From NCBI GenBank assembly GCA_963204725.1, contig CAUJHH010000055.1, forward strand, positions 1 to 64,000: 64,000 nucleotides of DNA. Direction: 5' to 3'. A program made the translations under genes and the position numbers. This document shows positions 1-64,000 of this stretch, piece after piece. The stretch comes from Planctomycetota bacterium. GTDB taxonomy: Bacteria; Planctomycetota; Phycisphaerae; Phycisphaerales; UBA1924. How positions within the stretch are numbered: the first letter of the stretch is position 1; every line of letters begins with the position of its first letter. The notes beneath the pieces are model-generated. The model searched no databases. It saw only the letters and a list, made by a program, of their open reading frames with translations, and was not told where the DNA came from.

Positions 1-459
1 CGGTGCATCTGTTCCCGGGCCGACCGGTGTCCACGTGCCTTGCTCGGCATCCCATGCCGCGATGTATGGTGTCGATGCTCCGCCGGACTCTGTGAAGACT
101 CCACCGGCGATGAGCCGCCCCGCAGCATCGACCTCGAGCGCACGCACATGGCCGTTGAAGCCCTCGCCCAACGCGGACCACTTGAGTGTGTGCGGATCCC
201 ATGCCGCGACGTGGTTCGCGGCGATGTTCGCGGCGGCGGTGAACTCGCCACCAACAACAACCAGCGCTTCCAGCGGTCCGTCAAGGTCCGGGTCCCAGCG
301 AGTCATGGCGCGGACCTCGCCGTTCGTGCCGGGCACTCCGTCGTTCTCGAGCCACTGTTCGCCGCACGGTTGCGCGGTCGCCACGGACTCAAGCGAGCCG
401 AAACCGAGCAGTGCGCTCGCTACCGTCAGGAACAAGCGGCCGAGTGTCGGTGTACGCAT
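1..459 (-). CDS. Secreted repeat protein, planctomycete type (partial, runs off left edge)
   Basis: Reading leftward from ATG at 459, the frame is open for 153 codons to the window edge. Residues 1-30 look like a signal peptide with a hydrophobic stretch and an Ala-x-Ala cleavage site (VATAQ). After it come repeated blades of the form AGG.FT..GG....IA.WD....W..LG.G, with two or three copies visible (VVVGGEFTAAANIAANHVAAWD, cut here, then IAGGVFTESGG). Such repeats are common in exported planctomycete and myxobacterial proteins and probably form a beta-propeller. GGGGGA lies about 12 bases before the start. No enzymatic role can be assigned. The C-terminal part is outside the window. Confidence 0.75.
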   Translation of the reverse strand, partial: MRTPTLGRLFLTVASALLGFGSLESVATAQPCGEQWLENDGVPGTNGEVRAMTRWDPDLDGPLEALVVVGGEFTAAANIAANHVAAWDPHTLKWSALGEGFNGHVRALEVDAAGRLIAGGVFTESGGASTPYIAAWDAEQGTWTPVGPGTDAP

Positions 460-698
460 CGAGGTCGTTCCCCCAAGGGCACCTGTTCATGCCCTCCATC
501 GGTTCTTTATCGCCAGCCGGAAGGACATGAAGTTACGGCATTTGCATGCTTCGGGCAACGAAATTCGAGCGTTCGCCGCCTTGCCCGGTCCGCCTGCTCG
601 CCCCTCCATCACCCGGTGCCGCTTTGGTCGCCGGAGCGTAGCCGCGGGATGCTCCCGCGAACGGCCTCCCCAGCGGTAACCCCAGCGGGAGCAAGGGC

Positions 699-1601
699 AT
701 GCGTACAGGGCGAGCCGGGCGGAGCGGGAGAACCGGGGGAACGAAGCGGGAAGTTCCAGATGTTCCCGACCCACGGGCCGCATGGGCCGCAAGGGCCGCG
801 GGCGAAGAGATAGAACGGGTAGGGGCGAGACCGGTCGCACCAGTCGCACGCGTCGCGGCGGGGCGATTGGAACAGACGCGGGAAACCACGGCCGCCGTGG
901 CCGCAACGGCCGCAGGACCTACCCGCCGTCCCAAGCCCAAGCGACGCCTGCCGCCCGAGGTGCTGACCGACGAGGAGGTCCGTGCCCTGCTCGACGCCTG
1001 CGGCAGGTACAACCCCGTCGCCCTCCGCAACCGCGCGCTGATCACGCTGATGTACCGGGCCGGGCTGCGCGTCTCCGAGGCGCTGGCGCTCCAGCCCAAG
1101 GACGTGGACCTTGAGAACGGCATCGTCCGCGTCCTGCACGGCAAGGGCGACCGGTACCGAGCCGTGGGCCTCGACCCCGGGGCGGCGGCCGTGGTTGCCG
1201 CGTGGCTCGCCGAACGCGGAAGGGCCCAACGTGTGGCGGCACGGGGCGACGTGGCGACTCCCCTTCTCTGCACCGCCTATGGCACGCCGCTGACCACCGG
1301 GTACGTGCGCCGCCTGATGAAGCGGCTGGGCCGCCAAGCCGGGATCGCCAAGCGCGTACATGCCCACGGCCTGCGACACACCCACGCAGCCCAACTCCGG
1401 TCGGAGGGCGTCGATGTCGGGATCATCTCACGCCAACTCGGGCACCGATCGCTGCTGACCACCATTCGATACCTCGACCACGTCCAGCCGACGGCGGTGG
1501 TTGAGGCGATACGGCGGAGATCGTGGGAATGCACGTCCACACCGATCGGATCAATGCAACACGACCCCAATGACGATGTCCGACGCTACGGAATCGCATG
1601 A
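699..1601 (+). CDS. Tyrosine recombinase/integrase, catalytic domain
   Basis: Phage-integrase family recombinase that would cut and rejoin DNA through a 3'-phosphotyrosine. All catalytic residues are visible, numbered from ATG at 699: Arg124 (AGLRVSEAL), Lys149 (LHGKGDRYR), His223/Arg226 (HAHGLRHTHAA), His249 (LGHRS) and nucleophile Tyr258 (IRYLDHV). Before residue 85 there is only low-complexity sequence that overlaps the 9-bp repeats, and no recognisable SAM-like core-binding domain. The true start is therefore doubtful: GTG at 897 would give only the catalytic domain plus a basic PTRRPKPKRR lead. The last 16 bases overlap the convergent neighbour. It may be a truncated integrase or a minimal one. 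The accessory surroundings support a mobile origin. Confidence 0.85.
   Translation: MRTGRAGRSGRTGGTKREVPDVPDPRAAWAARAAGEEIERVGARPVAPVARVAAGRLEQTRETTAAVAATAAGPTRRPKPKRRLPPEVLTDEEVRALLDACGRYNPVALRNRALITLMYRAGLRVSEALALQPKDVDLENGIVRVLHGKGDRYRAVGLDPGAAAVVAAWLAERGRAQRVAARGDVATPLLCTAYGTPLTTGYVRRLMKRLGRQAGIAKRVHAHGLRHTHAAQLRSEGVDVGIISRQLGHRSLLTTIRYLDHVQPTAVVEAIRRRSWECTSTPIGSMQHDPNDDVRRYGIA
716..914. repeat. Five clusters of 9-bp-phased short repeats
   Basis: Short units recur exactly every 9 bases, usually three per cluster, with a different unit in each cluster. CGGG recurs at 716, 725 and 734. GTTCC recurs at 753 and 762. GGGCCGC recurs at 775, 784 and 793. GTCGCA/GTCGCG recurs at 834, 843 and 852. 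GGCCGC recurs at 890, 899 and 908. The stretch is open in several frames because 9 is a multiple of 3, so apparent coding here may be an artefact. It sits directly before the recombinase catalytic domain. The same 9-bp period appears again at 18995-19021. Confidence 0.7.
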
Positions 1602-2536
1602 ACAGATGAAGACTCTACGATGATCAAGTGTAAGGCGTCGTCAAAGTGTCCCTTCGACGAGACCAACACGGGCATTCCAACCAAGGCTTCCAAACGTGAG
1701 CGGTCGGCAGCGTCAGAGGGTTTCACGTATCCGGATGTGCGCCCGTTCCGCTCCAGCGAGTACATCAGCGGCAAGCGCGCACCATCATATAAAGAGCTGC
1801 GTCGCAAGACTGTACTTCCAGCCGGCACGTGATCGCCTGTGGTCGCAGCCGTTGACGCCATCGCAATACGCACATCGAGCGACAGCTTCCTCGCTTGAAG
1901 TGCCCTGACCAATCGCACTGCAGAGTTGTCACCTCTTGCCTCTGCTTGAACCTGCTCAATCACCGTTTGCAGGCGATCCCTCGAGACTTGTTCTGCGGCC
2001 AAGTCAGATCCGGAAAGGGCGTCTAGTGTTTGGATCAGGCTGCGAACAGTCTGCGCGAGCTCAGGAGGCAAGCTATCCGTAGATGGACTCGCGGCAGAAT
2101 CAATCAAAAGCTTATTTGCGTATTCCAAGTAGCCTTGGTATCGCGCGAGTTCGCCTTGCACCGCGGCCAAGTGCTCAGCGGCCGATGCTGCATTCTCTCG
2201 CATTTCCCCGAGCGCGTCTTGTAGGCTCAACCTTTCGCTTTCCAACTCATGGATGGCTTTGGTATCGGACTCCACGCGTTCTTGGAGCAGCCCAATGTCG
2301 TATCTCAGTTGTTTCTCTTCAATCTGTGCACGCTGAGTCTGGATGCTCATCGTGGCTAGAGATACGAATGCCGTAACTGCTCCCACCATTGCAGCAACTG
2401 TTCCAAACCAAAACTGTGGCTCACGTAGCGGGCTGTGACTTCGAGGTTGTTCCCAACGGAGTCGAAGCGAATCAGCCAATGCAGTGGAAGCCGACAGAAA
2501 GCGTGCGACGGCATTCCTCTCATCGTCTGATAGCAT
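1586..2536 (-). CDS. Coiled-coil membrane protein, unknown function
   Basis: No family recognised. From ATG at 2536 the 316-residue product has a short soluble N-terminus, one clear membrane segment at about residues 42-64, then a Glu/Gln-rich helix with heptad character at about 66-135. The C-terminal 180 residues look soluble and mixed alpha/beta. The base composition is more AT-rich than the integrase beside it and resembles the restriction cassette at 3.3-8.3 kb, which hints at a shared foreign origin. Its end overlaps the end of the convergent recombinase gene. A role as a cell-surface or defence-associated sensor is only a guess. Confidence 0.7.
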   Translation of the reverse strand: MLSDDERNAVARFLSASTALADSLRLRWEQPRSHSPLREPQFWFGTVAAMVGAVTAFVSLATMSIQTQRAQIEEKQLRYDIGLLQERVESDTKAIHELESERLSLQDALGEMRENAASAAEHLAAVQGELARYQGYLEYANKLLIDSAASPSTDSLPPELAQTVRSLIQTLDALSGSDLAAEQVSRDRLQTVIEQVQAEARGDNSAVRLVRALQARKLSLDVRIAMASTAATTGDHVPAGSTVLRRSSLYDGARLPLMYSLERNGRTSGYVKPSDAADRSRLEALVGMPVLVSSKGHFDDALHLIIVESSSVHAIP

Positions 2537-2708
2537 CTATCACCTCCGACTCGGCTACGGTTTCGACCGATTGTAGAGTACGGTGGGTGCGCGACACAGG
2601 GTCGGGGATCGTTCCCGCCGTAGTCCCGATCCCCGGCGATTGACCTCCCCACCGCTCGCGCAGTGCCCGCAGCCGTGCGATAATCCCCCGACGCGAAAGG
2701 GGGATCCC

Positions 2709-3221
2709 ATGCAAGCATTGAAGTCCAAGGTCGCCAAGATTGAACGGGCACGTTCGATGGAGTCGGAGGCAGGGCGCGACGACCACCGCCGCATGATGCA
2801 AGTGCTGAACGGGGCGCTCGTCGCGCACCAGCCGGAGCTCGAACAGGTTCGGCCCGACCACACGGATCCCGAGACCTACCGCGACATCCAAGAGACGCTC
2901 GCGTGGGCGCGGGGCGACTACTCGGAGGCCGAGCGGCTGCACGACCTCGATCCCAATAAGCACGTCCCTCCGCCGCCCGGGACGCCGTGGGTGGAGCGGA
3001 TGCGGCTGGCACGGGAGGCTCTGGACCGGACATTCGGGGACGCGGGCGACAAGACGGAGCGGGTGAGGGCGGCGGTTGCGAGGGTCGCGGCCCGCGCGAC
3101 CACACCGCTCCATGAGGCATACGACCATGCCGACGCGTGCACTGCGACCGCTATTCTCAGGGCCACGCCAGGGCCCAGCAGCCCTGGAGAGTCCACGCAG
3201 TTCCCTTTACGGACTGCTTAG
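2709..3221 (+). CDS. Hypothetical protein
   Basis: A 170-residue product of unknown function. The start at 2709 is chosen because AAAGGGGG lies just before the ATG; the upstream in-frame codons to 2583 look non-coding. The sequence is rich in charged residues and Pro, predicted mostly helical (MQALKSKVAKIERARSMES at the N-terminus), with a central HPxPPPPGTPW-like linker near residues 95-105. No signal peptide or membrane segment is seen. The last 30 codons are low-complexity Ser/Thr/Pro and may lie beyond the conserved part. Confidence 0.55.
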   Translation: MQALKSKVAKIERARSMESEAGRDDHRRMMQVLNGALVAHQPELEQVRPDHTDPETYRDIQETLAWARGDYSEAERLHDLDPNKHVPPPPGTPWVERMRLAREALDRTFGDAGDKTERVRAAVARVAARATTPLHEAYDHADACTATAILRATPGPSSPGESTQFPLRTA

Positions 3222-3328
3222 GCCCGGACCTTGTGTCAAGGACGCGCGTACAAATCTCGACCGCGCTCTACCCACGGTCTTATGCACCGCGGGAGCCATC
3301 TCTGTTCGCAGACTGATCGGGTTCGCCG

Positions 3329-3334
3329 TATAAT
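3329..3334 (+). promoter_or_regulatory. Putative -10 box of the restriction cassette
   Basis: A perfect TATAAT lies 21 bases before the preferred methyltransferase start, in otherwise GC-rich sequence. The candidate -35 (TTCGCA at 3305-3310) is weak. This fits a promoter for the three co-directional genes that follow. Confidence 0.5.
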
Positions 3335-3355
3335 GGCTTGAGAGGTACTACCCGA

Positions 3356-4369
3356 ATGACACCCCCGGCAGCCAAGAAATCCCGAGCAAAGACATCAAAG
3401 TCATCCCAGACTGGCACGGTTGGTCCCCGGTGGCCGACCGTAGCACTGAACCCAGTTCCTACGCCCCAGTCGGCATTCATGAGCCGAGATTTGCGCCGCC
3501 ACGCATTCTACAGCGACGACAGAACGCTTATCTTCTGTGCGGATGCGGCGAAGGCAATAGGTTGGCTGGCCTCCGCAGGTGTAGCCGTGGACACCACAGT
3601 CACGTCACCTCCGTTCTACGGTCAAAGGGACTACGGCGTCGAGGGGCAAATCGGTTTGGAGCTGCACCCTTCAGAGTACCTTTCCCGTCTGGTGTCAGTC
3701 TTTCGAAAGTGCCGAGAAGTCTTCAAGGAAACTAGCAGCCTTTGGGTCAATCTTGGCGATACGTACTGGAGTGGTCGAGGAGAGCACCGCAGCGGAGAAG
3801 CCAAACAAGCGGCAAGGAGATTTGGGCTTCGACCTCAAGACCGAAAGGGCGATGGCATTTGGTGTAGGCCGAAGCAACTTTTGCTCATTCCACATCGCTT
3901 CGCAATCGCTATGCAGGAGGCTGACTGGATCCTCCGAAATGACAACGTGTGGGTCAAACCCAATCCAGTCCCAGACCAAGTAAGAGATCGCTGCTCAATG
4001 GGACACGAGTATGTCTTTCACTTCGTGACCCAGCGATTTTACTACTACCGACGTGATCGAGTTGGTCGGCCCAACCCAGGAAAGCCACCGTTGCCGCCGT
4101 TGGACGTTTGGGTGGTTCCTCCGTCCAAAGGCAGTAACGGACATCCTGCTGCGTTCTCTGCCGACTTGGTTGACCTCCCGATCCGCGCGACAACTCCACC
4201 AAATGGTGTGGTATTGGATCCGTTCGCTGGCAGCGGCACAACGCTTCTGCATGCTCGGAGGCTGGGATTCCGCGCGATCGGCATCGACATCAAGCCGGAG
4301 TACTGTAATGCGATGGCCGCTGCCTGCCAAAAGGACCCACCGAATCTGCTTCCGCATTCTGAGAAGTGA
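3356..4369 (+). CDS. Site-specific DNA methyltransferase, beta class (probably N4-cytosine)
   Basis: S-adenosylmethionine-dependent exocyclic-amino DNA methyltransferase. Catalytic motif IV reads TSPPFYGQRDYG (Ser84-Pro85-Pro86-Phe87), and SAM-binding motif I reads LDPFAGSGTT (from Asp288) near the C-terminus. The order IV before I defines the beta class. SPPF/Y is most typical of N4-cytosine enzymes, although N6-adenine cannot be excluded. ATG at 3356 is preferred because GAGAGG sits 9 bases upstream; a TTG at 3338 would add six residues. It is the first gene of a cassette with McrB- and McrC-like genes, 21 bases before the second, which suggests it protects self DNA for that nuclease. The lower GC content points to horizontal acquisition. 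Confidence 0.9.
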   Translation: MTPPAAKKSRAKTSKSSQTGTVGPRWPTVALNPVPTPQSAFMSRDLRRHAFYSDDRTLIFCADAAKAIGWLASAGVAVDTTVTSPPFYGQRDYGVEGQIGLELHPSEYLSRLVSVFRKCREVFKETSSLWVNLGDTYWSGRGEHRSGEAKQAARRFGLRPQDRKGDGIWCRPKQLLLIPHRFAIAMQEADWILRNDNVWVKPNPVPDQVRDRCSMGHEYVFHFVTQRFYYYRRDRVGRPNPGKPPLPPLDVWVVPPSKGSNGHPAAFSADLVDLPIRATTPPNGVVLDPFAGSGTTLLHARRLGFRAIGIDIKPEYCNAMAAACQKDPPNLLPHSEK

Positions 4370-4390
4370 TGCGGCCGGAGACAACTGATC

Positions 4391-6409
4391 ATGGGCACGT
4401 TTCTCAATGCGGAAACTATCAAGGGTGCTGTCCGACGGCTCGGAGACTCGCTCGCGCAGACAGGGATACACGATTTCTTGTTGCTGAAACGCGCCTCGGT
4501 GCTGAGTAATTCACCCAAGGTGATCCTTTCGGAACGGAACCCGCACTTCAAGCAGGCGATCGAGGAATTGACTTCGTGCAATAAGCCCCTGGGAGCCGTT
4601 CTCGACAACGCATGGCATCTGCCGCCGTACATCAACGTGTTCGGCACGGCCAAACACAGCAAGGGGCCGTTCCGCTCTGCAAAGTTTACTTCAAATGGCC
4701 CTGCTGACACCGTCAGCAAGTCGCGCCCGTGGCAAGACCTGGTGGAAGTGCACGACGAGCGTCCGCGATCAGTTACCTTCCTTAGCGATTATTTGAAGCA
4801 CGCTAAGTCCGTCCTGCTCAAAGCACAGTCACCAAGCAATGAACTGCCTCGCCTCGCCGATGCGGCGATTTGGTTCTTCCGTGCAACCGACATCTCCACA
4901 GACGCAGCATCCAGAGATAGAATGGGCCTTCTCAGCAGCCTAGTACATGATTTCGTGTCCGCCGTCCACCTGACCATCGAAGAAATGGCGATGCTGTTCG
5001 GTGATGCTGAAGCCTTAGACGAGTCAGTCTACCCTGAGACGATGACCTCGGAGTCTGTCGCGTCGCCGATGTCGTATCTGACCCAAGGCAGCATCGAAGC
5101 AACTCCCGTAACAGAGACCACAGACCGGGTATCTTGGGATCTAGTCGTCTCTCTTGCCGCGAAGGAGTTTGTCATTCTCACGGGGCTCTCCGGGACCGGA
5201 AAGACTCGCGGAGCAATTCGGCTCAGCGCGGCAGTTACCGGGGGAGCTACCCAACCAGTAGAGTTGATCCCAGTTGCGGCAGATTGGAATGACCCGCGTC
5301 CTCTCCTTGGGTATCGCCACCCATTCGGTCGCGCGACAGATGCCGCGGGGCAAACTGCGCTCACAGACACTTATGAGATCACGCCGGCCCTGCGGCTTAT
5401 TCTCCGCGCAAGTCACCCAGACAGTGAACGGATTCCGCACTTTCTAATTTTGGACGAAATGAACCTCTCGCACGTCGAGCGGTACTTTAGTCCGATACTT
5501 TCTCTTCTTGAGGCGGCGCGAAGCACATCGCGGGCGAGCACTGTTCCGCTTATACCGGCAGCAGATACACGATTAATCGCGTCAGTGTTGGAGCGTGAAA
5601 AGCCGGATTCCATCGAGGCGAAGGCCGCTGCCATCCAAGCCCTTCAGGGTGCAGGTATTTGCATCCCTGGCAATCTGTTCATAGTCGGCACGGTAAACGT
5701 TGACGAAACCACTTACATGTTTTCGCCGAAGGTGCTGGACCGCGCCCATGTGTTCGAGGTCGCCTCGACATCGCCGCTCGAGTTTGTGACCGGGACAGGG
5801 GCCGCTGAGGAGTTGGTTCCGGCTTCCGCAGCTTTGGAACTGCTTCAATGGTCAATTGAGCGGCGAGATGAATCGGAGAGAACAGACGGCGCGGTGGACC
5901 TTCTGAAGTCGGTTCATGCGGACGCCGGACTAGCTCCAGCAGTACTCGATGCCATTACGACTGCGATGAAGTGTGCTCTCGAGGGATCCCATGTTCTCCT
6001 CAGTCCCATCGGCTTCGGCTTAGGATATCGAGTGGTTCGTGAGTGCTTCGACTATGTGGCGACGTGCCTCCGACTGGCGGTGCTCGCAGGCTGGACTCCA
6101 GAGCAGATTCAGGCCGCTTGGCCCCATTGGATAGACCGGGCAGTTCTGCAGAAGGTACTGCCAAAGCTGCACGGCAATCGGCTCCAGTTGACCGGGCCCC
6201 TGACCGCCACTATGGCCTTTTTCGCGGGCGGAACCGCCACTACCGAGCCCCGCGCCTCCTATCAGATGACTGGTGGCAATGAGGTCGGCATTGCCGAGTC
6301 GCTCAAGCTTTCGTACGGCGATCAAGCCGCCCTTCCTCTCTGCATTAGGAAACTCTCTCGCATGCTCTGGCGTGTTGAGACGACCGGCTACGCGGGGTTC
6401 ATCGAGTGA
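4391..6409 (+). CDS. McrB-like AAA+ NTPase of a restriction system
   Basis: Motor subunit of a McrBC/LlaJI-like restriction complex. The 672-residue product has a non-conserved N-terminal half (about 1-240) that would hold the DNA-recognition domain. The AAA+ module follows: Walker A GLSGTGKT at 265-272, a DWNDPRPLLGY element typical of McrB relatives, Walker B with the diagnostic ILDEMNLSHVERYF (about 352-365), and a sensor stretch VGTVNVDETTYMFSPKVLDR near 431 where the classical McrB signature MNTADRS would sit. Known family members translocate DNA with GTP and activate a partner nuclease. The next gene overlaps it by 4 bases (GTGA), so the two are almost certainly co-translated. Nucleotide preference (GTP or ATP) cannot be read from the sequence. 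Confidence 0.88.
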   Translation: MGTFLNAETIKGAVRRLGDSLAQTGIHDFLLLKRASVLSNSPKVILSERNPHFKQAIEELTSCNKPLGAVLDNAWHLPPYINVFGTAKHSKGPFRSAKFTSNGPADTVSKSRPWQDLVEVHDERPRSVTFLSDYLKHAKSVLLKAQSPSNELPRLADAAIWFFRATDISTDAASRDRMGLLSSLVHDFVSAVHLTIEEMAMLFGDAEALDESVYPETMTSESVASPMSYLTQGSIEATPVTETTDRVSWDLVVSLAAKEFVILTGLSGTGKTRGAIRLSAAVTGGATQPVELIPVAADWNDPRPLLGYRHPFGRATDAAGQTALTDTYEITPALRLILRASHPDSERIPHFLILDEMNLSHVERYFSPILSLLEAARSTSRASTVPLIPAADTRLIASVLEREKPDSIEAKAAAIQALQGAGICIPGNLFIVGTVNVDETTYMFSPKVLDRAHVFEVASTSPLEFVTGTGAAEELVPASAALELLQWSIERRDESERTDGAVDLLKSVHADAGLAPAVLDAITTAMKCALEGSHVLLSPIGFGLGYRVVRECFDYVATCLRLAVLAGWTPEQIQAAWPHWIDRAVLQKVLPKLHGNRLQLTGPLTATMAFFAGGTATTEPRASYQMTGGNEVGIAESLKLSYGDQAALPLCIRKLSRMLWRVETTGYAGFIE

Positions 6410-8328
6410 CCTCGCTCACTTGCCTTCATCGTGTGCGGTTTGACTGGGTCAACGGGACATCTCTAGATATCGAGTGGGCCTCCGGCGACGAGGGCGAGGC
6501 CCTTCGTTTACCAGCACAATCCCAATCCATCACGGGTTGGATCGAACGCGTGCCGGATCAACTGAGCCTTGCGGGCATCCCGGCCCTCTCCGTCGATCAG
6601 GGGCAAACAACGAGCCTCTTCGAGCCGGTGCGACTTCGAGAGCAGACCGATTACACCTTGGACTTTCGCATTCGCGCAACTCTTCCAGCGGCCACGGCCG
6701 CGTGGCAGGACAATCCATCTTGGCCCTTGCCCGCTCGCTTCAACGGCGTCTATCGCACTCAGGCACCACGTCGATGGATGACCGACGGCGAGTACATACG
6801 TGTCGGTGGCGCCTTGAATTTCGGGTCATTTGTTGGTGTGGCGCACTTTGAGTTGCCAGATGGAGCGTCCGCACCGGTTGAGATCATCTGTACGAAGATC
6901 GGATATGTTGGCGACTTTAGGGCATTGTTGGAACAGGTGGGCCACGAGGTCGTTGAGCTGCTCTTGACGGTAGGAACACCCACCGGAATACCGCTTGCGA
7001 GTTCTGGCGACCTGAGCGCATCGCCTCTCGCGTTCTTGTTCCACCTGCGGTCTCTCCTTGCTTCGCACGAGCTTCCTGATGCGATCGAATCCATTCTTCG
7101 GCGACCGCACGAACGCCTAGGCGAAGACCGTCAGGAAGGGTTCGTGTGGGAGTTCCGGCATCCCGACGTGGCGGCGATGTCCCGCGCAACCGAGTATCTT
7201 CCAGACGTCAGTGCCACTGCGAGGAGTCCGGCCTTTCTCCCAGTGCCGATCAGGTACGACGGGCGCAGCCGCTCCGTGTCGAGGGATACTCAAGAGAATC
7301 GATATGTAAAGGCACTGTTGGAGGATATTGTAAGGCGAGCAGAAAGTGGTATTAGAGATCTGCGCGACGCAGGCAGCCTAGCAGCCATGCGCGAACTTGT
7401 TATTCACGCGGACCGCATTCGTGAGTGGTTGTCGCGTCCTTTGTGGAGAGAGGTTGGCCCATTCAGGCAGATGCCGTCAAACTCCCAAGTGCTGCAGCGT
7501 AGGTCTGATTATCGACGAGTGTTCGACGCTGACATGCGGCTTCATCTCGGACTGCGATTGCCTTGGAGTCCAAACACAAATGACGCGGATAGCACTTTCG
7601 GTGACATGCGACCCATTGATGTTCTCTATGAGTATTGGTGCTTCCTCGTAATCCGGCGCCTCGTGGCATCCATTTGCGGATCTGCGATCGAACCTCTGGA
7701 TAGCCTTCTGGTACGGTCGATGAATGGTTTTAGACTTCAGCTCGCGCGCGGCAAGGAAAGCAAGACGGTATTTCGCTGGGCGATCGCAGAGAAGGCTACG
7801 TGCCAGGTCGAACTTTACTTCAACCGGCACTTTGCGAGTGCTGCCGGTGCCGTGGAGGGCAGGTCGTACTCCGTCGGTCTCCGGCCCGACGTCAGCCTTT
7901 GCATTGAACGCATCCAGACGGGAGCAGTTGGCGCACGGCATTGGCTTCATTTTGACGCAAAGTACAGGCGTGAAATTGATGTGGCCGCCCTGGTAGGCGC
8001 GACAGATGACTCCTTAAGTGGTGGCGATCCGTGTGCAAGAATCGAGGAGACCTACAAGCGGGCAGACTTGTACAAGATGCATACATACCGCGACGCCATC
8101 ATTTCAACGCGCGGAGCGTACGCGCTGTTTCCATCGCTAACGGGTGGTGAGTCTATTTTTGTGCGAGGTCCATCCTTGGGTAGTGCGAAGTTACCGAGTG
8201 TAGGAATGTTCCCCCTGAGTCCTACGCGGGCAGTGGATCAGGAACTCCCATTGCGAAGGTTCCTTTTGAGGGTGTTGTCACAAATTACGGATGCATCGCA
8301 GGTAGTTGAGGAGCACATGGGTCCGTAG
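6406..8328 (+). CDS. McrC-like DUF2357 / PD-(D/E)xK restriction nuclease
   Basis: Cleavage subunit that partners the McrB-like motor. The 640-residue product starts at GTG 6406, inside the end of the previous gene. The region around residues 160-260 resembles DUF2357 (GYVGDFRALLEQVGHEV). The C-terminus carries a PD-(D/E)xK nuclease core: Asp495 in LRPDVSL, then Asp517-Ala-Lys519 in HFDAKYRRE, followed by the helical YKRADLYKMHTYRDAI segment that usually follows the core in this family. Together with the methyltransferase this forms a self-contained three-gene system. It ends with TAG. Confidence 0.85.
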   Translation: MTSLTCLHRVRFDWVNGTSLDIEWASGDEGEALRLPAQSQSITGWIERVPDQLSLAGIPALSVDQGQTTSLFEPVRLREQTDYTLDFRIRATLPAATAAWQDNPSWPLPARFNGVYRTQAPRRWMTDGEYIRVGGALNFGSFVGVAHFELPDGASAPVEIICTKIGYVGDFRALLEQVGHEVVELLLTVGTPTGIPLASSGDLSASPLAFLFHLRSLLASHELPDAIESILRRPHERLGEDRQEGFVWEFRHPDVAAMSRATEYLPDVSATARSPAFLPVPIRYDGRSRSVSRDTQENRYVKALLEDIVRRAESGIRDLRDAGSLAAMRELVIHADRIREWLSRPLWREVGPFRQMPSNSQVLQRRSDYRRVFDADMRLHLGLRLPWSPNTNDADSTFGDMRPIDVLYEYWCFLVIRRLVASICGSAIEPLDSLLVRSMNGFRLQLARGKESKTVFRWAIAEKATCQVELYFNRHFASAAGAVEGRSYSVGLRPDVSLCIERIQTGAVGARHWLHFDAKYRREIDVAALVGATDDSLSGGDPCARIEETYKRADLYKMHTYRDAIISTRGAYALFPSLTGGESIFVRGPSLGSAKLPSVGMFPLSPTRAVDQELPLRRFLLRVLSQITDASQVVEEHMGP

Positions 8329-8500
8329 GCCGTCGGATGACGGCTGCACGCCGACGGAGTGGCTAGCGATGTGGTTCGACATTGTTCGGAACATTAACGT
8401 CGAGCACTGCCCCCTGAATGCGCCGGTGCCAACCCGATCCGATCGACGAGGCAACTCCCGCAGGTACAAGCTTCGCTTTGTCGCCGGGAACGTAGCCGGA

Positions 8501-10150
8501 CTATGCGGGAGCCGGGCTGGGCGGCCCGGGGAGGTCGGCGACGATCCGGATTAGCGGCTCAAGCGAGTCCGACGCGACTCGCTCCGGATGGCCGGTATCG
8601 GGCGCACTGAAAGTGTGGATCCATCGGCAGCCGGGGACGAGGTAGTACTTCAGTGGCTGGTGGGTGCCCGCCTCTACTGTGTTGATGAGCACCCAGTCGG
8701 ACTTGCCTCCCGTGCGCACCTGGCAGCGCAGCCTGCCATCGATCGGCACGTACCGACCGACCATCGGTAGGAGCGTCAGCCGCCCGTTGACAACTAGAAG
8801 GCGCTGTCCGTGACGATCCACGGTGGCTCCGAGGCCACGGAGTTGCTCTGTCACGGTGGCACGAAGGATCTTGGCGAGCGCAATGCGGGCTCCAAACCCC
8901 TCCCAGTGCCCCTCATCGCCGGGGACGTAGTAGCCGACGAGGTCGTACGCCTTGCGGAGCGAGCCGAATCGTGCTCGGTACCAATCTGCTGTGGGTACAC
9001 CCGGTGCGCGATCGATCATGTGCGTCGAGAGCCTGCCCCGCTTTGCGTAGAGAGCCCGCAGCAACTCCAGCCCGGTCTGGTTAGACATCTCGCGGCTTGT
9101 TGAGGTCAGCACGTGCTGCACTCGTTCGTAGAGCGCATCGGTCACGATGCGGAGGTGTGGCCAATCGATCCGGAGCCATGACTCCCTCGGAGCGGGTACC
9201 TGAGGCGCGCTCAGCCGGGCTGTGCTCTGGCCGAAGTAGAACACGCCTGTGTACTGCACACTGGTCAGAATGTTCTTTACGCGCTGGTAGTTCCAGTTGG
9301 TGCCGCCCGTGCACGGGACGCGCCGGGTATTGAGCAGTCTGGCGATCTGGTTGTATCCAAGCCCTTTGGTAGCGACTTGGCGGTACATCCATCGAACTGT
9401 CTTTTGCTCGCTCTCCGGTCCCAGACAAAGCTTGATGTGCTCGGACTGAATCGACTTTCGCTGACCGGCCTCAAGAACCAGCTTCGGATTGCCGTCGGCA
9501 TCGACCAGAAGACGGCGGAACCCGTATCCGGTTCTGCCCCCCATCCAGAAGCCCATCTCGGCCATGCGACGCTTGGACGTTACGACCTTGTGGGAGAGTT
9601 CGCGGCTGTACTCACCGGCCATGATCCGCTTGAGCGCCTTGACGACAGCCGCCATGGGTGTCCCGTCGTTGCAGAACGCCTCGACGCAATACTCCACGCG
9701 GATGCCCGCTCTGCGACACACGAACTCGTAGTAAGCCGACTCGTCCGTGTCTTGAAACCGTCCCCACCTACTCACGTCGTAGACTAGGATCGCCTCGTAT
9801 CCCGCGTGCCCATTGGCAATGTCGTCAAGCAGGGCAATGAGGCCGGATCGCCCTTGGATTGATAGGCCGCTGCGGCCATCATCTTCGTATGTCGCGACGA
9901 TCGCGTACCCGTGCTGTTGGGCATACGTCTCAATGGCTTCACGTTGCCGAGCAGGCGAGTAAGTCTGCTGCTCGGTGGACATGCGAATGTACTGAGCGGC
10001 CCTTCGACTCGATCCATCGAGAGGCGTGACGCGGGCCGTTGTCGGCACGGAGTGTCCGTGCTGGACCCCGAGCGCGTGGGACAACGTGGCGGGAGGGGGG
10101 CTGCTCGCCGTGCAACGATCGAGCGACATCTGCTTGACGCGTGACGACAT
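8501..10150 (-). CDS. Large serine recombinase
   Basis: Site-specific serine recombinase of the resolvase/invertase superfamily, 549 residues. The start at 10150 is supported by GGGAGGTGGCGA immediately upstream. The first 50 residues are a variable lead. The catalytic domain follows, with nucleophile Ser58 in AAQYIRMSTEQQ and the arginine motif YDVSRWGRF near residue 125. The recombinase domain (GYGFRRLLVD to LNTRRVPCTGG, about 190-290) binds DNA. No zinc-ribbon cysteines follow. The C-terminal third has a LSTHMIDRAPGVPTADWYR repeat-like domain that may help choose target sites. This is the second integrase-type enzyme in the island, pointing to nested or successive insertions. No att site was identified for it. 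Confidence 0.88.
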   Translation of the reverse strand: MSSRVKQMSLDRCTASSPPPATLSHALGVQHGHSVPTTARVTPLDGSSRRAAQYIRMSTEQQTYSPARQREAIETYAQQHGYAIVATYEDDGRSGLSIQGRSGLIALLDDIANGHAGYEAILVYDVSRWGRFQDTDESAYYEFVCRRAGIRVEYCVEAFCNDGTPMAAVVKALKRIMAGEYSRELSHKVVTSKRRMAEMGFWMGGRTGYGFRRLLVDADGNPKLVLEAGQRKSIQSEHIKLCLGPESEQKTVRWMYRQVATKGLGYNQIARLLNTRRVPCTGGTNWNYQRVKNILTSVQYTGVFYFGQSTARLSAPQVPAPRESWLRIDWPHLRIVTDALYERVQHVLTSTSREMSNQTGLELLRALYAKRGRLSTHMIDRAPGVPTADWYRARFGSLRKAYDLVGYYVPGDEGHWEGFGARIALAKILRATVTEQLRGLGATVDRHGQRLLVVNGRLTLLPMVGRYVPIDGRLRCQVRTGGKSDWVLINTVEAGTHQPLKYYLVPGCRWIHTFSAPDTGHPERVASDSLEPLIRIVADLPGPPSPAPA

Positions 10151-10367
10151 TCGCCACCTCCCGACAGCGGGAGCATGGAGCCGTCTCGGCCTAACGAGAC
10201 TTTGGATCGCGTTGAACTTGAGCGGGACACACACGCTGCCGGTGGCGCGATCACTTCCATCCCGCTCGCTGCAGTAAGCATGCCACGCGACCGAATGGGC
10301 AGCCACCTGATTCCACGGAATCGCGTGGAAAACCCAACAATAAGCGATCGCCGCTCGGTCGCTGACA

Positions 10368-11189
10368 TCAGCCAGCGCCGCGGCCGAGTTGTCGGTTCGC
10401 CTCTTCGAGCCGGGCCTCCCACGCCCTTACCGCCTGCTCCATCGACACGACCCGAGCCGATGCGTCCTTGGTGCTCGCGTCGAGCGATGCATGAATGATG
10501 AGCGTGAGCTGTTCGACCTGCAGGCCGGCGAGATGCGTCATCTGCTGGAACGACCGCTCCCGCTCGAACACGTCGTCGGCGCGCTTGGCGTCGTTGACTC
10601 TGGCCCGCAGCACATCGGCGATCGCGACGAGGCACTCCCATGCGTTTCCCACGAACCCGAATGGATCGGTGGCGTCGCGAGCCATCCCAAGGGCCAGCGA
10701 TCGGAACCGCTTAATGGCCACGCTGTCGTAGTGCCGATCGCTCGCCTCAACAAGTGCGACGACGCCGACACAGGTGACCTCAGTCACGGCCAGAATGAAC
10801 TGCGTCGTATTCCTTGTCAACGTGGCGGTCGTGAACGCTCCCCTCGCGACCGCGAGCGACAGCATGGCTCCGTCTCTATGGAGACCGGCCGTGACCGGAT
10901 CGTTGGAGGATTGAGCCGCCTGCGACTGATCTCGGAACTGGGCGAGCAGCTGCTCCTGCCCTTGCAGTAACTCCTTGATCGTGCCCGTCTGCCGATCGAC
11001 GAGAGCCCCCAAGGTGCGCTCCAGACCGTCGGGAGCCACGAGCGCGAAGATCAGCGCTTGGTCGGCCGCGAGTGAGTCGGAGTACAGCCTCTGGGCATCA
11101 ATCCCGGTGACGCTCGGATACAGCGCGACGAGTTGGCCAAACCTCTTGTGAACAGCGTCTACCGCTTGGCTGGTGGGCAACTTCGTCAT
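10368..11189 (-). CDS. Hypothetical helical protein
   Basis: A 273-residue product with no recognised family. It is predicted mostly helical, with long amphipathic stretches at about 75-105 and a C-terminal coiled-coil-like segment (SMEQAVRAWEARLEEANRQL). A moderately hydrophobic stretch at about 128-148 is not convincing as a membrane anchor. GAGGA lies about 12 bases before ATG 11189. It sits 217 bases upstream of the serine recombinase on the same strand; the gap between them holds nothing I can name. Function unknown. Confidence 0.6.
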   Translation of the reverse strand: MTKLPTSQAVDAVHKRFGQLVALYPSVTGIDAQRLYSDSLAADQALIFALVAPDGLERTLGALVDRQTGTIKELLQGQEQLLAQFRDQSQAAQSSNDPVTAGLHRDGAMLSLAVARGAFTTATLTRNTTQFILAVTEVTCVGVVALVEASDRHYDSVAIKRFRSLALGMARDATDPFGFVGNAWECLVAIADVLRARVNDAKRADDVFERERSFQQMTHLAGLQVEQLTLIIHASLDASTKDASARVVSMEQAVRAWEARLEEANRQLGRGAG

Positions 11190-11328
11190 GGCGTTGGTCC
11201 TCGTCAGCGATGGGCGATCGAGCGGGCAGGATACTCGACGCGCGGAGCGGTATGGTGAGCGGCACCGTCACGACGCTCCTGATGGATAGTCGTTCGGCGT
11301 GCGATCGGTCCGGCGGCATCCGGCTCTA

Positions 11329-11691
11329 TCAGGCATCGCGCTTAGGCGGTTCCCAGTTCACAACCTGCGCGATGTCGATGTAGAAGTCGATGGCGGTGTT
11401 GATGATCACGCGCAGCACCAAGTAGGCGAGCAGGAGTACCAGAATCCAAGCGGCCACCTTCCATCTCTTCTGACCGTCTCCCGAGGGAGAAGGCGCGTCC
11501 TTGGATTCGAGGCGATGGGCCCGCTGGCGCAGCTGAACGCCAGTCGCCGGAACGGGCTCCCGCTTCTCGCCCGCAGACTTCAGAAGGAACGCGGAGCGCG
11601 CACCCATCGCGCCCGCACGATTGCGGTTAGAGTTCCCTTTGCGCTTCACTTTTTCTGCTCCGATCGGGCCGCCGTTGGCCGAATACTCCAA
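11329..11691 (-). CDS. Small single-pass membrane protein, hypothetical
   Basis: Up to 120 residues. The C-terminal half has one strong membrane helix (WILVLLLAYLVLRVIINTA) followed by a short tail ending NWEPPKRDA. The N-terminal half is basic and Ser/Arg-rich and may be non-coding; ATG 11607 is an alternative start giving 92 residues. The first codons include a 19-base sequence repeated at 11939-11957, so the 5' end may have been shaped by a rearrangement. Confidence 0.4.
   Translation of the reverse strand: MEYSANGGPIGAEKVKRKGNSNRNRAGAMGARSAFLLKSAGEKREPVPATGVQLRQRAHRLESKDAPSPSGDGQKRWKVAAWILVLLLAYLVLRVIINTAIDFYIDIAQVVNWEPPKRDA
11659..11677. repeat. 19-bp direct repeat, copy 1
   Basis: The 19 bases starting TCCGATCGGG occur again exactly at 11939-11957, 280 bases away. 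Both copies read Asn-Gly-Gly-Pro-Ile-Gly on the minus strand, inside two different reading frames that otherwise share nothing. They flank a stretch of gene remnants and may mark an old insertion or deletion. Confidence 0.55.
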
Positions 11692-11767
11692 GCCGCTTCG
11701 TCGCGGCTAACCATGAATCTGGCGGCTGTCAGGGGTCGAATCCCTTTCAACCGCCGCCCGGCGCAGG

Positions 11768-12256
11768 CTACGAGTGCCTGAACCGCACGACCCCGCTGAA
11801 TTGCTCGGCTGAAACGGCCGAGAACGCTCCTACGGTTTCCACAGAATCGATACTGCCGAGAGGCGATGTCCTTTGTACTATCTCGGCAGAGCGATGGGCT
11901 AGGCTTTCAGCACCTCCTGCTGGTCCTTTACAAGTTTGTCCGATCGGGCCGCCGTTGAGTCGAATGCGACGGTGGCCCTTTTTATTGGCTCGATGCGCTT
12001 GAGTCTCATCGGATAGTGCCGGGAAGTTATTGGAAGCGTTCTCGTAGGCGCACGTCCCGACGGCGACCTGCGTGCTGAGCGTCGCGGAGACAGAGTGACG
12101 GGCGAGCTCTCGTGCCTTGCCCAGCGCGGGCAGCAGAATGCCGATCAGCAGCGCGATGATCGGAATGACCACCAGCAGCTCGATCAGCGTGAATGCGCGG
12201 CCCGTGCCGCGTGCACACGCATTGGATATGCGGAACTCAGGCATGAGAGTCCCCAA
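11768..12256 (-). pseudogene. Truncated prepilin (type II secretion-like pseudopilin) remnant
   Basis: From ATG 12256 the first 60 residues are a textbook prepilin leader and helix: [19 protein letters not shown] then [11 protein letters not shown], with the conserved Glu five residues after the cleavage site. A short stretch continues plausibly ([19 protein letters not shown]). From about residue 90 the product becomes arbitrary and includes the 19-bp repeat. Planctomycete pseudopilins are normally 200-300 residues with an H-x9-DG signature, which is absent here. I read this as the 5' end of such a gene fused to unrelated DNA. Confidence 0.65.
11939..11957. repeat. 19-bp direct repeat, copy 2
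   Basis: Exact second copy of the repeat at 11659-11677. In the prepilin remnant it lies just where the sequence stops looking like a pseudopilin, so it may be the breakpoint. Confidence 0.55.
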
Positions 12257-12413
12257 TGGCCCCTAGTCGCCTCGACTCCAAAGTCGAGGAACATCAGGTA
12301 TGGCATGAATCAATTAGTCAACAAGAAGAATGCGAAGGGCTTTATCGATCGGGCGAGCGATCAGCGGCTAACGACGCTGCCAGACATTCGCTCTTTCAAC
12401 CCCGTTCCATGCA

Positions 12414-12611
12414 TCAAATCAGCCCACAAATCGTGTGCATGGAGCGAAAAGTGCCGACGGACGCAGGCCGTCGCATCAGAATTCCAATGAGCAGCATGAT
12501 GATGGCAATTACCACCAGCAGTTCGATCAGCGTAAATGCTTGGGTGCGTGAGGATGGCCAGTCCTTTCTGATTGAGATCCTGAAACTAGCCTCGTCTATG
12601 CGAATCTGTCG
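12414..12611 (-). pseudogene. Second prepilin leader remnant
   Basis: On the minus strand an open stretch with no usable start codon reads [20 protein letters not shown] from about 12545 and stops at TGA 12414, some 20 codons after the leader helix. Upstream in frame are stop codons at 12612 and beyond. It is a decayed 5' fragment of a pseudopilin gene, parallel to the remnant 160 bases downstream. Confidence 0.6.
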
Positions 12612-12787
12612 TCATTACCATCCGCTCAACTTCTGCGTTCAGCATACCAGAAAAGCGAAACTCGGCAAAATAAATCCCTTGGGTTGGCGTGGTAGTCTCC
12701 GAACGAAATGCCAACTGCGATCTCCTCCTTCAAATTGTGCGGGGTCTTCACCTCAATATCGTCCCTCGTGCGGTTGATACGAGGGGC

Positions 12788-12895
12788 GAGCGGCAGACTC
12801 TGAGACAGATCGGCGAAGAAATCGGTACGCCATTGGGAACCGTCAAGTCGGCGCTCAGCCGCGCGTTGGTACGGCAGAGAGCACATGGGCGCGAC
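12788..12895 (+). pseudogene. Sigma-70 region 4 fragment
   Basis: About 36 codons match the DNA-binding end of ECF/sigma-70 factors: TLRQIGEEIGTPLGTVKSAL then SRALVRQRA, the classical helix-turn-helix that reads the -35 box. The rest of a sigma factor (region 2) is missing and no ribosome site is seen. It is most likely a remnant next to the two prepilin fragments. Confidence 0.5.
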
Positions 12896-13051
12896 ACCGC
12901 TCGCGATGTACGCACAGTCTTTGTCGGCACGGACGCGTCGCGATTCGTCCACTCTTGGCGGGCACCCCGGGCTTCCCCCGGCGCTCCGCGCGGTCCGGCT
13001 TGACGAGGAATACCGCTCGCGTCATGCTGCCTTGATCTAGGGAGGTGTCGC

Positions 13052-14041
13052 ATGCTGAAGCGTCTGTTGGTGTCGATTGTGTGTCTCGGGTCTCTGCTTT
13101 GGGCTTCAACCGCGCAGGCGTGGGGGAAGCACGGGCACTACGTCGTGGCGTGGATCGCGTACCAACGCCTTGAGCCAGCGGCCAAGGCCGAGATCGACCG
13201 GCTGTTGGCGACGGAGCGCACCACGCTTTGGGACGCGGCGTACTGGCCCGACGAGGTTGCCCGGGGGTTGCCCCAGTACAAGCACATCGCGCCGTACCAC
13301 TACGTCAACTTCGTGGAAGGTCAGGGCGAGTACGACGCGACTCGCGCGAACTCCAATGGGGATGTGGTTCAGGGAATCGAGCGGTATGCCGCGATTGTGG
13401 GGGACAAGAGCAAACCCGACTCGGACCGACTTGAGGCCCTGCGGTTCCTGAGCCACTTCGTCGGCGACATCCACCAGCCGCTCCACGCCGGGCGCGGCGC
13501 GGACCGGGGTGGGAACGACCTGAAGGTGACGTTCTACAACCGCCGCACCAACATGCACGCGGTCTGGGACTCAGGGATCATGGATCGTTCCCATACTGAC
13601 TGGAACGGCTTCGCGGCCGACCTCAACGGTCTCATCCGTCCGCAGGACGTCGAGTCGTACATCGAGGACATGAACCCCGCGGGCTGGGCGAACGAGTCGT
13701 ACCGGCTGGCTGAGGACGAGATCTACGACGAGTTCGAGCCGGACGAGCCGCTGGCGAAGGCGTTCGTGGACGAGAAACTGCCCGTTGTTGAAGACCAGTT
13801 GTCGATCGCGGGGGTGCGGCTGGCGACCATGCTGAACCGGATGTTCCCGGGCAACACGCCCGTCTCGGACCTGCCGGTCCAGCCAGTGGAGGAGCCAGTC
13901 ACCGTGTACGTGACGCCCAGCGGCTCGAAGTACCACGCGGCCGGGTGCCGGTACCTCAAGGGCCGCCACTCGCCGGTGGCGCTTGACGAAGTCGGAGCTG
14001 GCAAGGGCCCGTGCTCGGTCTGCAATCCGCCGCAGCGCTGA
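13052..14041 (+). CDS. S1/P1-type nuclease with C-terminal Ada-like zinc tail
   Basis: Exported zinc-dependent nuclease (or 3'-nucleotidase/phospholipase-C-like enzyme) of the S1/P1 family, 329 residues. A signal peptide ends in AQA, so cleavage would expose Trp24 as residue 1. This matters because the family binds zinc through the mature N-terminal Trp1 and His6, here Trp24 and His29 in WGKHGHYVVAW. Further ligands are visible in YWPDEV, PYHYVNF and HFVGDIHQPLHAG..DRGGND. After about residue 275 a separate 45-residue tail reads KYHAAGCRYL...GPCSVCNPP, the His/Cys3 pattern of the Ada-type metal-binding fold. GGGAGGTG precedes ATG 13052. The fusion is unusual; the tail may anchor substrate or the cell wall. 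Confidence 0.88.
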   Translation: MLKRLLVSIVCLGSLLWASTAQAWGKHGHYVVAWIAYQRLEPAAKAEIDRLLATERTTLWDAAYWPDEVARGLPQYKHIAPYHYVNFVEGQGEYDATRANSNGDVVQGIERYAAIVGDKSKPDSDRLEALRFLSHFVGDIHQPLHAGRGADRGGNDLKVTFYNRRTNMHAVWDSGIMDRSHTDWNGFAADLNGLIRPQDVESYIEDMNPAGWANESYRLAEDEIYDEFEPDEPLAKAFVDEKLPVVEDQLSIAGVRLATMLNRMFPGNTPVSDLPVQPVEEPVTVYVTPSGSKYHAAGCRYLKGRHSPVALDEVGAGKGPCSVCNPPQR

Positions 14042-14059
14042 CGGCGAGGCCGGTCTCCA

Positions 14060-14086
14060 TTGCACGCGGGTGCATTGCTCTACACT
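14060..14086 (+). promoter_or_regulatory. Candidate promoter, leaderless start
   Basis: TTGCAC (14060-14065) and TACACT (14081-14086) resemble -35 and -10 boxes with 15-base spacing. The ATG at 14094 begins 7 bases after the -10, so transcription would start at or beside the start codon. Confidence 0.45.
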
Positions 14087-14093
14087 CGGATGC

Positions 14094-15860
14094 ATGAGCG
14101 AGTCTGGTTCTCAGGCTGAGGATGTCGCACGTCTGGTAGCGCTACGGGCTCGGGTGCGAGATCTGGTGGGCAGTCGCCGATGGCTCGCGGACGCCTTCCG
14201 CGACGCGTTTGAGCGATACCAGCTGTTATGCCATCTATGGCGACAGGGCCAGTCGGAACTTCACAACCGAGAACTGGAACTCGCGCGAGAGATCCTGAAG
14301 ACGGGCCGGCTCCGTGATCCTTCCATGAAGCGTGGCAGGCACAAGGTGGTCATCGAGGGGTTGTGCCCTGTTCCGTTGGCCCGGCAACTCGAGAAAGCCA
14401 GCCTCGACTCGCTCCCCAAGGCGGTTGAGCTACGGGCGGCGAAGGCTGCTCTAGCGGCGCTCGAGCGAGACATCGTCCGCCAGTCCAAAGACCTGCCAGC
14501 GCAGGAACGTGAGACGATGGCGGCTGAATCGCTTGCGGCCATCAATAAGCAAACGCACGTCAACTTCGAGTGGAGAGTCTTCGTGCGCCGTCCGGACGAC
14601 TGGGTTGAGCCGCCCTGTCCCCACAGCATGGAGCAGAAGAACCTCGGCCTCTTCTCGAAGGAGGACTTCCGCTCCATCGCGATGTATCACCTCGGTGGCT
14701 TGGCCGATGTCGGCGCTGTGCACCCCATTGTCCCGGAGCCGAAGGGTGAGGGGCTCGCGGCCGCTGCGGCACTCACGTCTTGGCGATCCCGACTTCCGAT
14801 CGACGACCCAGAGCTCGGCTCGCCAGACCCTGAGCTGTCACCCACGAAGCTCCCACCCGGTCTTGCCGAGCAGATGTTCTCGGCGGTATCGGTATGGGTG
14901 GCAGAGATAGAGAACTTGGAAAGGCTGTCACCTGCGGCGCGTCTGTGCCTTGCGCTCATCGGGCTGAAGGGGGTGCTCGGCGATGGGGCTCCATTCACGG
15001 AGTTGTCGGTGCGTCGATCCGAACAATCTCGTCTGCAGCGGGCGGCGTTCGATGCAGCCGGACGCGGGCTGTGCGTGTCTCTGATGGACACGAAGTCCAT
15101 GGCGGAGTTGGCTACGAGGTTCCTTGACGGGTCGATGCCTCGGGAACCCTCCGACTACCTCCAGCGTCTGTCGGACGTGCTGGTTGAAGCGGACAGGCAC
15201 TGCCAAGACGCGATCGTCGCCATTTCCTTGGGTGGAGTGCGGAAGATCGATCGCGGCGTCAACCCCGGTGCTGCTGAGGCATCTCTCGCGTGGGATGTGC
15301 GGATACAGAGAACTCAAGAGCAGCTGGCGCGTGTGAGATGGTGGCTACGGGAGCCCCGACTGGTGGTGGAGGAGGATCTGCGGGGCATTCGGGAGACCGG
15401 TGACTGGCTGGAACAGGCGATCGCGGAACTGAACGCCGCAGAGCGGTTGTCGCAAACGCTGGGCGAGCAATCTGATGATGACAAGCAGCTTGCCGGAGTA
15501 GGCGAGAGCGACCAGTCAGTTCTGCTCGCCGCGAAGAAGACCCAGCCCGACAAATCGAAACAGTTGTCGCGGACGATGAGGGCGGCGGGCGAGTCTTTGG
15601 AATGGGCGATCGTCACGAACCCCGCGTTCGAGCACCTTGCCAACGAGGGCGGTGACGCACTTCTCCCGATTCATGCTTGGCTCAAGGATCAGGAGTGCCC
15701 TTGCTATCCGCTGTCCAAGGACGGCAAGGAGACGCTGCCCTCCGCACAGACATGGTTGCGTTACATACGCGGATACCGGCGAATGACCTGGAAGTCTGCC
15801 AAGCCGCCAAAGGCGCGCGCACCAGACGGAAAGTCTGTCGTGCGGGTGGAAGAGATCTAG
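14094..15860 (+). CDS. Large hypothetical protein
   Basis: A 588-residue product of no recognised family. It is soluble and largely helical, with charged amphipathic helices at about 10-75 and 430-520 and an Asp/Pro-rich loop near 235-260. The C-terminal 60 residues (LPSAQTWLRYIRGYRRM) look like a small basic DNA-binding or winged-helix end, which is only an impression. Start chosen at ATG 14094; longer in-frame extensions overlap the nuclease gene. No Shine-Dalgarno is seen, but a TACACT box lies 7 bases upstream. It precedes the mobile-element module and may belong to it. Confidence 0.7.
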   Translation: MSESGSQAEDVARLVALRARVRDLVGSRRWLADAFRDAFERYQLLCHLWRQGQSELHNRELELAREILKTGRLRDPSMKRGRHKVVIEGLCPVPLARQLEKASLDSLPKAVELRAAKAALAALERDIVRQSKDLPAQERETMAAESLAAINKQTHVNFEWRVFVRRPDDWVEPPCPHSMEQKNLGLFSKEDFRSIAMYHLGGLADVGAVHPIVPEPKGEGLAAAAALTSWRSRLPIDDPELGSPDPELSPTKLPPGLAEQMFSAVSVWVAEIENLERLSPAARLCLALIGLKGVLGDGAPFTELSVRRSEQSRLQRAAFDAAGRGLCVSLMDTKSMAELATRFLDGSMPREPSDYLQRLSDVLVEADRHCQDAIVAISLGGVRKIDRGVNPGAAEASLAWDVRIQRTQEQLARVRWWLREPRLVVEEDLRGIRETGDWLEQAIAELNAAERLSQTLGEQSDDDKQLAGVGESDQSVLLAAKKTQPDKSKQLSRTMRAAGESLEWAIVTNPAFEHLANEGGDALLPIHAWLKDQECPCYPLSKDGKETLPSAQTWLRYIRGYRRMTWKSAKPPKARAPDGKSVVRVEEI

Positions 15861-15863
15861 GCC

Positions 15864-15938
15864 GCGGATTTCGCGCGGATTTTTGTCCGCATCCACGCTG
15901 CTAGAACGCCATCCGCGCACACATCCGCCGATCCGCGC
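15864..15938. repeat. ATCCGC/GCGGAT operator-like repeats
   Basis: The octamer ATCCGCGC occurs at 15911 and 15931, its complement GCGCGGAT at 15873, and partial copies GCGGATT at 15864 and ATCCGCC at 15923. They lie immediately before the first HTH gene, the expected place for an autoregulatory operator or excisionase-binding cluster. Confidence 0.5.
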
Positions 15939-15948
15939 CGTGTCCTAC

Positions 15949-16164
15949 ATGGCGACCAACAAAAAGCGTGAGCCCGTTCGGCTACTCGGATCATCCGAAC
16001 TCGCCCGTCGGCTCGGAATTAAGCCCGATACCGTGCGTCGTTGGGCCCGATCAGGACTCATCCCGTGCTATCGAGTCGGTATGAAGTCCTTGCGGTTCGA
16101 CTTCGCGGAGATCTGTGACGCACTGCGTTCGGTGTCACCTGAGGAGGTGCGCCGTGCCGAGTGA
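15949..16164 (+). CDS. Helix-turn-helix (MerR/excisionase-like) protein
   Basis: A 71-residue DNA-binding protein. The pattern SSELARRLGIKPDTVRRWAR followed by SGLIPCYRVGMKSLRFDFAE is the winged helix-turn-helix seen in excisionases and MerR-like regulators of mobile elements. ATG 15949 is chosen; upstream in-frame codons fall inside the operator-like repeats. The next gene starts inside its 3' end. It probably binds the repeats just upstream or acts as a directionality factor for the serine integrase at the end of the module. Confidence 0.75.
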   Translation: MATNKKREPVRLLGSSELARRLGIKPDTVRRWARSGLIPCYRVGMKSLRFDFAEICDALRSVSPEEVRRAE

Positions 16165-16378
16165 TCACCCCAAACCGAACCACTCCGAGCCGCGCGTCAC
16201 CCTCGCCCTTCGCGCCCGCGAGGCCGCGAAGGCCATCGGCATCAGCGAGCGTCTCTTGGCGACATTGGTGGCCGAGAAGCGGATCCCTCATCTCTACATC
16301 AACAGTGCACTCGTCATTCCGGTTCGCGAGTTGCAAGACTGGCTTACCTCTGAGGCTGCCAAGGAGGCGAGGCAATGA
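16154..16378 (+). CDS. Second small HTH (AlpA/excisionase-like) protein
   Basis: A 74-residue product starting at GTG 16154, with GAGGAGGTG directly upstream and an 11-base overlap with the preceding gene. The core REAAKAIGISERLLATLVA...IPHLYINSALVIPVRELQDW is an excisionase-type winged helix-turn-helix. Two consecutive HTH genes followed by primase and ATPase genes are typical of integrative elements and phage satellites. It ends in an ATGA overlap with the primase gene. Confidence 0.75.
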   Translation: MPSDHPKPNHSEPRVTLALRAREAAKAIGISERLLATLVAEKRIPHLYINSALVIPVRELQDWLTSEAAKEARQ

Positions 16379-17217
16379 CGCTCCTCGACGACTTCATCCG
16401 CGTGAGCCGGAACCGCCCGTGTCCGATCTGCGATCGCGCAGATTGGTGCCTCATCCGCCGTGGAGACACGCCCGCGAGCGCCATCTGTGCGCGAGTCGAA
16501 TCTCCCACCCGTTGGGGCGAAGCAGGGTGGCTCCATCGCCTCACCAATGAGACGCCCCGGGTGCAGCGCATCCGTCGCATTATCTCCATCCGCAAGCCGA
16601 GCGAGGAGATGGCGCGGATCGCACAGGCGTATCAAGAGGCGGTCGTGCCTGGCGTCATGGAACGGTTCGCGCGTTCGCTCGGCGTCAGTGCCGTGAGCAT
16701 GCAGCGTCTTGGTATCGGCTGGACGGGTCGCAGTTGGGCATTCCCGATGCGGGGCCGTGACGGAGGCATCTGCGGCATCCGGATTCGGGCTTCCTCGGGC
16801 AAGAAGTTCTCCCAGCGTGGCGGGAAGGAAGGGCTGTTCGTTCCCAATGTCCTCACCGGCACCGGCGCGCTCTTGATCGCTGAGGGTCCGACCGACTGCT
16901 GTGCCCTGCTGGACCTCGGCTTCGACGCCGTGGGCCGCCCGAGTTGTCGCGGCGGCGTGCGGCTCATCGCGGACTTCGTCCGTCGCAGTCCGTGGAAGAG
17001 CCACGTGATCTTCGCCGACGCCGACGGTCCCGGCCTCGATGGCGCGTTGACGCTCGCCCGTGCCCTTGCACCTCTCTCGCCCGACGTGCGCGTCGTCGTC
17101 CCCCCGGCAAAAGACGCGCGGGCGTGGAGGAACGCTGGCGCAACGCGAGAGAACGTCCTCGCGCTGATCGATGCTGCCCCTCCGATCCGCACGTCCTTCC
17201 GGAGGGTCACGCTATGA
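16375..17217 (+). CDS. TOPRIM primase-like protein of a mobile element
   Basis: A 280-residue protein likely to make primers for replication of the element. The N-terminus has a zinc-binding knuckle (PCPICDRADWC, residues 15-25). The C-terminal half is a TOPRIM fold: LLIAEGPTDCCALL holds the catalytic Glu, and VIFADADGPGLDGALTLAR holds the DxD metal site. A central stretch (MQRLGIGWTGRSWAFPMRG) matches the DnaG-like region preceding TOPRIM. Its start and stop overlap neighbours by 4 and 4 bases (ATGA), so the module is translated as a unit. The similarity is to plasmid/phage CHC2-TOPRIM proteins rather than host DnaG. Confidence 0.82.
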   Translation: MTLLDDFIRVSRNRPCPICDRADWCLIRRGDTPASAICARVESPTRWGEAGWLHRLTNETPRVQRIRRIISIRKPSEEMARIAQAYQEAVVPGVMERFARSLGVSAVSMQRLGIGWTGRSWAFPMRGRDGGICGIRIRASSGKKFSQRGGKEGLFVPNVLTGTGALLIAEGPTDCCALLDLGFDAVGRPSCRGGVRLIADFVRRSPWKSHVIFADADGPGLDGALTLARALAPLSPDVRVVVPPAKDARAWRNAGATRENVLALIDAAPPIRTSFRRVTL

Positions 17218-19079
17218 GCGAGTCCTCCAACGCCGAACTTGTCATGCGGTTTCTTCCCGTCGGGGCCAAGGGCAAGTTCCATGTGGTGACGACCATTCCC
17301 GGTGGCGGGGCGGTCGTGAACGAGTTCCGTCTCGCGGACGCCGCGGCGCGAGAGCGATACGCCGACATGGTCTGCATGGGGCGGCCCGGTCTCAATCGCG
17401 CCGACATCCTCCAGCAACTGGACAACGAGGCGGCGGCGCAGGCGCTCAAATTGCCGGGGGCCGCAGCGAAGCCGACCCAAGCGGCCCAACTGGTTGAGAT
17501 GGTCATGGACACGGACGGCGTGGAACTCTTCCACACACCCTTCGGCGAGGCGTTCGTGACCATTCCCGTGGGCGATCACTTTGAGCACTACAAGGTCACG
17601 TCTTCCTACTTCGAGGCGTGGCTGCGGAACAAGTTCTACGCGGAGCACGAGAAGCCGTGCGGAAGCCAAGGGGTACGTGACGCCATCGCCACGCTGGTCG
17701 GGAAGGCGATCCACGAGGGCAAGAAGCACAGCGTGGAGGTCCGGGTCGCGCAGCACGAGGGTGATGTGTGGATCGACATCGGGGACGAGGAGCGCCGAGC
17801 CGCACGCGTTGACGGGAGGGGGTGGACCGTCGTTCCAGCGACACAGGTGCCGGTGAAGTTCGCGCGCACGGGGAACATGGCCGCCCTTCCGATCCCCGAG
17901 CACGGCGGCTCGGTGGACCTGCTGCGCCCGCTGGTCAACATGCCCGACAACGACTCGTTCGTGCTGTTCATCGGGTTCCTCGTCGGCTCGCTCAATCCCA
18001 TTGGTCCCTACGGCATCCTCTCGGTGAGCGGCGAGCACGGCTGTGCCAAGAGCACCGTCTGCAAGTTTGCGGTCGGGCTGACCGATCCCCGGAAGCCCGA
18101 CCTGCGCCGACCACCCCGCAACGAGCGGGAATTGTTCATCTCCGCGTGCCGGGCGCGAGTTGTCGCGCTCAACAACGTCAGCGGCCTCAAAGCCGACATC
18201 TCGGACGCCCTCTGTGTGCTCGCGGTCGATGGAGGCTTCTCGACCCGCAAACTCTACACGGACGAGGACGAAGCCCTGTTCGATGGGCTGCGCGCCATCG
18301 TTATCAACGGGATCGAGGAGCCCGCGAGCCAGCCCGACTTGGTGGACCGATGTATCGCGATCACCCTTCGGGCCATCTCCAAGCGTGAGCGCCGCCAGCT
18401 GCGCGACATCAATCAGGAGTTCGAGCGGGTTCGCCCGCTCGTGTTCGGTGCCCTGCTCGACGCCGTTTCTTCCGCGATCCGGAACCTGCCGAACGTGAAC
18501 CTCGTCGAAGCGCCGCGCATGGCCGACCTCGCCGCGTGGGTGACGGCGGCCGAGGAGGGACTGGGCTGGGCCAAGGGCACGTTCATGGCGGCGTATGCGG
18601 GCAACCGTCTGGCCTCGCAGACGGACGCGGTCCTGGCCTCGCCCGTCGGTGCCGCGATCTTCACCATCGCGGAGCAGGGTGGATTCCGGGGGACCGCGGC
18701 CGAACTGCTGGATGCGATGAACCGTGCACGCGGAGAAGGACCGGTGCCGCAGGATTGGCCCAAGTCTCCCCGTGGGGTCGCCGGAGCGGTTCGGCGGCTC
18801 GCGCCGGGCCTTCGGGAGATTGGCATCGATGTGGTCCCGCCGGAAGGGCCCACCGGCCATGCCAACCGCCGGTTGTTCACCGTCACCAATCTCGCTGGCC
18901 AATGTGTCGCATGTATCGCACCACCGCCGTTGGCCGACTCCGAGGCCCCCTTGGGGCCCTCGCCAGAGGAGTGGGAGACGCTCCAGGAGGCGTCTGCGAT
19001 ACATGCGATACATGCGACACATCAGAATCGCAACAACTCCGATGCGTGCGTCGCTGGGTCGCGGGAGGTGGCACCATGA
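17214..19079 (+). CDS. Replication ATPase/helicase-like protein of the element
   Basis: A 621-residue protein directly after the primase, overlapping it by 4 bases. The central part is a P-loop ATPase: ILSVSGEHGCAKSTVCKFA is the Walker A (GxxGxxKST) near residue 275, and VVALNNVSGLKADISDAL is the Walker-B-side strand. Phage and plasmid primase-helicases have this layout, so unwinding or origin melting is the likely job. The N-terminal 250 residues may be a DNA-recognition domain. The last 60 codons are low-complexity and coincide with a cluster of inverted and tandem repeats (18902-19022), which explains the odd tail AIHAIHAT. It ends overlapping the next gene by 4 bases. Confidence 0.75.
   Translation: MSESSNAELVMRFLPVGAKGKFHVVTTIPGGGAVVNEFRLADAAARERYADMVCMGRPGLNRADILQQLDNEAAAQALKLPGAAAKPTQAAQLVEMVMDTDGVELFHTPFGEAFVTIPVGDHFEHYKVTSSYFEAWLRNKFYAEHEKPCGSQGVRDAIATLVGKAIHEGKKHSVEVRVAQHEGDVWIDIGDEERRAARVDGRGWTVVPATQVPVKFARTGNMAALPIPEHGGSVDLLRPLVNMPDNDSFVLFIGFLVGSLNPIGPYGILSVSGEHGCAKSTVCKFAVGLTDPRKPDLRRPPRNERELFISACRARVVALNNVSGLKADISDALCVLAVDGGFSTRKLYTDEDEALFDGLRAIVINGIEEPASQPDLVDRCIAITLRAISKRERRQLRDINQEFERVRPLVFGALLDAVSSAIRNLPNVNLVEAPRMADLAAWVTAAEEGLGWAKGTFMAAYAGNRLASQTDAVLASPVGAAIFTIAEQGGFRGTAAELLDAMNRARGEGPVPQDWPKSPRGVAGAVRRLAPGLREIGIDVVPPEGPTGHANRRLFTVTNLAGQCVACIAPPPLADSEAPLGPSPEEWETLQEASAIHAIHATHQNRNNSDACVAGSREVAP
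18902..19022. repeat. 19-bp perfect inverted repeat with 9-bp iterons
   Basis: Bases 18902-18920 are the exact reverse complement of 19004-19022. Around the right copy, three tandem 9-mers run TGCGATACA, TGCGATACA, TGCGACACA at 18995-19021. Between the arms lies another small hairpin (AGACGC...GCGTCT near 18976-18996). The cluster sits in the 3' end of the replication ATPase gene, a common place for a plasmid or element origin, or for a binding site of its own initiator. Confidence 0.65.
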
Positions 19080-19303
19080 GCGGCACCCACCCGCCGGGCG
19101 TCCCTGATGCCGACCTCTTCGCCCGGACTTTGGTGGCCGAGGCGACGCGGGTCGAGACCGCGGAACTGGTCATCAAGAACGAGGTGCTGGCTGCGGCCCG
19201 CAAGGGCGACTGCGACCGGGTCATGGACATTGTGTCGCGATGGCTCACCGAGCCGCCCGTGGCCTTGGCGGCGACCTTGATTGATGCGAGCGAGTCGAGG
19301 TAA
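19076..19303 (+). CDS. Small hypothetical protein between ATPase and integrase
   Basis: A 75-residue acidic helical product. GGGAGGTG precedes ATG 19076, which overlaps the ATPase stop (ATGA). No family recognised. Its position as the last gene before the serine integrase, and its tight coupling to the replication genes, make it part of the element. A regulatory or accessory replication role is only a guess. Confidence 0.65.
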   Translation: MSGTHPPGVPDADLFARTLVAEATRVETAELVIKNEVLAAARKGDCDRVMDIVSRWLTEPPVALAATLIDASESR

Positions 19304-19353
19304 GGGTGTGGGTAGGTCGCGCAGAAGCCGCGACCCATGAAGGAGTGCCCCAC

Positions 19354-21081
19354 ATGCGCGTCATCGCGCTCTTCCGAGTGAGTACCGAGAAGCAGGCCAG
19401 CGAGGGCGCGTCCCTCGACGCCCAAGAGCGGGCGTACCGCGTGATGGCCGATCGCAACGGCTGGACGACGGTGCAGGAGTTCCGGGGGAGCGAATCGGCT
19501 TCCGGTGCGTCCAGCGACCGGCGCGTGCTGCAGCAGGTGCTTGCCTGCATCCGTGAAACCGAGCCGGACGCGATCTGGGTCTACGAGCAGTCACGACTGA
19601 CGCGTGGAGACGAACTCGAAGTGGCCGGGCTGCTTCGCGAGTTGCGCGAGCGGGAGATCAAGATCCTCGTCAACGGCGTGGTGCGCGATCTCGGGTCCAT
19701 CGACGAGAGGTTCATGGTCGGCATTCAAAGCCTCGTCGATCGCGCCGAGTCGGAGCGGATCAAGGAACGCATGCACCGGGGGAAGCGGGAGAGAGCGAAG
19801 CAGGGCAAGAAGAACTCGGGTCCGGCGGCGTTCGGCTACCTCAATCCGTTCAAGGGCATGCCGGGGCATGGGACTTTACAGGTGGTCGAGGAACAGGCCC
19901 GAGCGGTCCGGTTCATCTTCGAGAAGCGGCTGGAAGGCCACGGCGAGAAGGCGATCGCCAAGATGCTCAACGAGCGCGGCGTGAAGCCCCCTCGCAGCGG
20001 GCAGTGGGGGGGAACGACCATCCGGCGCATCCTCCAGAACCCGCTCTACATCGGGACGCAGGCGTCGAACGTCTGGGTGGCCGAGCGCGGGACGCGCTCC
20101 TTCCGGCTCGACCTCAACAACAAGAGTGCCATCCTCATCCCCGACGCCCACCCGGCGATCATCGACCGGGCGACGTGGGACGCCATCCACGGATTGCCCA
20201 AGCAGCCCCGAGCGGCCGTGCCGAGGATGCTGACGGGCCTGCTCCACATCAACGGGCACATGGCAGGGGGCGATAGCGACTGCCGAAAGCGGTTCTACTC
20301 CACCGCGAACCACGGTCGGGGTCTGCCCTGGCTCGAGGTGAAGCAGGTCGAGGACGCCGTCTGGGACGCCTTTGCGTCGCTGACCACAGGACCGGAGTTC
20401 GTCGAGAGGCTGATGCGGCAGGCCAGCAACGCCCACGAGCAGGAGATCGTCGCCCGCGAGATCGAGCACCTCGAGGAACAGATCCGGAAGACGGAGAAGC
20501 GGCTGGACAACCTCCTCGACATGCGCGCCAACCAGGAGATCGACCGGGAGACCTACGCGACCAAGTCCCAGAAGGAGCGGCAGGCCCGGGACCGGCACCG
20601 TGCCGATCTGGTGGAGCAAAGATCCAAGGCCGTGGTGGTGGACGCCACGCTGGCCCAGCGGGTGGTCAGGAGCGTCCAGACGGTGCTGGCCGGGCGGACG
20701 CGCTTGACGGGCGAGCAGAAGCGGGCGATCCTGAGGTCGGTCGTGAAGCGGATCGACATCGACGCCGCGAAGTCCGGAGCCAAGTTCACCCGTGACAGCG
20801 ACGGCAGGATCAACGGCAGTGGGGGGCCCGCGTGGCGGATCGAGCGAGTGACTATCCGGGTGGCGGTCGGCGTCGAAGGAACGCCCCACGGCGAATCCTC
20901 GGGCACCACGCACGCCAACTGGGCCGAGACCGTGCCTGCCGGGGCGTCGCGCCGCACCGGACAGTTGCGCACAACCTATTCGAATTGTGCGCAAGTGGCA
21001 GGCACGGACGAGGAAACCCGTACCGGACAGTTGCGCACAACCTTCTCATGCTCGGGCCGGCGGGGACCGGCAAGACCATGA
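19354..21081 (+). CDS. Large serine integrase at the element border
   Basis: A 575-residue serine recombinase that probably inserted this element. ATG 19354 has AAGGAG 9 bases upstream. The nucleophile is Ser10 in IALFRVSTEKQ, with the arginine motif EQSRLTRGD near residue 88. The recombinase domain (AFGYLNPFKG to LNERGVKPPRSG) and a long coiled coil at about 360-440 (IEHLEEQIRKTEKRLDNLLD) are present. The zinc-ribbon segment is degenerate, with a single Cys near 310. The last residues are encoded across the attachment sites: the sequence RTGQLRTT appears twice, and the final 13 residues come from host comM DNA read in another frame. The native C-terminus in the circular form must therefore differ. 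Confidence 0.92.
   Translation: MRVIALFRVSTEKQASEGASLDAQERAYRVMADRNGWTTVQEFRGSESASGASSDRRVLQQVLACIRETEPDAIWVYEQSRLTRGDELEVAGLLRELREREIKILVNGVVRDLGSIDERFMVGIQSLVDRAESERIKERMHRGKRERAKQGKKNSGPAAFGYLNPFKGMPGHGTLQVVEEQARAVRFIFEKRLEGHGEKAIAKMLNERGVKPPRSGQWGGTTIRRILQNPLYIGTQASNVWVAERGTRSFRLDLNNKSAILIPDAHPAIIDRATWDAIHGLPKQPRAAVPRMLTGLLHINGHMAGGDSDCRKRFYSTANHGRGLPWLEVKQVEDAVWDAFASLTTGPEFVERLMRQASNAHEQEIVAREIEHLEEQIRKTEKRLDNLLDMRANQEIDRETYATKSQKERQARDRHRADLVEQRSKAVVVDATLAQRVVRSVQTVLAGRTRLTGEQKRAILRSVVKRIDIDAAKSGAKFTRDSDGRINGSGGPAWRIERVTIRVAVGVEGTPHGESSGTTHANWAETVPAGASRRTGQLRTTYSNCAQVAGTDEETRTGQLRTTFSCSGRRGPARP
20952..21007. other. attP-like symmetric attachment site
   Basis: TTGCGCACAA at 20965-20974 and TTGTGCGCAA at 20985-20994 are perfect inverted arms with a 10-base centre. 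Symmetry extends outward so that 18 of 23 arm positions pair over 56 bases. This size and shape match attP sites of large serine integrases. The left arm plus the first three centre bases recurs 66 bases downstream at the comM junction. Confidence 0.6.
21018..21043. other. attR-like junction between element and comM
   Basis: These 26 bases repeat 20952-20977 with one mismatch, then continue into comM coding sequence (CACAACCTTCTCATGCTC reads HNLLML, the start of the Walker A strand). It therefore looks like the left half of attP joined to the right half of a comM attB, as expected for one end of an integrated element. Confidence 0.65.
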
Positions 21082-21923
21082 TGGCCAAGGCGCTGCCGGG
21101 TGTGTTGCCGGGATTGACGCCGGAGGAGGCGCTCGACATCACGCGGATCTACTCGGCGGCGGGGAAGCTGCACGAGGCGGCGGGGCCGGAGGGGCTGGTA
21201 TCGATTCGACCGGTGCGGTGCCCGCACCATACCGCGTCGTCGCCGGCGATCGTGGGCGGGGGTGTGATCCCGAGACCGGGTGAGATCTCGCTCGCGCATC
21301 GCGGCGTTCTCTTTCTGGATGAGCTTGCGGAGTTTCCGAGGCCGGTGCTGGAGACGTTGAGGCAGCCGCTCGAGGACCATGTGGTGACGATCGCGCGAGC
21401 GCACGGAGCGATGAAGTTCCCGGCCAGCTTCATGCTGGTGGCGGCGATGAATCCGACGCCGAAGGGAGACATGCCGGTGGGGGATGTGGGGCGCTGGGAG
21501 ATGGAGCGGTATTTGGCGCGGGTTTCCGGGCCTCTGATGGATCGGATTGACATCCACGTCGAGGCTCCGGCGGTGAAGTGGGAGCAGTTGTCGGGTGGTG
21601 TGCGGGGCGGGCCACCGGGGACGGGGACGGCGGAGATGCGGGATCAGGCGGAGCGGGCGCGGGCGAGGCAGATCGCGCGGCAGGGCGCGATGACGCCGAA
21701 TTCGAGGTTGAGCGGGAAGATGCTCGATCAGATCGCGCCGCTGGTGCCGGAGGCGTTGACGCTGCTGGGCACCGCGATGACCGAGCTCGGGCTGTCGGCA
21801 CGGGCGTACGACAAGATCCGGCGGGTGTCGCGGACGATCGCGGATCTTGCCGAGTCGGATGTGGTGTTGCCGGAGCACGTGTCGGAGGCGGTGAGTTACA
21901 GGTTGCTCGATCGGAAGGTGTGA
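21036..21923 (+). pseudogene. comM: comM/YifB Mg-chelatase-like ATPase, 3' part cut by insertion
   Basis: ComM is an AAA+ helicase that aids branch migration during natural transformation in several bacteria. Only its C-terminal 295 residues are here: Walker A GPAGTGKTMMAKALPG at the very start, Walker B VLFLDELAEFPRPVLETLRQ, sensor AAMNPTPKGD, and the C-terminal helical domain LSARAYDKIRRVSRTIADLA. The usual N-terminal 200 residues (Lon-like domain) are replaced by element DNA. The frame stays open into the element for about 68 codons, but that lead does not match the family. The comM gene is a known integration hotspot (for example AbaR islands in Acinetobacter). Translation from a new start could leave an ATPase fragment, but loss of function is likely. 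Confidence 0.88.
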
Positions 21924-21937
21924 GAGAGGAGTCGGGC

Positions 21938-22441
21938 GTGGCGATGAGCGGCGAGTTGATGATTCGAGCTTTCGAGGAGCGGGATGTCGCGCCGGCGTGC
22001 GCGCTGGCGAACTACTACATCGAGCACACGGTGATCCACTTCGGATTCCGGCCCGACAGCGTCGAACAGTGGCGTGCGGTGTGGGTCGAAGGGCGTGAGC
22101 GGTACCCGTGGATCACGGCAGAGGTGGATGGCGTGTTCGCGGGGTACGCCAAGTGCGGCGTGTGGCGGACGCGCGAGGCGTACGCGCTGACCGCGGAGAC
22201 GGGGATCTATGTCGAGCGGCGGGTGCAAGGGACCGGCGTCGGGCGGGCTCTCTACGCGGAGTTGGTCTCGAGAGCGCGGGCGGCGGGATTCCACCTGCTG
22301 GTGGCGGGCGTGACGATGCCGAACGAGGCATCGGTTCGGCTGCACGAGGGCGCGGGGTTCACATCTGTGGGGACGTTCAGCGAGTGCGGGCGGAAGTTTG
22401 ATCAGTGGCTGGATGTCGGTTGGTGGCAGATGAAGTTGTGA
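21938..22441 (+). CDS. GNAT N-acetyltransferase, phosphinothricin-acetyltransferase-like
   Basis: Acetyl-CoA-dependent acetyltransferase of about 167 residues. The N-terminal IRAFEERDVAPACALANYYI and the EHTVIHFGF strand resemble the PAT/bar/YncA group, which acetylates small amines such as methionine sulfoximine. The acetyl-CoA loop is ERRVQGTGVGRALYAELVSRA (Q-x-x-G-x-G/A), here V-Q-G-T-G-V-G-R. The C-terminal GFTSVGTFSECGRKFDQWLDVGWWQ is also typical. GTG 21938 follows AGAGGAG by 7 bases; ATG 21944 is an alternative. It is 14 bases after the comM fragment, so it may have been co-transcribed with intact comM. Confidence 0.85.
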   Translation: MAMSGELMIRAFEERDVAPACALANYYIEHTVIHFGFRPDSVEQWRAVWVEGRERYPWITAEVDGVFAGYAKCGVWRTREAYALTAETGIYVERRVQGTGVGRALYAELVSRARAAGFHLLVAGVTMPNEASVRLHEGAGFTSVGTFSECGRKFDQWLDVGWWQMKL

Positions 22442-22485
22442 CGGCGGCGAGTTGTTGGGGGTGAGCGGATGGATACGCTGAGATC

Positions 22486-23424
22486 ATGACAGCCGTTCCG
22501 ATTGAGAACCCGGCGGGCGGCGTGCCGGATGCGGCGCGCGGGTACGACATGATCGCGATCGATCTCGACGGGACGCTGCTCTCGCCGGACGGGTCGATCT
22601 CGGCGCGGAACAGGAGGGCGATCGAGCGGGCGCGCGAGGCGGGGATGCGCGTGACGATCTGCACGGGGCGGGGTTTCGCGGAGTGCGAGCGGTTTCTCGG
22701 GGTGATCGGGCAGAGGGATCCGGTGATCGTCGCGGGGGGATCGATCCTCTCGTGTCCGGCGACGCGTCGGACGATCCACCGGTTTGCGATCGATCAGCGT
22801 GTGGTGCTGCGAGCGGTGGAGCGGTTGCTCGGTCACGGGCACGCGGTGCTGGTGCTGAAGGATCCGGTGGAAGCGGGGTACGACTATCTCGTTGTGCAGG
22901 GATACCAGACGCACCCGATCGATCCCGTCACCGAGTGGTGGTTCCGCGAGATGAATGTGCGGGCGCGATACGCGCGGTCGCTGGATGAGGACGCGCACCC
23001 GGAGCACACCGTGCGGTTCGGCATCTGCGGGCTCGACTCGACGCTCGATCCGATCAGCGCGGATCTGCTCGGGCATCTCGGGGATGACATCCACCTGCAC
23101 AACTTTCCGGCGGTGGTTGCGCCCGAGCACACGCGGTTGACCGGGGAGGGGCGGCGGTACCACATCCTGGAGGTCTTCAGCAAGGACGCCAACAAGTGGA
23201 CCGCGCTCTCGTGGCTGGCGGCGCGGGAGGGCGTTGCGCCCGAGCGGATCGTTGCGATCGGTGACGAAGTGAACGACGAGTCGATGATCGTCGGGGCGGG
23301 GCTCGGGGTCGCGATGGGGAACGCGGTTCCACGGGTCAAGGCGGCGGCGGGGCGCGAGACGCTGCGCCATGATGAGGATGGCGTGGCACACGCGATCGAG
23401 CGGGTGCTGTCCGGGGAGTGGTGA
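22486..23424 (+). CDS. Cof-type HAD-superfamily phosphatase
   Basis: A 312-residue HAD hydrolase of class IIB that would dephosphorylate small phosphometabolites in the cytoplasm. Motif I is MIAIDLDGTLLSPDG (nucleophile Asp in DLDGT), motif II is VTICTGR, the conserved Lys lies in the cap-core hinge (SKDANKWTALSWLA), and motif IV is IVAIGDEVNDESMI. The cap domain is between about 100 and 210. No Shine-Dalgarno is seen; TACGCT lies 6 bases before the ATG, suggesting a leaderless transcript. Confidence 0.9.
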   Translation: MTAVPIENPAGGVPDAARGYDMIAIDLDGTLLSPDGSISARNRRAIERAREAGMRVTICTGRGFAECERFLGVIGQRDPVIVAGGSILSCPATRRTIHRFAIDQRVVLRAVERLLGHGHAVLVLKDPVEAGYDYLVVQGYQTHPIDPVTEWWFREMNVRARYARSLDEDAHPEHTVRFGICGLDSTLDPISADLLGHLGDDIHLHNFPAVVAPEHTRLTGEGRRYHILEVFSKDANKWTALSWLAAREGVAPERIVAIGDEVNDESMIVGAGLGVAMGNAVPRVKAAAGRETLRHDEDGVAHAIERVLSGEW

Positions 23425-23464
23425 GCGTGGGTGGGGATGGGGTCGGGAACCTACAGTCGGGCCT

Positions 23465-24283
23465 ATGGCACGAGCGTTGGTCATTCGGGCTCAGGGGACG
23501 AACTGCGACGGGGAACTCTGCCGCGCGTTTGAGGTGGCGGGCGCGCGGGCGGAACTGGTGCATCTGGATGCGTTGATCCGGGAGCCGTCGCGGATCGACG
23601 GGTACGACCTGATCGGGTTTCCGGGCGGGTTCTCGTATGGGGACGACATCGCCTCGGGTCGGATCATGGCGGCGCTGGTTCGCGAGAAGTTGTACGAGCC
23701 GCTGCGCGAGGCGGTGGTGCGCGGGTGCCCGATCATCGGGGTGTGCAACGGGTTCCAGGTGCTGGTACAGGTGGGGCTGCTGCCGGGGCCGCTGGAGGGC
23801 GAGTGGCCTCGCGAGCGGGCTCCGCGCCAGACGTGCGCGTTGACGGAGAACGAAGGAGCGAGATTCATCGACGCGTGGTTCGAGGTCTCGGTGGAGCGGG
23901 ACTCCAGGTGTGTGTGGACGAGCGGGCTGGCGGGCGCGGCCGAGAATGGGGACCGGGCGCACGCGATGCGGCTGCCGATTGCGCACGGCGAGGGGCGGTT
24001 TGTGACCGACGCCGAGGGGACGCTGGAGCGGCTGGAGAGCGGGGGGATGGTGGCGCTTCGGTACGCGACGAATGTGAACGGCTCGCAGAACTCGATCGCG
24101 GGGATCTGCGACGCGACCGGGCGCGTCTTCGGGCTGATGCCCCATCCGGAGCGGTTTCTGGAGTGGAACCGGCACCCCTACTTCACGCGTCTGGACGATC
24201 ACATGAAGCAGCGGAAGACGCTCGGGCGATTGATGTTTGAGAACGCGGTGCACGCGGCGCGAGGTCAGACTCAGGCGGTCTGA
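23465..24283 (+). CDS. purQ: Phosphoribosylformylglycinamidine synthase, glutaminase subunit
   Basis: PurQ supplies ammonia from glutamine to PurL for conversion of FGAR to FGAM in purine synthesis. The class I amidotransferase triad is visible: Cys94 in IGVCNGFQ, and His/Glu in GLMPHPERFLEW near the C-terminus. The N-terminus ALVIRAQGTNCDGELCRAF and FPGGFSYGDDIASGRI are signatures of PurQ. At 272 residues it is longer than the classic 225-residue form and matches the longer type. ATG 23465 has TACAGT 7 bases upstream and no ribosome site. No purL or purS is beside it. Confidence 0.95.
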   Translation: MARALVIRAQGTNCDGELCRAFEVAGARAELVHLDALIREPSRIDGYDLIGFPGGFSYGDDIASGRIMAALVREKLYEPLREAVVRGCPIIGVCNGFQVLVQVGLLPGPLEGEWPRERAPRQTCALTENEGARFIDAWFEVSVERDSRCVWTSGLAGAAENGDRAHAMRLPIAHGEGRFVTDAEGTLERLESGGMVALRYATNVNGSQNSIAGICDATGRVFGLMPHPERFLEWNRHPYFTRLDDHMKQRKTLGRLMFENAVHAARGQTQAV

Positions 24284-24313
24284 AGCGGGCCTCGGCTTGG
24301 TACACTGGCGTCG

Positions 24314-25333
24314 ATGCGCAGCACCCCGAATCCGAGACTCGGGACCAAAGGTGTGGGGCTGAACGTGCTGGAGCACGATCGGCCGTGCGGCACCTGCGGC
24401 TACAACCTGAAGGGGCTTTCGCCGGGTGGCGTGTGTCCGGAGTGCGGGAGCCCGATTCGGCCTCGCTCTGGGACGAGCGAGATCGCGCCCGAGCTGCTGG
24501 AAGCGCCGCGGGCGACGGTGGTATCGATCGGGTATGGGTGTCTCGGCCTGGTCGGGCTGACCGTGCTCGAGTTTCTTGTCAATGTGGGGATGGGGCTCGG
24601 AAAGGCGAGCACGCTCTGGTTGAGCGCGGTGGGGGTCTGTTTCGGGCTGGCATGGGTTGCGGGCGTGGCGCTCGTGACCTCGGCGCGGCCGGGCGGCCCG
24701 AAGGGTGGAGCGGCCGGCACGATCGAGTTCTGCCTGCGCTGGGGAGCGCGGGCCGGAGCGCTTCTGGTGCCGGCCGGGTTTGCGTGTGTGCTGGTTGTTG
24801 AGGTGATGAACCAGCGTGGGCTCCTGCCGGGTGTGTGGGAGATGGTTGCGCCGTGGGTTCGGTATGGGGGGCCGGCGTCGTATGTGCCGCTCGCGCTGGC
24901 GGCGGCGAATCTTGCGTTGTCAGGCGCGGAAGAGCGGGTTGCGTGGCGGACGAGGGCGTCGGCGGGGCTGATGGTGCTCGCCTTTGCGATCAGCGGATTC
25001 GCGATGTGGATGGCATCGCTCGGCGCCACGGGTATCGGATCGGGATTGTTTGTGGTGATGGCAGCGATGGTGTGGCTGGCGGCATGGGTCTTCATGCTGA
25101 TCGGGCTGGCCCAGATCGGGATGATGATGCTGTGGGCGGTGCGGTATGGGGATGAATCGGTCGAGCGCGAGAAGCGACGGATCGAGCGTGAGAGGCGGGA
25201 GCGGGAGCGGTTCAGGGCGCCGGAGGCGATCCCGAACGGGGCGTATCAGGGAGCGAGGCCGGGGCGGACGGGGAACTCGCCAGGTCGGGCGACGCCCCGG
25301 AGCGACGAGGGGCGTTCGAGCCGGCAGACTTAG
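24314..25333 (+). CDS. Zinc-ribbon multi-pass membrane protein
   Basis: A 339-residue protein of unknown function with a layout common in Phycisphaerae. An N-terminal zinc ribbon (CGTCGYNLKGL...CPECGSPI, Cys25/28/41/44) is followed by about six membrane helices between residues 65 and 280, then a highly charged cytoplasmic tail rich in Arg, Glu and Pro. A second gene with the same ribbon-plus-helices plan lies at 26478-27491. TACACT lies 7 bases before the ATG. Confidence 0.75.
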   Translation: MRSTPNPRLGTKGVGLNVLEHDRPCGTCGYNLKGLSPGGVCPECGSPIRPRSGTSEIAPELLEAPRATVVSIGYGCLGLVGLTVLEFLVNVGMGLGKASTLWLSAVGVCFGLAWVAGVALVTSARPGGPKGGAAGTIEFCLRWGARAGALLVPAGFACVLVVEVMNQRGLLPGVWEMVAPWVRYGGPASYVPLALAAANLALSGAEERVAWRTRASAGLMVLAFAISGFAMWMASLGATGIGSGLFVVMAAMVWLAAWVFMLIGLAQIGMMMLWAVRYGDESVEREKRRIERERRERERFRAPEAIPNGAYQGARPGRTGNSPGRATPRSDEGRSSRQT

Positions 25334-25341
25334 AATGGTGC

Positions 25342-26544
25342 GTGACCACAGCGCGTGACAAGGTGCTTCTGGCGATGTCGGGAGGCGTGGATTCGTCCGT
25401 TGCGGCGGCGTTGTTGCTGCGCGCGGGGTACGACGTGGTCGGGTGCTTCATGCGCCTGGGCTCGCCGGGCGAGACGCTGGAGACACTGTCGCGGGATGAG
25501 GGCGACGGGTGCGCGGCTGGGAATGGGGCTGGTGGAGGGGTGAAGGTCGGGCATCAGGGGTGCTGCTCGATCAATGACGCGGCGGATGCCCGCCAGGTCG
25601 CGGCGGAGCTGGGCATTCCTTTCTACGTGGTGAACTTCAAGCGCGACTTCGGGCGGGTGATCTCGTACTTCGTGGATGAGTATGTGAAGGGGCGGACGCC
25701 GAACCCGTGCGTGCGCTGCAATGACTGGCTGAAGTTCGGCAAGCTGCACGAGTACGCGGTGCAGATTGGCGCGACGCACGTTGCTTCAGGGCACTACGCA
25801 CGGATCGATCGCACGGGTGCGGACGCACGGCTCATGCGCGGCGTCGATCACGGGAAGGATCAGAGTTACGTGCTCTTCGGCGCGCCGCGCTCGCGATTGG
25901 CGTCGATGCTGCTGCCGATTGGCGAGATGGAGAAGCCGCGCGTGCGCGACCTGGCCCGCGAGATGGGTCTACCCGTGTTCGACAAGCCGGACTCGCAGGA
26001 GATCTGCTTCGTCCCGGACAACGACTACGCGGGGCTGGTGGAGCGTGTCGCGCCGGAGCAGGCGCGCCCGGGCCCGATCGTGGACGAGCGGGGCGAGGTG
26101 GTCGGGACGCACGGCGGGCAGCATCGGTTCACGGTGGGGCAGCGCCGGGGTGTGAAGCTTGCGCTCGGGACGCCGGCGTATGTGCTGGAGCGCGACGCGG
26201 CGACGAACACGGTGCGGATCGGGCCGCCGGAGCGACTCGAGATCGGGTCGGTGGTGGCGGGTGAGGCGAACTGGCTGTGGGATGAGCCGCGTGAGGGGGA
26301 GTGGTTCGCGTGCCTGGCGCGGTACCGATCGAACGGACGGGCGGTCGGGGCGCGGGCTCGTGTGATCGGCGCGGGCGAGGGAGATGCGGGTCAGACGCAC
26401 TCGGGGCGCAGCGGGCGGTTCGAGGTGGTGTTCGATGAGGGGCAGCGGGCGGTCGCGCCGGGGCAGGCGGTTGTGCTCTATGACGCGTCGGATCCGGACT
26501 GGGTGATCGGTGGGGGATGGATCGAGTCGGCGGGAGCGAGCTGA
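25342..26544 (+). CDS. mnmA: tRNA-specific 2-thiouridylase MnmA
   Basis: Cytoplasmic enzyme that thiolates U34 of Lys, Glu and Gln tRNAs using ATP and a sulfur relay. The PP-loop is LLAMSGGVDSSVAAALL (from residue 9). The two catalytic cysteines are Cys123 in RTPNPCVRCNDWLKFG and Cys222 in SQEICFVPDNDY. The C-terminal beta-barrel regions HRFTVGQRRGV and GQAVVLYD are present. A Gly-rich insert with a CCS motif occupies residues 53-77, as in some other MnmA proteins. Start is GTG 25342, with TAGAAT just upstream. Its 3' end overlaps the convergent zinc-ribbon gene by 67 bases. Confidence 0.96.
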   Translation: MTTARDKVLLAMSGGVDSSVAAALLLRAGYDVVGCFMRLGSPGETLETLSRDEGDGCAAGNGAGGGVKVGHQGCCSINDAADARQVAAELGIPFYVVNFKRDFGRVISYFVDEYVKGRTPNPCVRCNDWLKFGKLHEYAVQIGATHVASGHYARIDRTGADARLMRGVDHGKDQSYVLFGAPRSRLASMLLPIGEMEKPRVRDLAREMGLPVFDKPDSQEICFVPDNDYAGLVERVAPEQARPGPIVDERGEVVGTHGGQHRFTVGQRRGVKLALGTPAYVLERDAATNTVRIGPPERLEIGSVVAGEANWLWDEPREGEWFACLARYRSNGRAVGARARVIGAGEGDAGQTHSGRSGRFEVVFDEGQRAVAPGQAVVLYDASDPDWVIGGGWIESAGAS

Positions 26545-27491
26545 TTCCGCGCGAGATCGGCGAGCGCGATCGATTCGGCGACAGCGAGCGAGCGTGAGAG
26601 ATCGGCGCGGAGTCGGCCGAGCACCGTGAAATAATGGAAGATCCAGAGCAGGAGGACGATGACCGCGCTCAATCCGAGCGTGCCGACGACGACGTAGAGG
26701 AAGCCGACGATGCGGCCTCCGATGCCGAAGATGATCATGAGCACGAGGAGCGTGATGAGGATGCCGATCATGGTCGCGGCATCGATGGCTCCCTTGCGGA
26801 GCTTGACGCTCGGCACGCGGAGGGCGAGCGAGCTGATGTACTTGAGTCCCGCGAAGATGACGAGGGCATGGAGCACGCGGGAGAGCCAGGTGAGGAGCTC
26901 GGCGTAGGAGAGCGAGAGGGAGCCGCGGCCAGAGCCGAGCGTGATCGATGTGGCGAGCGGCCCGGCGAAGACGAAGCGAGCGATGGCGTTGCAGAGGATG
27001 ACTGTCGCTGCGACGGGGAGGAGCCAGCGGAGGCGGACGCGCCAGTTTCGCGAGTCGTCCGCACCGATGAAGGCGGGATCGGGCGTTGAGAGCATCCACC
27101 AGCCGAAGAGCATGGCCGCGAGGGCCGAGATGTTGAACGCGGCGCCGAGGGCTTCGGTGAGGTCCACGCGGAGCCAGAGCAAGAGAGCGCCGAGCGCGAG
27201 GCGGGGGATCCAATCGAAGGTGTAGAGGATCGACGCAACCAGGGCGAGGGTTGCGCCGGTGCGGAGGGTCTTGAGATAGGCGGGAGAGGCGAAGCGGAGG
27301 AGGTTGCCGCGCAGGGAGCGTTCGATCGGGGCGGCACACTCGGGACAGACGCCGGTCTCCGGGAGGCCGGAGAGGTCGTAGCCGCAGGAGAGGCAGCGTG
27401 GCGTGTGGATCGGCTGTGGATGGTTCAGCGAGGGCGAGGGCGCGGCAGTGGTGCGATCGGGGTGCTCCACGTCGGAGAATGTAGCGGGCAT
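26478..27491 (-). CDS. Zinc-ribbon multi-pass membrane protein (second)
   Basis: A 337-residue protein from ATG 27491. The zinc ribbon CLSCGYDLSGLPETGVCPEC (Cys33/36/49/52) is followed by six or so membrane helices and a soluble C-terminus. It is the same architecture as the product of 24314-25333, with limited sequence identity, so the two may be old paralogues that bracket mnmA. The start could be slightly different; upstream in-frame sequence is antisense to the racemase-like gene and is not coding. Function unknown. Confidence 0.75.
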   Translation of the reverse strand: MPATFSDVEHPDRTTAAPSPSLNHPQPIHTPRCLSCGYDLSGLPETGVCPECAAPIERSLRGNLLRFASPAYLKTLRTGATLALVASILYTFDWIPRLALGALLLWLRVDLTEALGAAFNISALAAMLFGWWMLSTPDPAFIGADDSRNWRVRLRWLLPVAATVILCNAIARFVFAGPLATSITLGSGRGSLSLSYAELLTWLSRVLHALVIFAGLKYISSLALRVPSVKLRKGAIDAATMIGILITLLVLMIIFGIGGRIVGFLYVVVGTLGLSAVIVLLLWIFHYFTVLGRLRADLSRSLAVAESIALADLARNQLAPADSIHPPPITQSGSDAS

Positions 27492-27596
27492 GCTTCTCGG
27501 GTGCCCCGGAAATCGACTACGCTTGGCGCGTAACGGTGGCGATCTGCGTGCGGCGAGCATGATCGTCCGCCCCGGCGATGGGGCAAGGGGTCTGGC

Positions 27597-28292
27597 GTGA
27601 CGACAAAGCACATCGGGATTGTGGCGGTGAGTCCTGAGGGGGCGGCGCTGGCGGTGCGGGCGATCTCGCGTCAGGCATCGAAGTTGTTGCCGCCCCACGA
27701 GCACCCTCGGGTGTCGATGCACAACGAGCCATTGGCGAACTATATAGATGCGATCCGCGCGGATGACTGGCACGCGGTGGGGTACCTGCTGCGGCGATCG
27801 TCGGACATTCTGGCGGGGTGCGGGGCACAATTTTGCCTGACGCCGGACAACGCTGTGCAGCACGGGGTGCACCTTGCGGAGGTGGGTTCGCCGATCCCCT
27901 GGATCACCATGACGGATCTGGTTGCCCGTGAGGTGGAGCGTGATGGTAGGAAAAAGGTCGGGCTTATCGGGACCAAGATGGTGACGTATGGCTCGACGTA
28001 CCAGACGCATCTGGCGATCCGCGGCATCCAGGTGTTGCCTCCTGAGCCGAACGAGGCGGACATGCTGGATGAGATCATCTTCGGCGAGTTGATCTACGGA
28101 AAGTTCCGGCTGGAGTCTCAGCGTGCTGTGCTGGGGATCATCGGGCACCTGGCGGAGCGGGGGTGCGAGGGGGTCATTCTGGGATGCAGCGAGGCGCCGC
28201 TGCTGGTGACCCCTGAGAACGCGGGGGTTCCGGTGTACGACGCGGCGGACATTCTGGCTGAGGGCGCGGTTCGATTCGCGATGTCGGGGTGA
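27597..28292 (+). CDS. Aspartate/glutamate racemase-family protein
   Basis: A 231-residue member of the Asp/Glu/hydantoin racemase fold, which interconverts amino-acid enantiomers with two cysteines and no cofactor. The two cysteines are Cys80 in GAQFCLTPDNAV and Cys197 in VILGCSEAPLL. The first normally sits in CNTAH; the Leu-Thr-Pro version resembles amino-acid racemases of broader type. The N-terminus HIGIVAVSPEGAAL is the expected substrate loop. It could make D-amino acids for peptidoglycan, but substrate is not readable. GTG 27597 is the likely start. Confidence 0.88.
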   Translation: MTTKHIGIVAVSPEGAALAVRAISRQASKLLPPHEHPRVSMHNEPLANYIDAIRADDWHAVGYLLRRSSDILAGCGAQFCLTPDNAVQHGVHLAEVGSPIPWITMTDLVAREVERDGRKKVGLIGTKMVTYGSTYQTHLAIRGIQVLPPEPNEADMLDEIIFGELIYGKFRLESQRAVLGIIGHLAERGCEGVILGCSEAPLLVTPENAGVPVYDAADILAEGAVRFAMSG

Positions 28293-28710
28293 TGGCCGGG
28301 TTTTCTGTGCCGGGGAGCAACCTTCGAAAGTTCTGACTCGAATCAAGTGGTGTGGAAGAGGGGTGGGGCGGGGTGCCGACGCGGCTGGTTGGCCTTCGAT
28401 CTCTGGTCTTGGAACTCGGGAGTTGGGCCTTCGGCGTTGGCCGGGGGGTTCGGGTCTTGGGTGCCGGGATTTGGATTGAGGCAGGAACGGCTGGACGACG
28501 GGGTGTGGGGTGTGGTATGCTGGGGGGGTCCGCTGGCGGCAGGGTCAGCGGCGTGGCCTTCGGAGCTGGCTCTCGCAAGGGGAGCCACGCAGGAGCTTTG
28601 GAGCGCCGGTCTCGATGCACAGTGTGGCCGTTGTGGGGCGTAGGGCCGTGCTGGGTGTCGCTTCCTTTGGGCAGGGCGGGCGGGTCGCCGCGAGGCAGAT
28701 GGAGCCGGGC
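28293..28710. other. 418-bp intergenic region, G-rich on the plus strand
   Basis: No gene, RNA or clear terminator seen. The plus strand is strongly G-skewed. The frame of the surface-protein gene is open back to 28510, but the residues before 28711 look like translated non-coding DNA. It presumably holds the promoter and leader of that gene. Confidence 0.5.
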
Positions 28711-31700
28711 ATGAGTCTTCGCAGAATCCGGTCAGCGATTGGTCGTCGATTCTCTGGCAAGAGCGCGACCAGCGCGAGTGAGGCGTTGGCGACACGCGCC
28801 GGCGCGTCGTCGCTCTTCGACGCGCTCGAGAGCCGCCAGCTACTGGCCTTCCCCGATACGACGACTGCGGTCGCGCTGACGTTCGGGGGTGGCGGGGTCG
28901 CCAACCAGGCCGACACGATCGACGACGTCAACGACGAGGGATGGTTCAGCTTCACGACGGCGACCTCCGATTTCGTCACCGTCCTCGCCGACGCGCTGAC
29001 CTCCGCCGGCAGCACCCTCAACACCAAGCTCGACGTCTATGTCGAGAGCACGGTGACGCCCGGGTTCGCGGTTCCGGCGACCGGCGCGAACGGCGTCACG
29101 CTCGCGGCCACAAACAACGGGACAACCAGCGCGGGCACGATCTCGGACGCGTGGGTCGGGTTTATCGCGACGGCTGGGGAGACCTATTACGTTCGCGTGC
29201 GGCAGGAGGGGTCCACGACGGGCAACTACACGCTGCGTGTGGACAACCAGTCCGGCTCGATCACGCCGACGTCGAACGGCACGATCGTCAGCACAAACGG
29301 CACCGTGACGCGTCGCGGCGCGGACTTCGTGTACAAGGTCACCAACGGCTCCGCCGATGTCTTCGACTCGCTGACAGCCATCGGCGCCGAAGCGGACGCC
29401 GCGACCCTCGACACCCGGATCGAGGTCTACAACGCTCAGGGCACGCTGCTGAAGCTCGATAGCAACACCGGCGTTGACAGCAACGCCGCGTTGTGGTTCA
29501 AGACGTCGCCCGATCAGACCTTCTTTGTTCGAATCCGGAGCGACGAGTTCCAGTCCGGCCGCCCGGCGACCGGCGCGTACACGGTTCGTCTGCAGTCGTC
29601 GCCAATCGAGATCTCCATCGATCCCGTGACCCGGCAGGGCAGCGGCGGCGGCGCGCTCATCGCGCAGAGCCGCGTGTACGAGTTCACGCCCGCGGCTTCC
29701 GGCCGCACCATCATCCAGGCGCTCGGCGTCGGATTCACGCCGGTGGCGGACCCCGCCATCCGCCTCTTCAACAGCGCGGGCACCCAACTCGCGTTCAACG
29801 ACAACTTCTCAGGCCCGAATTCGCAGATCTCAATCAACCTGACGGGCGGCGTGTCGTACTTCCTGCTCTTCGACGGGTTCTCGTCCCCGCCACCGGTCGC
29901 GGGCACGACGTACAACATTTTCATCGCGGCGAACGCGACGATCGCGCCGGTTGACGGCGTCGACGACCACGCGGACCTTGGTGACTGGCTGAACGCGACG
30001 CCGCTTCGGTTCGGCGCTCCCTACGAGGCTCTTCCGACGATCGAGATGAAGGTCTCCGCAGCGGCGAACGGCCGGATCGCGACGACGGGTGACACTGATG
30101 TGTTTGTGTTTACGCCGCCCAAGAGCATGCTCGGGATCTACGAGGGCGAGACGGACTTTGACGACGAGACGATCTGGCTGGAGGACGTGGACGCGGACGG
30201 GAACCCGATCGCGCTGCGCACGGCGACGCGGATGCAGATTGTCGTCAGCCCCGGCCCCGGCTTTTTGAACACGGCGATGCAGGTCTATCGGTTCGATCCG
30301 AGCGAGTACGACCCGGATCCGAACTCCTTCAACGACGGGTTCGTGCTGCTCTACGACAACAGCAACATCACCGTGCCCGACATGGGCCTGTCGGGGATGC
30401 TGGATCCGGCGCAGAACGATCCCGGCGTGCTCGACATTCTGGCGCCGCTTGCGGGCGAGGACACGGTCACGGGCATCTCGGTGTGGGCGGGACAGCCCTA
30501 CTACATCGTGGTGTCGGGCAACGGCGTTGGCGAGTACTCGGTTGTCGTCGAGGTTGACGCTCACGACGAGGTTGGCAAGGAATATCGGTACGACGTGCCG
30601 GCGGGCACCGCGACGACGCGCGACTTTGAGTTCGGCGACGAGGAGCAGTTCAGCGGCGCGGTCGGGGTCGGCCCGAACAACGGCACCGGCGATGCGCGGT
30701 TCCTGAACGCCACGCTCAACGCGTTCCCGATCATCGTCGCCTCCGAGCTGAGTCTCTATGGCGACAAGATCATCACCGACGACACGATCGAGAACGGCTT
30801 CTGGATCACCGAGTACCGGCAGACTCGTCTGCCTTCTCTGCACGACTTTGACGATGTGGACATCTACGAGTTCACCGCGCCTTACTCGGGCACCTTCGAG
30901 GTCCGGATCAACACCACATCGCTCGCCAACTCGCACTACATCGAGTGGACGGACTACTTCGATGAGGCGGTCTTCCCGGACCCGGCGGATCCTCCCTCGG
31001 GCGGCTCGGGCGAGATGTTCTTCGAGTACTACAACAGCTTGCTGGACAGCGCGCTGCGGATCTTCAACAACGACTTCGAGCAGATCGCGTTCAACAACGA
31101 CAACACGGCCGTGGCGGGCGAGAGCGACATCGGCGTCGAGTTCGTTGGCACGCTGCAGCCGCTGGACGGGACGGGGGCGAACCCGTTCGCCAACTTCACG
31201 TTCAACCGTCGCGATGCGCGGGTGCTCTTCACGGTCGAAGAGGGCGAGACATACTTCATCCAGGTCGAGAACGGCCAGCGTTACAAGGACGGATCATCGG
31301 GAGACGCGAGCGAGCGGGTGCTCGCGGCGGAGAGCGAGATCGATTGGCGCCACGTGGCGGGAACCTATGAGCTGCTGCTCAACGGCTCGGGCAACCCGCA
31401 GAACGCGCCCACCATCTTCGCCTCGCTCGACGACGACCATCCCGATGTGACGGGCACGATCAATGGCCTCGGGCGTCCGATCTACAACACGGTCATCCCG
31501 ATGGATGCCGCGACGGGGACGGGCAGCATCGGCGGCGTGATCAACACGACCGGCGACGCGGACCTGTTCGTGTTCCGGGCGACGAACACGGGCGATGCGC
31601 TGATCACTGTGCAGCGGACGAGCGAGATCGGGAATCAGGTCGTGCCGCGCGTCGAGGTGTACGGCGAGGACGGGACGCTGATTGCCGAGGGGCGTGCGAC

Positions 31701-34700
31701 GAGCACGGGCGCGATCTCCATCACGGTCCCGGTCGCGAATGGCGCGCTGTACGATGTTCAGGTCTTCCAGGACAGCGTCAACACGGGTGGGTACACCCTG
31801 TCGATCTCGAACATCGCGTATGTCGACGATCACGCGAATCTGCCCGACTTCGCGAATGCGTCGGACTTCCCGCTGCAGGACTTCCTGGGCGGTGGCTCGG
31901 TGAGCAGCGCGATCGAGGTCGCGGGCGACACGGACATCTTCAAGTTCGAGGCGTTCACGAGCCAGGACTTCACGTTCCGCGTGACCTCGCAGTCGGGGAC
32001 ACTGAATCCGACGCTCGAGATCTACGAGGTCGCGGAGGACGCGCTGGGCAATCCGGTGCTCCACCGGATCGGCTACAACAACGACGTCGGGGGCTCGCTG
32101 GACTCGCAGCTCACCATCGGCGTCAACAGCCCGCGCACGAGCGGTCTGACTGGCAACACGTACAACACGTATTACTTTGTGGTGCGGGGCCTGGACGGAA
32201 ATCTGGACTTTGGCAACTACATCGCCGAGATCGAATTTGCACCCTCCGACGACCACGCGGATGTGGACCAGTTCCCGCTCGCGACGGTGATCGTGGCGGA
32301 CTCTTCGACGGGCGCCGGCGACAGCTCGGGAACCATCGAGCTGGAGGGCGACTCGGACCTCTTCTTCTTCACGGCTCCGGCCGGCGGCAACGCGACGGTG
32401 AACGTCTCGGTGCCGACATCGAGCGCCCTGCTGCAGCGTGTGCGGATCTTCGATAGTTCGTTCGCGATGATTGCGAGCAATCAGGACCTGAATCCGACGG
32501 ATGTTTCGTTCGACGTGGTCCGGGGTTCGATCTACTACATCCTGGTCGATGCGTCGCCGAGCGCCGGACCGACGGCGTTGACCGGTTCCTACACGATCGA
32601 CCTGAACGCGCCGGCGATCGACGATCACGCGAACATCGGCGAGTTTGATCTGGCAACGTCCTTCACGCTCTCGGCGACGACGGGCGATGGCGGCGTGGGC
32701 GGCACCTCGTTCGGCAGCCCGCTCAATCCGCGGATCTCGCCGGCGAACGACACGGATCTGTTCACCTTTGTCAGCGTCGCGGCGGGAACGATCGCGTTCC
32801 AGGTGACGCCGTACAGCGGGACGGCCGCGGGCATCGGCCCCCGTGTTCGGATCTATGACTCGACGCGCACGCTGATCACCGGGCTCGACGTTTCGGCGTC
32901 GACGGGCCTCGAGACGGTTACGCTGGATATCCCGGTGGGCGCGGCGGGCGAGCGGTTCTACATCCTGATCTCGGCGATCACACCCTCGGACATCAACACG
33001 GTCGCGACGGGTGAGTACGCGTTCACGCTCGACGGTCCCGGCGGCGTCGCGCCGCCCCCGGACGACCCGAGCATCGTCGACTTCGAGAACCCGAATGTGG
33101 TCACGCTTGACGGCCGCGGCGACTCGACGGTCACATCATCGATCTCCGTCGCGAACGAGCGGGATCTCTACACGTTCACGGCACCGGCCAAGGGCGAGAT
33201 CTACATCCAGTTGATCACGCCGAGCGGTTCGCGTCTGTCGCTTTCCCTGACGGTGCTCGACGCGGCAAACGAGCTCCCGGGCTCCGTCGTCGCGTTCGAT
33301 GCCGGCGGCCTTCCCGGCGTGGCGTCGAACATCACGATCCCGCGCTCGGCGGTCACGGCCGGCCAGCAGTTCTGGATCATCGTGGACGGCATCGGCGTCG
33401 GCACAGGGGCGTACACCCTCAAGATCGATACGGCTCCCGAGACGTACGTCCTCTACTACCCCGAGGGCTTCTCGAGCAACAAGGTGCGCGAGGTTGTTTC
33501 GGTTTCCAACGGCGGCACCGAGACCGTGACGTACAGCGTCACGCTCCGGTACAACGACGGCGCCGAGACCATCGTGCGCACCGGATCGATCGCAGCGGGA
33601 CGCCGCGGCGGCGTGACCGTCAGCAACGGCGCACTCTCGGCGGCTGGTGTCCGCAAGGGCGTCCCCTATTCGATCGTGATCGAGTCGAGCGGACCGCTCG
33701 GCGCGACGCTGGCGCACTACGACTTTGACCAGAGCACGGGCGATTCGTTTACCGATGCGCCGAGCGCGACATGGGCTTTCGCCCGCGTCGAGCGTAACCC
33801 GGGCAACGTGGCGGATGCGCTGACAGTTTACAACCCTAATTCGTTCGACGTGGTGGTGACGCTGACGGCGCACACATCGAGCGGCACGGTCGTGCTGACT
33901 CGCACGATCGCGGCCGATCGACGCGGCGGCTGGAACATCAGTTCAACCACCGCGTTGCCCGTGGGCACGTTCGGTGTGACGCTGACCTCGGCGCCCGCCG
34001 ACAGCGCCAACGCCGGTGCGTTCATCGGTATCGTCGCCGGACTGACGCACTACGACGTGGCCCGAGGGGGCGCGTACGGCGTGCTCGGCGATTCGAACGG
34101 AGGCTCGACCGTCGGCGCGATTCCTTCGCTCTCATATGGTGCGGGCGTGACATCCGAGGTCGCGTTCTACAACCCGGGATTCTTGCCCACGACGATCACG
34201 ATCACGGGCAAGTATGTGAACGCGTCGCTGCCCAATCTCTCAAGGACCGTCGATCTGCCGGCCTTCGGCTCGATCGTGCTGTCCGCGGAGTTGCTCGGTC
34301 TGGTCGCGGACCAGCCGATCGGGCTGACGTATCGCTCCAGCAAGCCGGTGGTGCTGCTCGCGGCGGAGTATCAGCGCGGCGAGGCGAACGCGACGGCGGC
34401 CGTCACGGAAGTGGGCACGAAGTACTTCTTCGGCGATGCCTTCATCAACAAGGCATCGGCGGGCATCAACTACTTCGAGACGCTCTCGTTCTACAACCCC
34501 GCGTCGGCAGCGACCAGCGTGACCGTGCGTCTGCTGTTCACAACCGGCGAGGTCTCGCAGTTTGTCGTGCCGCTGACGGCCCAGGACTTCGCGCAGGTCA
34601 ACCTGCACGAGCGCTCCGAGATCCTCAGCCGCCCGAACAATCAGAACTACTTCTCCATCGAGCTCACCGCTCCGACGCAGTTCGGCGTGGAGTTGACGCA

Positions 34701-34782
34701 CTACGACCTGTTCCTCGGCGGCGGCTACTCGCAGAGTGGCGCACCGCTGGGCCTGCTGACCCCGCTGTCGCGGATTAGCTGA
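28711..34782 (+). CDS. Giant secreted surface protein with LESRQLL motif and repeated DDHA domains
   Basis: A 2,023-residue exported protein. The N-terminus is basic and then reads FDALESRQLLAF (Leu39-Leu45), the planctomycete LEPR-XLL-type motif of cell-surface proteins. From about residue 55 come beta-rich domains resembling pre-peptidase C-terminal (PPC) modules: a [G/T]D[T/S]D.F.F.AP strand pair and linkers beginning DDHA[D/N] at about residues 418, 1039, 1180 and 1304, with a variant DDHPD near 907. The last 450 residues (from about 1575) form a different repeated beta domain. There is no PEP-CTERM tail. ATG 28711 has GGAG 7 bases upstream; ATG 28699 is possible. Likely an adhesin or wall component; calcium binding by the Asp-rich linkers is a guess. 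Confidence 0.85.
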   Translation: MSLRRIRSAIGRRFSGKSATSASEALATRAGASSLFDALESRQLLAFPDTTTAVALTFGGGGVANQADTIDDVNDEGWFSFTTATSDFVTVLADALTSAGSTLNTKLDVYVESTVTPGFAVPATGANGVTLAATNNGTTSAGTISDAWVGFIATAGETYYVRVRQEGSTTGNYTLRVDNQSGSITPTSNGTIVSTNGTVTRRGADFVYKVTNGSADVFDSLTAIGAEADAATLDTRIEVYNAQGTLLKLDSNTGVDSNAALWFKTSPDQTFFVRIRSDEFQSGRPATGAYTVRLQSSPIEISIDPVTRQGSGGGALIAQSRVYEFTPAASGRTIIQALGVGFTPVADPAIRLFNSAGTQLAFNDNFSGPNSQISINLTGGVSYFLLFDGFSSPPPVAGTTYNIFIAANATIAPVDGVDDHADLGDWLNATPLRFGAPYEALPTIEMKVSAAANGRIATTGDTDVFVFTPPKSMLGIYEGETDFDDETIWLEDVDADGNPIALRTATRMQIVVSPGPGFLNTAMQVYRFDPSEYDPDPNSFNDGFVLLYDNSNITVPDMGLSGMLDPAQNDPGVLDILAPLAGEDTVTGISVWAGQPYYIVVSGNGVGEYSVVVEVDAHDEVGKEYRYDVPAGTATTRDFEFGDEEQFSGAVGVGPNNGTGDARFLNATLNAFPIIVASELSLYGDKIITDDTIENGFWITEYRQTRLPSLHDFDDVDIYEFTAPYSGTFEVRINTTSLANSHYIEWTDYFDEAVFPDPADPPSGGSGEMFFEYYNSLLDSALRIFNNDFEQIAFNNDNTAVAGESDIGVEFVGTLQPLDGTGANPFANFTFNRRDARVLFTVEEGETYFIQVENGQRYKDGSSGDASERVLAAESEIDWRHVAGTYELLLNGSGNPQNAPTIFASLDDDHPDVTGTINGLGRPIYNTVIPMDAATGTGSIGGVINTTGDADLFVFRATNTGDALITVQRTSEIGNQVVPRVEVYGEDGTLIAEGRATSTGAISITVPVANGALYDVQVFQDSVNTGGYTLSISNIAYVDDHANLPDFANASDFPLQDFLGGGSVSSAIEVAGDTDIFKFEAFTSQDFTFRVTSQSGTLNPTLEIYEVAEDALGNPVLHRIGYNNDVGGSLDSQLTIGVNSPRTSGLTGNTYNTYYFVVRGLDGNLDFGNYIAEIEFAPSDDHADVDQFPLATVIVADSSTGAGDSSGTIELEGDSDLFFFTAPAGGNATVNVSVPTSSALLQRVRIFDSSFAMIASNQDLNPTDVSFDVVRGSIYYILVDASPSAGPTALTGSYTIDLNAPAIDDHANIGEFDLATSFTLSATTGDGGVGGTSFGSPLNPRISPANDTDLFTFVSVAAGTIAFQVTPYSGTAAGIGPRVRIYDSTRTLITGLDVSASTGLETVTLDIPVGAAGERFYILISAITPSDINTVATGEYAFTLDGPGGVAPPPDDPSIVDFENPNVVTLDGRGDSTVTSSISVANERDLYTFTAPAKGEIYIQLITPSGSRLSLSLTVLDAANELPGSVVAFDAGGLPGVASNITIPRSAVTAGQQFWIIVDGIGVGTGAYTLKIDTAPETYVLYYPEGFSSNKVREVVSVSNGGTETVTYSVTLRYNDGAETIVRTGSIAAGRRGGVTVSNGALSAAGVRKGVPYSIVIESSGPLGATLAHYDFDQSTGDSFTDAPSATWAFARVERNPGNVADALTVYNPNSFDVVVTLTAHTSSGTVVLTRTIAADRRGGWNISSTTALPVGTFGVTLTSAPADSANAGAFIGIVAGLTHYDVARGGAYGVLGDSNGGSTVGAIPSLSYGAGVTSEVAFYNPGFLPTTITITGKYVNASLPNLSRTVDLPAFGSIVLSAELLGLVADQPIGLTYRSSKPVVLLAAEYQRGEANATAAVTEVGTKYFFGDAFINKASAGINYFETLSFYNPASAATSVTVRLLFTTGEVSQFVVPLTAQDFAQVNLHERSEILSRPNNQNYFSIELTAPTQFGVELTHYDLFLGGGYSQSGAPLGLLTPLSRIS

Positions 34783-34805
34783 GCCGATTGTCCGACGAAG
34801 CTTCC

Positions 34806-34842
34806 GCGGGGCGGGCCGATCGGTCCGCCCCGCTTCTTTTTT
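34806..34842 (+). terminator. Rho-independent terminator after the giant surface protein
   Basis: A 9-base-pair stem GCGGGGCGG/CCGCCCCGC is followed by TTCTTTTTT. It starts 24 bases after the stop codon and precedes the pseudopilin-like gene. Confidence 0.9.
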
Positions 34843-34898
34843 GCGAAGGATTGCTCGTGCGTGCTCCCTTCGGGTGCGATTCCCGGTACTTCAATGTC

Positions 34899-35597
34899 AT
34901 GCGGGTGCGCGGCTTCACGCTTGTCGAGACGCTGGTTGTCATTGCGGTGATGGCGCTCCTGATCGGTGTGCTGGTGCCGACGCTCGGGGCGGCGCGTGAG
35001 ACGGGCCGGAGCGCGGTGTGCATGTCGAATCTGCGTCAGGCGGGGGTGCTGTGCCGCGTGTACGCGGACGAGCAGCGCGGGTACTCACCGGCGATCGGCG
35101 TGCCATACGGTGCGACGCCGAACTGGGCGCTGGTGGTGCTGGAGGGCGCGGGCCGTGCCGGAGCGGGTGCGGAGTTGTACGGCGAGGCGACGGTGCTTGT
35201 GTGTCCGTCGACGCGTGCGGCTTCGGGCGTGGCGATGACCCGGTCCTACGCGATCAACGCCACAGGGCACGCAAGGGATACCACCGATCCCTTGCGATCG
35301 GCGGATCCCGATCACTATGACCTGGAGCAGGCGCATATACGTCTCGATCTGGCGGATAGCGCAAGATCCGGGCCGCTCCTGATCGATTCGAGGGTTGCGC
35401 CTCCGGTGGCTGGTTCGCCACCTGCGACGCGGACGGCGAGCATGATCGACTTTCGTCAGCCGGCCCACGTGGACGAGCGGCTCGGGCGTGTCCATCTTCG
35501 TCGCCGGAGCAACTTTGTGAGTCTGGATGGATCGGCTCATTCCGGAGATGTGAATCCGGAGTCGCTCCTTGCGAGTTGGAAGCTCCCGTTGCCGTAA
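34899..35597 (+). CDS. Prepilin-type pseudopilin protein
   Basis: A 232-residue protein with the prepilin leader RGFTLVETLVVIAVMALLIG followed by VLVPTLGAARETGRSAVCMSNLRQ, the standard planctomycete pseudopilin start. It would be cleaved after Gly and methylated by a prepilin peptidase, then assembled by a type II/IV-like system. ATG 34899 is chosen so that the leader is short. The tail HSGDVNPESLL replaces the usual H-x9-DG, though LGRVHLRRRSNFVSLDGSAH contains a close version (His-x9-Asp-Gly). It ends in TAA just before a possible promoter for the efflux genes. Confidence 0.85.
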   Translation: MRVRGFTLVETLVVIAVMALLIGVLVPTLGAARETGRSAVCMSNLRQAGVLCRVYADEQRGYSPAIGVPYGATPNWALVVLEGAGRAGAGAELYGEATVLVCPSTRAASGVAMTRSYAINATGHARDTTDPLRSADPDHYDLEQAHIRLDLADSARSGPLLIDSRVAPPVAGSPPATRTASMIDFRQPAHVDERLGRVHLRRRSNFVSLDGSAHSGDVNPESLLASWKLPLP

Positions 35598-35697
35598 TAT
35601 GCTTCGCCCCTGGGTTGATCGATCGGCAATGGTCTTTCGGGGCCATCCGGCTCCGCGACGAGTGTGGGGCCTTCCTTCAAGAGAATCGGAGCCGCGA

Positions 35698-36894
35698 GTG
35701 TCACGTCAACGGAGAGTGTCGGGACGGATGTGGATGACAGCTGGTGTGATCGCGAGTCTCTGTCTCGTCGGCGGGCCCGTGTTGGCGCAGCCCTCGGGAG
35801 GGCCGCCACCGGCGAATGTGTCGCTCGATGCGGCGAAGCTGGAACAGGTCGAGCTGTGGCGCGAGGTCACGGGCGAGATCCGCTCGTTGCGTCGAAGCGT
35901 TCTGGCGGCGGAGGAGCCGGGTCTGGTGATCGAGCTGGCGGTAAACGACGGCGATCGCGTGGAACTGGGACAGGTGATTGCGCGGCTGGACGATGTGGTC
36001 GCGCGGATCGAGGTTGACCAGGCGGCCGCGGACGTGGAGGCGAGGAAGGGCGAGATCGCTGAACGGGAGACGTTGTTGCGTCAGCGCGAGCGTGATCTCG
36101 GGCGGGTGCGCGAACTGGTCGAGCGGGCATCGGCATCGGGCGTGGAGCTGGAGGACGCGGAGTGGGGCGTGGAACTCGCGGAGGCGCGGCTGGCGCAGAC
36201 GCGGGGCGCGCTGCACGCGGACGAGGCGCTCTTGGCGCGAGCGAAGGATCGGCTGGGGAAGATGACAATCCACGCGCCGTTCGATGGGCGAGTGGTCATG
36301 AAGCGGACGGAGCGGGGGCAGTGGGTGGAGAAGGGCGGGGGCCTGGTTGAGCTTGTGTCGCTCGACCAGATCGAGGCCCGGCTTGACGTTCCCGAGGTCG
36401 TCGTGAAGCGGCTCGGCGAGGCCGACGCCACAGTCCGGGTGCTCGTGCCGTCGGTCGGGCACGAGATCGAGGCAAAGATCACGCAGGTTGTGCCGGATGC
36501 GGACCGGCTCTCGCGCCTGTTCCCGGTGCGCGTCGCGCTCGACAACTCCGAGGGGCTCCTGCGCCCGGGTATGTCGGTGATCGGATCGGTGCCGGTGGGA
36601 CGGGTCGAGCGGCTCCTGACGGTCCACAAGGATGCGATCCTGCGGGACGACGCGGGCGAGTATGTCTATTTCGACGCGGGGGGGCAGGCGATGGTGGCCC
36701 GGATCGAGCGGCTCTTCGCGTCGCGCGAGCGGGTCGCGGTGCGGTCGTCGATGCTGCGCGATGGCGCGATGCTCGTCGTCAAGGGGAATGAGCGCCTATT
36801 CCCGACGCAGCCCCTGAACGTGCTGGAGTCAACGGGCGGGGCGCCCGCCGGAGCGCAGGGCGCGGACGCGGGCGAGCGGCGGGGAGGGAACTGA
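35698..36894 (+). CDS. RND efflux periplasmic adaptor (HlyD/MFP family)
   Basis: Membrane-fusion protein that links an RND pump to an outer-membrane channel. A signal peptide ends LVGGPVLAQP. The lipoyl half-motifs (EEPGLVIELAVNDGDRVELG and MTIHAPFDGRVVMKRTERG) bracket a long alpha-hairpin coiled coil (ADVEARKGEIAERETLLRQR...). A beta-barrel domain (EARLDVPEVVV...LLRPGMSVIGSVPVG) follows. GTG 35698 has GGAG 6 bases upstream; ATG 35728 is an alternative. It is 3 bases from the pump gene. No outer-membrane channel gene is adjacent. Confidence 0.9.
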   Translation: MSRQRRVSGRMWMTAGVIASLCLVGGPVLAQPSGGPPPANVSLDAAKLEQVELWREVTGEIRSLRRSVLAAEEPGLVIELAVNDGDRVELGQVIARLDDVVARIEVDQAAADVEARKGEIAERETLLRQRERDLGRVRELVERASASGVELEDAEWGVELAEARLAQTRGALHADEALLARAKDRLGKMTIHAPFDGRVVMKRTERGQWVEKGGGLVELVSLDQIEARLDVPEVVVKRLGEADATVRVLVPSVGHEIEAKITQVVPDADRLSRLFPVRVALDNSEGLLRPGMSVIGSVPVGRVERLLTVHKDAILRDDAGEYVYFDAGGQAMVARIERLFASRERVAVRSSMLRDGAMLVVKGNERLFPTQPLNVLESTGGAPAGAQGADAGERRGGN

Positions 36895-36897
36895 TCT

Positions 36898-39800
36898 GTG
36901 GATGCGATCTCGCTCTCGATTCGGCGGCCGGTGAGTGTGGCGGTGGGCGTTATTCTGGTGGTGCTTTTCGGGCTGATCAGCGTCGGGCGCATCCCGATCC
37001 AGCTGACGCCCACGGTCGACAAGCCGATCGTGACGATTACGACGAGTTGGCCCGGCCGGAGCCCGCAAGAGATCGTCGACGAGATCACGAAGGAGCAAGA
37101 AGAGCGGCTGAAGAACGTCAAGTTCCTGCGCAAGATGACGTCGGTCTCGCAGGAGGGGACGTCAACCATCGAGCTCGAGTTCTACATCGGCTCGAACGTG
37201 ACGCGAGCGCTCCAGGAGGTCTCCGACGCGCTCCGCCAGGTGCCGGCCTATCCCGACGAGGTGGATGAACCGACGGTGAAGTCCGCCGAGGGCGCGGCGG
37301 AGAACGCGATCGCGTGGATCATCATCGACGTCGATCCGACCAAGCTGGATGCAACGACCGACTTTGACATCACGACGCTCTATGACCGGCTCGATCGCGA
37401 GGTGAAGCCGTTTCTCGAGCGGATCGGCGGCGTCGCCGAGGTGAATATCTATGGTGGGCGCGAGCGTGAGGTGCAGGTGCTCATCGATCCGACCGCGCTC
37501 GCGCAGCGGTCGATCTCGCCGATCGAGGTCGTGCAGGCCCTCAACAACGAGAATCGAAACATCTCGGCGGGAACGATCGCCGAGGGCAAGCGGGACTATC
37601 GCATCCGCGTGACCGGGCAGTTCTCCAGAGCGTCGGACGTGATGGAGACCGTCGTCGCGTACAGGGACCAGAAGCCGGTCTACGTCCGCGACATCGGCAC
37701 GGTCGAGATCAGCAATCGCAAGGCGCGAGGGTTCGTGCGGTCGCTCGGGCACCCGTGCCTGGCGATGAATGTGATCCGCCAGACGAACGCGAACGTCGTC
37801 GAGGTGATGGCGGAGCTGCGCGAGCGGCTCGAAGAGGTGCGGACGGAGGTCTTGCCCAATCTCGATCCGGCGTACGGGCCCGCGCTGCGGATGCGTCAGG
37901 TCTATGACGAGACCACGTACATCGATGCGGCGGTCGGGCTGGTGACATCGAACCTGTGGATGGGCGGTTCGCTGGCAGCGATCGTGCTCGTCCTTTTCCT
38001 GCGCTCGCTGCGGTCGACAGCGGCGATTGCGCTCGCGATCCCGATCTCGGTGATGGGCACGTTCCTGGTCATGGTCGGGCTCGGGCGAACGCTCAACGTG
38101 ATCTCACTCGCGGGCCTTGCGTTCGCGACGGGCATGGTGGTGGACAACTCGGTCGTCGTGCTGGAGAACATCGATCGACGCCGCCGCATGGGGGATGCCC
38201 CGATGGTGGCGGCATATCGCGGTGCGAAGGAGGTCTGGGGCGCGGTGCTCGCCTCGACGCTCACGACGCTGGTCGTGTTCATTCCCGTGCTGACGATCAA
38301 AGAGGAGGCGGGCCAGCTCTTCCGGGACATCTCGCTTGCGATCGCGGCGGCCGTCGCGATCTCGCTGTTCGTTTCGATCACGGTGATTCCCGCGTGGTGC
38401 TCGAGGCTCTTGAAGCCGCACGGCAGCGAGCGGACCGCCATCGGACGGGCCGCATCAGACTTGTTCGGATTGGTGCGGGTTGGGGCGTTCGTGACCGAGT
38501 GTGCGGGTGGCGCGATCCGCTGGGTGATCACGGGGTGGCGGGCGTGGTCGGTTGCGCCCGCGATCGTCGCTGGGCTCGTCGTGCTGTCATTGGTCGGCTC
38601 GATGCGGCTGATGCCGCCACTGGATTACCTGCCTGCGGGCAATAGGAATCTTGTGTTCGGCGGCCTGCTGATTCCTCCGGGGCTTTCGGTGGAGGAGCAG
38701 ACGCGGATCGCGGAGACAATCGAGGCGCAGATCGGGCCGTACACCGGTGTTGATACGAGCAAGCCCGCGGCGCGCCAGGCATTGCCGCCGATCTCGCGGG
38801 CGTGGGGTCCAAACGATCCGACCCCGCCATTCGAGCCGGTGGGGGTGGAGAACTTCTTCATCGGCGCGTTCGGCGGGACGATGTTTGTCGGTGCAACGAG
38901 CATGGACGAGCAGGTCGTCATCCCGATCGGGCAGCTGCTCACGAACTCGATGCAGACGATCCCGGACGCCTACGGCGGCGCACGGCAGACCTCGCTCTTC
39001 GGCGGCGGTCTGGGCGGCGGCAACACGATCGATCTGGAGATATCCGGGCCGAGGATCGACCGAGTTGTGGCGGCCGCAAAGATGATGTTCGGTGTATCCG
39101 GCGCGACATTCGGGTTCGGCAACGTGCGGGCGAACCCCGCGAACTTCTCCATCACGCAGCCGGAGTGGCGGGTCCGTGTGAATCGCACGGGGCGCGAGCT
39201 CGGGATGAACACGCGTGATGTCGGCGTTGCGGTGCGAGGGCTGGTGGACGGGGCGTTCATCGGCGACTTCCTGCTGGAAGGGCAGGCGGTCGACATGGTG
39301 ATCCTGCCGCAGGGAGGGCGGCTCGACCACAAGGAACAGATGGCGTTTGTCCCGGTGGCGACGCCATCGGGGCGGATCGTTCCGTTGGATTCGGTGATCG
39401 ACGTCACGCCGGCAACGGCGCAGCAGGAGGTGCGCCGGATCGAGGAGCTCCCGAGCGTGACGATCCAGGTGAGCCCGAAGCCCGGTGCGGCGATCGAGTC
39501 GGTGATGGATGAGATCCGGAAGAACGTCATCGAGCCGGCGCGTCTGGCCGGGCTGATCGATAGCACGATGCGGGTGAGGCTCGAGGGCACGGCCGCGAAG
39601 CTCGACGACGTGCGTCGAGAGATGCTCGGCACGGTCGGGACGGAGACCGAAGCAGGATCCACAAAGGTGGCGGGCTGGGGTGCTGGTATCGCGATGGCGG
39701 CGGGGCTGGGCGTCGCGCTGCTCGCGGCGTTTCGCGGGCTGCGTCGGGCGCCGGGGCCGACCATGCTGGGCGTGGTCGGTGTGCTGGCGGGGACCGCGAT

Positions 39801-40449
39801 CGTGGCGGTCGGATTCTGGACCGCCGCGACGAATCCGGAGATCGGCTATGCCCGACTGGTGTGGGCGCTGGTCGTCACGTATCTGGTGATGTGCGCGCTG
39901 TTCGAGTCGTTCATCTACCCGCTGGTGATCATGCTGTCCGTGCCGCTGGCGACCGTGGGCGGGTTCCTCGGGCTGCGGCTGGTGCACGACTGGACGATGT
40001 CGAATCCGACGATGGCGCCGCAGCAGCTCGATGTGCTGACGATGCTGGGGTTCGTGATCCTGATCGGCACCGTGGTGAACAACGCGATCCTGATCGTGGA
40101 GCAATCGCTGAACTTCATGCGCGGCAACGAGTCGTTCGGCGAGAAGCCGCTGGCCGCGACGGACGCGATCGTGACGGCCGTGAAGTCGCGGGTGCGCCCG
40201 ATTTTCATGACAACGGCGACGACGGTGGGCGGGATGCTGCCGCTGGTGATCTCGCCGGGCGCGGGTTCGGAGATGTACCGCGGGCTCGGGGCGGTGGTGC
40301 TGGGCGGGCTGGTGGTGTCGACGATCTTTACGCTGGTTGTGGTGCCGCTGCTCTTCTCGCTGGTGCTTCGGATGCAGGAAGGACTGCGAGCGGCACTCGG
40401 TCGCCCGTCTGTGGGGGAGTCGCTGCGTCGGCGCATCGAGATCGTCTGA
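36898..40449 (+). CDS. RND efflux transporter permease (AcrB/MdtB-like)
   Basis: Proton-driven inner-membrane exporter of 1,183 residues, longer than the usual 1,030-1,050. The start SLSIRRPVSVAVGVILVVLF is helix TM1; docking/porter regions follow. The TM4 region has FATGMVVDNSVVVLENIDRR, the family signature with the proton-relay Asp. The second half repeats the fold (YLVMCALFESFIYPLVIMLS and ILIGTVVNNAILIVEQSLNF). Extra length comes from the periplasmic loop and from a hydrophobic insert near residues 925-960 (two helices VAGWGAGIAMAAGLGVALLA and MLGVVGVLAGTAIVAVGFW) before TM8-10. Start GTG 36898 follows GGGAGGGAA. Substrate unknown. Confidence 0.93.
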   Translation: MDAISLSIRRPVSVAVGVILVVLFGLISVGRIPIQLTPTVDKPIVTITTSWPGRSPQEIVDEITKEQEERLKNVKFLRKMTSVSQEGTSTIELEFYIGSNVTRALQEVSDALRQVPAYPDEVDEPTVKSAEGAAENAIAWIIIDVDPTKLDATTDFDITTLYDRLDREVKPFLERIGGVAEVNIYGGREREVQVLIDPTALAQRSISPIEVVQALNNENRNISAGTIAEGKRDYRIRVTGQFSRASDVMETVVAYRDQKPVYVRDIGTVEISNRKARGFVRSLGHPCLAMNVIRQTNANVVEVMAELRERLEEVRTEVLPNLDPAYGPALRMRQVYDETTYIDAAVGLVTSNLWMGGSLAAIVLVLFLRSLRSTAAIALAIPISVMGTFLVMVGLGRTLNVISLAGLAFATGMVVDNSVVVLENIDRRRRMGDAPMVAAYRGAKEVWGAVLASTLTTLVVFIPVLTIKEEAGQLFRDISLAIAAAVAISLFVSITVIPAWCSRLLKPHGSERTAIGRAASDLFGLVRVGAFVTECAGGAIRWVITGWRAWSVAPAIVAGLVVLSLVGSMRLMPPLDYLPAGNRNLVFGGLLIPPGLSVEEQTRIAETIEAQIGPYTGVDTSKPAARQALPPISRAWGPNDPTPPFEPVGVENFFIGAFGGTMFVGATSMDEQVVIPIGQLLTNSMQTIPDAYGGARQTSLFGGGLGGGNTIDLEISGPRIDRVVAAAKMMFGVSGATFGFGNVRANPANFSITQPEWRVRVNRTGRELGMNTRDVGVAVRGLVDGAFIGDFLLEGQAVDMVILPQGGRLDHKEQMAFVPVATPSGRIVPLDSVIDVTPATAQQEVRRIEELPSVTIQVSPKPGAAIESVMDEIRKNVIEPARLAGLIDSTMRVRLEGTAAKLDDVRREMLGTVGTETEAGSTKVAGWGAGIAMAAGLGVALLAAFRGLRRAPGPTMLGVVGVLAGTAIVAVGFWTAATNPEIGYARLVWALVVTYLVMCALFESFIYPLVIMLSVPLATVGGFLGLRLVHDWTMSNPTMAPQQLDVLTMLGFVILIGTVVNNAILIVEQSLNFMRGNESFGEKPLAATDAIVTAVKSRVRPIFMTTATTVGGMLPLVISPGAGSEMYRGLGAVVLGGLVVSTIFTLVVVPLLFSLVLRMQEGLRAALGRPSVGESLRRRIEIV

Positions 40450-40485
40450 GCACCACGCGCTCGGCGGAACGGGGGCCGGGTCCGC

Positions 40486-41268
40486 TCACCTGCGGAGGGT
40501 GAGGCCGTCGTCCCAGCGGCCGAGTTCTTTGCTGTCTGTGGAGGAGACCGAGGCGCAGTGGCCGTCGAAGAAGAGCGCGTTGCAGCCGGTGCCGTGGCGC
40601 TTGGGCTCCATGCGGCGCTGGAGCGGGCCGCCTGTGACATGGGAGGCAAGCCAGAGATCGTACCACTGGGAGATGCTCATGTCGGTATGGGAAGAGCCCG
40701 CATAGATCTCGTTGGCGCGCGTGCCATCCGGATCGTCGAAGTAATCGGTGAGATAGATGGCGCCCGACGGGTTCACGATGCGGTCGAGCCGCACCGGGCC
40801 ACGGCGCTTCTTCCAGTTGATCCCGGCCGACGGATCGGGGACTCGGGTCTCTCCGACCTTGTGGAACGGGATCGCATTGGTGAGATAGTGGATGACGTGC
40901 CGATCGGGCTTGCGGCTTGGGTCTCGGTAGTACGGTGCGCCGGAGAAGAGATCGTTCGGATCCTCATCCGGCGAGATGCTGCCATCGATGTAGGGCCGGA
41001 GAGCGACGGCCCAGGGGGGGCGTTCGCGGGTTGGGTTGTCAACACCCTCTCTGGGTACGAAGCCCTCGTTGGCGTTCGCGTAGAGATTCATGGCGGTGCC
41101 GAGTTGGCGCTGGTTTGACAGGCAAACTGCGGCGCGTCCGGCATCGCGAGCCTTGCCCAGTGCGGGAATCAGTATGGAGATAAGGAGAGCGATGATCGAG
41201 ATCGCAACGAGAAGCTCGATCAGACTAAAACCGCGCCCGGACCGTGTTGGCCCGTTGGCTTCGCTCAT
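40486..41268 (-). CDS. Prepilin-type pseudopilin with H-x9-DG motif
   Basis: A 260-residue protein: leader GRGFSLIELLVAISIIALLI then ILIPALGKARDAGRAAVCLS, and near the C-terminus RHGTGCNALFFDGHCASV, an exact H-x9-DG motif. This family is greatly expanded in planctomycetes; members are thought to be cleaved by prepilin peptidase and may be surface or pseudopilus subunits. TACACT lies 6 bases before ATG 41268, and there is no ribosome site. It converges on the efflux pump gene. Confidence 0.9.
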   Translation of the reverse strand: MSEANGPTRSGRGFSLIELLVAISIIALLISILIPALGKARDAGRAAVCLSNQRQLGTAMNLYANANEGFVPREGVDNPTRERPPWAVALRPYIDGSISPDEDPNDLFSGAPYYRDPSRKPDRHVIHYLTNAIPFHKVGETRVPDPSAGINWKKRRGPVRLDRIVNPSGAIYLTDYFDDPDGTRANEIYAGSSHTDMSISQWYDLWLASHVTGGPLQRRMEPKRHGTGCNALFFDGHCASVSSTDSKELGRWDDGLTLRR

Positions 41269-41314
41269 TGCATAAGTGTACCAACGGGGTCGCCCCTTCG
41301 ATAGGGCGATCTGG

Positions 41315-41860
41315 TCAGTGTGTGTCAGGGATGTCCACCGGCGGTGCGGACTCCGGAGCGGCAGCCGGCTCGGGATCGGGTGCCGGCTCCGCGGGCGGCG
41401 GCGGGGCCACGGGCGCGGCGACCGGCTCGCTCATGGCGGGTGGTGTCGCAGCGTCAGCGACGGGAGGGAGTTCGCCTCGGGCTCGGAAGGAGGTATCGAT
41501 ACGCCGCCATGACTCGGCCGGGACAAAGGCTTGGTTGTTGACCGTTCCGAAAGTCTGCCCGTTGGGCATCAATTGCCAGTCCATGCGATCCGGATTCGAC
41601 GGATCCTCGTTCTTATCGGCATAGAAGCGAACGACGAGCTGCTGGCCGACGGGGATGTCCTTGGACCAGACGACCGCCCCGGAGCGAGTGTCGATGACCG
41701 ACACGGTCTGCGGGAGTTCGGTGGTGCTCGGATAGACGTACTTGTCGATCGAAGCGATGGTGCCGCCCGGATAATGGCCCGGGACGCCCTCGCAGGCGGT
41801 CACGGCGACCAAGAGTCCGAGGGTGCCAACAATCCGCCACGCCTTGCGCCACTGGCTCAT
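41315..41860 (-). CDS. Putative lipoprotein
   Basis: A 181-residue product from ATG 41860, chosen because GGAG lies 10 bases upstream. The signal sequence RIVGTLGLLVAVTACEG contains a lipobox (VTAC), so the mature protein would be lipid-anchored at Cys. A small beta domain (ASIDKYVYPSTTEL...DTRSGAVVWSKDIPVGQQLVVRFY) is followed by a Pro/Ala-rich unstructured C-terminus of about 45 residues. Function unknown. Confidence 0.75.
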   Translation of the reverse strand: MSQWRKAWRIVGTLGLLVAVTACEGVPGHYPGGTIASIDKYVYPSTTELPQTVSVIDTRSGAVVWSKDIPVGQQLVVRFYADKNEDPSNPDRMDWQLMPNGQTFGTVNNQAFVPAESWRRIDTSFRARGELPPVADAATPPAMSEPVAAPVAPPPPAEPAPDPEPAAAPESAPPVDIPDTH

Positions 41861-41955
41861 CGAGATTCTCCGCTCGCGTTCCGACATGTCCGGCGGTCCG
41901 GACCTAGGGATGGGGAGCGTAGGGCTCCCCGAGGGTTATCGGTAGACTTCTATCC

Positions 41956-42498
41956 GTGTCTGAAGCCCACCCCGCCAACCCGAGTACGTTCGACCCCGCC
42001 GTTGGGGTTCGGGTCGGGCATGGATATGACCTGCACCGCTTGGAGCCGCTCGCACCGAAGGGAGCGGGCCGTGCGTTGGTCGTAGGGGGCGTGCGGCTGG
42101 ATTCCGATTGCGGACCTGTCGCCCACTCGGACGGGGACGCGCTGCTGCACGCGATCACCGACGCCATTCTGGGCGCGCTGTCGATGCCGGATATCGGGCA
42201 GCTATTCCCAGATACCGACCCGAGGCACGCGGGCGAGGACTCGTCGGTCTATGTGGTCGAAGCGGCTCGGCGCGCGAAGGAGTTGGGCTGGCGGATCGGG
42301 AATCTCGACGCAACGGTGATCCTTGAGCGGCCGAAGATCGGGCCGCACAAGATGGCGATGCGTGAGAGGATCGCTCGGATGCTCGGTGTCGATGTCGGGT
42401 CGGTGAACGTGAAGGGCAAGACGCACGAAGGGGTCGGTGCGCTCGGCGAGGGTCGAGCGATCGAGGTCCACGTCGTGGCGATGCTGGTCCGGGCCTGA
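41956..42498 (+). CDS. ispF: 2-C-methyl-D-erythritol 2,4-cyclodiphosphate synthase
   Basis: IspF closes the cyclodiphosphate ring in the non-mevalonate isoprenoid pathway. Zinc ligands are in VGHGYDLHRL (Asp25, His27) and a later His in VAHSDGDALLHAITDAILGA. The CDP-binding end VNVKGKTHEGVGALGEGRAI is intact. The first 17 residues are an extension relative to the 160-residue norm. GTG 41956 has TAGACT 7 bases upstream, fitting leaderless transcription. ispD is not beside it. Confidence 0.95.
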   Translation: MSEAHPANPSTFDPAVGVRVGHGYDLHRLEPLAPKGAGRALVVGGVRLDSDCGPVAHSDGDALLHAITDAILGALSMPDIGQLFPDTDPRHAGEDSSVYVVEAARRAKELGWRIGNLDATVILERPKIGPHKMAMRERIARMLGVDVGSVNVKGKTHEGVGALGEGRAIEVHVVAMLVRA

Positions 42499-42507
42499 GC
42501 GGCTCCT

Positions 42508-43371
42508 CTATGGGGCGCGGTTGTGCGAGCCGGACTTCAGGTTGGGCTTGATGTGAGTCTTTATGTAGCGCGCGACGCCCCAGTCGGCGAGCGATGGGAA
42601 GGCGGTGCCGAGCGCCAGCCCCAGGCGTGTGGGTGTGCTTGTCCAGACTTCGCCGCGCGGCTTGCGCAGACAGTCCAGGATGGCGCGGGCGACGCGATCC
42701 GGGGGCTGGAGCGAGCTGTTCGCGCTGGAGAGGCCGAGCGAGCGGGGCGAGTTGCGTTCGAGCTGATCGAAGAACTCGGTGCTCGTGCCGATAGGGTGGA
42801 TGCTGGAGACGTGGATGTGCTCGGGGGCGAGCTCGTGGCGGAGCGCCCGTGCGAGGTGGTCCTGGCATGCCTTGCTCGCGGAGTAGGCGGCGTGGTAGGG
42901 CGCGCCGATCTTTGAGAGGCAACTGGAGCAGGCGAGGATGTGGCCTCTGGGCGGGGCGGTGTCCGCGGGCTTGCGGCGCATGTGTGCTGCGGCGGCCCGG
43001 ATGGTCCAGAGCGTGCCCCAGAAGTTGGTCCGGAGCATCGACTCCCACTCGGCGTCGGTCATGTCGAGTGCCGCGGCTTCGACGCCGTACCCCGCATTTG
43101 CGAGAACCGCGTGGAGGGGGCCGAGTTCGGCAGCGGCACGATCGACAAACGTGAAGCAATCGGATTCGCACGCGACGTCGCACGGGATGGTGACCGCCTT
43201 GCCGCCCGAAGCGCGGATGATGGAGGCCACGTGCTCGAGCTTGTCGGCCCGGCGTGCGCCGAGCGCGACGGGCATGCCGGCGCGAGCGCAGGCGATGGCG
43301 GTGGCGGCACCGATGCCGCTGCTGGCGCCGGTGATGGCGATGGGGCGGCCGGTGAGTTCGAGTTCAGCCAC
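42508..43371 (-). CDS. Short-chain dehydrogenase/reductase
   Basis: A 287-residue classical SDR. The Rossmann motif is IAITGASSGIGAATAIACAR, NAG lies in VLANAGYGVEAA, and the active site is SCLSKIGAPYHAAYSASKA (Ser, Tyr-x-x-x-Lys). The Arg pair after ALGA suggests NADPH preference. GTG 43371 follows GGAGGGGCC. Substrate cannot be read. It ends with TAG, only 9 bases from the convergent ispF end. Confidence 0.88.
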   Translation of the reverse strand: MAELELTGRPIAITGASSGIGAATAIACARAGMPVALGARRADKLEHVASIIRASGGKAVTIPCDVACESDCFTFVDRAAAELGPLHAVLANAGYGVEAAALDMTDAEWESMLRTNFWGTLWTIRAAAAHMRRKPADTAPPRGHILACSSCLSKIGAPYHAAYSASKACQDHLARALRHELAPEHIHVSSIHPIGTSTEFFDQLERNSPRSLGLSSANSSLQPPDRVARAILDCLRKPRGEVWTSTPTRLGLALGTAFPSLADWGVARYIKTHIKPNLKSGSHNRAP

Positions 43372-43406
43372 GGCCCCTCCGGGTTCGGAGCGAGATGGAG
43401 CGAGGC

Positions 43407-43547
43407 TTAGTCGTTGATGGCCTTCTGGGTCTTGTCGCCGGCGGTTTCGATGTCCTTGCCGACGCCCTTCACGGTGTTGCAGCCGGTGATGGCCAGCGCG
43501 GCGGCGAGTGCGGCGACGACGTAGAGGCGGGCGAGGTTCTTCTTCAT
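43407..43547 (-). CDS. Entericidin-like small lipoprotein
   Basis: A 46-residue peptide starting MKKNLARLYVVAALAAALA, then ITGCNTVKGVGKDIETAGDK. The lipobox is AITGC, and the short mature part with N-T-V-x-G-x-G-x-D-I-x-x-A-G is the entericidin A/B pattern. AGGA lies 8 bases before the ATG. In enterobacteria such peptides act as a membrane toxin/antidote pair in stationary phase; whether that holds here is unknown. It lies between the SDR and murJ genes. Confidence 0.85.
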   Translation of the reverse strand: MKKNLARLYVVAALAAALAITGCNTVKGVGKDIETAGDKTQKAIND

Positions 43548-43610
43548 GGATCGATTCCTGTGCGAACGGTTGCGGAGAAGCGCGTGGGGTGGATGACGAT
43601 TGCTTGGATG

Positions 43611-45281
43611 CTACTCCGGATCGGGCGTTGCGGGCGACGATTGGTGGAGGAGCCACGCCAGTTCGGCAGAGCGGGACATGCGGGCGAGGGCAAAGAACGC
43701 CAGCCCGCCGGCACCCGTGAGGGCGACAAGGACGACAAGGTTGCCGGTCCAGGTGGCGGCATCGGGAAGGAGGCGATCGAGGATGGCGACCGCTCCGGCC
43801 ATCACGATTGAGATCCCGATGATGCGGAGGCATGCCAGGGTGGTGGGACGGTCAAGCGGATTCAGGCCGGTGAGCCGTCGCGAGAGCGCGGCGAGGATGA
43901 GGCACTGGATGAGGGCGCAGATGCTGGTCGACCAGGCGAGCCCCGCCTCGCGCAGCGGCCATATGAGGGTGAGGTTGAGCGTGAGGTTCAGCCCGACCAT
44001 GACCATCGCGACGATCATGGGCGTGCGCATGCGCCCGGCGGCGTAGAAGGCGCGGGTCCAGACCTGGTTGATCGAGAAGGCCCAGATGGCGGGCGCGTAG
44101 CCGGCGAGGACCGCAGCGGCGCGGGCGACGCCATCGGCTGAGAATCCCCGGCCTCCCCCGGAGTAGACGACGAATGTGAGCGGATCGCGCACGAGGATGA
44201 GCCCGACGCTCGCGGGGAGGCCGATGAAGAGCGAGAGCCGGAGGCCCCGGCGGAGCGTGCGCGCGAAGGCGTCTGCATCGTTCGTGGTGCGGGCGAGCAT
44301 GGGGAAGATGGCGGTGGCAACGGCGACACCGAAGACGCCGAGCGGGAACTGGTAGAGGCGTTGCGAGTAGCCGAGGATGCTGTTGGAGCGTTCGTCGAGG
44401 GGATACTCGAGGCCGAACATCGTGGGGCCGACCCAGTTGGGCCACATCGCGATCAACATGTCCAGCATCGAGTTGATCTGGAGCGTGCCCATCCCGATGA
44501 CAACGGGGACGAAGCGTTTGAGCATGGTTCTGACAGATTCGGCGACGCCGTCCGATGGAGCGTTGAACGCGGCACGCGGCCCGAGCGCGAGCACGCCCCA
44601 CGCGACCTGTGCAACGCCGGAGATAAGGATCGCGATGCCGATGACGTACGCCGCTTGCACCTGGTCCGGCGACTTCGTGAGCACGAAGGGGATGGCGGCG
44701 ATGATGGTGATGACGTTCAGCAGGATCGGCATGCCGGCGGAGGGGCCGAAGCGGCCGTGGGTCTGGAGCATGCCTCCGAGGATCGCGGCGACGCAGACCA
44801 TGGGCATGAAGGGGAACATGACCATGATGAGCCGCACGGAGAGGACGCGCTCCGGGTTCCGGCCATCGAGCAGGAGCACCCCGAGGAGGGCGAGCTCCAC
44901 GAAGATGGTGATGAGCCCGGTGACGATGGTGAGCCGCCGGATGACGAGCGCGCCGAAGCGGCGCGCGGCATCCGGATCATCGCGATCCAGCTGGGTGTAG
45001 AGGGGGATGAAAGCGGCGGTCAGTGCGCCCTCGCCCAGGAGCCGCCGGAAGAAGTTGGGGATGGCGAAGGCGGCGACGAACGCGGAACCGATCGCGGTGT
45101 CGCCAAAGACGCGGGCGGTGGCGATGTCGCGTCCGAGCCCGGCGATGCGAGAGATCAGTGTGAGCGAAGAGAAGACGCGGACGGCTCGTCCCATAGCGCC
45201 GTCGCCGGTGTGGCGAGTCTCGCGAGGGACGCCGAGAGGCGAATCTGGCGGCGATGCCGGAGTGTCGGGTGCGTCCTGCAC
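43611..45281 (-). CDS. murJ: Lipid II flippase MurJ
   Basis: Inner-membrane flippase that moves lipid II outward for peptidoglycan synthesis. After a 29-residue Pro-rich lead the MVF-family core begins GRAVRVFSSLTLISRIAGLGRD, followed by 13-14 membrane helices; AIPNFFRRLLGEGALTAAFI is the diagnostic MurJ stretch. GTG 45281 is chosen because it clears the upstream gene and has TAGTCT 7 bases before it; ATG 45194 is the main alternative. It sits at the end of the exopolysaccharide locus, so it could instead serve as a polysaccharide-unit flippase, although the lipid II assignment is the safer one. Confidence 0.92.
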   Translation of the reverse strand: MQDAPDTPASPPDSPLGVPRETRHTGDGAMGRAVRVFSSLTLISRIAGLGRDIATARVFGDTAIGSAFVAAFAIPNFFRRLLGEGALTAAFIPLYTQLDRDDPDAARRFGALVIRRLTIVTGLITIFVELALLGVLLLDGRNPERVLSVRLIMVMFPFMPMVCVAAILGGMLQTHGRFGPSAGMPILLNVITIIAAIPFVLTKSPDQVQAAYVIGIAILISGVAQVAWGVLALGPRAAFNAPSDGVAESVRTMLKRFVPVVIGMGTLQINSMLDMLIAMWPNWVGPTMFGLEYPLDERSNSILGYSQRLYQFPLGVFGVAVATAIFPMLARTTNDADAFARTLRRGLRLSLFIGLPASVGLILVRDPLTFVVYSGGGRGFSADGVARAAAVLAGYAPAIWAFSINQVWTRAFYAAGRMRTPMIVAMVMVGLNLTLNLTLIWPLREAGLAWSTSICALIQCLILAALSRRLTGLNPLDRPTTLACLRIIGISIVMAGAVAILDRLLPDAATWTGNLVVLVALTGAGGLAFFALARMSRSAELAWLLHQSSPATPDPE

Positions 45282-45294
45282 AGGGAGAAGACTA

Positions 45295-45681
45295 TCACGT
45301 TTCGACTCTTGAGAGCGTGCGCGAGCTTCTGCGCCGTCGGCGGATGGCGATGAGGGCGATGCCGATCGCGATACCGAAGAGATCGGCAGCGAGATCGGCC
45401 CAGCTGCAGGTGCGCCCGAGCGCCGGGATGGCCTGGAGCCCTTCATCGAAGCAGGCGTAGATCGCGGCGATCAGCGCCAGACGACCGAGAGGCACGCGCC
45501 GGTCGGGTGCGGCCGCGCCGGCGAGCAGCAGCGTCCAGATCAGGAAGACGGTCGCATGGATGATCTTGTCGGTGCCTGTGACCGGCGAGTAGATGACGAG
45601 CCGCGGCCAGTGCGTGGCGACAAAGAGGGCGATCGCGTAGAGCACGAACGCGAGTCTCGCGAGCCGTGTGCGGGCGATCAC
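45295..45681 (-). CDS. VanZ-like membrane protein
   Basis: A 128-residue protein with about four membrane helices: LAFVLYAIALFVATHWP, IIHATVFLIWTLLLAG, ALIAAIYACFDEGLQAI and LAADLFGIAIGIALIAI. The Asp-Lys-Ile-Ile-His and DEGLQ motifs are typical of VanZ family proteins. Start GTG 45681 overlaps the ParA stop (GTGTGA), so the genes are translationally coupled. VanZ-like proteins are frequent in exopolysaccharide/exosortase loci, but their role is unclear. Confidence 0.8.
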   Translation of the reverse strand: MIARTRLARLAFVLYAIALFVATHWPRLVIYSPVTGTDKIIHATVFLIWTLLLAGAAAPDRRVPLGRLALIAAIYACFDEGLQAIPALGRTCSWADLAADLFGIAIGIALIAIRRRRRSSRTLSRVET

Positions 45682-46655
45682 ACGGCGGATCCGGTCGGGA
45701 TTGAGGAGGTGTCGGAGGGTGCTGGGGACGGGGCGGGGGTGGCGATGCGCGTGACGACTTCGGGCGGAGCGTCTGGCGCGTCGGGCGGAGCGGGAGCATG
45801 GGCAGTGGGCTGGGCGTCGGTGCGACGTTCGAGCATCGCGTCCCATTCGCGGAGCATGCCCTCGGCGAGGGCGGTGTAGTCGGCGGCGCCCGGTGCGCCG
45901 GGGGCGTAGTCGAAGATCGTCTGCCCGAAGGAGGGGCACTCGGCGAGCTTGATGTTGCGTCGGATGGCGGGGCGGAGGACGCGAGCGTGCTTCCACGGGA
46001 CATCGAGCGCACGCTGCTCGGCGAGAAAGGCCTCGAGATCGGCGACGACTTCCTGGGTGTGCGTGCTTGAGGTGTCGTGCATGCACAGGACGACGCCCGT
46101 CACACGCAGACGAGGGTTTACCGATTGTGAGACGAGCTGCACGGTCTGGAGCAGCTTGCCGACGCCCTGGAGGGCGAGGAAGTGGGCCTGCATCGGGATG
46201 ATGACCTCGCGGGCGGCAACGAGGCCGTTGAGTGTCAGGAGGCCCAGAGAGGGGGGGCAATCGAAGAGCACAAACTCGTAGCGGCCGGCAGCGGTGGCGA
46301 GGGCCTCTGTCAGCCGACGGTTGCGATCCGGGGCGTTGGCGAGCTCGACTTCGGCGGCGGCCAGGTCGGTCTGGGCGGGGAGGAGGTCGAGGTTCGCGGC
46401 GATCTGGTGGACGCGGCCCTCGAGGCCGGAGCCCGGATCGAGCAGAACGTCATAGACGGAGGATTCCACGGCGGCGGGGTCGACGCCGAGGTGGAGCGTG
46501 GCGTGCGCCTGCGGGTCGAGATCGACCACGAGCGTGGAGCGGCCGGCGCGTGCGTAGGCCGCGGCCAGCGTGACGGTCGTGGTTGTCTTGCCGACGCCCC
46601 CCTTCTGGTTCATGAGGGCGATGAGTCGGGTCGGCTTCCGGCGTGCTCCATCCAT
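45678..46655 (-). CDS. ParA-family ATPase
   Basis: A 325-residue deviant-Walker ATPase: LIALMNQKGGVGKTTTTVTL holds the two lysines of the ParA P-loop, VVDLDPQAHATLHLG is the A' motif, and FVLFDCPPSLGLLTLNGL is Walker B. The last 50 residues are Pro/Ala-rich. No ParB gene or parS-like site is nearby, so this orphan more likely positions an envelope machine than a chromosome. ATG 46655 has TATACT 8 bases upstream and no ribosome site. Its stop overlaps the VanZ-like gene. Confidence 0.9.
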   Translation of the reverse strand: MDGARRKPTRLIALMNQKGGVGKTTTTVTLAAAYARAGRSTLVVDLDPQAHATLHLGVDPAAVESSVYDVLLDPGSGLEGRVHQIAANLDLLPAQTDLAAAEVELANAPDRNRRLTEALATAAGRYEFVLFDCPPSLGLLTLNGLVAAREVIIPMQAHFLALQGVGKLLQTVQLVSQSVNPRLRVTGVVLCMHDTSSTHTQEVVADLEAFLAEQRALDVPWKHARVLRPAIRRNIKLAECPSFGQTIFDYAPGAPGAADYTALAEGMLREWDAMLERRTDAQPTAHAPAPPDAPDAPPEVVTRIATPAPSPAPSDTSSIPTGSAV

Positions 46656-46698
46656 GGTGGAGGAGTATAGGAAGAAGCGGCTGGGTTCCGGCGTCGGA

Positions 46699-48174
46699 TC
46701 AGGGCTTCGAGGCCTGCGGCGGCGTGGCGGGCTCGGGAGCGGGCGCGGCCAGTCCCGGGGCGGGCGTGGAAGCACGGTGGGCATCGAGGCTCATGGCCTG
46801 CTCGTCGATGATGCGCTTGCGTGCGATCTTGATGGCGATGACGGCGATGAAGCAGGCGTAGATGAGGGCGATGAGATAGGTCGCTCGGGCGCGCCAGAGG
46901 GACATGCCGATGCCGATCACGGCGAAGGAGGCACCGATGCCGTAGAGGGTGAGGACCGCGCCCTTGACGCCCAGGCCGCGCTTGAGCATGTGGTGGAGGT
47001 GGTCGGCGTCCGGGTCGGACATGCGTTTCTTGGCGAGCTTTCGCCGGACGATGGCGAGCGAGGTATCGATGATGGGGATGGAGTAGATGACGAGTCCCGC
47101 GAAGACGAGGTTGGTCTTGCCGGTGTCGCCGAGGGTGAGGATGACGACGATGGTCGCGAAGCCAAGTAAGAGTGAGCCGCAGTCGCCGAGGAAGATAGTG
47201 GCGGGGTTGAAGTTGTGCGGAAGGAACCCGAGACAGGCCCCGATGATGGCCATGCAGATGACCAGGCGCTGCGCGTCGCGGGGTCCGTCGTCCATGACGG
47301 CCATGCTGAGGGCAACGATGAGCAGGCCGACGTTGGCGATGGCGGTGACGCCGGAGAGGAGCCCGTCGAGCCCGTCGATGAGGTTCGATGCGTTGCAGGC
47401 GCCGAGCACGAAGAGCGCGATGATCGCCGTGCCGGCCCAGTACACGAGATCGATGTGGATGTGGCTCGTGCCGAGCAACTCCATCGGCATCGGGATGCTC
47501 AGGAGGACCGTTTCAATCGATGATCCGTCGACCGTTGTGGTGCTTATGCCGACTGCCTTGGCGAGCGGGACGAGCACGCCCTTGGCGACGCGGACGCCGA
47601 CATCGTCGATCGCGAGCGCAGCGGCGGCGAGGAGCTGCCCGGCAACCTTGACCTGCGGACTGATGTGCACGATGTCGTCGAAGAGGCCGACGAGCATGAT
47701 GACGGTGAGGCCGAGGAGGATGGAGGTCGGAACCGGGAACGGCGCGGAACCCTCCAGGTTCGCGGTCGGATGGAAATCGATGAGTCCCGGCACCGCGACG
47801 GCAACATAGGAGAGCAGGATGCCGGCCATGATGCCGAGATAGACCGCCGCGCCGCCGAGGTAGGCAGTGGGGGCTCGGTGGTGCTTTCTCAACTCGTTCG
47901 GTCGGTCGACGATGCCGTAGCGGACGGCGAGTCGGCGCATGATCGGCGTCGCAAGCAGTGTGACGATGAACGCGATCCCGAGGACCGCGATGTAGCCGTG
48001 GAAGATATCAAGGCGAGAGGGTGCGTCCGGGGCGATGCCGGCGGCGGCGGCGAGATCTCGCTGCTCCTGGGCGAGTCGGCCGATCTGCACGCCGATCTGG
48101 TCGATCCTTGCGACGACGCCGTGGGGCAGGTTGTCGGGCCTGACGGATTGGAGGAGAGTGGGGGAGGGCGTCAC
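46699..48174 (-). CDS. Undecaprenyl-phosphate sugar-1-phosphate transferase (WecA/TagO-like)
   Basis: Membrane enzyme that starts a glycan by moving sugar-1-phosphate (GlcNAc-1-P in known relatives) to undecaprenyl phosphate. Signature motifs: LVGLFDDIVHISPQVKVAGQ, CNASNLIDGLDGLLSG, NFNPATIFLGDCGSLLLGF, and the C-terminal HLHH of DADHLHHML. About 10-11 membrane helices. A 60-residue helical lead precedes TM1. GTG 48174 follows GGGAGAT and overlaps the epimerase stop by 4 bases (GTGA). It fits priming of the exopolysaccharide made by this locus; MraY is unlikely because of the HLHH and lead. Confidence 0.92.
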   Translation of the reverse strand: MTPSPTLLQSVRPDNLPHGVVARIDQIGVQIGRLAQEQRDLAAAAGIAPDAPSRLDIFHGYIAVLGIAFIVTLLATPIMRRLAVRYGIVDRPNELRKHHRAPTAYLGGAAVYLGIMAGILLSYVAVAVPGLIDFHPTANLEGSAPFPVPTSILLGLTVIMLVGLFDDIVHISPQVKVAGQLLAAAALAIDDVGVRVAKGVLVPLAKAVGISTTTVDGSSIETVLLSIPMPMELLGTSHIHIDLVYWAGTAIIALFVLGACNASNLIDGLDGLLSGVTAIANVGLLIVALSMAVMDDGPRDAQRLVICMAIIGACLGFLPHNFNPATIFLGDCGSLLLGFATIVVILTLGDTGKTNLVFAGLVIYSIPIIDTSLAIVRRKLAKKRMSDPDADHLHHMLKRGLGVKGAVLTLYGIGASFAVIGIGMSLWRARATYLIALIYACFIAVIAIKIARKRIIDEQAMSLDAHRASTPAPGLAAPAPEPATPPQASKP

Positions 48175-49211
48175 GAGCTGATCTCCCGGGGGCTTTGTCC
48201 CTGCATGGACTGGGCGATGTCTTGGATCGTCTGCTCCAGCGAGATCGTGGGACGGAAGCCGATGGCTTCGTTGATTCGTGCGAGGTCGGGTCGGCGCTGG
48301 CGGAGGTCCTCGAAGCCGTCGGGGTACGCATCGGCGTATGGCGCGAGTGTGACTTCGGAGCGGGACGCAAGCACCTTGATGACGAGGCGGGCGAGCGCGG
48401 CGATCGATACCGGCTGATCGGAGCCGACGTTGAAGACGCGGCCGTGGCAGGCGCGTGCCGCGAGAAGCGTCGGAAGGGCGCGGACCGTGTCGCGCACATC
48501 GCAGAAGCACCGCGTCTGCTCGCCATCTCCGAAAACCATGAGCGGCTCGTTCTTGAGAGCCGATGCGACGAAGCGTGGAAGGACCATGCCGTAGTCGCCG
48601 ACCTGTCTGGGCCCCACGGTGTTGAAGAAGCGGACGACGACGGCGGGGAGGCCGTGCATCCTGTGATGGGCAAGCGCGAGGTATTCGTCGATCGCCTTGG
48701 TTGCTGCGTAGGACCAGCGAGAGACGGTCGTGGGGCCGTAGAGGACATCGTCCTCTTCAGAGAACGGGGACTTGGCGGCCTTGCCGTAGACCTCGGAACT
48801 GGACGCGATCAATGTGGGGACCGGGCCGCCGTCGTGGCCGCGGTTGCCCGCGAATCGAAGGAGCGCGGCGGTCTGTTCGACGTTGGTCTCGATCGCGAGA
48901 ATCGGATCCTCGAGCACGCGGGTGACGCCGACGGCGGCGGCGAGGTGGTAGATCTCGTCAAACGTCTCGCCGGGTCCGAGCACGCGAAGCGCCTCGCGCA
49001 GATCGGCCTCGATGAATCGGATCGAGGCGTTGTCTTCAGGCAGATTGGCGCGGCGACCGGTGGAAAGGTTGTCGACAACGGTGACGTGATCGCCCCGGGC
49101 CAGGAGCAGGGGGATCAGGTGGGAGCCGATGAAGCCGCTGCCACCGCTCACGAGCGCGCGACGTCGGCGCGGTGCGCTCGACGTCGGTGCGTGATGTGCT
49201 TGCTCGGGCAC
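48171..49211 (-). CDS. NAD-dependent nucleotide-sugar epimerase/dehydratase
   Basis: A 346-residue extended SDR. The NAD-binding loop is ALVSGGSGFIGSHLIPLLLARG, the substrate/active site is SSSEVYGKAAKSPF followed by WSYAATKAIDEYLAL (Tyr-x-x-x-Lys), and FFNTVGPRQVGDYGMVLPRF is the typical UDP-sugar loop. It resembles UDP-glucuronate decarboxylases and 4-epimerases; the exact reaction is not readable. GTG start at 49211 has GGGAGC upstream. It would supply a sugar for the polysaccharide and is coupled to the WecA-like gene. Confidence 0.88.
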   Translation of the reverse strand: MPEQAHHAPTSSAPRRRRALVSGGSGFIGSHLIPLLLARGDHVTVVDNLSTGRRANLPEDNASIRFIEADLREALRVLGPGETFDEIYHLAAAVGVTRVLEDPILAIETNVEQTAALLRFAGNRGHDGGPVPTLIASSSEVYGKAAKSPFSEEDDVLYGPTTVSRWSYAATKAIDEYLALAHHRMHGLPAVVVRFFNTVGPRQVGDYGMVLPRFVASALKNEPLMVFGDGEQTRCFCDVRDTVRALPTLLAARACHGRVFNVGSDQPVSIAALARLVIKVLASRSEVTLAPYADAYPDGFEDLRQRRPDLARINEAIGFRPTISLEQTIQDIAQSMQGQSPREISS

Positions 49212-49256
49212 GCGTGCTCCCTGTCCCGGCGGGAGTGTAGAGGCGAGGGAACGGAT

Positions 49257-51464
49257 TCAGCGTGCGAGATTCTGATAATCCGCGGTAGCGCGGATGTTCC
49301 GCTTGAAGTAACCGCCGGCCGAGGATCGGACGCCGTTGATGATGACGCCGAGGAACTCTGCCTTGGAGTCAGAGAGTTCGTTGCGGAGGCGAGCGACGAG
49401 GCCGCGCTTCTCGGACATGGCCTTGACGACGAGCAGAGAGGCATCGGCGCGGTTGGCGATGGCGAGGCAGTCGCCGGAGACGACGGCGGGCGCGACATCT
49501 ACGAGAATGATGTCGTACGACGCGCGCGCCTGGTCGAGGAAGTCGGCCATCGTCTGGGCGCCGAGGCGCTCATAGACGTTGCTCGCATCTGCCCCGACGG
49601 AAACAATATCGGGCTCGCCGGGCTTCGAGGCGGCCTGCACGACCTCGGAGAGCGACTTGGTGCGGGCGAGCACCTCGGAGAGGCCGGGGCCCTCGGACTT
49701 CCCGAAGATCTTGTGGATCGACGGGCGGCGAAGGTTGGCATCAATGACGAGGACTCGGCTCTCGGCCATCGCGAAGGCCAGAGCAAGATTCGCCGTGACA
49801 GAGGTCGAACCCGAACCCGGCATTCCACCGACGATCGCCAGCACCTTGTGTCCGGAGGTGGACATGCGTTTGGCGAGCGGAGCGCGGAGCTGCCGGTAGT
49901 TCTCGGCGAGGATCGAAGTCGGCTGGTCGCGAACAACGGTCTCGATGGCCTTGATCTGGACCGGATCTTCCGCGGTCGAAGCGATCATTCCAAGGAGCTT
50001 GAGTCGAGGGATGAGAGAGATATCGGCCGGCCCCTTGATGCGCTGCTCGAGGATCTCGCGGAGGAAGATCCAGAGGCAGACTGCACCGACGGTGAGCACG
50101 TACCCGACCGGAATCATGATGTAGATCTTGGGGAAGTCCATGGTCTCGGGGACGGTCTCGGTCTGGTAGGTCACGACGCGGGCATTGGTCGCCAGGCGGT
50201 CGATGCCCTGGAGGTTGTTGAGCTCGTCCTTGCGCTCCGAGATGGAGGCGACGACGCGGTCGATCTGCAGGTCGAGATCGCGCACCTGAGACTGGATCGT
50301 GGTGATCTCGGTGAGGCGGGCCTTCATCTGCTGGCCCTGGTTGTCGGCGTCGAGCTGCTGGGCTTCGAGTCCGGACTTGGCCCGACGCGCGCCATCGATG
50401 GTGGCGGCGAAGCGATCGGCGAGCAGGGTCTGCTTGAGCTGCTCGATCTGCGCCTTCTGTGCGTCGATCTGGGCGCGAAGGAGGACGATCTCCCGGTGCT
50501 GAGGCCCAAAGCCGTTCTGCTGGAGAGACTTGAGCTGCCCTTCGAAGGAGCTGAGGAGGCTGCGGGCGTTGCCCATGATGGGGTCGGTGTCGACCTGGGC
50601 GCGGAGCTCGTCGGGGTAGTTGGGTCCGGCCGGCGAATTGAGCTCGGCCTCATAATTCGCGAGCATGTCGCGGACGCTCTCGAGATCGAACCGGACCTGG
50701 ATGCCGCGCTCCTGCAGCTGCCCGAGGGCGGCCGAGGTCTCGTTGTATCGCTGGTCGAGCGAGTCGAGCGTGCTGTCGGAGATGAGCTGACGCTTCTGGC
50801 CCTGGAGCCGCTCGAACTCGCGGGTGAGGTCCTGGATGATTCGCTGGAGCGAGTCCTTTCGCTTCTGCGACTCGGCGCTGGTCTGGGTCATCAGAACGTC
50901 GAGGTACGACTGTCGCATGAGACCGACGACGGCGGCGGTGTCCTCCTTGGTCCGCCAGCCGAGGGACATGTCGATGAACTGCGAGCCGGCGACGACGCGG
51001 ACCTTCAGCCGGTCCTTGATATTCTCGATCGCGAGCGAGGGGTTGTACCTGTCGTTCTCCCAGAACTGGCGCGTCCACTTTGGCGCCTCACGCTCGAGGC
51101 GCGGATCGTTGGCAAACTTCTGGAGCACGACGTCGGACTTGATGACCAGCGCCTGCGTGGACATGAAGCGCTCGAACTCGTCGCGGTCGCCTCGTGCGAC
51201 ATCGCTGGTCGCCGGGCCGGCCTGGGGGCCGAAGCACTGGAAGATCGCCGTCGCGCGATAGGTCGGATAGAACTTGAGCAGCGCGATGTGCAGCGCGAGC
51301 CCGACGCCAACGCCGACGCAGCTCGCGATGACCAGGATCCACTGGTACTTCTTGAACAGCTTGATGGGATCGAGGGCTGGAACGGCCATGCCTGCGCCGC
51401 CCGGCGCGGGCCCCTGGCGGGGCTGGGTCGGGGCGGGGGGTCTTGCTGAGGGTGCGGTGCTCAT
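49257..51464 (-). CDS. Wzc-like polysaccharide co-polymerase/BY-kinase homologue with altered Walker A
   Basis: A 735-residue inner-membrane protein controlling chain length in exopolysaccharide export. Wzz-type membrane helices occur at about 45-65 and near 450 (YIMIPVGYVLTVGAVCLWIF), with a long periplasmic coiled coil between. The cytoplasmic C-terminus has the BY-kinase/MinD-like fold, but its P-loop reads GGMPGSGSTSVTANLALAF: the lysine of G-x-x-x-x-G-K-[ST] is Ser553. The A' motif is VIDANLRRP (Asp575, with Asn577 instead of the common Asp). The C-terminus has only two tyrosines and no Tyr cluster. So ATP hydrolysis or autokinase activity is doubtful. It lies between the TPR gene and the epimerase gene. 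Confidence 0.88.
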   Translation of the reverse strand: MSTAPSARPPAPTQPRQGPAPGGAGMAVPALDPIKLFKKYQWILVIASCVGVGVGLALHIALLKFYPTYRATAIFQCFGPQAGPATSDVARGDRDEFERFMSTQALVIKSDVVLQKFANDPRLEREAPKWTRQFWENDRYNPSLAIENIKDRLKVRVVAGSQFIDMSLGWRTKEDTAAVVGLMRQSYLDVLMTQTSAESQKRKDSLQRIIQDLTREFERLQGQKRQLISDSTLDSLDQRYNETSAALGQLQERGIQVRFDLESVRDMLANYEAELNSPAGPNYPDELRAQVDTDPIMGNARSLLSSFEGQLKSLQQNGFGPQHREIVLLRAQIDAQKAQIEQLKQTLLADRFAATIDGARRAKSGLEAQQLDADNQGQQMKARLTEITTIQSQVRDLDLQIDRVVASISERKDELNNLQGIDRLATNARVVTYQTETVPETMDFPKIYIMIPVGYVLTVGAVCLWIFLREILEQRIKGPADISLIPRLKLLGMIASTAEDPVQIKAIETVVRDQPTSILAENYRQLRAPLAKRMSTSGHKVLAIVGGMPGSGSTSVTANLALAFAMAESRVLVIDANLRRPSIHKIFGKSEGPGLSEVLARTKSLSEVVQAASKPGEPDIVSVGADASNVYERLGAQTMADFLDQARASYDIILVDVAPAVVSGDCLAIANRADASLLVVKAMSEKRGLVARLRNELSDSKAEFLGVIINGVRSSAGGYFKRNIRATADYQNLAR

Positions 51465-51568
51465 GGTTCGTTCTCGGACCTGGACTGTCGGTGCGACGTG
51501 AGGTGCTCGTAATCGGGTTTGTCTTCTATCGGTCTGTGCGGAGTGCGTTGTGAGTTGGTTCTCAAGAG

Positions 51569-54500
51569 TCAGGGGACGAGCCGCAGGAGGTCGTCCACCT
51601 CTGCTCGGATGGATGGCCGCTCGCTTGGCATGGCGCGGAGGAGATCATCGGCAGACTTTGCGCGAGCGCGTGCGGCCTCGATCTCGCCACGGGCGTAATC
51701 GAGGAGGCCCTGGTGGACCATGATGGTGACCTGCGACTCAGAACCGGCGCGAGAGAGGCCCATCGCCTTCTGGAGCGCGGCGTCTGCGCGATCGAACTGC
51801 TTGGTGAGGGTCAGAGCGACGCCGAGCGTGTCCTGGATCTCGGCGAGATTCGGGTTGATTTTGGCGGCGGCTTCGGCGAATGGGATCGCCTCGTCGGGGC
51901 GGCCGAGATGCTTGGCCAGCACGAAGGCGACGTTGTTGTTGATCTCCCAGTCGTCGGCGTACTTGGCGAGTCCGCGCTGCCAGGCGGCGAGGGCCTGGTC
52001 GTACTGCTCGAACGTGTAGTAGGCGGTGCCCTCGGTGCGGTAGGCGTTGACGCCGAGGGTGACGTTGTTGATGTTCTGGACGCGGCGCAGAAGCTCGACG
52101 CCGGAAGAGAGCGTGGCGAGCGACTCCGAGAGCGTGCGACCGCGCATGTAGGTGACCCAGGGGTCCGGCAGTTCACGCTCGAGGAGCTCGAGGTACGCGG
52201 CAAAGTCCTCGTTCTTGGTGAGAACTCGGCGGGCGCCGGCGTACCAGGCCATGATGAGACGCGGGTCGCCTCGGACGTTGCTGTAGGACGCTGTCAGCTC
52301 GCGTCGGGCATCGTCGATTCGGTTTCGCTTCGCCAGAATCTCTGCGCGAGCGAGAAGGAGCGAGGGATCCGTCTGGACTCGCTCGCCCATCCGGTTGAGA
52401 ACGTTTGTCGCCTCGTTCAGATCGGGGGGCGACATGTTGAGCAGGGACTCGATGTAGAGCTGCGCCGTCGCGTTGTCCTGTGCCTGCGCCCAGGCACGAC
52501 GGTAGAACGACGCGGAGCGTGGCCAGAGCTTGCGCTCCGCGAAGATCTGGCCCGTTCCGAGCATGAGCATGAGGTCGCCCGGACGCTGCGAGAGGCCCTG
52601 CTCGGCGACCTCGGCGGCCTCGGTCGAGCGGCCCCGGTTGAGCAGCTCGAGCATCAGGCCGTAGCGGAGCTCGTTGAGCGCGGGGTTGGAGGTGACGGCG
52701 GCGCGGAGGTCCGCGAGCGCCGACTCGATGTCGCCTTGCTGGGCCCGGAGGGAGGCACGGAGGCGGAGCGCCTGCCAGAACGAAGGCCGGAGCTGGAGGG
52801 CACGGTCGAGGTCCTGCATCGCCTGTCCGACGAGCAGCGGATCGAGCGCGCGAGCCTGGGCCCGCTCGACGTAGACGAATGGGTCTTCCGGGGACACCTC
52901 GACGGCGCGGTCGAGCAGTTCGCGGCAGCGGCGCATGTCACCGACGCCCTTGGCGGCGTCGGCGCGGAGCATCAGCAGCACCGCGTCCGTGTTCGCTCGC
53001 TCGCCGAGCTTCGTGATCTCCTGCTCGGCCTCGGGCCACTTCTGGGTCCGAAGGAGCGCCTCGATGTATCGCAGCCGATAGGTCTGATCGGGCAGGTCCG
53101 CGCCAGCGTCGAGGATGCCCTTGTAGAGCTGCAGGGCCTCTTCGTGGCGGCCGAGTCGGAAGCTGGCGTCGGCGAGCTGCTTGTCGGCCTCGAGGACCTT
53201 CGGGTCCTGGCGGGTGCGTGCCTGCGCGAGGGCGGCAAGTCCGACATCATCGAACCTTCGGCCGAGCATGAACTGGCCGAAGACGAGGTAGGGCTCAGAG
53301 GTCAGGGTCGTCGGGTCCTGCTCGGTGATGTAGTTCACGAACGCGCCGCGTGCGCCGTCGACATCGTTCTGATCGGCGTACCACTTGGCGTCGAGCTCGA
53401 CGAGCTTGAGCGTCACCTCTTCGGCGCGGAGGGCGTCGATGACCTTGCGGGCCTCGGCCCAGTTGGCCATCTCGATGTAGATGGAAGCGAGCGCGAGGCG
53501 GTTCTCGCGATCATCGGGGTTGAGTTCGACCTGCTTGATGCGGCGGGTGAGTGCGAGCTGCTTGTCGCCAACGGCGGCCTCGAGGTCGATCCACAGGTTC
53601 TGGAAGACGGGGTTGACACGGCCGTACTTCTCGGAGTCGCGTGCGACCTGCAGCGCCTGGGTCAGGTCGTTGGCGCGGACGAGCATGGCGATGAACTCGT
53701 TGATGGTCGCGATGTCGTCTGGACGCATCTCGAGAGCGCGCCGGTAGGAGGCGAAGCCCTCCTGGTTTCGTCCGAGCGTCACGAGCTGGCGACCGAGGAG
53801 GCGGTTGACACCGACGGAGGCGCCGCCGCTGTTGACGGCCTGCTGGAGCGTGCGGACGGCATCGGCGGTTCGATTCTGGAAGATCTCGATGCGAGCGCGA
53901 TAGGTGAGGCCTCCGACGCGATCCGCATCGATGCGGGTGGCCTCCTGAGCGAGCGACTGCGCACGCTCAAGATTGCCGGCCTCGAGCATCTCGGAGAACA
54001 GCAGGTCGAGCACCTGGGCGTCCTGGGGAGAGAGGCGTCGCGCCTCTTCCAGGAACGCGATGGCCTCGGTGGTCTTGCCGCGTGACTTGTACAGTCGGAA
54101 TGTGGCGACCAGTTTCTCGGCCGGTGGCATGCTCGAGCTGTCGATCATGCTCTTGCCGACCTCGAGGAGGTCGCCGGACTTGAGGCCGCCTTCGATCGAC
54201 ACGAGCCATGCCTCGTCCGGGTGCTCGACGCGGGCGTTGGCGATGAGACGTTGCGCACTCTTGAGATCGTTCTCTTCGAGGTACAGTCTGAGCAGCTCAA
54301 CGACGATGCGGAGATCCATTCCGTTCGGCGTGAGCCCCTCGTTGAGAGAAGCGATCGCGCCGGCACGATCGCCGGGCGTATCGGACGAACCCTGCTCGGT
54401 GCGGCGTGCGTCGATGACGAGCTGGATGACCGGATCATCTGAGGCCTTCTGGTTGGTGGCGATGAGCGAGGCCTCGAGCGCGCGCTTGGCTCCCTCGTTG

Positions 54501-54664
54501 TCCGGGCTGACCGCCAGGGCCTGCCGGAAGATCTCGATCGCGTGCTCATGATTCTGGAGCTGTGCCTCCATCGTTCCGAGCGCGACCATCGCCGCGATGT
54601 TGTTGGGCTGCAGCTGGAGGACACGCTCGAACTGGCGGCGTGCGACGCCGGGCTGGGTGCGCAT
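51569..54664 (-). CDS. Large TPR protein, C-terminal part
   Basis: A 1,031-residue stretch built of tetratricopeptide repeats (for example ARRQFERVLQLQPNNIAAMV and a C-terminal block AIPFAEAAAKINPNLAEIQD). This is the TPR partner expected in exosortase/PEP-CTERM exopolysaccharide loci, where such proteins scaffold the secretion complex. The listed start is the first ATG, but 59 further codons upstream, back to TAG 54842-54844, keep the same TPR character and contain no ATG, GTG or TTG. The frame is the same as that of the 425-residue gene just upstream. I therefore read this as the rest of one long protein interrupted by an amber codon. Confidence 0.8.
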   Translation of the reverse strand: MRTQPGVARRQFERVLQLQPNNIAAMVALGTMEAQLQNHEHAIEIFRQALAVSPDNEGAKRALEASLIATNQKASDDPVIQLVIDARRTEQGSSDTPGDRAGAIASLNEGLTPNGMDLRIVVELLRLYLEENDLKSAQRLIANARVEHPDEAWLVSIEGGLKSGDLLEVGKSMIDSSSMPPAEKLVATFRLYKSRGKTTEAIAFLEEARRLSPQDAQVLDLLFSEMLEAGNLERAQSLAQEATRIDADRVGGLTYRARIEIFQNRTADAVRTLQQAVNSGGASVGVNRLLGRQLVTLGRNQEGFASYRRALEMRPDDIATINEFIAMLVRANDLTQALQVARDSEKYGRVNPVFQNLWIDLEAAVGDKQLALTRRIKQVELNPDDRENRLALASIYIEMANWAEARKVIDALRAEEVTLKLVELDAKWYADQNDVDGARGAFVNYITEQDPTTLTSEPYLVFGQFMLGRRFDDVGLAALAQARTRQDPKVLEADKQLADASFRLGRHEEALQLYKGILDAGADLPDQTYRLRYIEALLRTQKWPEAEQEITKLGERANTDAVLLMLRADAAKGVGDMRRCRELLDRAVEVSPEDPFVYVERAQARALDPLLVGQAMQDLDRALQLRPSFWQALRLRASLRAQQGDIESALADLRAAVTSNPALNELRYGLMLELLNRGRSTEAAEVAEQGLSQRPGDLMLMLGTGQIFAERKLWPRSASFYRRAWAQAQDNATAQLYIESLLNMSPPDLNEATNVLNRMGERVQTDPSLLLARAEILAKRNRIDDARRELTASYSNVRGDPRLIMAWYAGARRVLTKNEDFAAYLELLERELPDPWVTYMRGRTLSESLATLSSGVELLRRVQNINNVTLGVNAYRTEGTAYYTFEQYDQALAAWQRGLAKYADDWEINNNVAFVLAKHLGRPDEAIPFAEAAAKINPNLAEIQDTLGVALTLTKQFDRADAALQKAMGLSRAGSESQVTIMVHQGLLDYARGEIEAARARAKSADDLLRAMPSERPSIRAEVDDLLRLVP

Positions 54665-54841
54665 GGTGACCTGGCCGAGGAGCCAGACGCCCTGGATGTC
54701 GTTGTTGAGTGTGCGCTCGTTGTACTGGAGCAGCAGCTTCTGTGCGTCCCCATCACGGCCCTGTGCGAGCGCGATCTTGGCGTCAAGCAGCAGGAGCGCC
54801 GGCGCGACGGTCGGGAGCTCGGTCGCGAGCGAGGAACGGGA

Positions 54842-56119
54842 CTAGGTGGCCCGATCGATCATCGCGGCATTCTCCTCAGCCTTCTTGGCATGTTCCCACC
54901 TGCCGTTTGCGCACTCGGCCTGCTGGGAGACGGCCTCGACGCGCCGGAGGAACCGACGCATGCCCTTCAGACTCACGGGCTGCGGCTTGAGATCGCGGAT
55001 CTGCTGGTATTGCTCGATGGCGCTGGCGTAGTCGCGGCTCTCGAAGCTGATCCGCGCGCGGAGGGCCAGCAGATCCGGGTCCTCGGGGTTTGCCTCGATC
55101 GCGCGTCCGATGACTTCCGACGTGATGCTGCCGCTGGACTCGGGCATGACGATCGTCTCGATCAGGCGGAGACGCGCGATCTGGATGATGTCGAGTTTGG
55201 CGGGGTCCTGAGTCAGGATCATGTCCGCGACTTCGCGCACTCTGGGGGCTAGCCGCGCGGTATCGGCGGAATTGGCGCCGGATGCATTGAGCGCGCTCTC
55301 GACTTCGATCTGGAGCAGGCCGAGTGCGCCCGTGGCGTCCGTCGGGTTGGCCGCCGCGAACTGGCGGATGGTCTCGATGGACTGCTCTGCCAGCTGCGCC
55401 GCGTCGGCGGCGCGGGAGTCTGCTGCCGCTCGGCGGCTCTCCGAGCGGTACCAGCGAGAGAGCGAGATCGCGGCGGTCCCGTCGGTGGGATCTGCGCGGA
55501 GCGCGGCCTCAAGATCCGCCTTGGCGAGCTCACGCTGGGCATCGGTGATATCAAGGTTGGCTTCCAGGATCTCGACGATGGCCCGGCCGCGGTAGCGCCG
55601 GAGCGTGTCGCCGGTGTCGCCATCCATGTACTGGAGCGCGCTGGCGGTTTCGGAGATCAGATAGTCGAGGGCGGCGCGGGAGAGCTCGCCGAGCACGATC
55701 TGACGCTCCAGCATGCTCAGGTAGGCGTTGTGTGCGCCCAGATCCGTGCGAAGCAGGATCGCCTTCTGTCGACGGATCGCCATCGAGCGATCAAACGCCG
55801 AGCGGTACAGCGTCTGTGTCTCGGGAATCCACTTCTCGAGCACCGCGGTCCAGCGATCAAGGTAATCGACGCTGGATCGGTCCTTGGCGACGGCCTTGGA
55901 ATAGAGGAACTCCGCGGACTTGTACTCTTCTTGTGCCGCGGCGGAATTGCCGGAGGCGTCGAGCGCATCGCCGGCCTGGACCTTGGCATCTCCCATCCGG
56001 ACGAGATCGTCGCCCGACTTGAGCACGACCATCAGGCCAACCGTCGCGACGCCGCCGAAGACCAGCGTCAGGATCACTGAGAGGATGACGACGAACTTGA
56101 CATTGACACGGGAAGCCAT
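54842..56119 (-). CDS. Membrane-anchored TPR protein, N-terminal part ending at in-frame TAG
   Basis: A 425-residue product from ATG 56119. One membrane anchor (VKFVVILSVILTLVFGGVAT, residues 8-27) is followed by a coil and TPR-like helices (AAAQEEYKSAEFLYSKAVAK, YASAIEQYQQIRDLKP). It stops at TAG 54842 in mid-repeat; the same frame then stays open for another 1,090 codons of TPR sequence to 51569. A full-length protein would have about 1,516 residues with an N-terminal anchor and periplasmic TPRs. It lies 30 bases downstream of the EpsI-like gene, in the order expected of an exosortase operon. Confidence 0.8.
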   Translation of the reverse strand: MASRVNVKFVVILSVILTLVFGGVATVGLMVVLKSGDDLVRMGDAKVQAGDALDASGNSAAAQEEYKSAEFLYSKAVAKDRSSVDYLDRWTAVLEKWIPETQTLYRSAFDRSMAIRRQKAILLRTDLGAHNAYLSMLERQIVLGELSRAALDYLISETASALQYMDGDTGDTLRRYRGRAIVEILEANLDITDAQRELAKADLEAALRADPTDGTAAISLSRWYRSESRRAAADSRAADAAQLAEQSIETIRQFAAANPTDATGALGLLQIEVESALNASGANSADTARLAPRVREVADMILTQDPAKLDIIQIARLRLIETIVMPESSGSITSEVIGRAIEANPEDPDLLALRARISFESRDYASAIEQYQQIRDLKPQPVSLKGMRRFLRRVEAVSQQAECANGRWEHAKKAEENAAMIDRAT

Positions 56120-56149
56120 GATGCGGTCCTCACACAGGAATGGGCGTCG

Positions 56150-57043
56150 TCAGGGGCGCTGGTGCGCGATTCGATCTCTCTTGGGATTGTCGGCGGGGTA
56201 GACGCCGGTTCGCACGTCGATCCAGTCTGGAACACAGAGCATGATCTCGCCGAAGAGCTCGCTCAGGAGGTCCGACGACATGGACGCGAGCGCCTGGGCG
56301 TCGGCGGCATTTGGGCTGGTACACTGGACTTTCATGTAGTACGCGTAGTCGTCGGTGAGATTGAACGCCAGGAGTCGCACGTCCTGGGCGGTGGGAACGT
56401 GACCGCCGTTTGCGAGGAAAAAGTAGCCGGCGAAGACCCGGGGCCCGCCGGGCGCGTCGAATCCCATCACCCGCATGCGGATCGAGTCGGGCTTGTCGGG
56501 GAGGCGAACGGACTGTCCGGGGTGCTGGGTGTAGCGGCTGTTGTCCGCGAGGCGCACACGCCAGACCGAGCCGCGGAGTTCGTCGGAAACGTCTGGATCC
56601 TGGAACCAGCGCGAGCGGTCGAGGTTCAGCGGGATGATCTCGGCGTTGGTGCCCTGCGTCATGCCGCCACCGATGAAGCAGCGATCGGGCACGTGCGGCA
56701 CGGTGTCGATCATGCCGGTGTAGTACGCGATGTGGAGGTCCACGATGCGGGGATTCGCCGGGTCTCGGGGCGCCTTCTCGATGTAGGCCCTGGAGATGTA
56801 GTTCTCGGTGCCGAGCGTGGCGACGACGTCCGCGGATTCGATGCGATCGTTGCCGAATTTGATCCAAGAGGCGGTTTCGGCGGGGAGGCTGTTCAGTGTG
56901 CGTCCGCCGGGGGCCTCGATGGGGAGCTTGGAGAGGTAGATGCCGTAGGCGCGGATGCCCATGCTCATGCCGACGGACGCCGCGGCCAGGAGCGCGACGG
57001 CAGTGACAAAGGGTGGCGAGAAGAAGCTGCGGGCAGAGATCAC
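56150..57043 (-). CDS. Exosortase-associated EpsI-like protein
   Basis: A 297-residue protein with one N-terminal membrane helix (FVTAVALLAAASVGMSMGIR) and a periplasmic domain. VDLHIAYYTGMIDTVPHVPD then RCFIGGGM is the EpsI signature (HxPxxC), and the C-terminal part is beta-rich. EpsI domains occur fused to or beside exosortases and are needed for exopolysaccharide export in Methylobacillus. GTG 57043 overlaps the exosortase stop by 4 bases (GTGA), so the two proteins are made together. Confidence 0.9.
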   Translation of the reverse strand: MISARSFFSPPFVTAVALLAAASVGMSMGIRAYGIYLSKLPIEAPGGRTLNSLPAETASWIKFGNDRIESADVVATLGTENYISRAYIEKAPRDPANPRIVDLHIAYYTGMIDTVPHVPDRCFIGGGMTQGTNAEIIPLNLDRSRWFQDPDVSDELRGSVWRVRLADNSRYTQHPGQSVRLPDKPDSIRMRVMGFDAPGGPRVFAGYFFLANGGHVPTAQDVRLLAFNLTDDYAYYMKVQCTSPNAADAQALASMSSDLLSELFGEIMLCVPDWIDVRTGVYPADNPKRDRIAHQRP

Positions 57044-57975
57044 GCGGGCACCCCCGAGGGATCGCGGACGATCCTGTTGAGTGCCCAGACGACGCCCATG
57101 TAGAGGAACAGGGCGGGAACGAGCAGGAGCGTGCCGATCAGCGTGTGCGCCTCGCCGGCGGCCAGATCGGGGTTGATGAGCGTGAGCAGTCCGAGCACGG
57201 TGACGCGAACAGCGTTCATGAGCAGGGCCACGGGTGCAGCGAGGAGCACGAGAGCGATCCGCTGCCACCAGTGTCGGCAAGCGACGAGCGCCACAGCCAC
57301 GCCGAGCGCGAGGAAAGCGATGAGCATCCGCAGGCCGGCGCACGCCTCGGCGATTGTCAGCGGATGCGCGACGCCGCTGGACGTGATGATCTCGATCGAG
57401 TTGCCCTCGGCCTGCACGGTGAATCCGAGCAGGGGGCCGATGATCGTGAGCGCCAGCTCGGACATGCGAGACGCGACGAGCTGGAGCCGGAATGTGATGT
57501 TGTTCATGATCGCTTCGGAGATTGTGATCCCGAACGCGAGGTAGCCGATCGGCACGAAGAGGATGCGTGCGACCGCCGGGCCGAGGAGCAGCAGAACCGT
57601 TCCGTACACGGTCAGGACGAGCGACAGCCCCTGGAGCATGTGGTTCTTGACCGCGACGACGCAATAGAAATAGGACATGATGCCCAGCAGCATGGGCACG
57701 ATGCCGGGCCAGAAGTGCTTCGGGGAGAGCGACACGATCTCGCGCTCACGCTGGCGGATGAGATAGATGCTGATCAGCGGGATGATGTAGGCGTGTCCCC
57801 AGTCCTCCAGCGAGCGGGAGCTGTGGCGATGCTGCACGAGAAACCAGCGGAAGAACAGCGCGACAAACGCGATCACGAGCACCGCGGCCATGGCGGCGCC
57901 GGTGGGCGTCAGAATGCCGAGGATCCGACGATCCCCCGTGACGTTCTGCGGCGTGATGGCGTGAGAGGTGGTCAT
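57040..57975 (-). CDS. Exosortase
   Basis: Multi-pass membrane cysteine transpeptidase that cleaves PEP-CTERM-type tails and attaches proteins to the cell surface. From ATG 57975 the catalytic triad is Cys212 (IAEACAGLRMLIAFLALG), Arg257 (LMNAVRVTVLGLL) and His277 (GEAHTLIGTLLL), spaced as in the family. About eight membrane helices are predicted. A TTG five codons upstream (57990) is an alternative start. The candidate substrate in this window is the protein at 63166-63984, which has a VPAPGS tail. Gene order (Wza-like, exosortase, EpsI, TPR, Wzc-like) matches exopolysaccharide-linked exosortase loci. Confidence 0.93.
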   Translation of the reverse strand: MTTSHAITPQNVTGDRRILGILTPTGAAMAAVLVIAFVALFFRWFLVQHRHSSRSLEDWGHAYIIPLISIYLIRQREREIVSLSPKHFWPGIVPMLLGIMSYFYCVVAVKNHMLQGLSLVLTVYGTVLLLLGPAVARILFVPIGYLAFGITISEAIMNNITFRLQLVASRMSELALTIIGPLLGFTVQAEGNSIEIITSSGVAHPLTIAEACAGLRMLIAFLALGVAVALVACRHWWQRIALVLLAAPVALLMNAVRVTVLGLLTLINPDLAAGEAHTLIGTLLLVPALFLYMGVVWALNRIVRDPSGVPA

Positions 57976-58120
57976 TCCAATCTGGTCCAATGCGCGAGCG
58001 GGTCGAACGGTGCCGCACCGACCTCCTACGAACTCGCTGCGGCCGGGTTCATCCGACCGCTACGCGAACGGCAAATCCTCCTCGCGACGAGCCGGCGACT
58101 CGAGGCGGCTCCGAGCCGGT

Positions 58121-59650
58121 CTAGAAGCCCCGCTGGTTCGTCGGGGGCGGTCCGAAGACGTCGTTTCCGAAATTGCGATCCAGGAGAAACCCGAATCCGT
58201 AGGTCATGCGGAATCCGCCTCGCGCCACAGCGAGCGGAAGTGCCCAGAAGTTGGTTCCGACGTTGACCCGGTCGTCCGCACGGAGGAAAACGTCGGGCTG
58301 GGTGCCCTCGTTGATCGCCCGGAGGTTGAGACGGATGGTTGCCTGTCGATCCGGGCCAACCATTCGGGTCAGGTCGACGCGTTCGGGAATTGCGAGGGGG
58401 CCGAGCCCGCCGGAAGCATCAACCGCACGCATCAGGGTCAGGCGGCCGACTTCGGGGAGCCCGTAGACGCCCGGCCGGGAGACCTGGCCGCTCATGTACA
58501 CGATGCCCGTGGGTGGCGCTGGTACGCGGATGATGTCGCCGGGCCGGACGACGATGTTGTATCGAGCGTCGCCGGAGAGCAAAGGCGTGACCGGAATGCG
58601 GATGACCCGCTGGGTCATGAGCTGCGCCTGCGATGCGCCAGACTGAGAGGCCATCGCATTCGCCGGAGACTGCACCTGTACCCACCGGTCGTTGAGATAG
58701 ACCCAATTCCCGGAACCGGGTGCGCCCTGAGCGGGCGAATTGGCTGGTAAGGAAGGTGCCGCGGAGGGCTCCACCAGGTCGATCGGGGGCTGATCGTCGG
58801 TCCGTGCCGGCGTCTGGCCGGGCTGGTAGGCCGCGGCGCTCAAGGCGCCGGGATTGGGAGAGGATTCGTCGCCGGCCAGATCGTCGATCACCTTCAGCAG
58901 GTCTTCGCCAGTGAGCGGAGGCTGGCTTGTTGCTCGATCCGGCGCGGTCGAGGCGCCGGGTCGTGCTCCCGCCGACGCGGAAGAAGCGAGCGGCACCTGG
59001 CGGATCACGAAGACATACGGGGTCGTTTCAGGGAAGCCGCCCGCGGCGGTCAACGCCTCGAGCACGCGGTATTCGCGTGATGGCATGAAGTACGGGGCGG
59101 GATTGCGGACCGCGCCCATGACGTGAATCGTCATCTGGCGGGCGTTGACGATGTTGACCGTCGCGAGCGGATTGCCCACGAACGACCGCATGCGGTCCTG
59201 GATAGCAGCGACGGTCTCCTCGGCGGTGAGTCCGTTGATATTGATGTTGCCGAGCTGAGGCAGATCGATGGAGCCTCGCGAATCGACGATCCGCTGGTAC
59301 CCGTCGGGCTGGCGCGGCACGATCATGTCGTACAGCACGATCTCGATGGTGTCTCCGGGGCCGACGCGATAGTCGTCGGCATCGACCGCGAGATCACCGG
59401 ATGTTGGGTCGGTGTACTCAACAAACTCGCCTTCGGCGCCCTCGATCGCGGCGATCCGCTCGAGGATCGGGACCGTCGTGGGGGTTCGCTCCCACCTGCC
59501 CACGACGCTCGGATCGAAGAAGGAGTCGGTCTCACAACCGGCCAGCGCGCCCACGAGCAGGGCGGAGCCGGCGAGGAATCGGAGAGCGCTCGCGCGGCCG
59601 CTCATCGAACGATGACGAATGTCGGAATCACGGCCACGGAGTCGGCTCAC
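58121..59650 (-). CDS. Polysaccharide export outer-membrane lipoprotein (Wza-like, SLBB)
   Basis: A 509-residue lipoprotein that would form the export channel for the polysaccharide. Lipobox LVGALAGC puts the lipid on Cys39. The Poly_export domain is DYRVGPGDTIEIVLYDMIVP...DSRGSIDLPQLGNININGLT; SLBB domains follow (TIHVMGAVRNPAPYFMPS and IVYMSGQVSRPGVYGLPEVG). A Pro/Ala/Ser-rich linker of about 100 residues sits between the two SLBB domains. GTG 59650 has AAGGAG 7 bases upstream. It is the first gene of the minus-strand locus. Confidence 0.92.
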   Translation of the reverse strand: MSRLRGRDSDIRHRSMSGRASALRFLAGSALLVGALAGCETDSFFDPSVVGRWERTPTTVPILERIAAIEGAEGEFVEYTDPTSGDLAVDADDYRVGPGDTIEIVLYDMIVPRQPDGYQRIVDSRGSIDLPQLGNININGLTAEETVAAIQDRMRSFVGNPLATVNIVNARQMTIHVMGAVRNPAPYFMPSREYRVLEALTAAGGFPETTPYVFVIRQVPLASSASAGARPGASTAPDRATSQPPLTGEDLLKVIDDLAGDESSPNPGALSAAAYQPGQTPARTDDQPPIDLVEPSAAPSLPANSPAQGAPGSGNWVYLNDRWVQVQSPANAMASQSGASQAQLMTQRVIRIPVTPLLSGDARYNIVVRPGDIIRVPAPPTGIVYMSGQVSRPGVYGLPEVGRLTLMRAVDASGGLGPLAIPERVDLTRMVGPDRQATIRLNLRAINEGTQPDVFLRADDRVNVGTNFWALPLAVARGGFRMTYGFGFLLDRNFGNDVFGPPPTNQRGF

Positions 59651-60063
59651 GCCCTGGCTCCTTCAAAGAGAAGACAACTTCCAAACCAATCTCGCGCCCC
59701 GAGGCGTTCGACACCCTGGGATCCATCGATCCCGCGTGAGTCTGCAACACCCGGCCTACCCATCCGTGGAGTACGCGCAGAGGACCATGAACGTAGCAGT
59801 CGCCTGCAACGTGTCAAACGTACTCGATCGGGGTGGTGTTCGGTCATGATCGCATATCCGTGACGAATCCTGGGTCAAAGGAGATCGTCTCTCTCGGACG
59901 TGCCGGTTTACCCGGAATGCCCAGAATGCCCCAGACGGCACAGGCAGAAGGGTCTTCCACCGCGATCATTCGCGCACACTCTGCCGAGATTCGCGCGTGG
60001 CAATTGTGGCCAGAGCAGGAATTGCGCGATCGGAATCAGACCCTCGACGATCTATTATAGATC
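59651..60063. other. 413-bp divergent intergenic region
   Basis: This separates the exopolysaccharide locus (leftward) from lipA (rightward). I see no gene or RNA in it. It must hold the promoter of the whole minus-strand locus, and the TATTAT box of lipA lies at its right end (60053-60058). Confidence 0.5.
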
Positions 60064-61128
60064 GTGGACACAACGAGCCCGACGCCCCACGATGTACCCG
60101 CTCCGGTCCGCGCCCGCCACGCGAGGCCACCGGGTGGGGATCCACTTCGCACGATCGATCGCCCGGCGATGAGTCTGTCGGCCATGGTGCTGAACAACCA
60201 GACGGGGACTCCCGAGCAGTTGGCGATCAAGAAGAAGCCGTCCTGGCTGAAGGCGAAGGTGCCGGGTGGGCCGGGGTACCAGCGCCTCCGAGGGATCATG
60301 GATGATCACCGGCTTCACACCGTCTGCGAGGAGGCCGGCTGCCCGAACATGGGCGAGTGTTGGAGCCGAGGCGTCGCGACCATCATGATTCTGGGCGACA
60401 CCTGCACACGCGCGTGCGGGTTCTGCAACGTGAAGACGGGGCGGCCGAACACGCTGGATCGCGACGAGCCGCGCCGGGTCGCCGAGTCGCTCGCGCTGAT
60501 GGGCCTGAAGCATGTCGTGATCACGAGCGTGAACCGGGACGAGCTGGCCGACGGCGGCGCTGGAGTCTGGGCCGAGACCATCATCCGGACGCGCGAGTCC
60601 TGCCCGACGATGTCGGTCGAGGTGCTGATCCCGGACTTTGAGGGCAACTGGCCCGCGCTGCAGATGGTGATCGACGCCAGGCCCCACATCATCAACCACA
60701 ACCTCGAGACCGTTCGCCGCATGTATCCGGCGGTGCGCCCAAGCGCGAAGTTCGATCGCTCGCTGGACTTGCTGCGGCGCGTCAAGGAGCAGGGGGGCGT
60801 GGCCAAGACCGGCATCATGGTCGGCATCGGCGAGCGTGACGAGGAAGTGCTCGCGATGATGACCGATGTTCAACGCCAGACGACCGTGACACGCGCTGAT
60901 GGCACCACGGACGCGTGCGACATCCTGACGATCGGGCAATACCTGCAGCCGACACGGAATCACCTGCCCATCGATCGGTGGGTCACACCCGAGCAGTTCG
61001 CGATGTTCAAGGACGAGGGGCTCAAGCGTGGCTTCAAGGTCGTCGAATCCGGCCCGCTGGTGCGATCGAGCTACCACGCCGACCACCAGGCGGACGTGCT
61101 GAGCGATATCCGAACCGCGCGCGGGTGA
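60064..61128 (+). CDS. lipA: Lipoyl synthase
   Basis: Radical-SAM enzyme that inserts two sulfurs into octanoyl groups on lipoyl domains. Both clusters are present: the auxiliary [12 protein letters not shown] (Cys88, 93, 99) and the SAM-binding CTRACGFC (Cys114, 118, 121). The C-terminal RSSYHA motif holds the Ser ligand of the auxiliary cluster. The first 35 residues are an extension with no known role; GTG 60064 is taken as start because TATTAT lies 5 bases upstream, while ATG 60171 ([11 protein letters not shown]) is an alternative. No lipB is beside it. Confidence 0.95.
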
Positions 61129-61160
61129 GCGCGACCGAGCTGGCGATCCACCAAGCAAAA

Positions 61161-61192
61161 GCCCCGACGCAGGAGCCATCCTGCGCCGGGGC
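61161..61192. terminator. Bidirectional hairpin terminator
   Basis: A long hairpin GCCCCGACGCAGGA/TCCTGCGCCGGGGC with a 4-base loop lies between two convergent genes. On the minus strand it is followed by TTTTGC, so it best serves the leftward gene; on the plus strand it ends lipA with no T run. Confidence 0.8.
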
Positions 61193-61216
61193 AACGCACA
61201 TTTGCGCACCGGATCG

Positions 61217-62602
61217 TCAGTCGCGAGCACCGGCGGCGAAGGTGCTTCGATCGCGAAGGAGCTGGCGGATCGACTCGGACTCGGCGTCGGAGACCCGGGT
61301 ATAGGTCGCCTGGCAGACGACCCGCCCGGCGCCAAGGGTCTTGGCGCGGACCTGATCGTCCATGCGGGTGCTCTCGCCTGTCGCGCCGCCAACATTGTCC
61401 GCGCCCTCGGGGGCGCCGAGGATGAGATCGTCCGGCATCGACGAGTCGATCTTGTACACCGTCACACGGCGTTCATCGGGACCCAGAAAGTCAACAACGA
61501 CGCGGCAGTCCGATCCCCATGAGGTATCCCACCCGTTCTGCGGTGTCGTGGACCGATTCATGCCGCGGGGAGTCGGTGCTGAATCGGAAGAGGAGCGGCC
61601 GCTGATGTCGGAGGTGGGATCGCGATTGGTCGGATCGGAGATGGCCGATGGCGCGTCCTTCTCGCGCCGCGCTCGGCGTGAGGTGTTGGACGAATTGGCA
61701 TCCGGGGCGACGGGCTGGACCTGCGATCCGGGGCCATACGCCGCGGACGGCTCGACCGAGTGGCCGACGAAGACCATGCGATCGGACTGGGTCTCGTAGG
61801 TGCCCGTCTCGTGCTTGATCCGACCGCTCTCCTCGTCCATGCACACTCTGGTAAAGGTGCCGTAGTCGGCGTCGAGCGAGAGGAAGGACCTGACGGTGAC
61901 CGAATCCTCGGGCATGGAGGGGCTGAGTGCGCCCGTCGCGGGGTTTCGCGCAGCATCCCGACCGGGGGCCACCGGCTCGGGGACGGCGGCGCTCGATCCG
62001 ACATCGGTGCGCGAGGTGGTCGGTGTTCCGTTGTTGTGCAGCATCAAGGCGTCGCGCGGGAGCATCATGGTCTCCTGCAACACGTTGCCATTCATGATGG
62101 CGTGGCACTCGCTGTAAGCGCTGAACGTGGACCCCTGAAGGATCGCCGGGGAGTCTCCAACAGAACCGTCGGGCGGCGTGGTCGGGCGCACGGGTTCGCT
62201 GGAATACGTGCGCTCCGGGAGCGTCCGAAGCGGTTCGGTGGGACGTGTGGAGGGGTACGAGTCGCGATCCGTGGGGACGCGGCTTGATGGTGAACTCGTG
62301 CCGGTTGTGCCACGAGCTGTGTTGGGCGTCGAATTGGGTGTCGTGCCGGGGATGGTCAGGCTCGGGTCCTGCCCGTGCATCATGACGACATCCACCTTCC
62401 AGACGCCCTCATAAAGGGCGAGCGCGGTGTCGGTGGGTGCTGCGGTAGCGTTGACCTCGCGTGCGTTCGGCGTGCGCGTCGGCTGGGCGAGTCGGATGTG
62501 GTCCTGGGGGCGTTCCGGCTGGCTGTTCTGAGCGAGCGCGGGGGATGCCAGGCAGAGTGCCAGTACGGTGCCGCACGTGGCGGTGAGTTGAGCGGGACTC
62601 AT
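61217..62602 (-). CDS. Exported DUF1579-like protein with low-complexity insert
   Basis: A 461-residue secreted protein. ATG 62602 has AAGGAG 7 bases upstream, and the signal peptide ends ASPALAQN. Two separated parts resemble DUF1579: LYEGVWKVDVVMMHGQD...STFSAYSECHAIMNGNVLQE, and a later FLSLDADYGTFTRVCMDEES with GRIKHETGTYE...MVFVGHS. Between and after them are Ser/Thr/Pro/Arg-rich segments that look disordered. The C-terminal part has CRVVVDFLGPDERRVTVYKI. Function unknown. Confidence 0.7.
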   Translation of the reverse strand: MSPAQLTATCGTVLALCLASPALAQNSQPERPQDHIRLAQPTRTPNAREVNATAAPTDTALALYEGVWKVDVVMMHGQDPSLTIPGTTPNSTPNTARGTTGTSSPSSRVPTDRDSYPSTRPTEPLRTLPERTYSSEPVRPTTPPDGSVGDSPAILQGSTFSAYSECHAIMNGNVLQETMMLPRDALMLHNNGTPTTSRTDVGSSAAVPEPVAPGRDAARNPATGALSPSMPEDSVTVRSFLSLDADYGTFTRVCMDEESGRIKHETGTYETQSDRMVFVGHSVEPSAAYGPGSQVQPVAPDANSSNTSRRARREKDAPSAISDPTNRDPTSDISGRSSSDSAPTPRGMNRSTTPQNGWDTSWGSDCRVVVDFLGPDERRVTVYKIDSSMPDDLILGAPEGADNVGGATGESTRMDDQVRAKTLGAGRVVCQATYTRVSDAESESIRQLLRDRSTFAAGARD

Positions 62603-62783
62603 TCGGAACTCCTTGTAGGAATCGTGCCAGTGATGGCGGGTGTGCAATGTGACAAGTCAGACTAAGCGAACCAACTCGATGGACAACATGTACCTTTCCC
62701 CTATGAGGCGACCGTGATCAGCCCCTGAATCACCGCTCATTTGAAGTCCTTGACTGGCTGTGACGCGTGATGTACGCTGGATT

Positions 62784-62987
62784 CGTTGTCGGTGCCCGTG
62801 CGTCGCGAACGCGGCGTTCGGGTGAAGACGGGAAGTGTGGTGAGATTCCACCGCGGACGCGCCGCCGTAAAGGGCATGATCCACGGGTCCACAGTCCTCG
62901 GCTCACGCTGAGGACAGCCACTGGCGAATGAATCGCCGGGAAGGCCGGACCCGATGGAGCCCTGAGCCGGAAGACCTGCCGACGACG
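62784..62987 (+). promoter_or_regulatory. Cobalamin (adenosylcobalamin-type) riboswitch
   Basis: All main B12-aptamer elements occur in order: a closing stem (CGTTGTCGG at 62784 with CCGACGACG at 62979-62987), GGTGAAGACGGGAAGTGTGG from 62821, the L4-like AGATTCCACCGCGG, GGGTCCACAGTC, the conserved GCCACTGG at 62917, CGCCGGGAAGGC, and the B12 box AGCCGGAAGACCTGCC at 62965-62980. It lies 178 bases before the next gene on the same strand, leaving room for an expression platform. Binding of cobalamin would be expected to turn the downstream gene off. Confidence 0.95.
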
Positions 62988-63165
62988 GTTTGTCGTGTGG
63001 CCCTCGCGACCAGGGGCCTCGGCGGTCGATCGGCACCCGTTCCCACGCCGATACACCCGTTGAGATCCGGTCCCCCGCGAGACGCCGCTGGTGTTGGTCG
63101 GTGTCGGGAGCCGCGGCGCGCGAATCGCTGCGAGCAGCGCCGAGAGGCGCAGGGCTGGATGCGTC

Positions 63166-63984
63166 ATGAGAGCTGTTGTGTCATTGGCATTGTCGATGGG
63201 AGTTGTGGCGTGCGCGTCGGTGTCGGGCGCTCGGGCAAGCAGCCCGTGGGCAGCATCGTGGGTCACCTATCAGCCGGGATCCAACGCCGCGCTCAACTAC
63301 ACCGATCCCGCGTCGGCGCTCGGGCGACCGTCGCGGTTCACGGGAGACAACGCGGAGTTCAACTATCCGGGCGCGGTGACGGCGTTCAACGGCGCGTACA
63401 ACTACGACCAGGTGCTCTCGATCGGCACGGGCGGGCACATCGTGCTGGCGTTCGACACGCCGGTGCGCGACAACCCGAACAACCCGTTCGGTGTTGATCT
63501 CCTGGTGTTCGGCAACACCACGTTCATCGACGCCGACTATCCGAACGGCATCGTGGCGGGCCTTTTCTCCGAGGGCGGCGTCGTTGAGCTGAGCGAGAAC
63601 GGTGTCGATTGGGTGACGGCGACGGGCGTCATGCCCGACGGATCGATCCCGACCATCGGCTACAGCGACGTCACCGATCCCTTCGCCCTCACCCGTGGCA
63701 GCGTCCCCAGCAACTTCCGTATGCCAGTCGATCCATCGATTGATTTCTCCGGAATGAACTACACACAGGTTCTCGCGGCGTACAACGGCTCGGGCGGCGG
63801 CACGGGCGTCGACATCGGCGCGTACGGGCTGTCCGCCGTGAGCTTCGTCAGGATCAGCAATCCGTTTGGATCGTCCGCGATCGAGATCGACGGGCTCTCC
63901 CGTGTCGCGGCGGTGCCCGCGCCGGGTTCTCTGATCGTGATCGGATTGGCTTGCGCAAGCGTGCGCCGGAGGCGCGGACGTTGA
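63166..63984 (+). CDS. PEP-CTERM-type surface protein under B12 riboswitch
   Basis: A 272-residue exported protein. A signal peptide (MRAVVSLALSMGVVACASVS) is followed by a beta-rich domain (ALNYTDPASALGRPSRFTG, VDLLVFGNTTFIDADYPNG, VVELSENGVDWVTATG). The C-terminus VPAPGSLIVIGLACASVRRR is a PEP-CTERM tail variant (Pro-Ala-Pro instead of Pro-Glu-Pro): motif, one membrane helix, arginines. It should be sorted by an exosortase such as that at 57040. ATG 63166 is preferred; the frame is open upstream to 63091. The B12 aptamer suggests a role in cobalamin or cobalt capture at the surface, which the protein sequence alone does not prove. Confidence 0.88.
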   Translation: MRAVVSLALSMGVVACASVSGARASSPWAASWVTYQPGSNAALNYTDPASALGRPSRFTGDNAEFNYPGAVTAFNGAYNYDQVLSIGTGGHIVLAFDTPVRDNPNNPFGVDLLVFGNTTFIDADYPNGIVAGLFSEGGVVELSENGVDWVTATGVMPDGSIPTIGYSDVTDPFALTRGSVPSNFRMPVDPSIDFSGMNYTQVLAAYNGSGGGTGVDIGAYGLSAVSFVRISNPFGSSAIEIDGLSRVAAVPAPGSLIVIGLACASVRRRRGR

Positions 63985-64000
63985 GCCGCAAGACACGAGC

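Follow-up and report, generated by a model that had tools for sequence, protein, structure and literature searches.

The comM gene is an insertion hotspot for AbaR-type islands in Acinetobacter, which move by a Tn7-like transposition machinery and not by a serine integrase. Insertion into comM by large serine recombinases (LSRs) is likewise known and frequent. Among predicted site-specific LSRs, 12.4% target the gene for Mg-chelatase/ComM (Durrant et al. 2022, PMC10083194), and those elements split comM with a large serine recombinase, as does the element described here; unlike the planctomycete family, however, no paired attP sites are mentioned for them in the parts of that paper available to us. 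In the sr1WO group of Wolbachia phage WO, a serine recombinase integrates into a magnesium chelatase gene, and parts of the target gene lie on both sides of the prophage, as in the present case. Phage WO differs in its Wolbachia host and in having phage structural genes, and the available portion of the account describes one attP per phage (PMC9203015). These reports bear on the view of an earlier note on this DNA that a serine-integrase element at this position of comM in a planctomycete, with the att site inside the ATP-binding loop, seems little described.

Two further systems resemble the arrangement at the attachment site itself. Recombination by phiC31 integrase requires a matching 2-bp overlap, and several orthogonal att pairs told apart solely by that overlap, including TT, CT and GT, have been engineered (SIRA, PMC3936721); those pairs are synthetic, whereas the planctomycete arrangement appears to be natural and tandem. 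In the integration-dependent immunity of mycobacteriophage BPs, attP also lies in a coding frame and integration alters the C-terminus of the protein, but the gene is that of the repressor, whereas the planctomycete attP lies in the 3' end of a serine integrase gene (PMC4557955). A literature search for natural tandem or dual attP sites, made without most subscription journals, returned only engineered sites or unrelated uses of the words. As far as could be found, attP pairs whose crossover dinucleotides are orthogonal have been described as engineered constructs but not from nature.

The window analyzed here is a stretch of 64,000 nucleotides, bases 1-64000 of the 70,685-bp contig C55 in a planctomycete genome (G000) assembled as 75 contigs. 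The principal features are collected in Table 1.

Table 1. Features at and around the comM junction, in positions of the 64,000-nucleotide window.
Feature	Position	Strand	Evidence or remark
Right arm of integrated element	1..21046	.	Extends past contig start; left arm on C8 (reverse complement of L005 up to comM 5' half)
Cargo: DNA methylase, AAA protein, DUF2357/PDDEXK_7 nuclease, defence-like	3338..8328	+	PF01555 1.6e-42, PDC-M26A 5e-32, PF09823, PF04411
Cargo: S1/P1 nuclease, also in G102 element	13052..14041	+	PF02265 2e-64
Two overlapping small HTH_17 genes, excisionase-like	15949..16378	+	HTH_17 2.4e-10; phrog_66 excisionase 5e-9; second ORF HTH_17 3e-5
Primase/helicase-like protein	16375..17217	+	phrog_239 1.4e-10
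P-loop protein (GEHGCAKS), probably replication ATPase	17214..19079	+	No family match; motif read by eye
Large serine recombinase (integrase) gene	19354..21081	+	PF00239 and PF07508; fold similar to the integrases of SPbeta, phiC31 and Bxb1
Spare attP1-like site; crossover dinucleotide TT at 20979-20980	20949..21010	+	Leave-one-out matrix rank 1, 40.0 bits; dyad symmetry 12/18; repeat
attR (left half attP2, right half comM); crossover dinucleotide CT at 21045-21046	21015..21076	+	Agreement with attL on C8
comM 3' half, Walker A onwards	21047..21923	+	PF01078 positions 22-206, E 1.2e-68

Immediately 3' of the integrase ORF, which might instead start at a GTG at 19306, the comM frame resumes at its HNLLML strand, and PF01078 is matched in the window from position 22 onwards only. 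Base composition shifts at 21.0 kb, where GC skew steps from ~0.03-0.08 to ~0.26. The comM 5' half was located on a second contig of the same genome (C8:9540-9668, minus strand), inside an ORF of 300 aa, where it stops at ...GSHNLL and gives way to element sequence. The resulting attL is GGGTCGCACAACCTTCTCAggctgtgcgcaag and attR is cagttgCGCACAACCTTCTCATGCTCGGG, with a 15-bp core common to both, CGCACAACCTTCTCA. In the congener G067, comM is uninterrupted. With a core shared by attL and attR and an empty attB in relatives, the locus qualifies as a comM-integrated serine-integrase element. The earlier note was thus correct in proposing a serine-integrase insertion, in finding comM to begin at HNLLML with its N-terminal half absent from the window, and in looking to relatives for an intact comM. 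Its expectation for the left side held in part: the comM 5' half and the other element arm are both present on C8, but the arm is CAGGCTGTGCGCAAGTGG and not the anticipated ATTCGAATTGTGCGCAAG. Both ATTCGAATTGTGCGCAAG and the palindrome taken there for an attP arm belong instead to a second, unused attP-like site (20949-21010).

Because the comM halves of this genome lie on different contigs, one might suppose that no insertion had occurred, and that an unrelated integrase happens to adjoin a comM that is short by nature or chimaeric through misassembly. We regard this as extremely improbable and already refuted, since three other genomes have a single contig with the element between the two comM halves (G002, element ~33 kb; G102, ~36 kb, in a single-contig genome; G170, ~54 kb), and the shared att core and the intact comM of congeners also speak against it. 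The insertion is real, and its demonstration is as good as can be had from a draft assembly.

The integrase was searched for in all 163 available genomes of the family, in order and phylum samples, and in one scan of GTDB species genomes. Related integrases, 44-81% identical, were found in 11 other genomes (G124, G006, G010, G080, G102, G002, G100, G101, G103, G104 and G170), and in all 11 the right end of the element lies at the same comM codon. The order-level sample contributed one member from outside the family, G170, and the phylum-wide sample none besides the genome of the window. In G006 and G103 a search for the comM 5' half gave nothing, and in G006 the left end of the element was not found either. 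A second comM-like match in G080 (C73) was rejected as an ABC transporter. In IMG/VR, the attP-like pattern had no match and the sole integrase relative, 44% identical, does not adjoin comM; among the best matches in phage and plasmid collections the integrases were ~24-27% identical. Nine of the elements form one clade in the integrase tree (support 99/98). When attL and attR were compared across elements, the invariant agreement was at the first and second base of one comM codon, that lying four residues ahead of Walker A; in G010 nothing else in that stretch agrees. The crossover is in the beta-strand codon just ahead of the P-loop (window 21045-21046), and not inside the ATP-binding loop as had been supposed.

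Genes that recur among the elements, besides that of the integrase, encode a ParB-N/N6-N4 methylase fusion, a primase or P-loop ATPase, and a small-terminase-like HTH protein. Their cargo varies: the window's genome has a ShosTA-like pair together with DUF2357/PDDEXK_7 and AAA, G102 has type I restriction-modification, and G002 has type III restriction-modification with SIR2. The ShosT/ShosA-like pair lies near attL on the C8 left arm (L005:6452-7787; PADLOC E 9e-21 and 4e-70). Just inside attL, L005 ~9350-9480 resembles by eye the C-terminal end of an IS1595-type transposase. Besides its integrase, the element contains one further large serine recombinase as well as a tyrosine recombinase (window 8501-10306, minus strand, and 699-1601, plus strand), and another serine recombinase is found near the left end of the G002 element. 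A 625-aa protein at window 13983-15860 had no match in Pfam, PHROGs or PADLOC. The ORFs scanned in G102 and G002, both complete relatives, included no capsid, portal, large terminase or tail gene, and no relaxase or type IV secretion gene was found among the element ORFs scanned; of the genes looked for in phage satellites (PICI/P4-like), excisionase-like and primase genes and weak small-terminase matches were observed. The lack of capsid, large terminase and conjugation genes among the ORFs scanned leads us to lean towards a defence-carrying, possibly satellite-like integrative element.

The integrase itself has the N-terminal resolvase and Recombinase domains (PF00239 7e-21, PF07508 1.6e-22). 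Its structural model matched in Foldseek the SPbeta, phiC31 and Bxb1 integrases (9dxh 1.6e-24, 9rah 9e-16, 9iu2 8e-14) and has long helices at residues 360-392 and 398-429, in keeping with an LSR-type fold with a coiled coil. Global TM-scores were low (0.2-0.3), owing to the uncertain domain arrangement of the model (pTM 0.36). The cysteine ligands of the zinc ribbon, usual but not universal in such enzymes, were missing, with 0-1 Cys in the region in 10/10 members checked and no zinc-ribbon Pfam match. Despite the lost cysteines, ribbon-like strands are predicted at residues 285-335 of the integrase (window 19354-20952). We read the predicted zinc ribbon as degenerate, which lowers the likeness to canonical LSRs; the hallmarks in the catalytic domain, the recombinase domain and the overall fold are present.

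The unusual part of the locus is the spare second attP-like site just upstream of the junction, which the earlier note had missed as such. The palindrome at 20964-20997 repeats the left half of attR (26 bp, 96%, spacing 66) and has a right arm of its own. One used and one spare site are present in 9/9 elements of the integrase clade, at a spacing of 57, 66 or 78 bp that is always a multiple of 3 and in frame with the integrase gene. With a weight matrix built from the used sites, leave-one-out, the spare was the top-scoring site in 8/9 elements, at 26-44 bits against at most 9.2 bits elsewhere in the sequence scanned; the exception is G006, whose degenerate spare ranks third at 2.9 bits. Dyad symmetry of the spares is 8-14/18 against a background of 4.9, and the Thr codon ACA, which makes up 3.4% in these integrase genes, occurs in 8/9 of them. 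The symmetry and the rare codon indicate constraint at the level of DNA. The existence of used and spare sites is thus well supported by comparison of the nine sequences.

The integrase frame passes through both sites. In reconstructed circular forms the tail continues past attP2 with residues like QVAVTV and in most meets a stop soon after; integration swaps this tail for out-of-frame comM sequence. The modelled end of the integrase, residues 506-533, is predicted to be disordered.

The spare lies at the right end, beside the integrase, in six elements (G000, G124, G006, G010, G080 and G102), and at the left end, beside attL, in three (G002, G100 and G101). This is the distribution expected if a circular form with the order attP1-spacer-attP2 had used attP2 in the six and attP1 in the three, and intact attP1-attP2 pairs were observed on single contigs in G080. 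In G104 and G170, which are more distant members, both ends show a single site, and no spare was found at the right end of G103, so the pair is probably derived, to judge from this distribution.

The dinucleotides of the used and spare sites differ in 9/9 elements. The used/spare combination is CT/TT in G000, G124, G006 and G010, TT/CT in G080, G100 and G101, GT/AT in G102, and CT/GT in G002. From pooled frequencies the chance of a difference is ~0.64 per element, which gives ~0.02 for 9/9 by our estimate, with elements treated as independent. The order attP1=TT, attP2=CT is common to six elements, of which four entered CT hosts through attP2 and two entered TT hosts through attP1. The third base, contributed by the host, is G or A after TT (TTG, TTA) and C or G after CT (CTC, CTG), in line with true leucine codons. 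Among 125 comM genes of the family that lack an element, searched with a pattern that fixed the T, the dinucleotide was CT in 67, GT in 36, TT in 11 and AT in 11, and both CT and TT occur within the genera g1 (that of the window), g3 and g7. The G103 and G104 elements, in which no spare is visible, come from genus g60, where the dinucleotide is GT in 16/16. The spares GT of G002 and AT of G102 match no sampled congener; AT, being self-complementary, gives no orientation. Being at a third codon position of the integrase gene, the first base of the dinucleotide may drift.

Serine integrases join only att sites with matching central dinucleotides, so a pair of sites would let the element fit the codon of its host, and the 2-bp overlap rule (PMC3936721) makes such a proposal mechanistically plain. 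The sequences show an element of ~30 kb or longer that its own LSR inserted through attP2 x attB recombination with dinucleotide CT. Its circular form has attP1 (TT) and attP2 (CT) at the integrase 3' end as direct repeats 66 bp apart; integration consumes one site, and the other stays as a spare beside attR or attL. The element would use whichever dinucleotide fits the host comM codon (CTN, TTR, GTN or ATH), so that a synonymous change in that codon would not protect the host. We give a probability of about 0.55 to the overall reading that this is a comM-inserted LSR element whose attP pair fits different host codons, and consider it an even bet that the pair is a natural two-key array, in which one integrase would act on two tandem attP sites differing in dinucleotide to integrate in either host allele. 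From comparative sequence we infer that the spares may recombine and that the array would serve to widen the target range.

Site choice made host by host, independently of phylogeny, is weakened as an interpretation because the attP1 users fall in one weakly supported clade (89/94), which allows for a single ancestral switch of the active site. The same clustering favors an alternative in which each lineage has one active attP and the second site merely binds integrase as an accessory or decoy, acting for instance in synapsis, excision or integrase expression and kept unreactive by its mismatched dinucleotide. Such a mismatch would indeed prevent the spare from recombining, and the spare retains the features of a binding site in its matrix score and dyad symmetry. 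The active role must then have swapped sides between clades, yet the order TT then CT is constant in six elements of both; moreover, distant relatives manage with one site, and the spares carry only NT dinucleotides that occur in hosts. We consider this alternative rather unlikely.

Larger arrays occur as well. In G080, a single attL and a single attR are accompanied by four more right ends whose site pairs are intact, on contigs C35, C47, C76, C67, C10 and C74. attP1 (CT) is present at all five right ends, and in two of these most of the integrase gene is lost and the site pair kept. The arrangement resembles an array of several copies of the element. In G044, whose genome gave no match to the comM pattern, the first 260 bases of C60 (L168, reverse strand) hold three tandem attP-like sites 78 bp apart, TT, TT and CT and thus with both keys, followed by two further right half-sites at the contig edge. 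Single orphan attP-like sites (CT) were seen away from comM in G060 (C12:258291-258324) and G063 (C16:257197-257230); comM is intact elsewhere in both genomes and no integrase was seen near either site.

That extra copies do arise in G080 and G044 fits the idea that the spare is a functionless by-product of tandem duplication at the integrase 3' end, or of tandem insertion followed by deletion, as does the recombination of attP with attP by A118 integrase, at less than 5% of the normal rate (PMC3556126). A by-product is nevertheless hard to reconcile with a pair kept in nine elements even though the mutual identity of their integrases falls to ~46%, with an in-frame spacing of 57-78 bp in every case and constraint at the DNA level, and we think this origin improbable. 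The low-rate attP x attP reaction has a further consequence for a pair that fits different host codons, as differing dinucleotides would also guard it against loss. Dinucleotides that always differ would arise too if the sole need were to prevent attP1 x attP2 deletion; advantages in host range and in protection of the pair are not mutually exclusive.

Prediction of an att site from a single junction can settle on the wrong copy, and the earlier note on this locus is an example. If the preferred reading is true, paired sites of this kind would be ready-made multi-key integration sites for tools. Host escape from integration through synonymous changes in attB would become directly testable, and the family would show how a site-specific element keeps pace with variation in its target.
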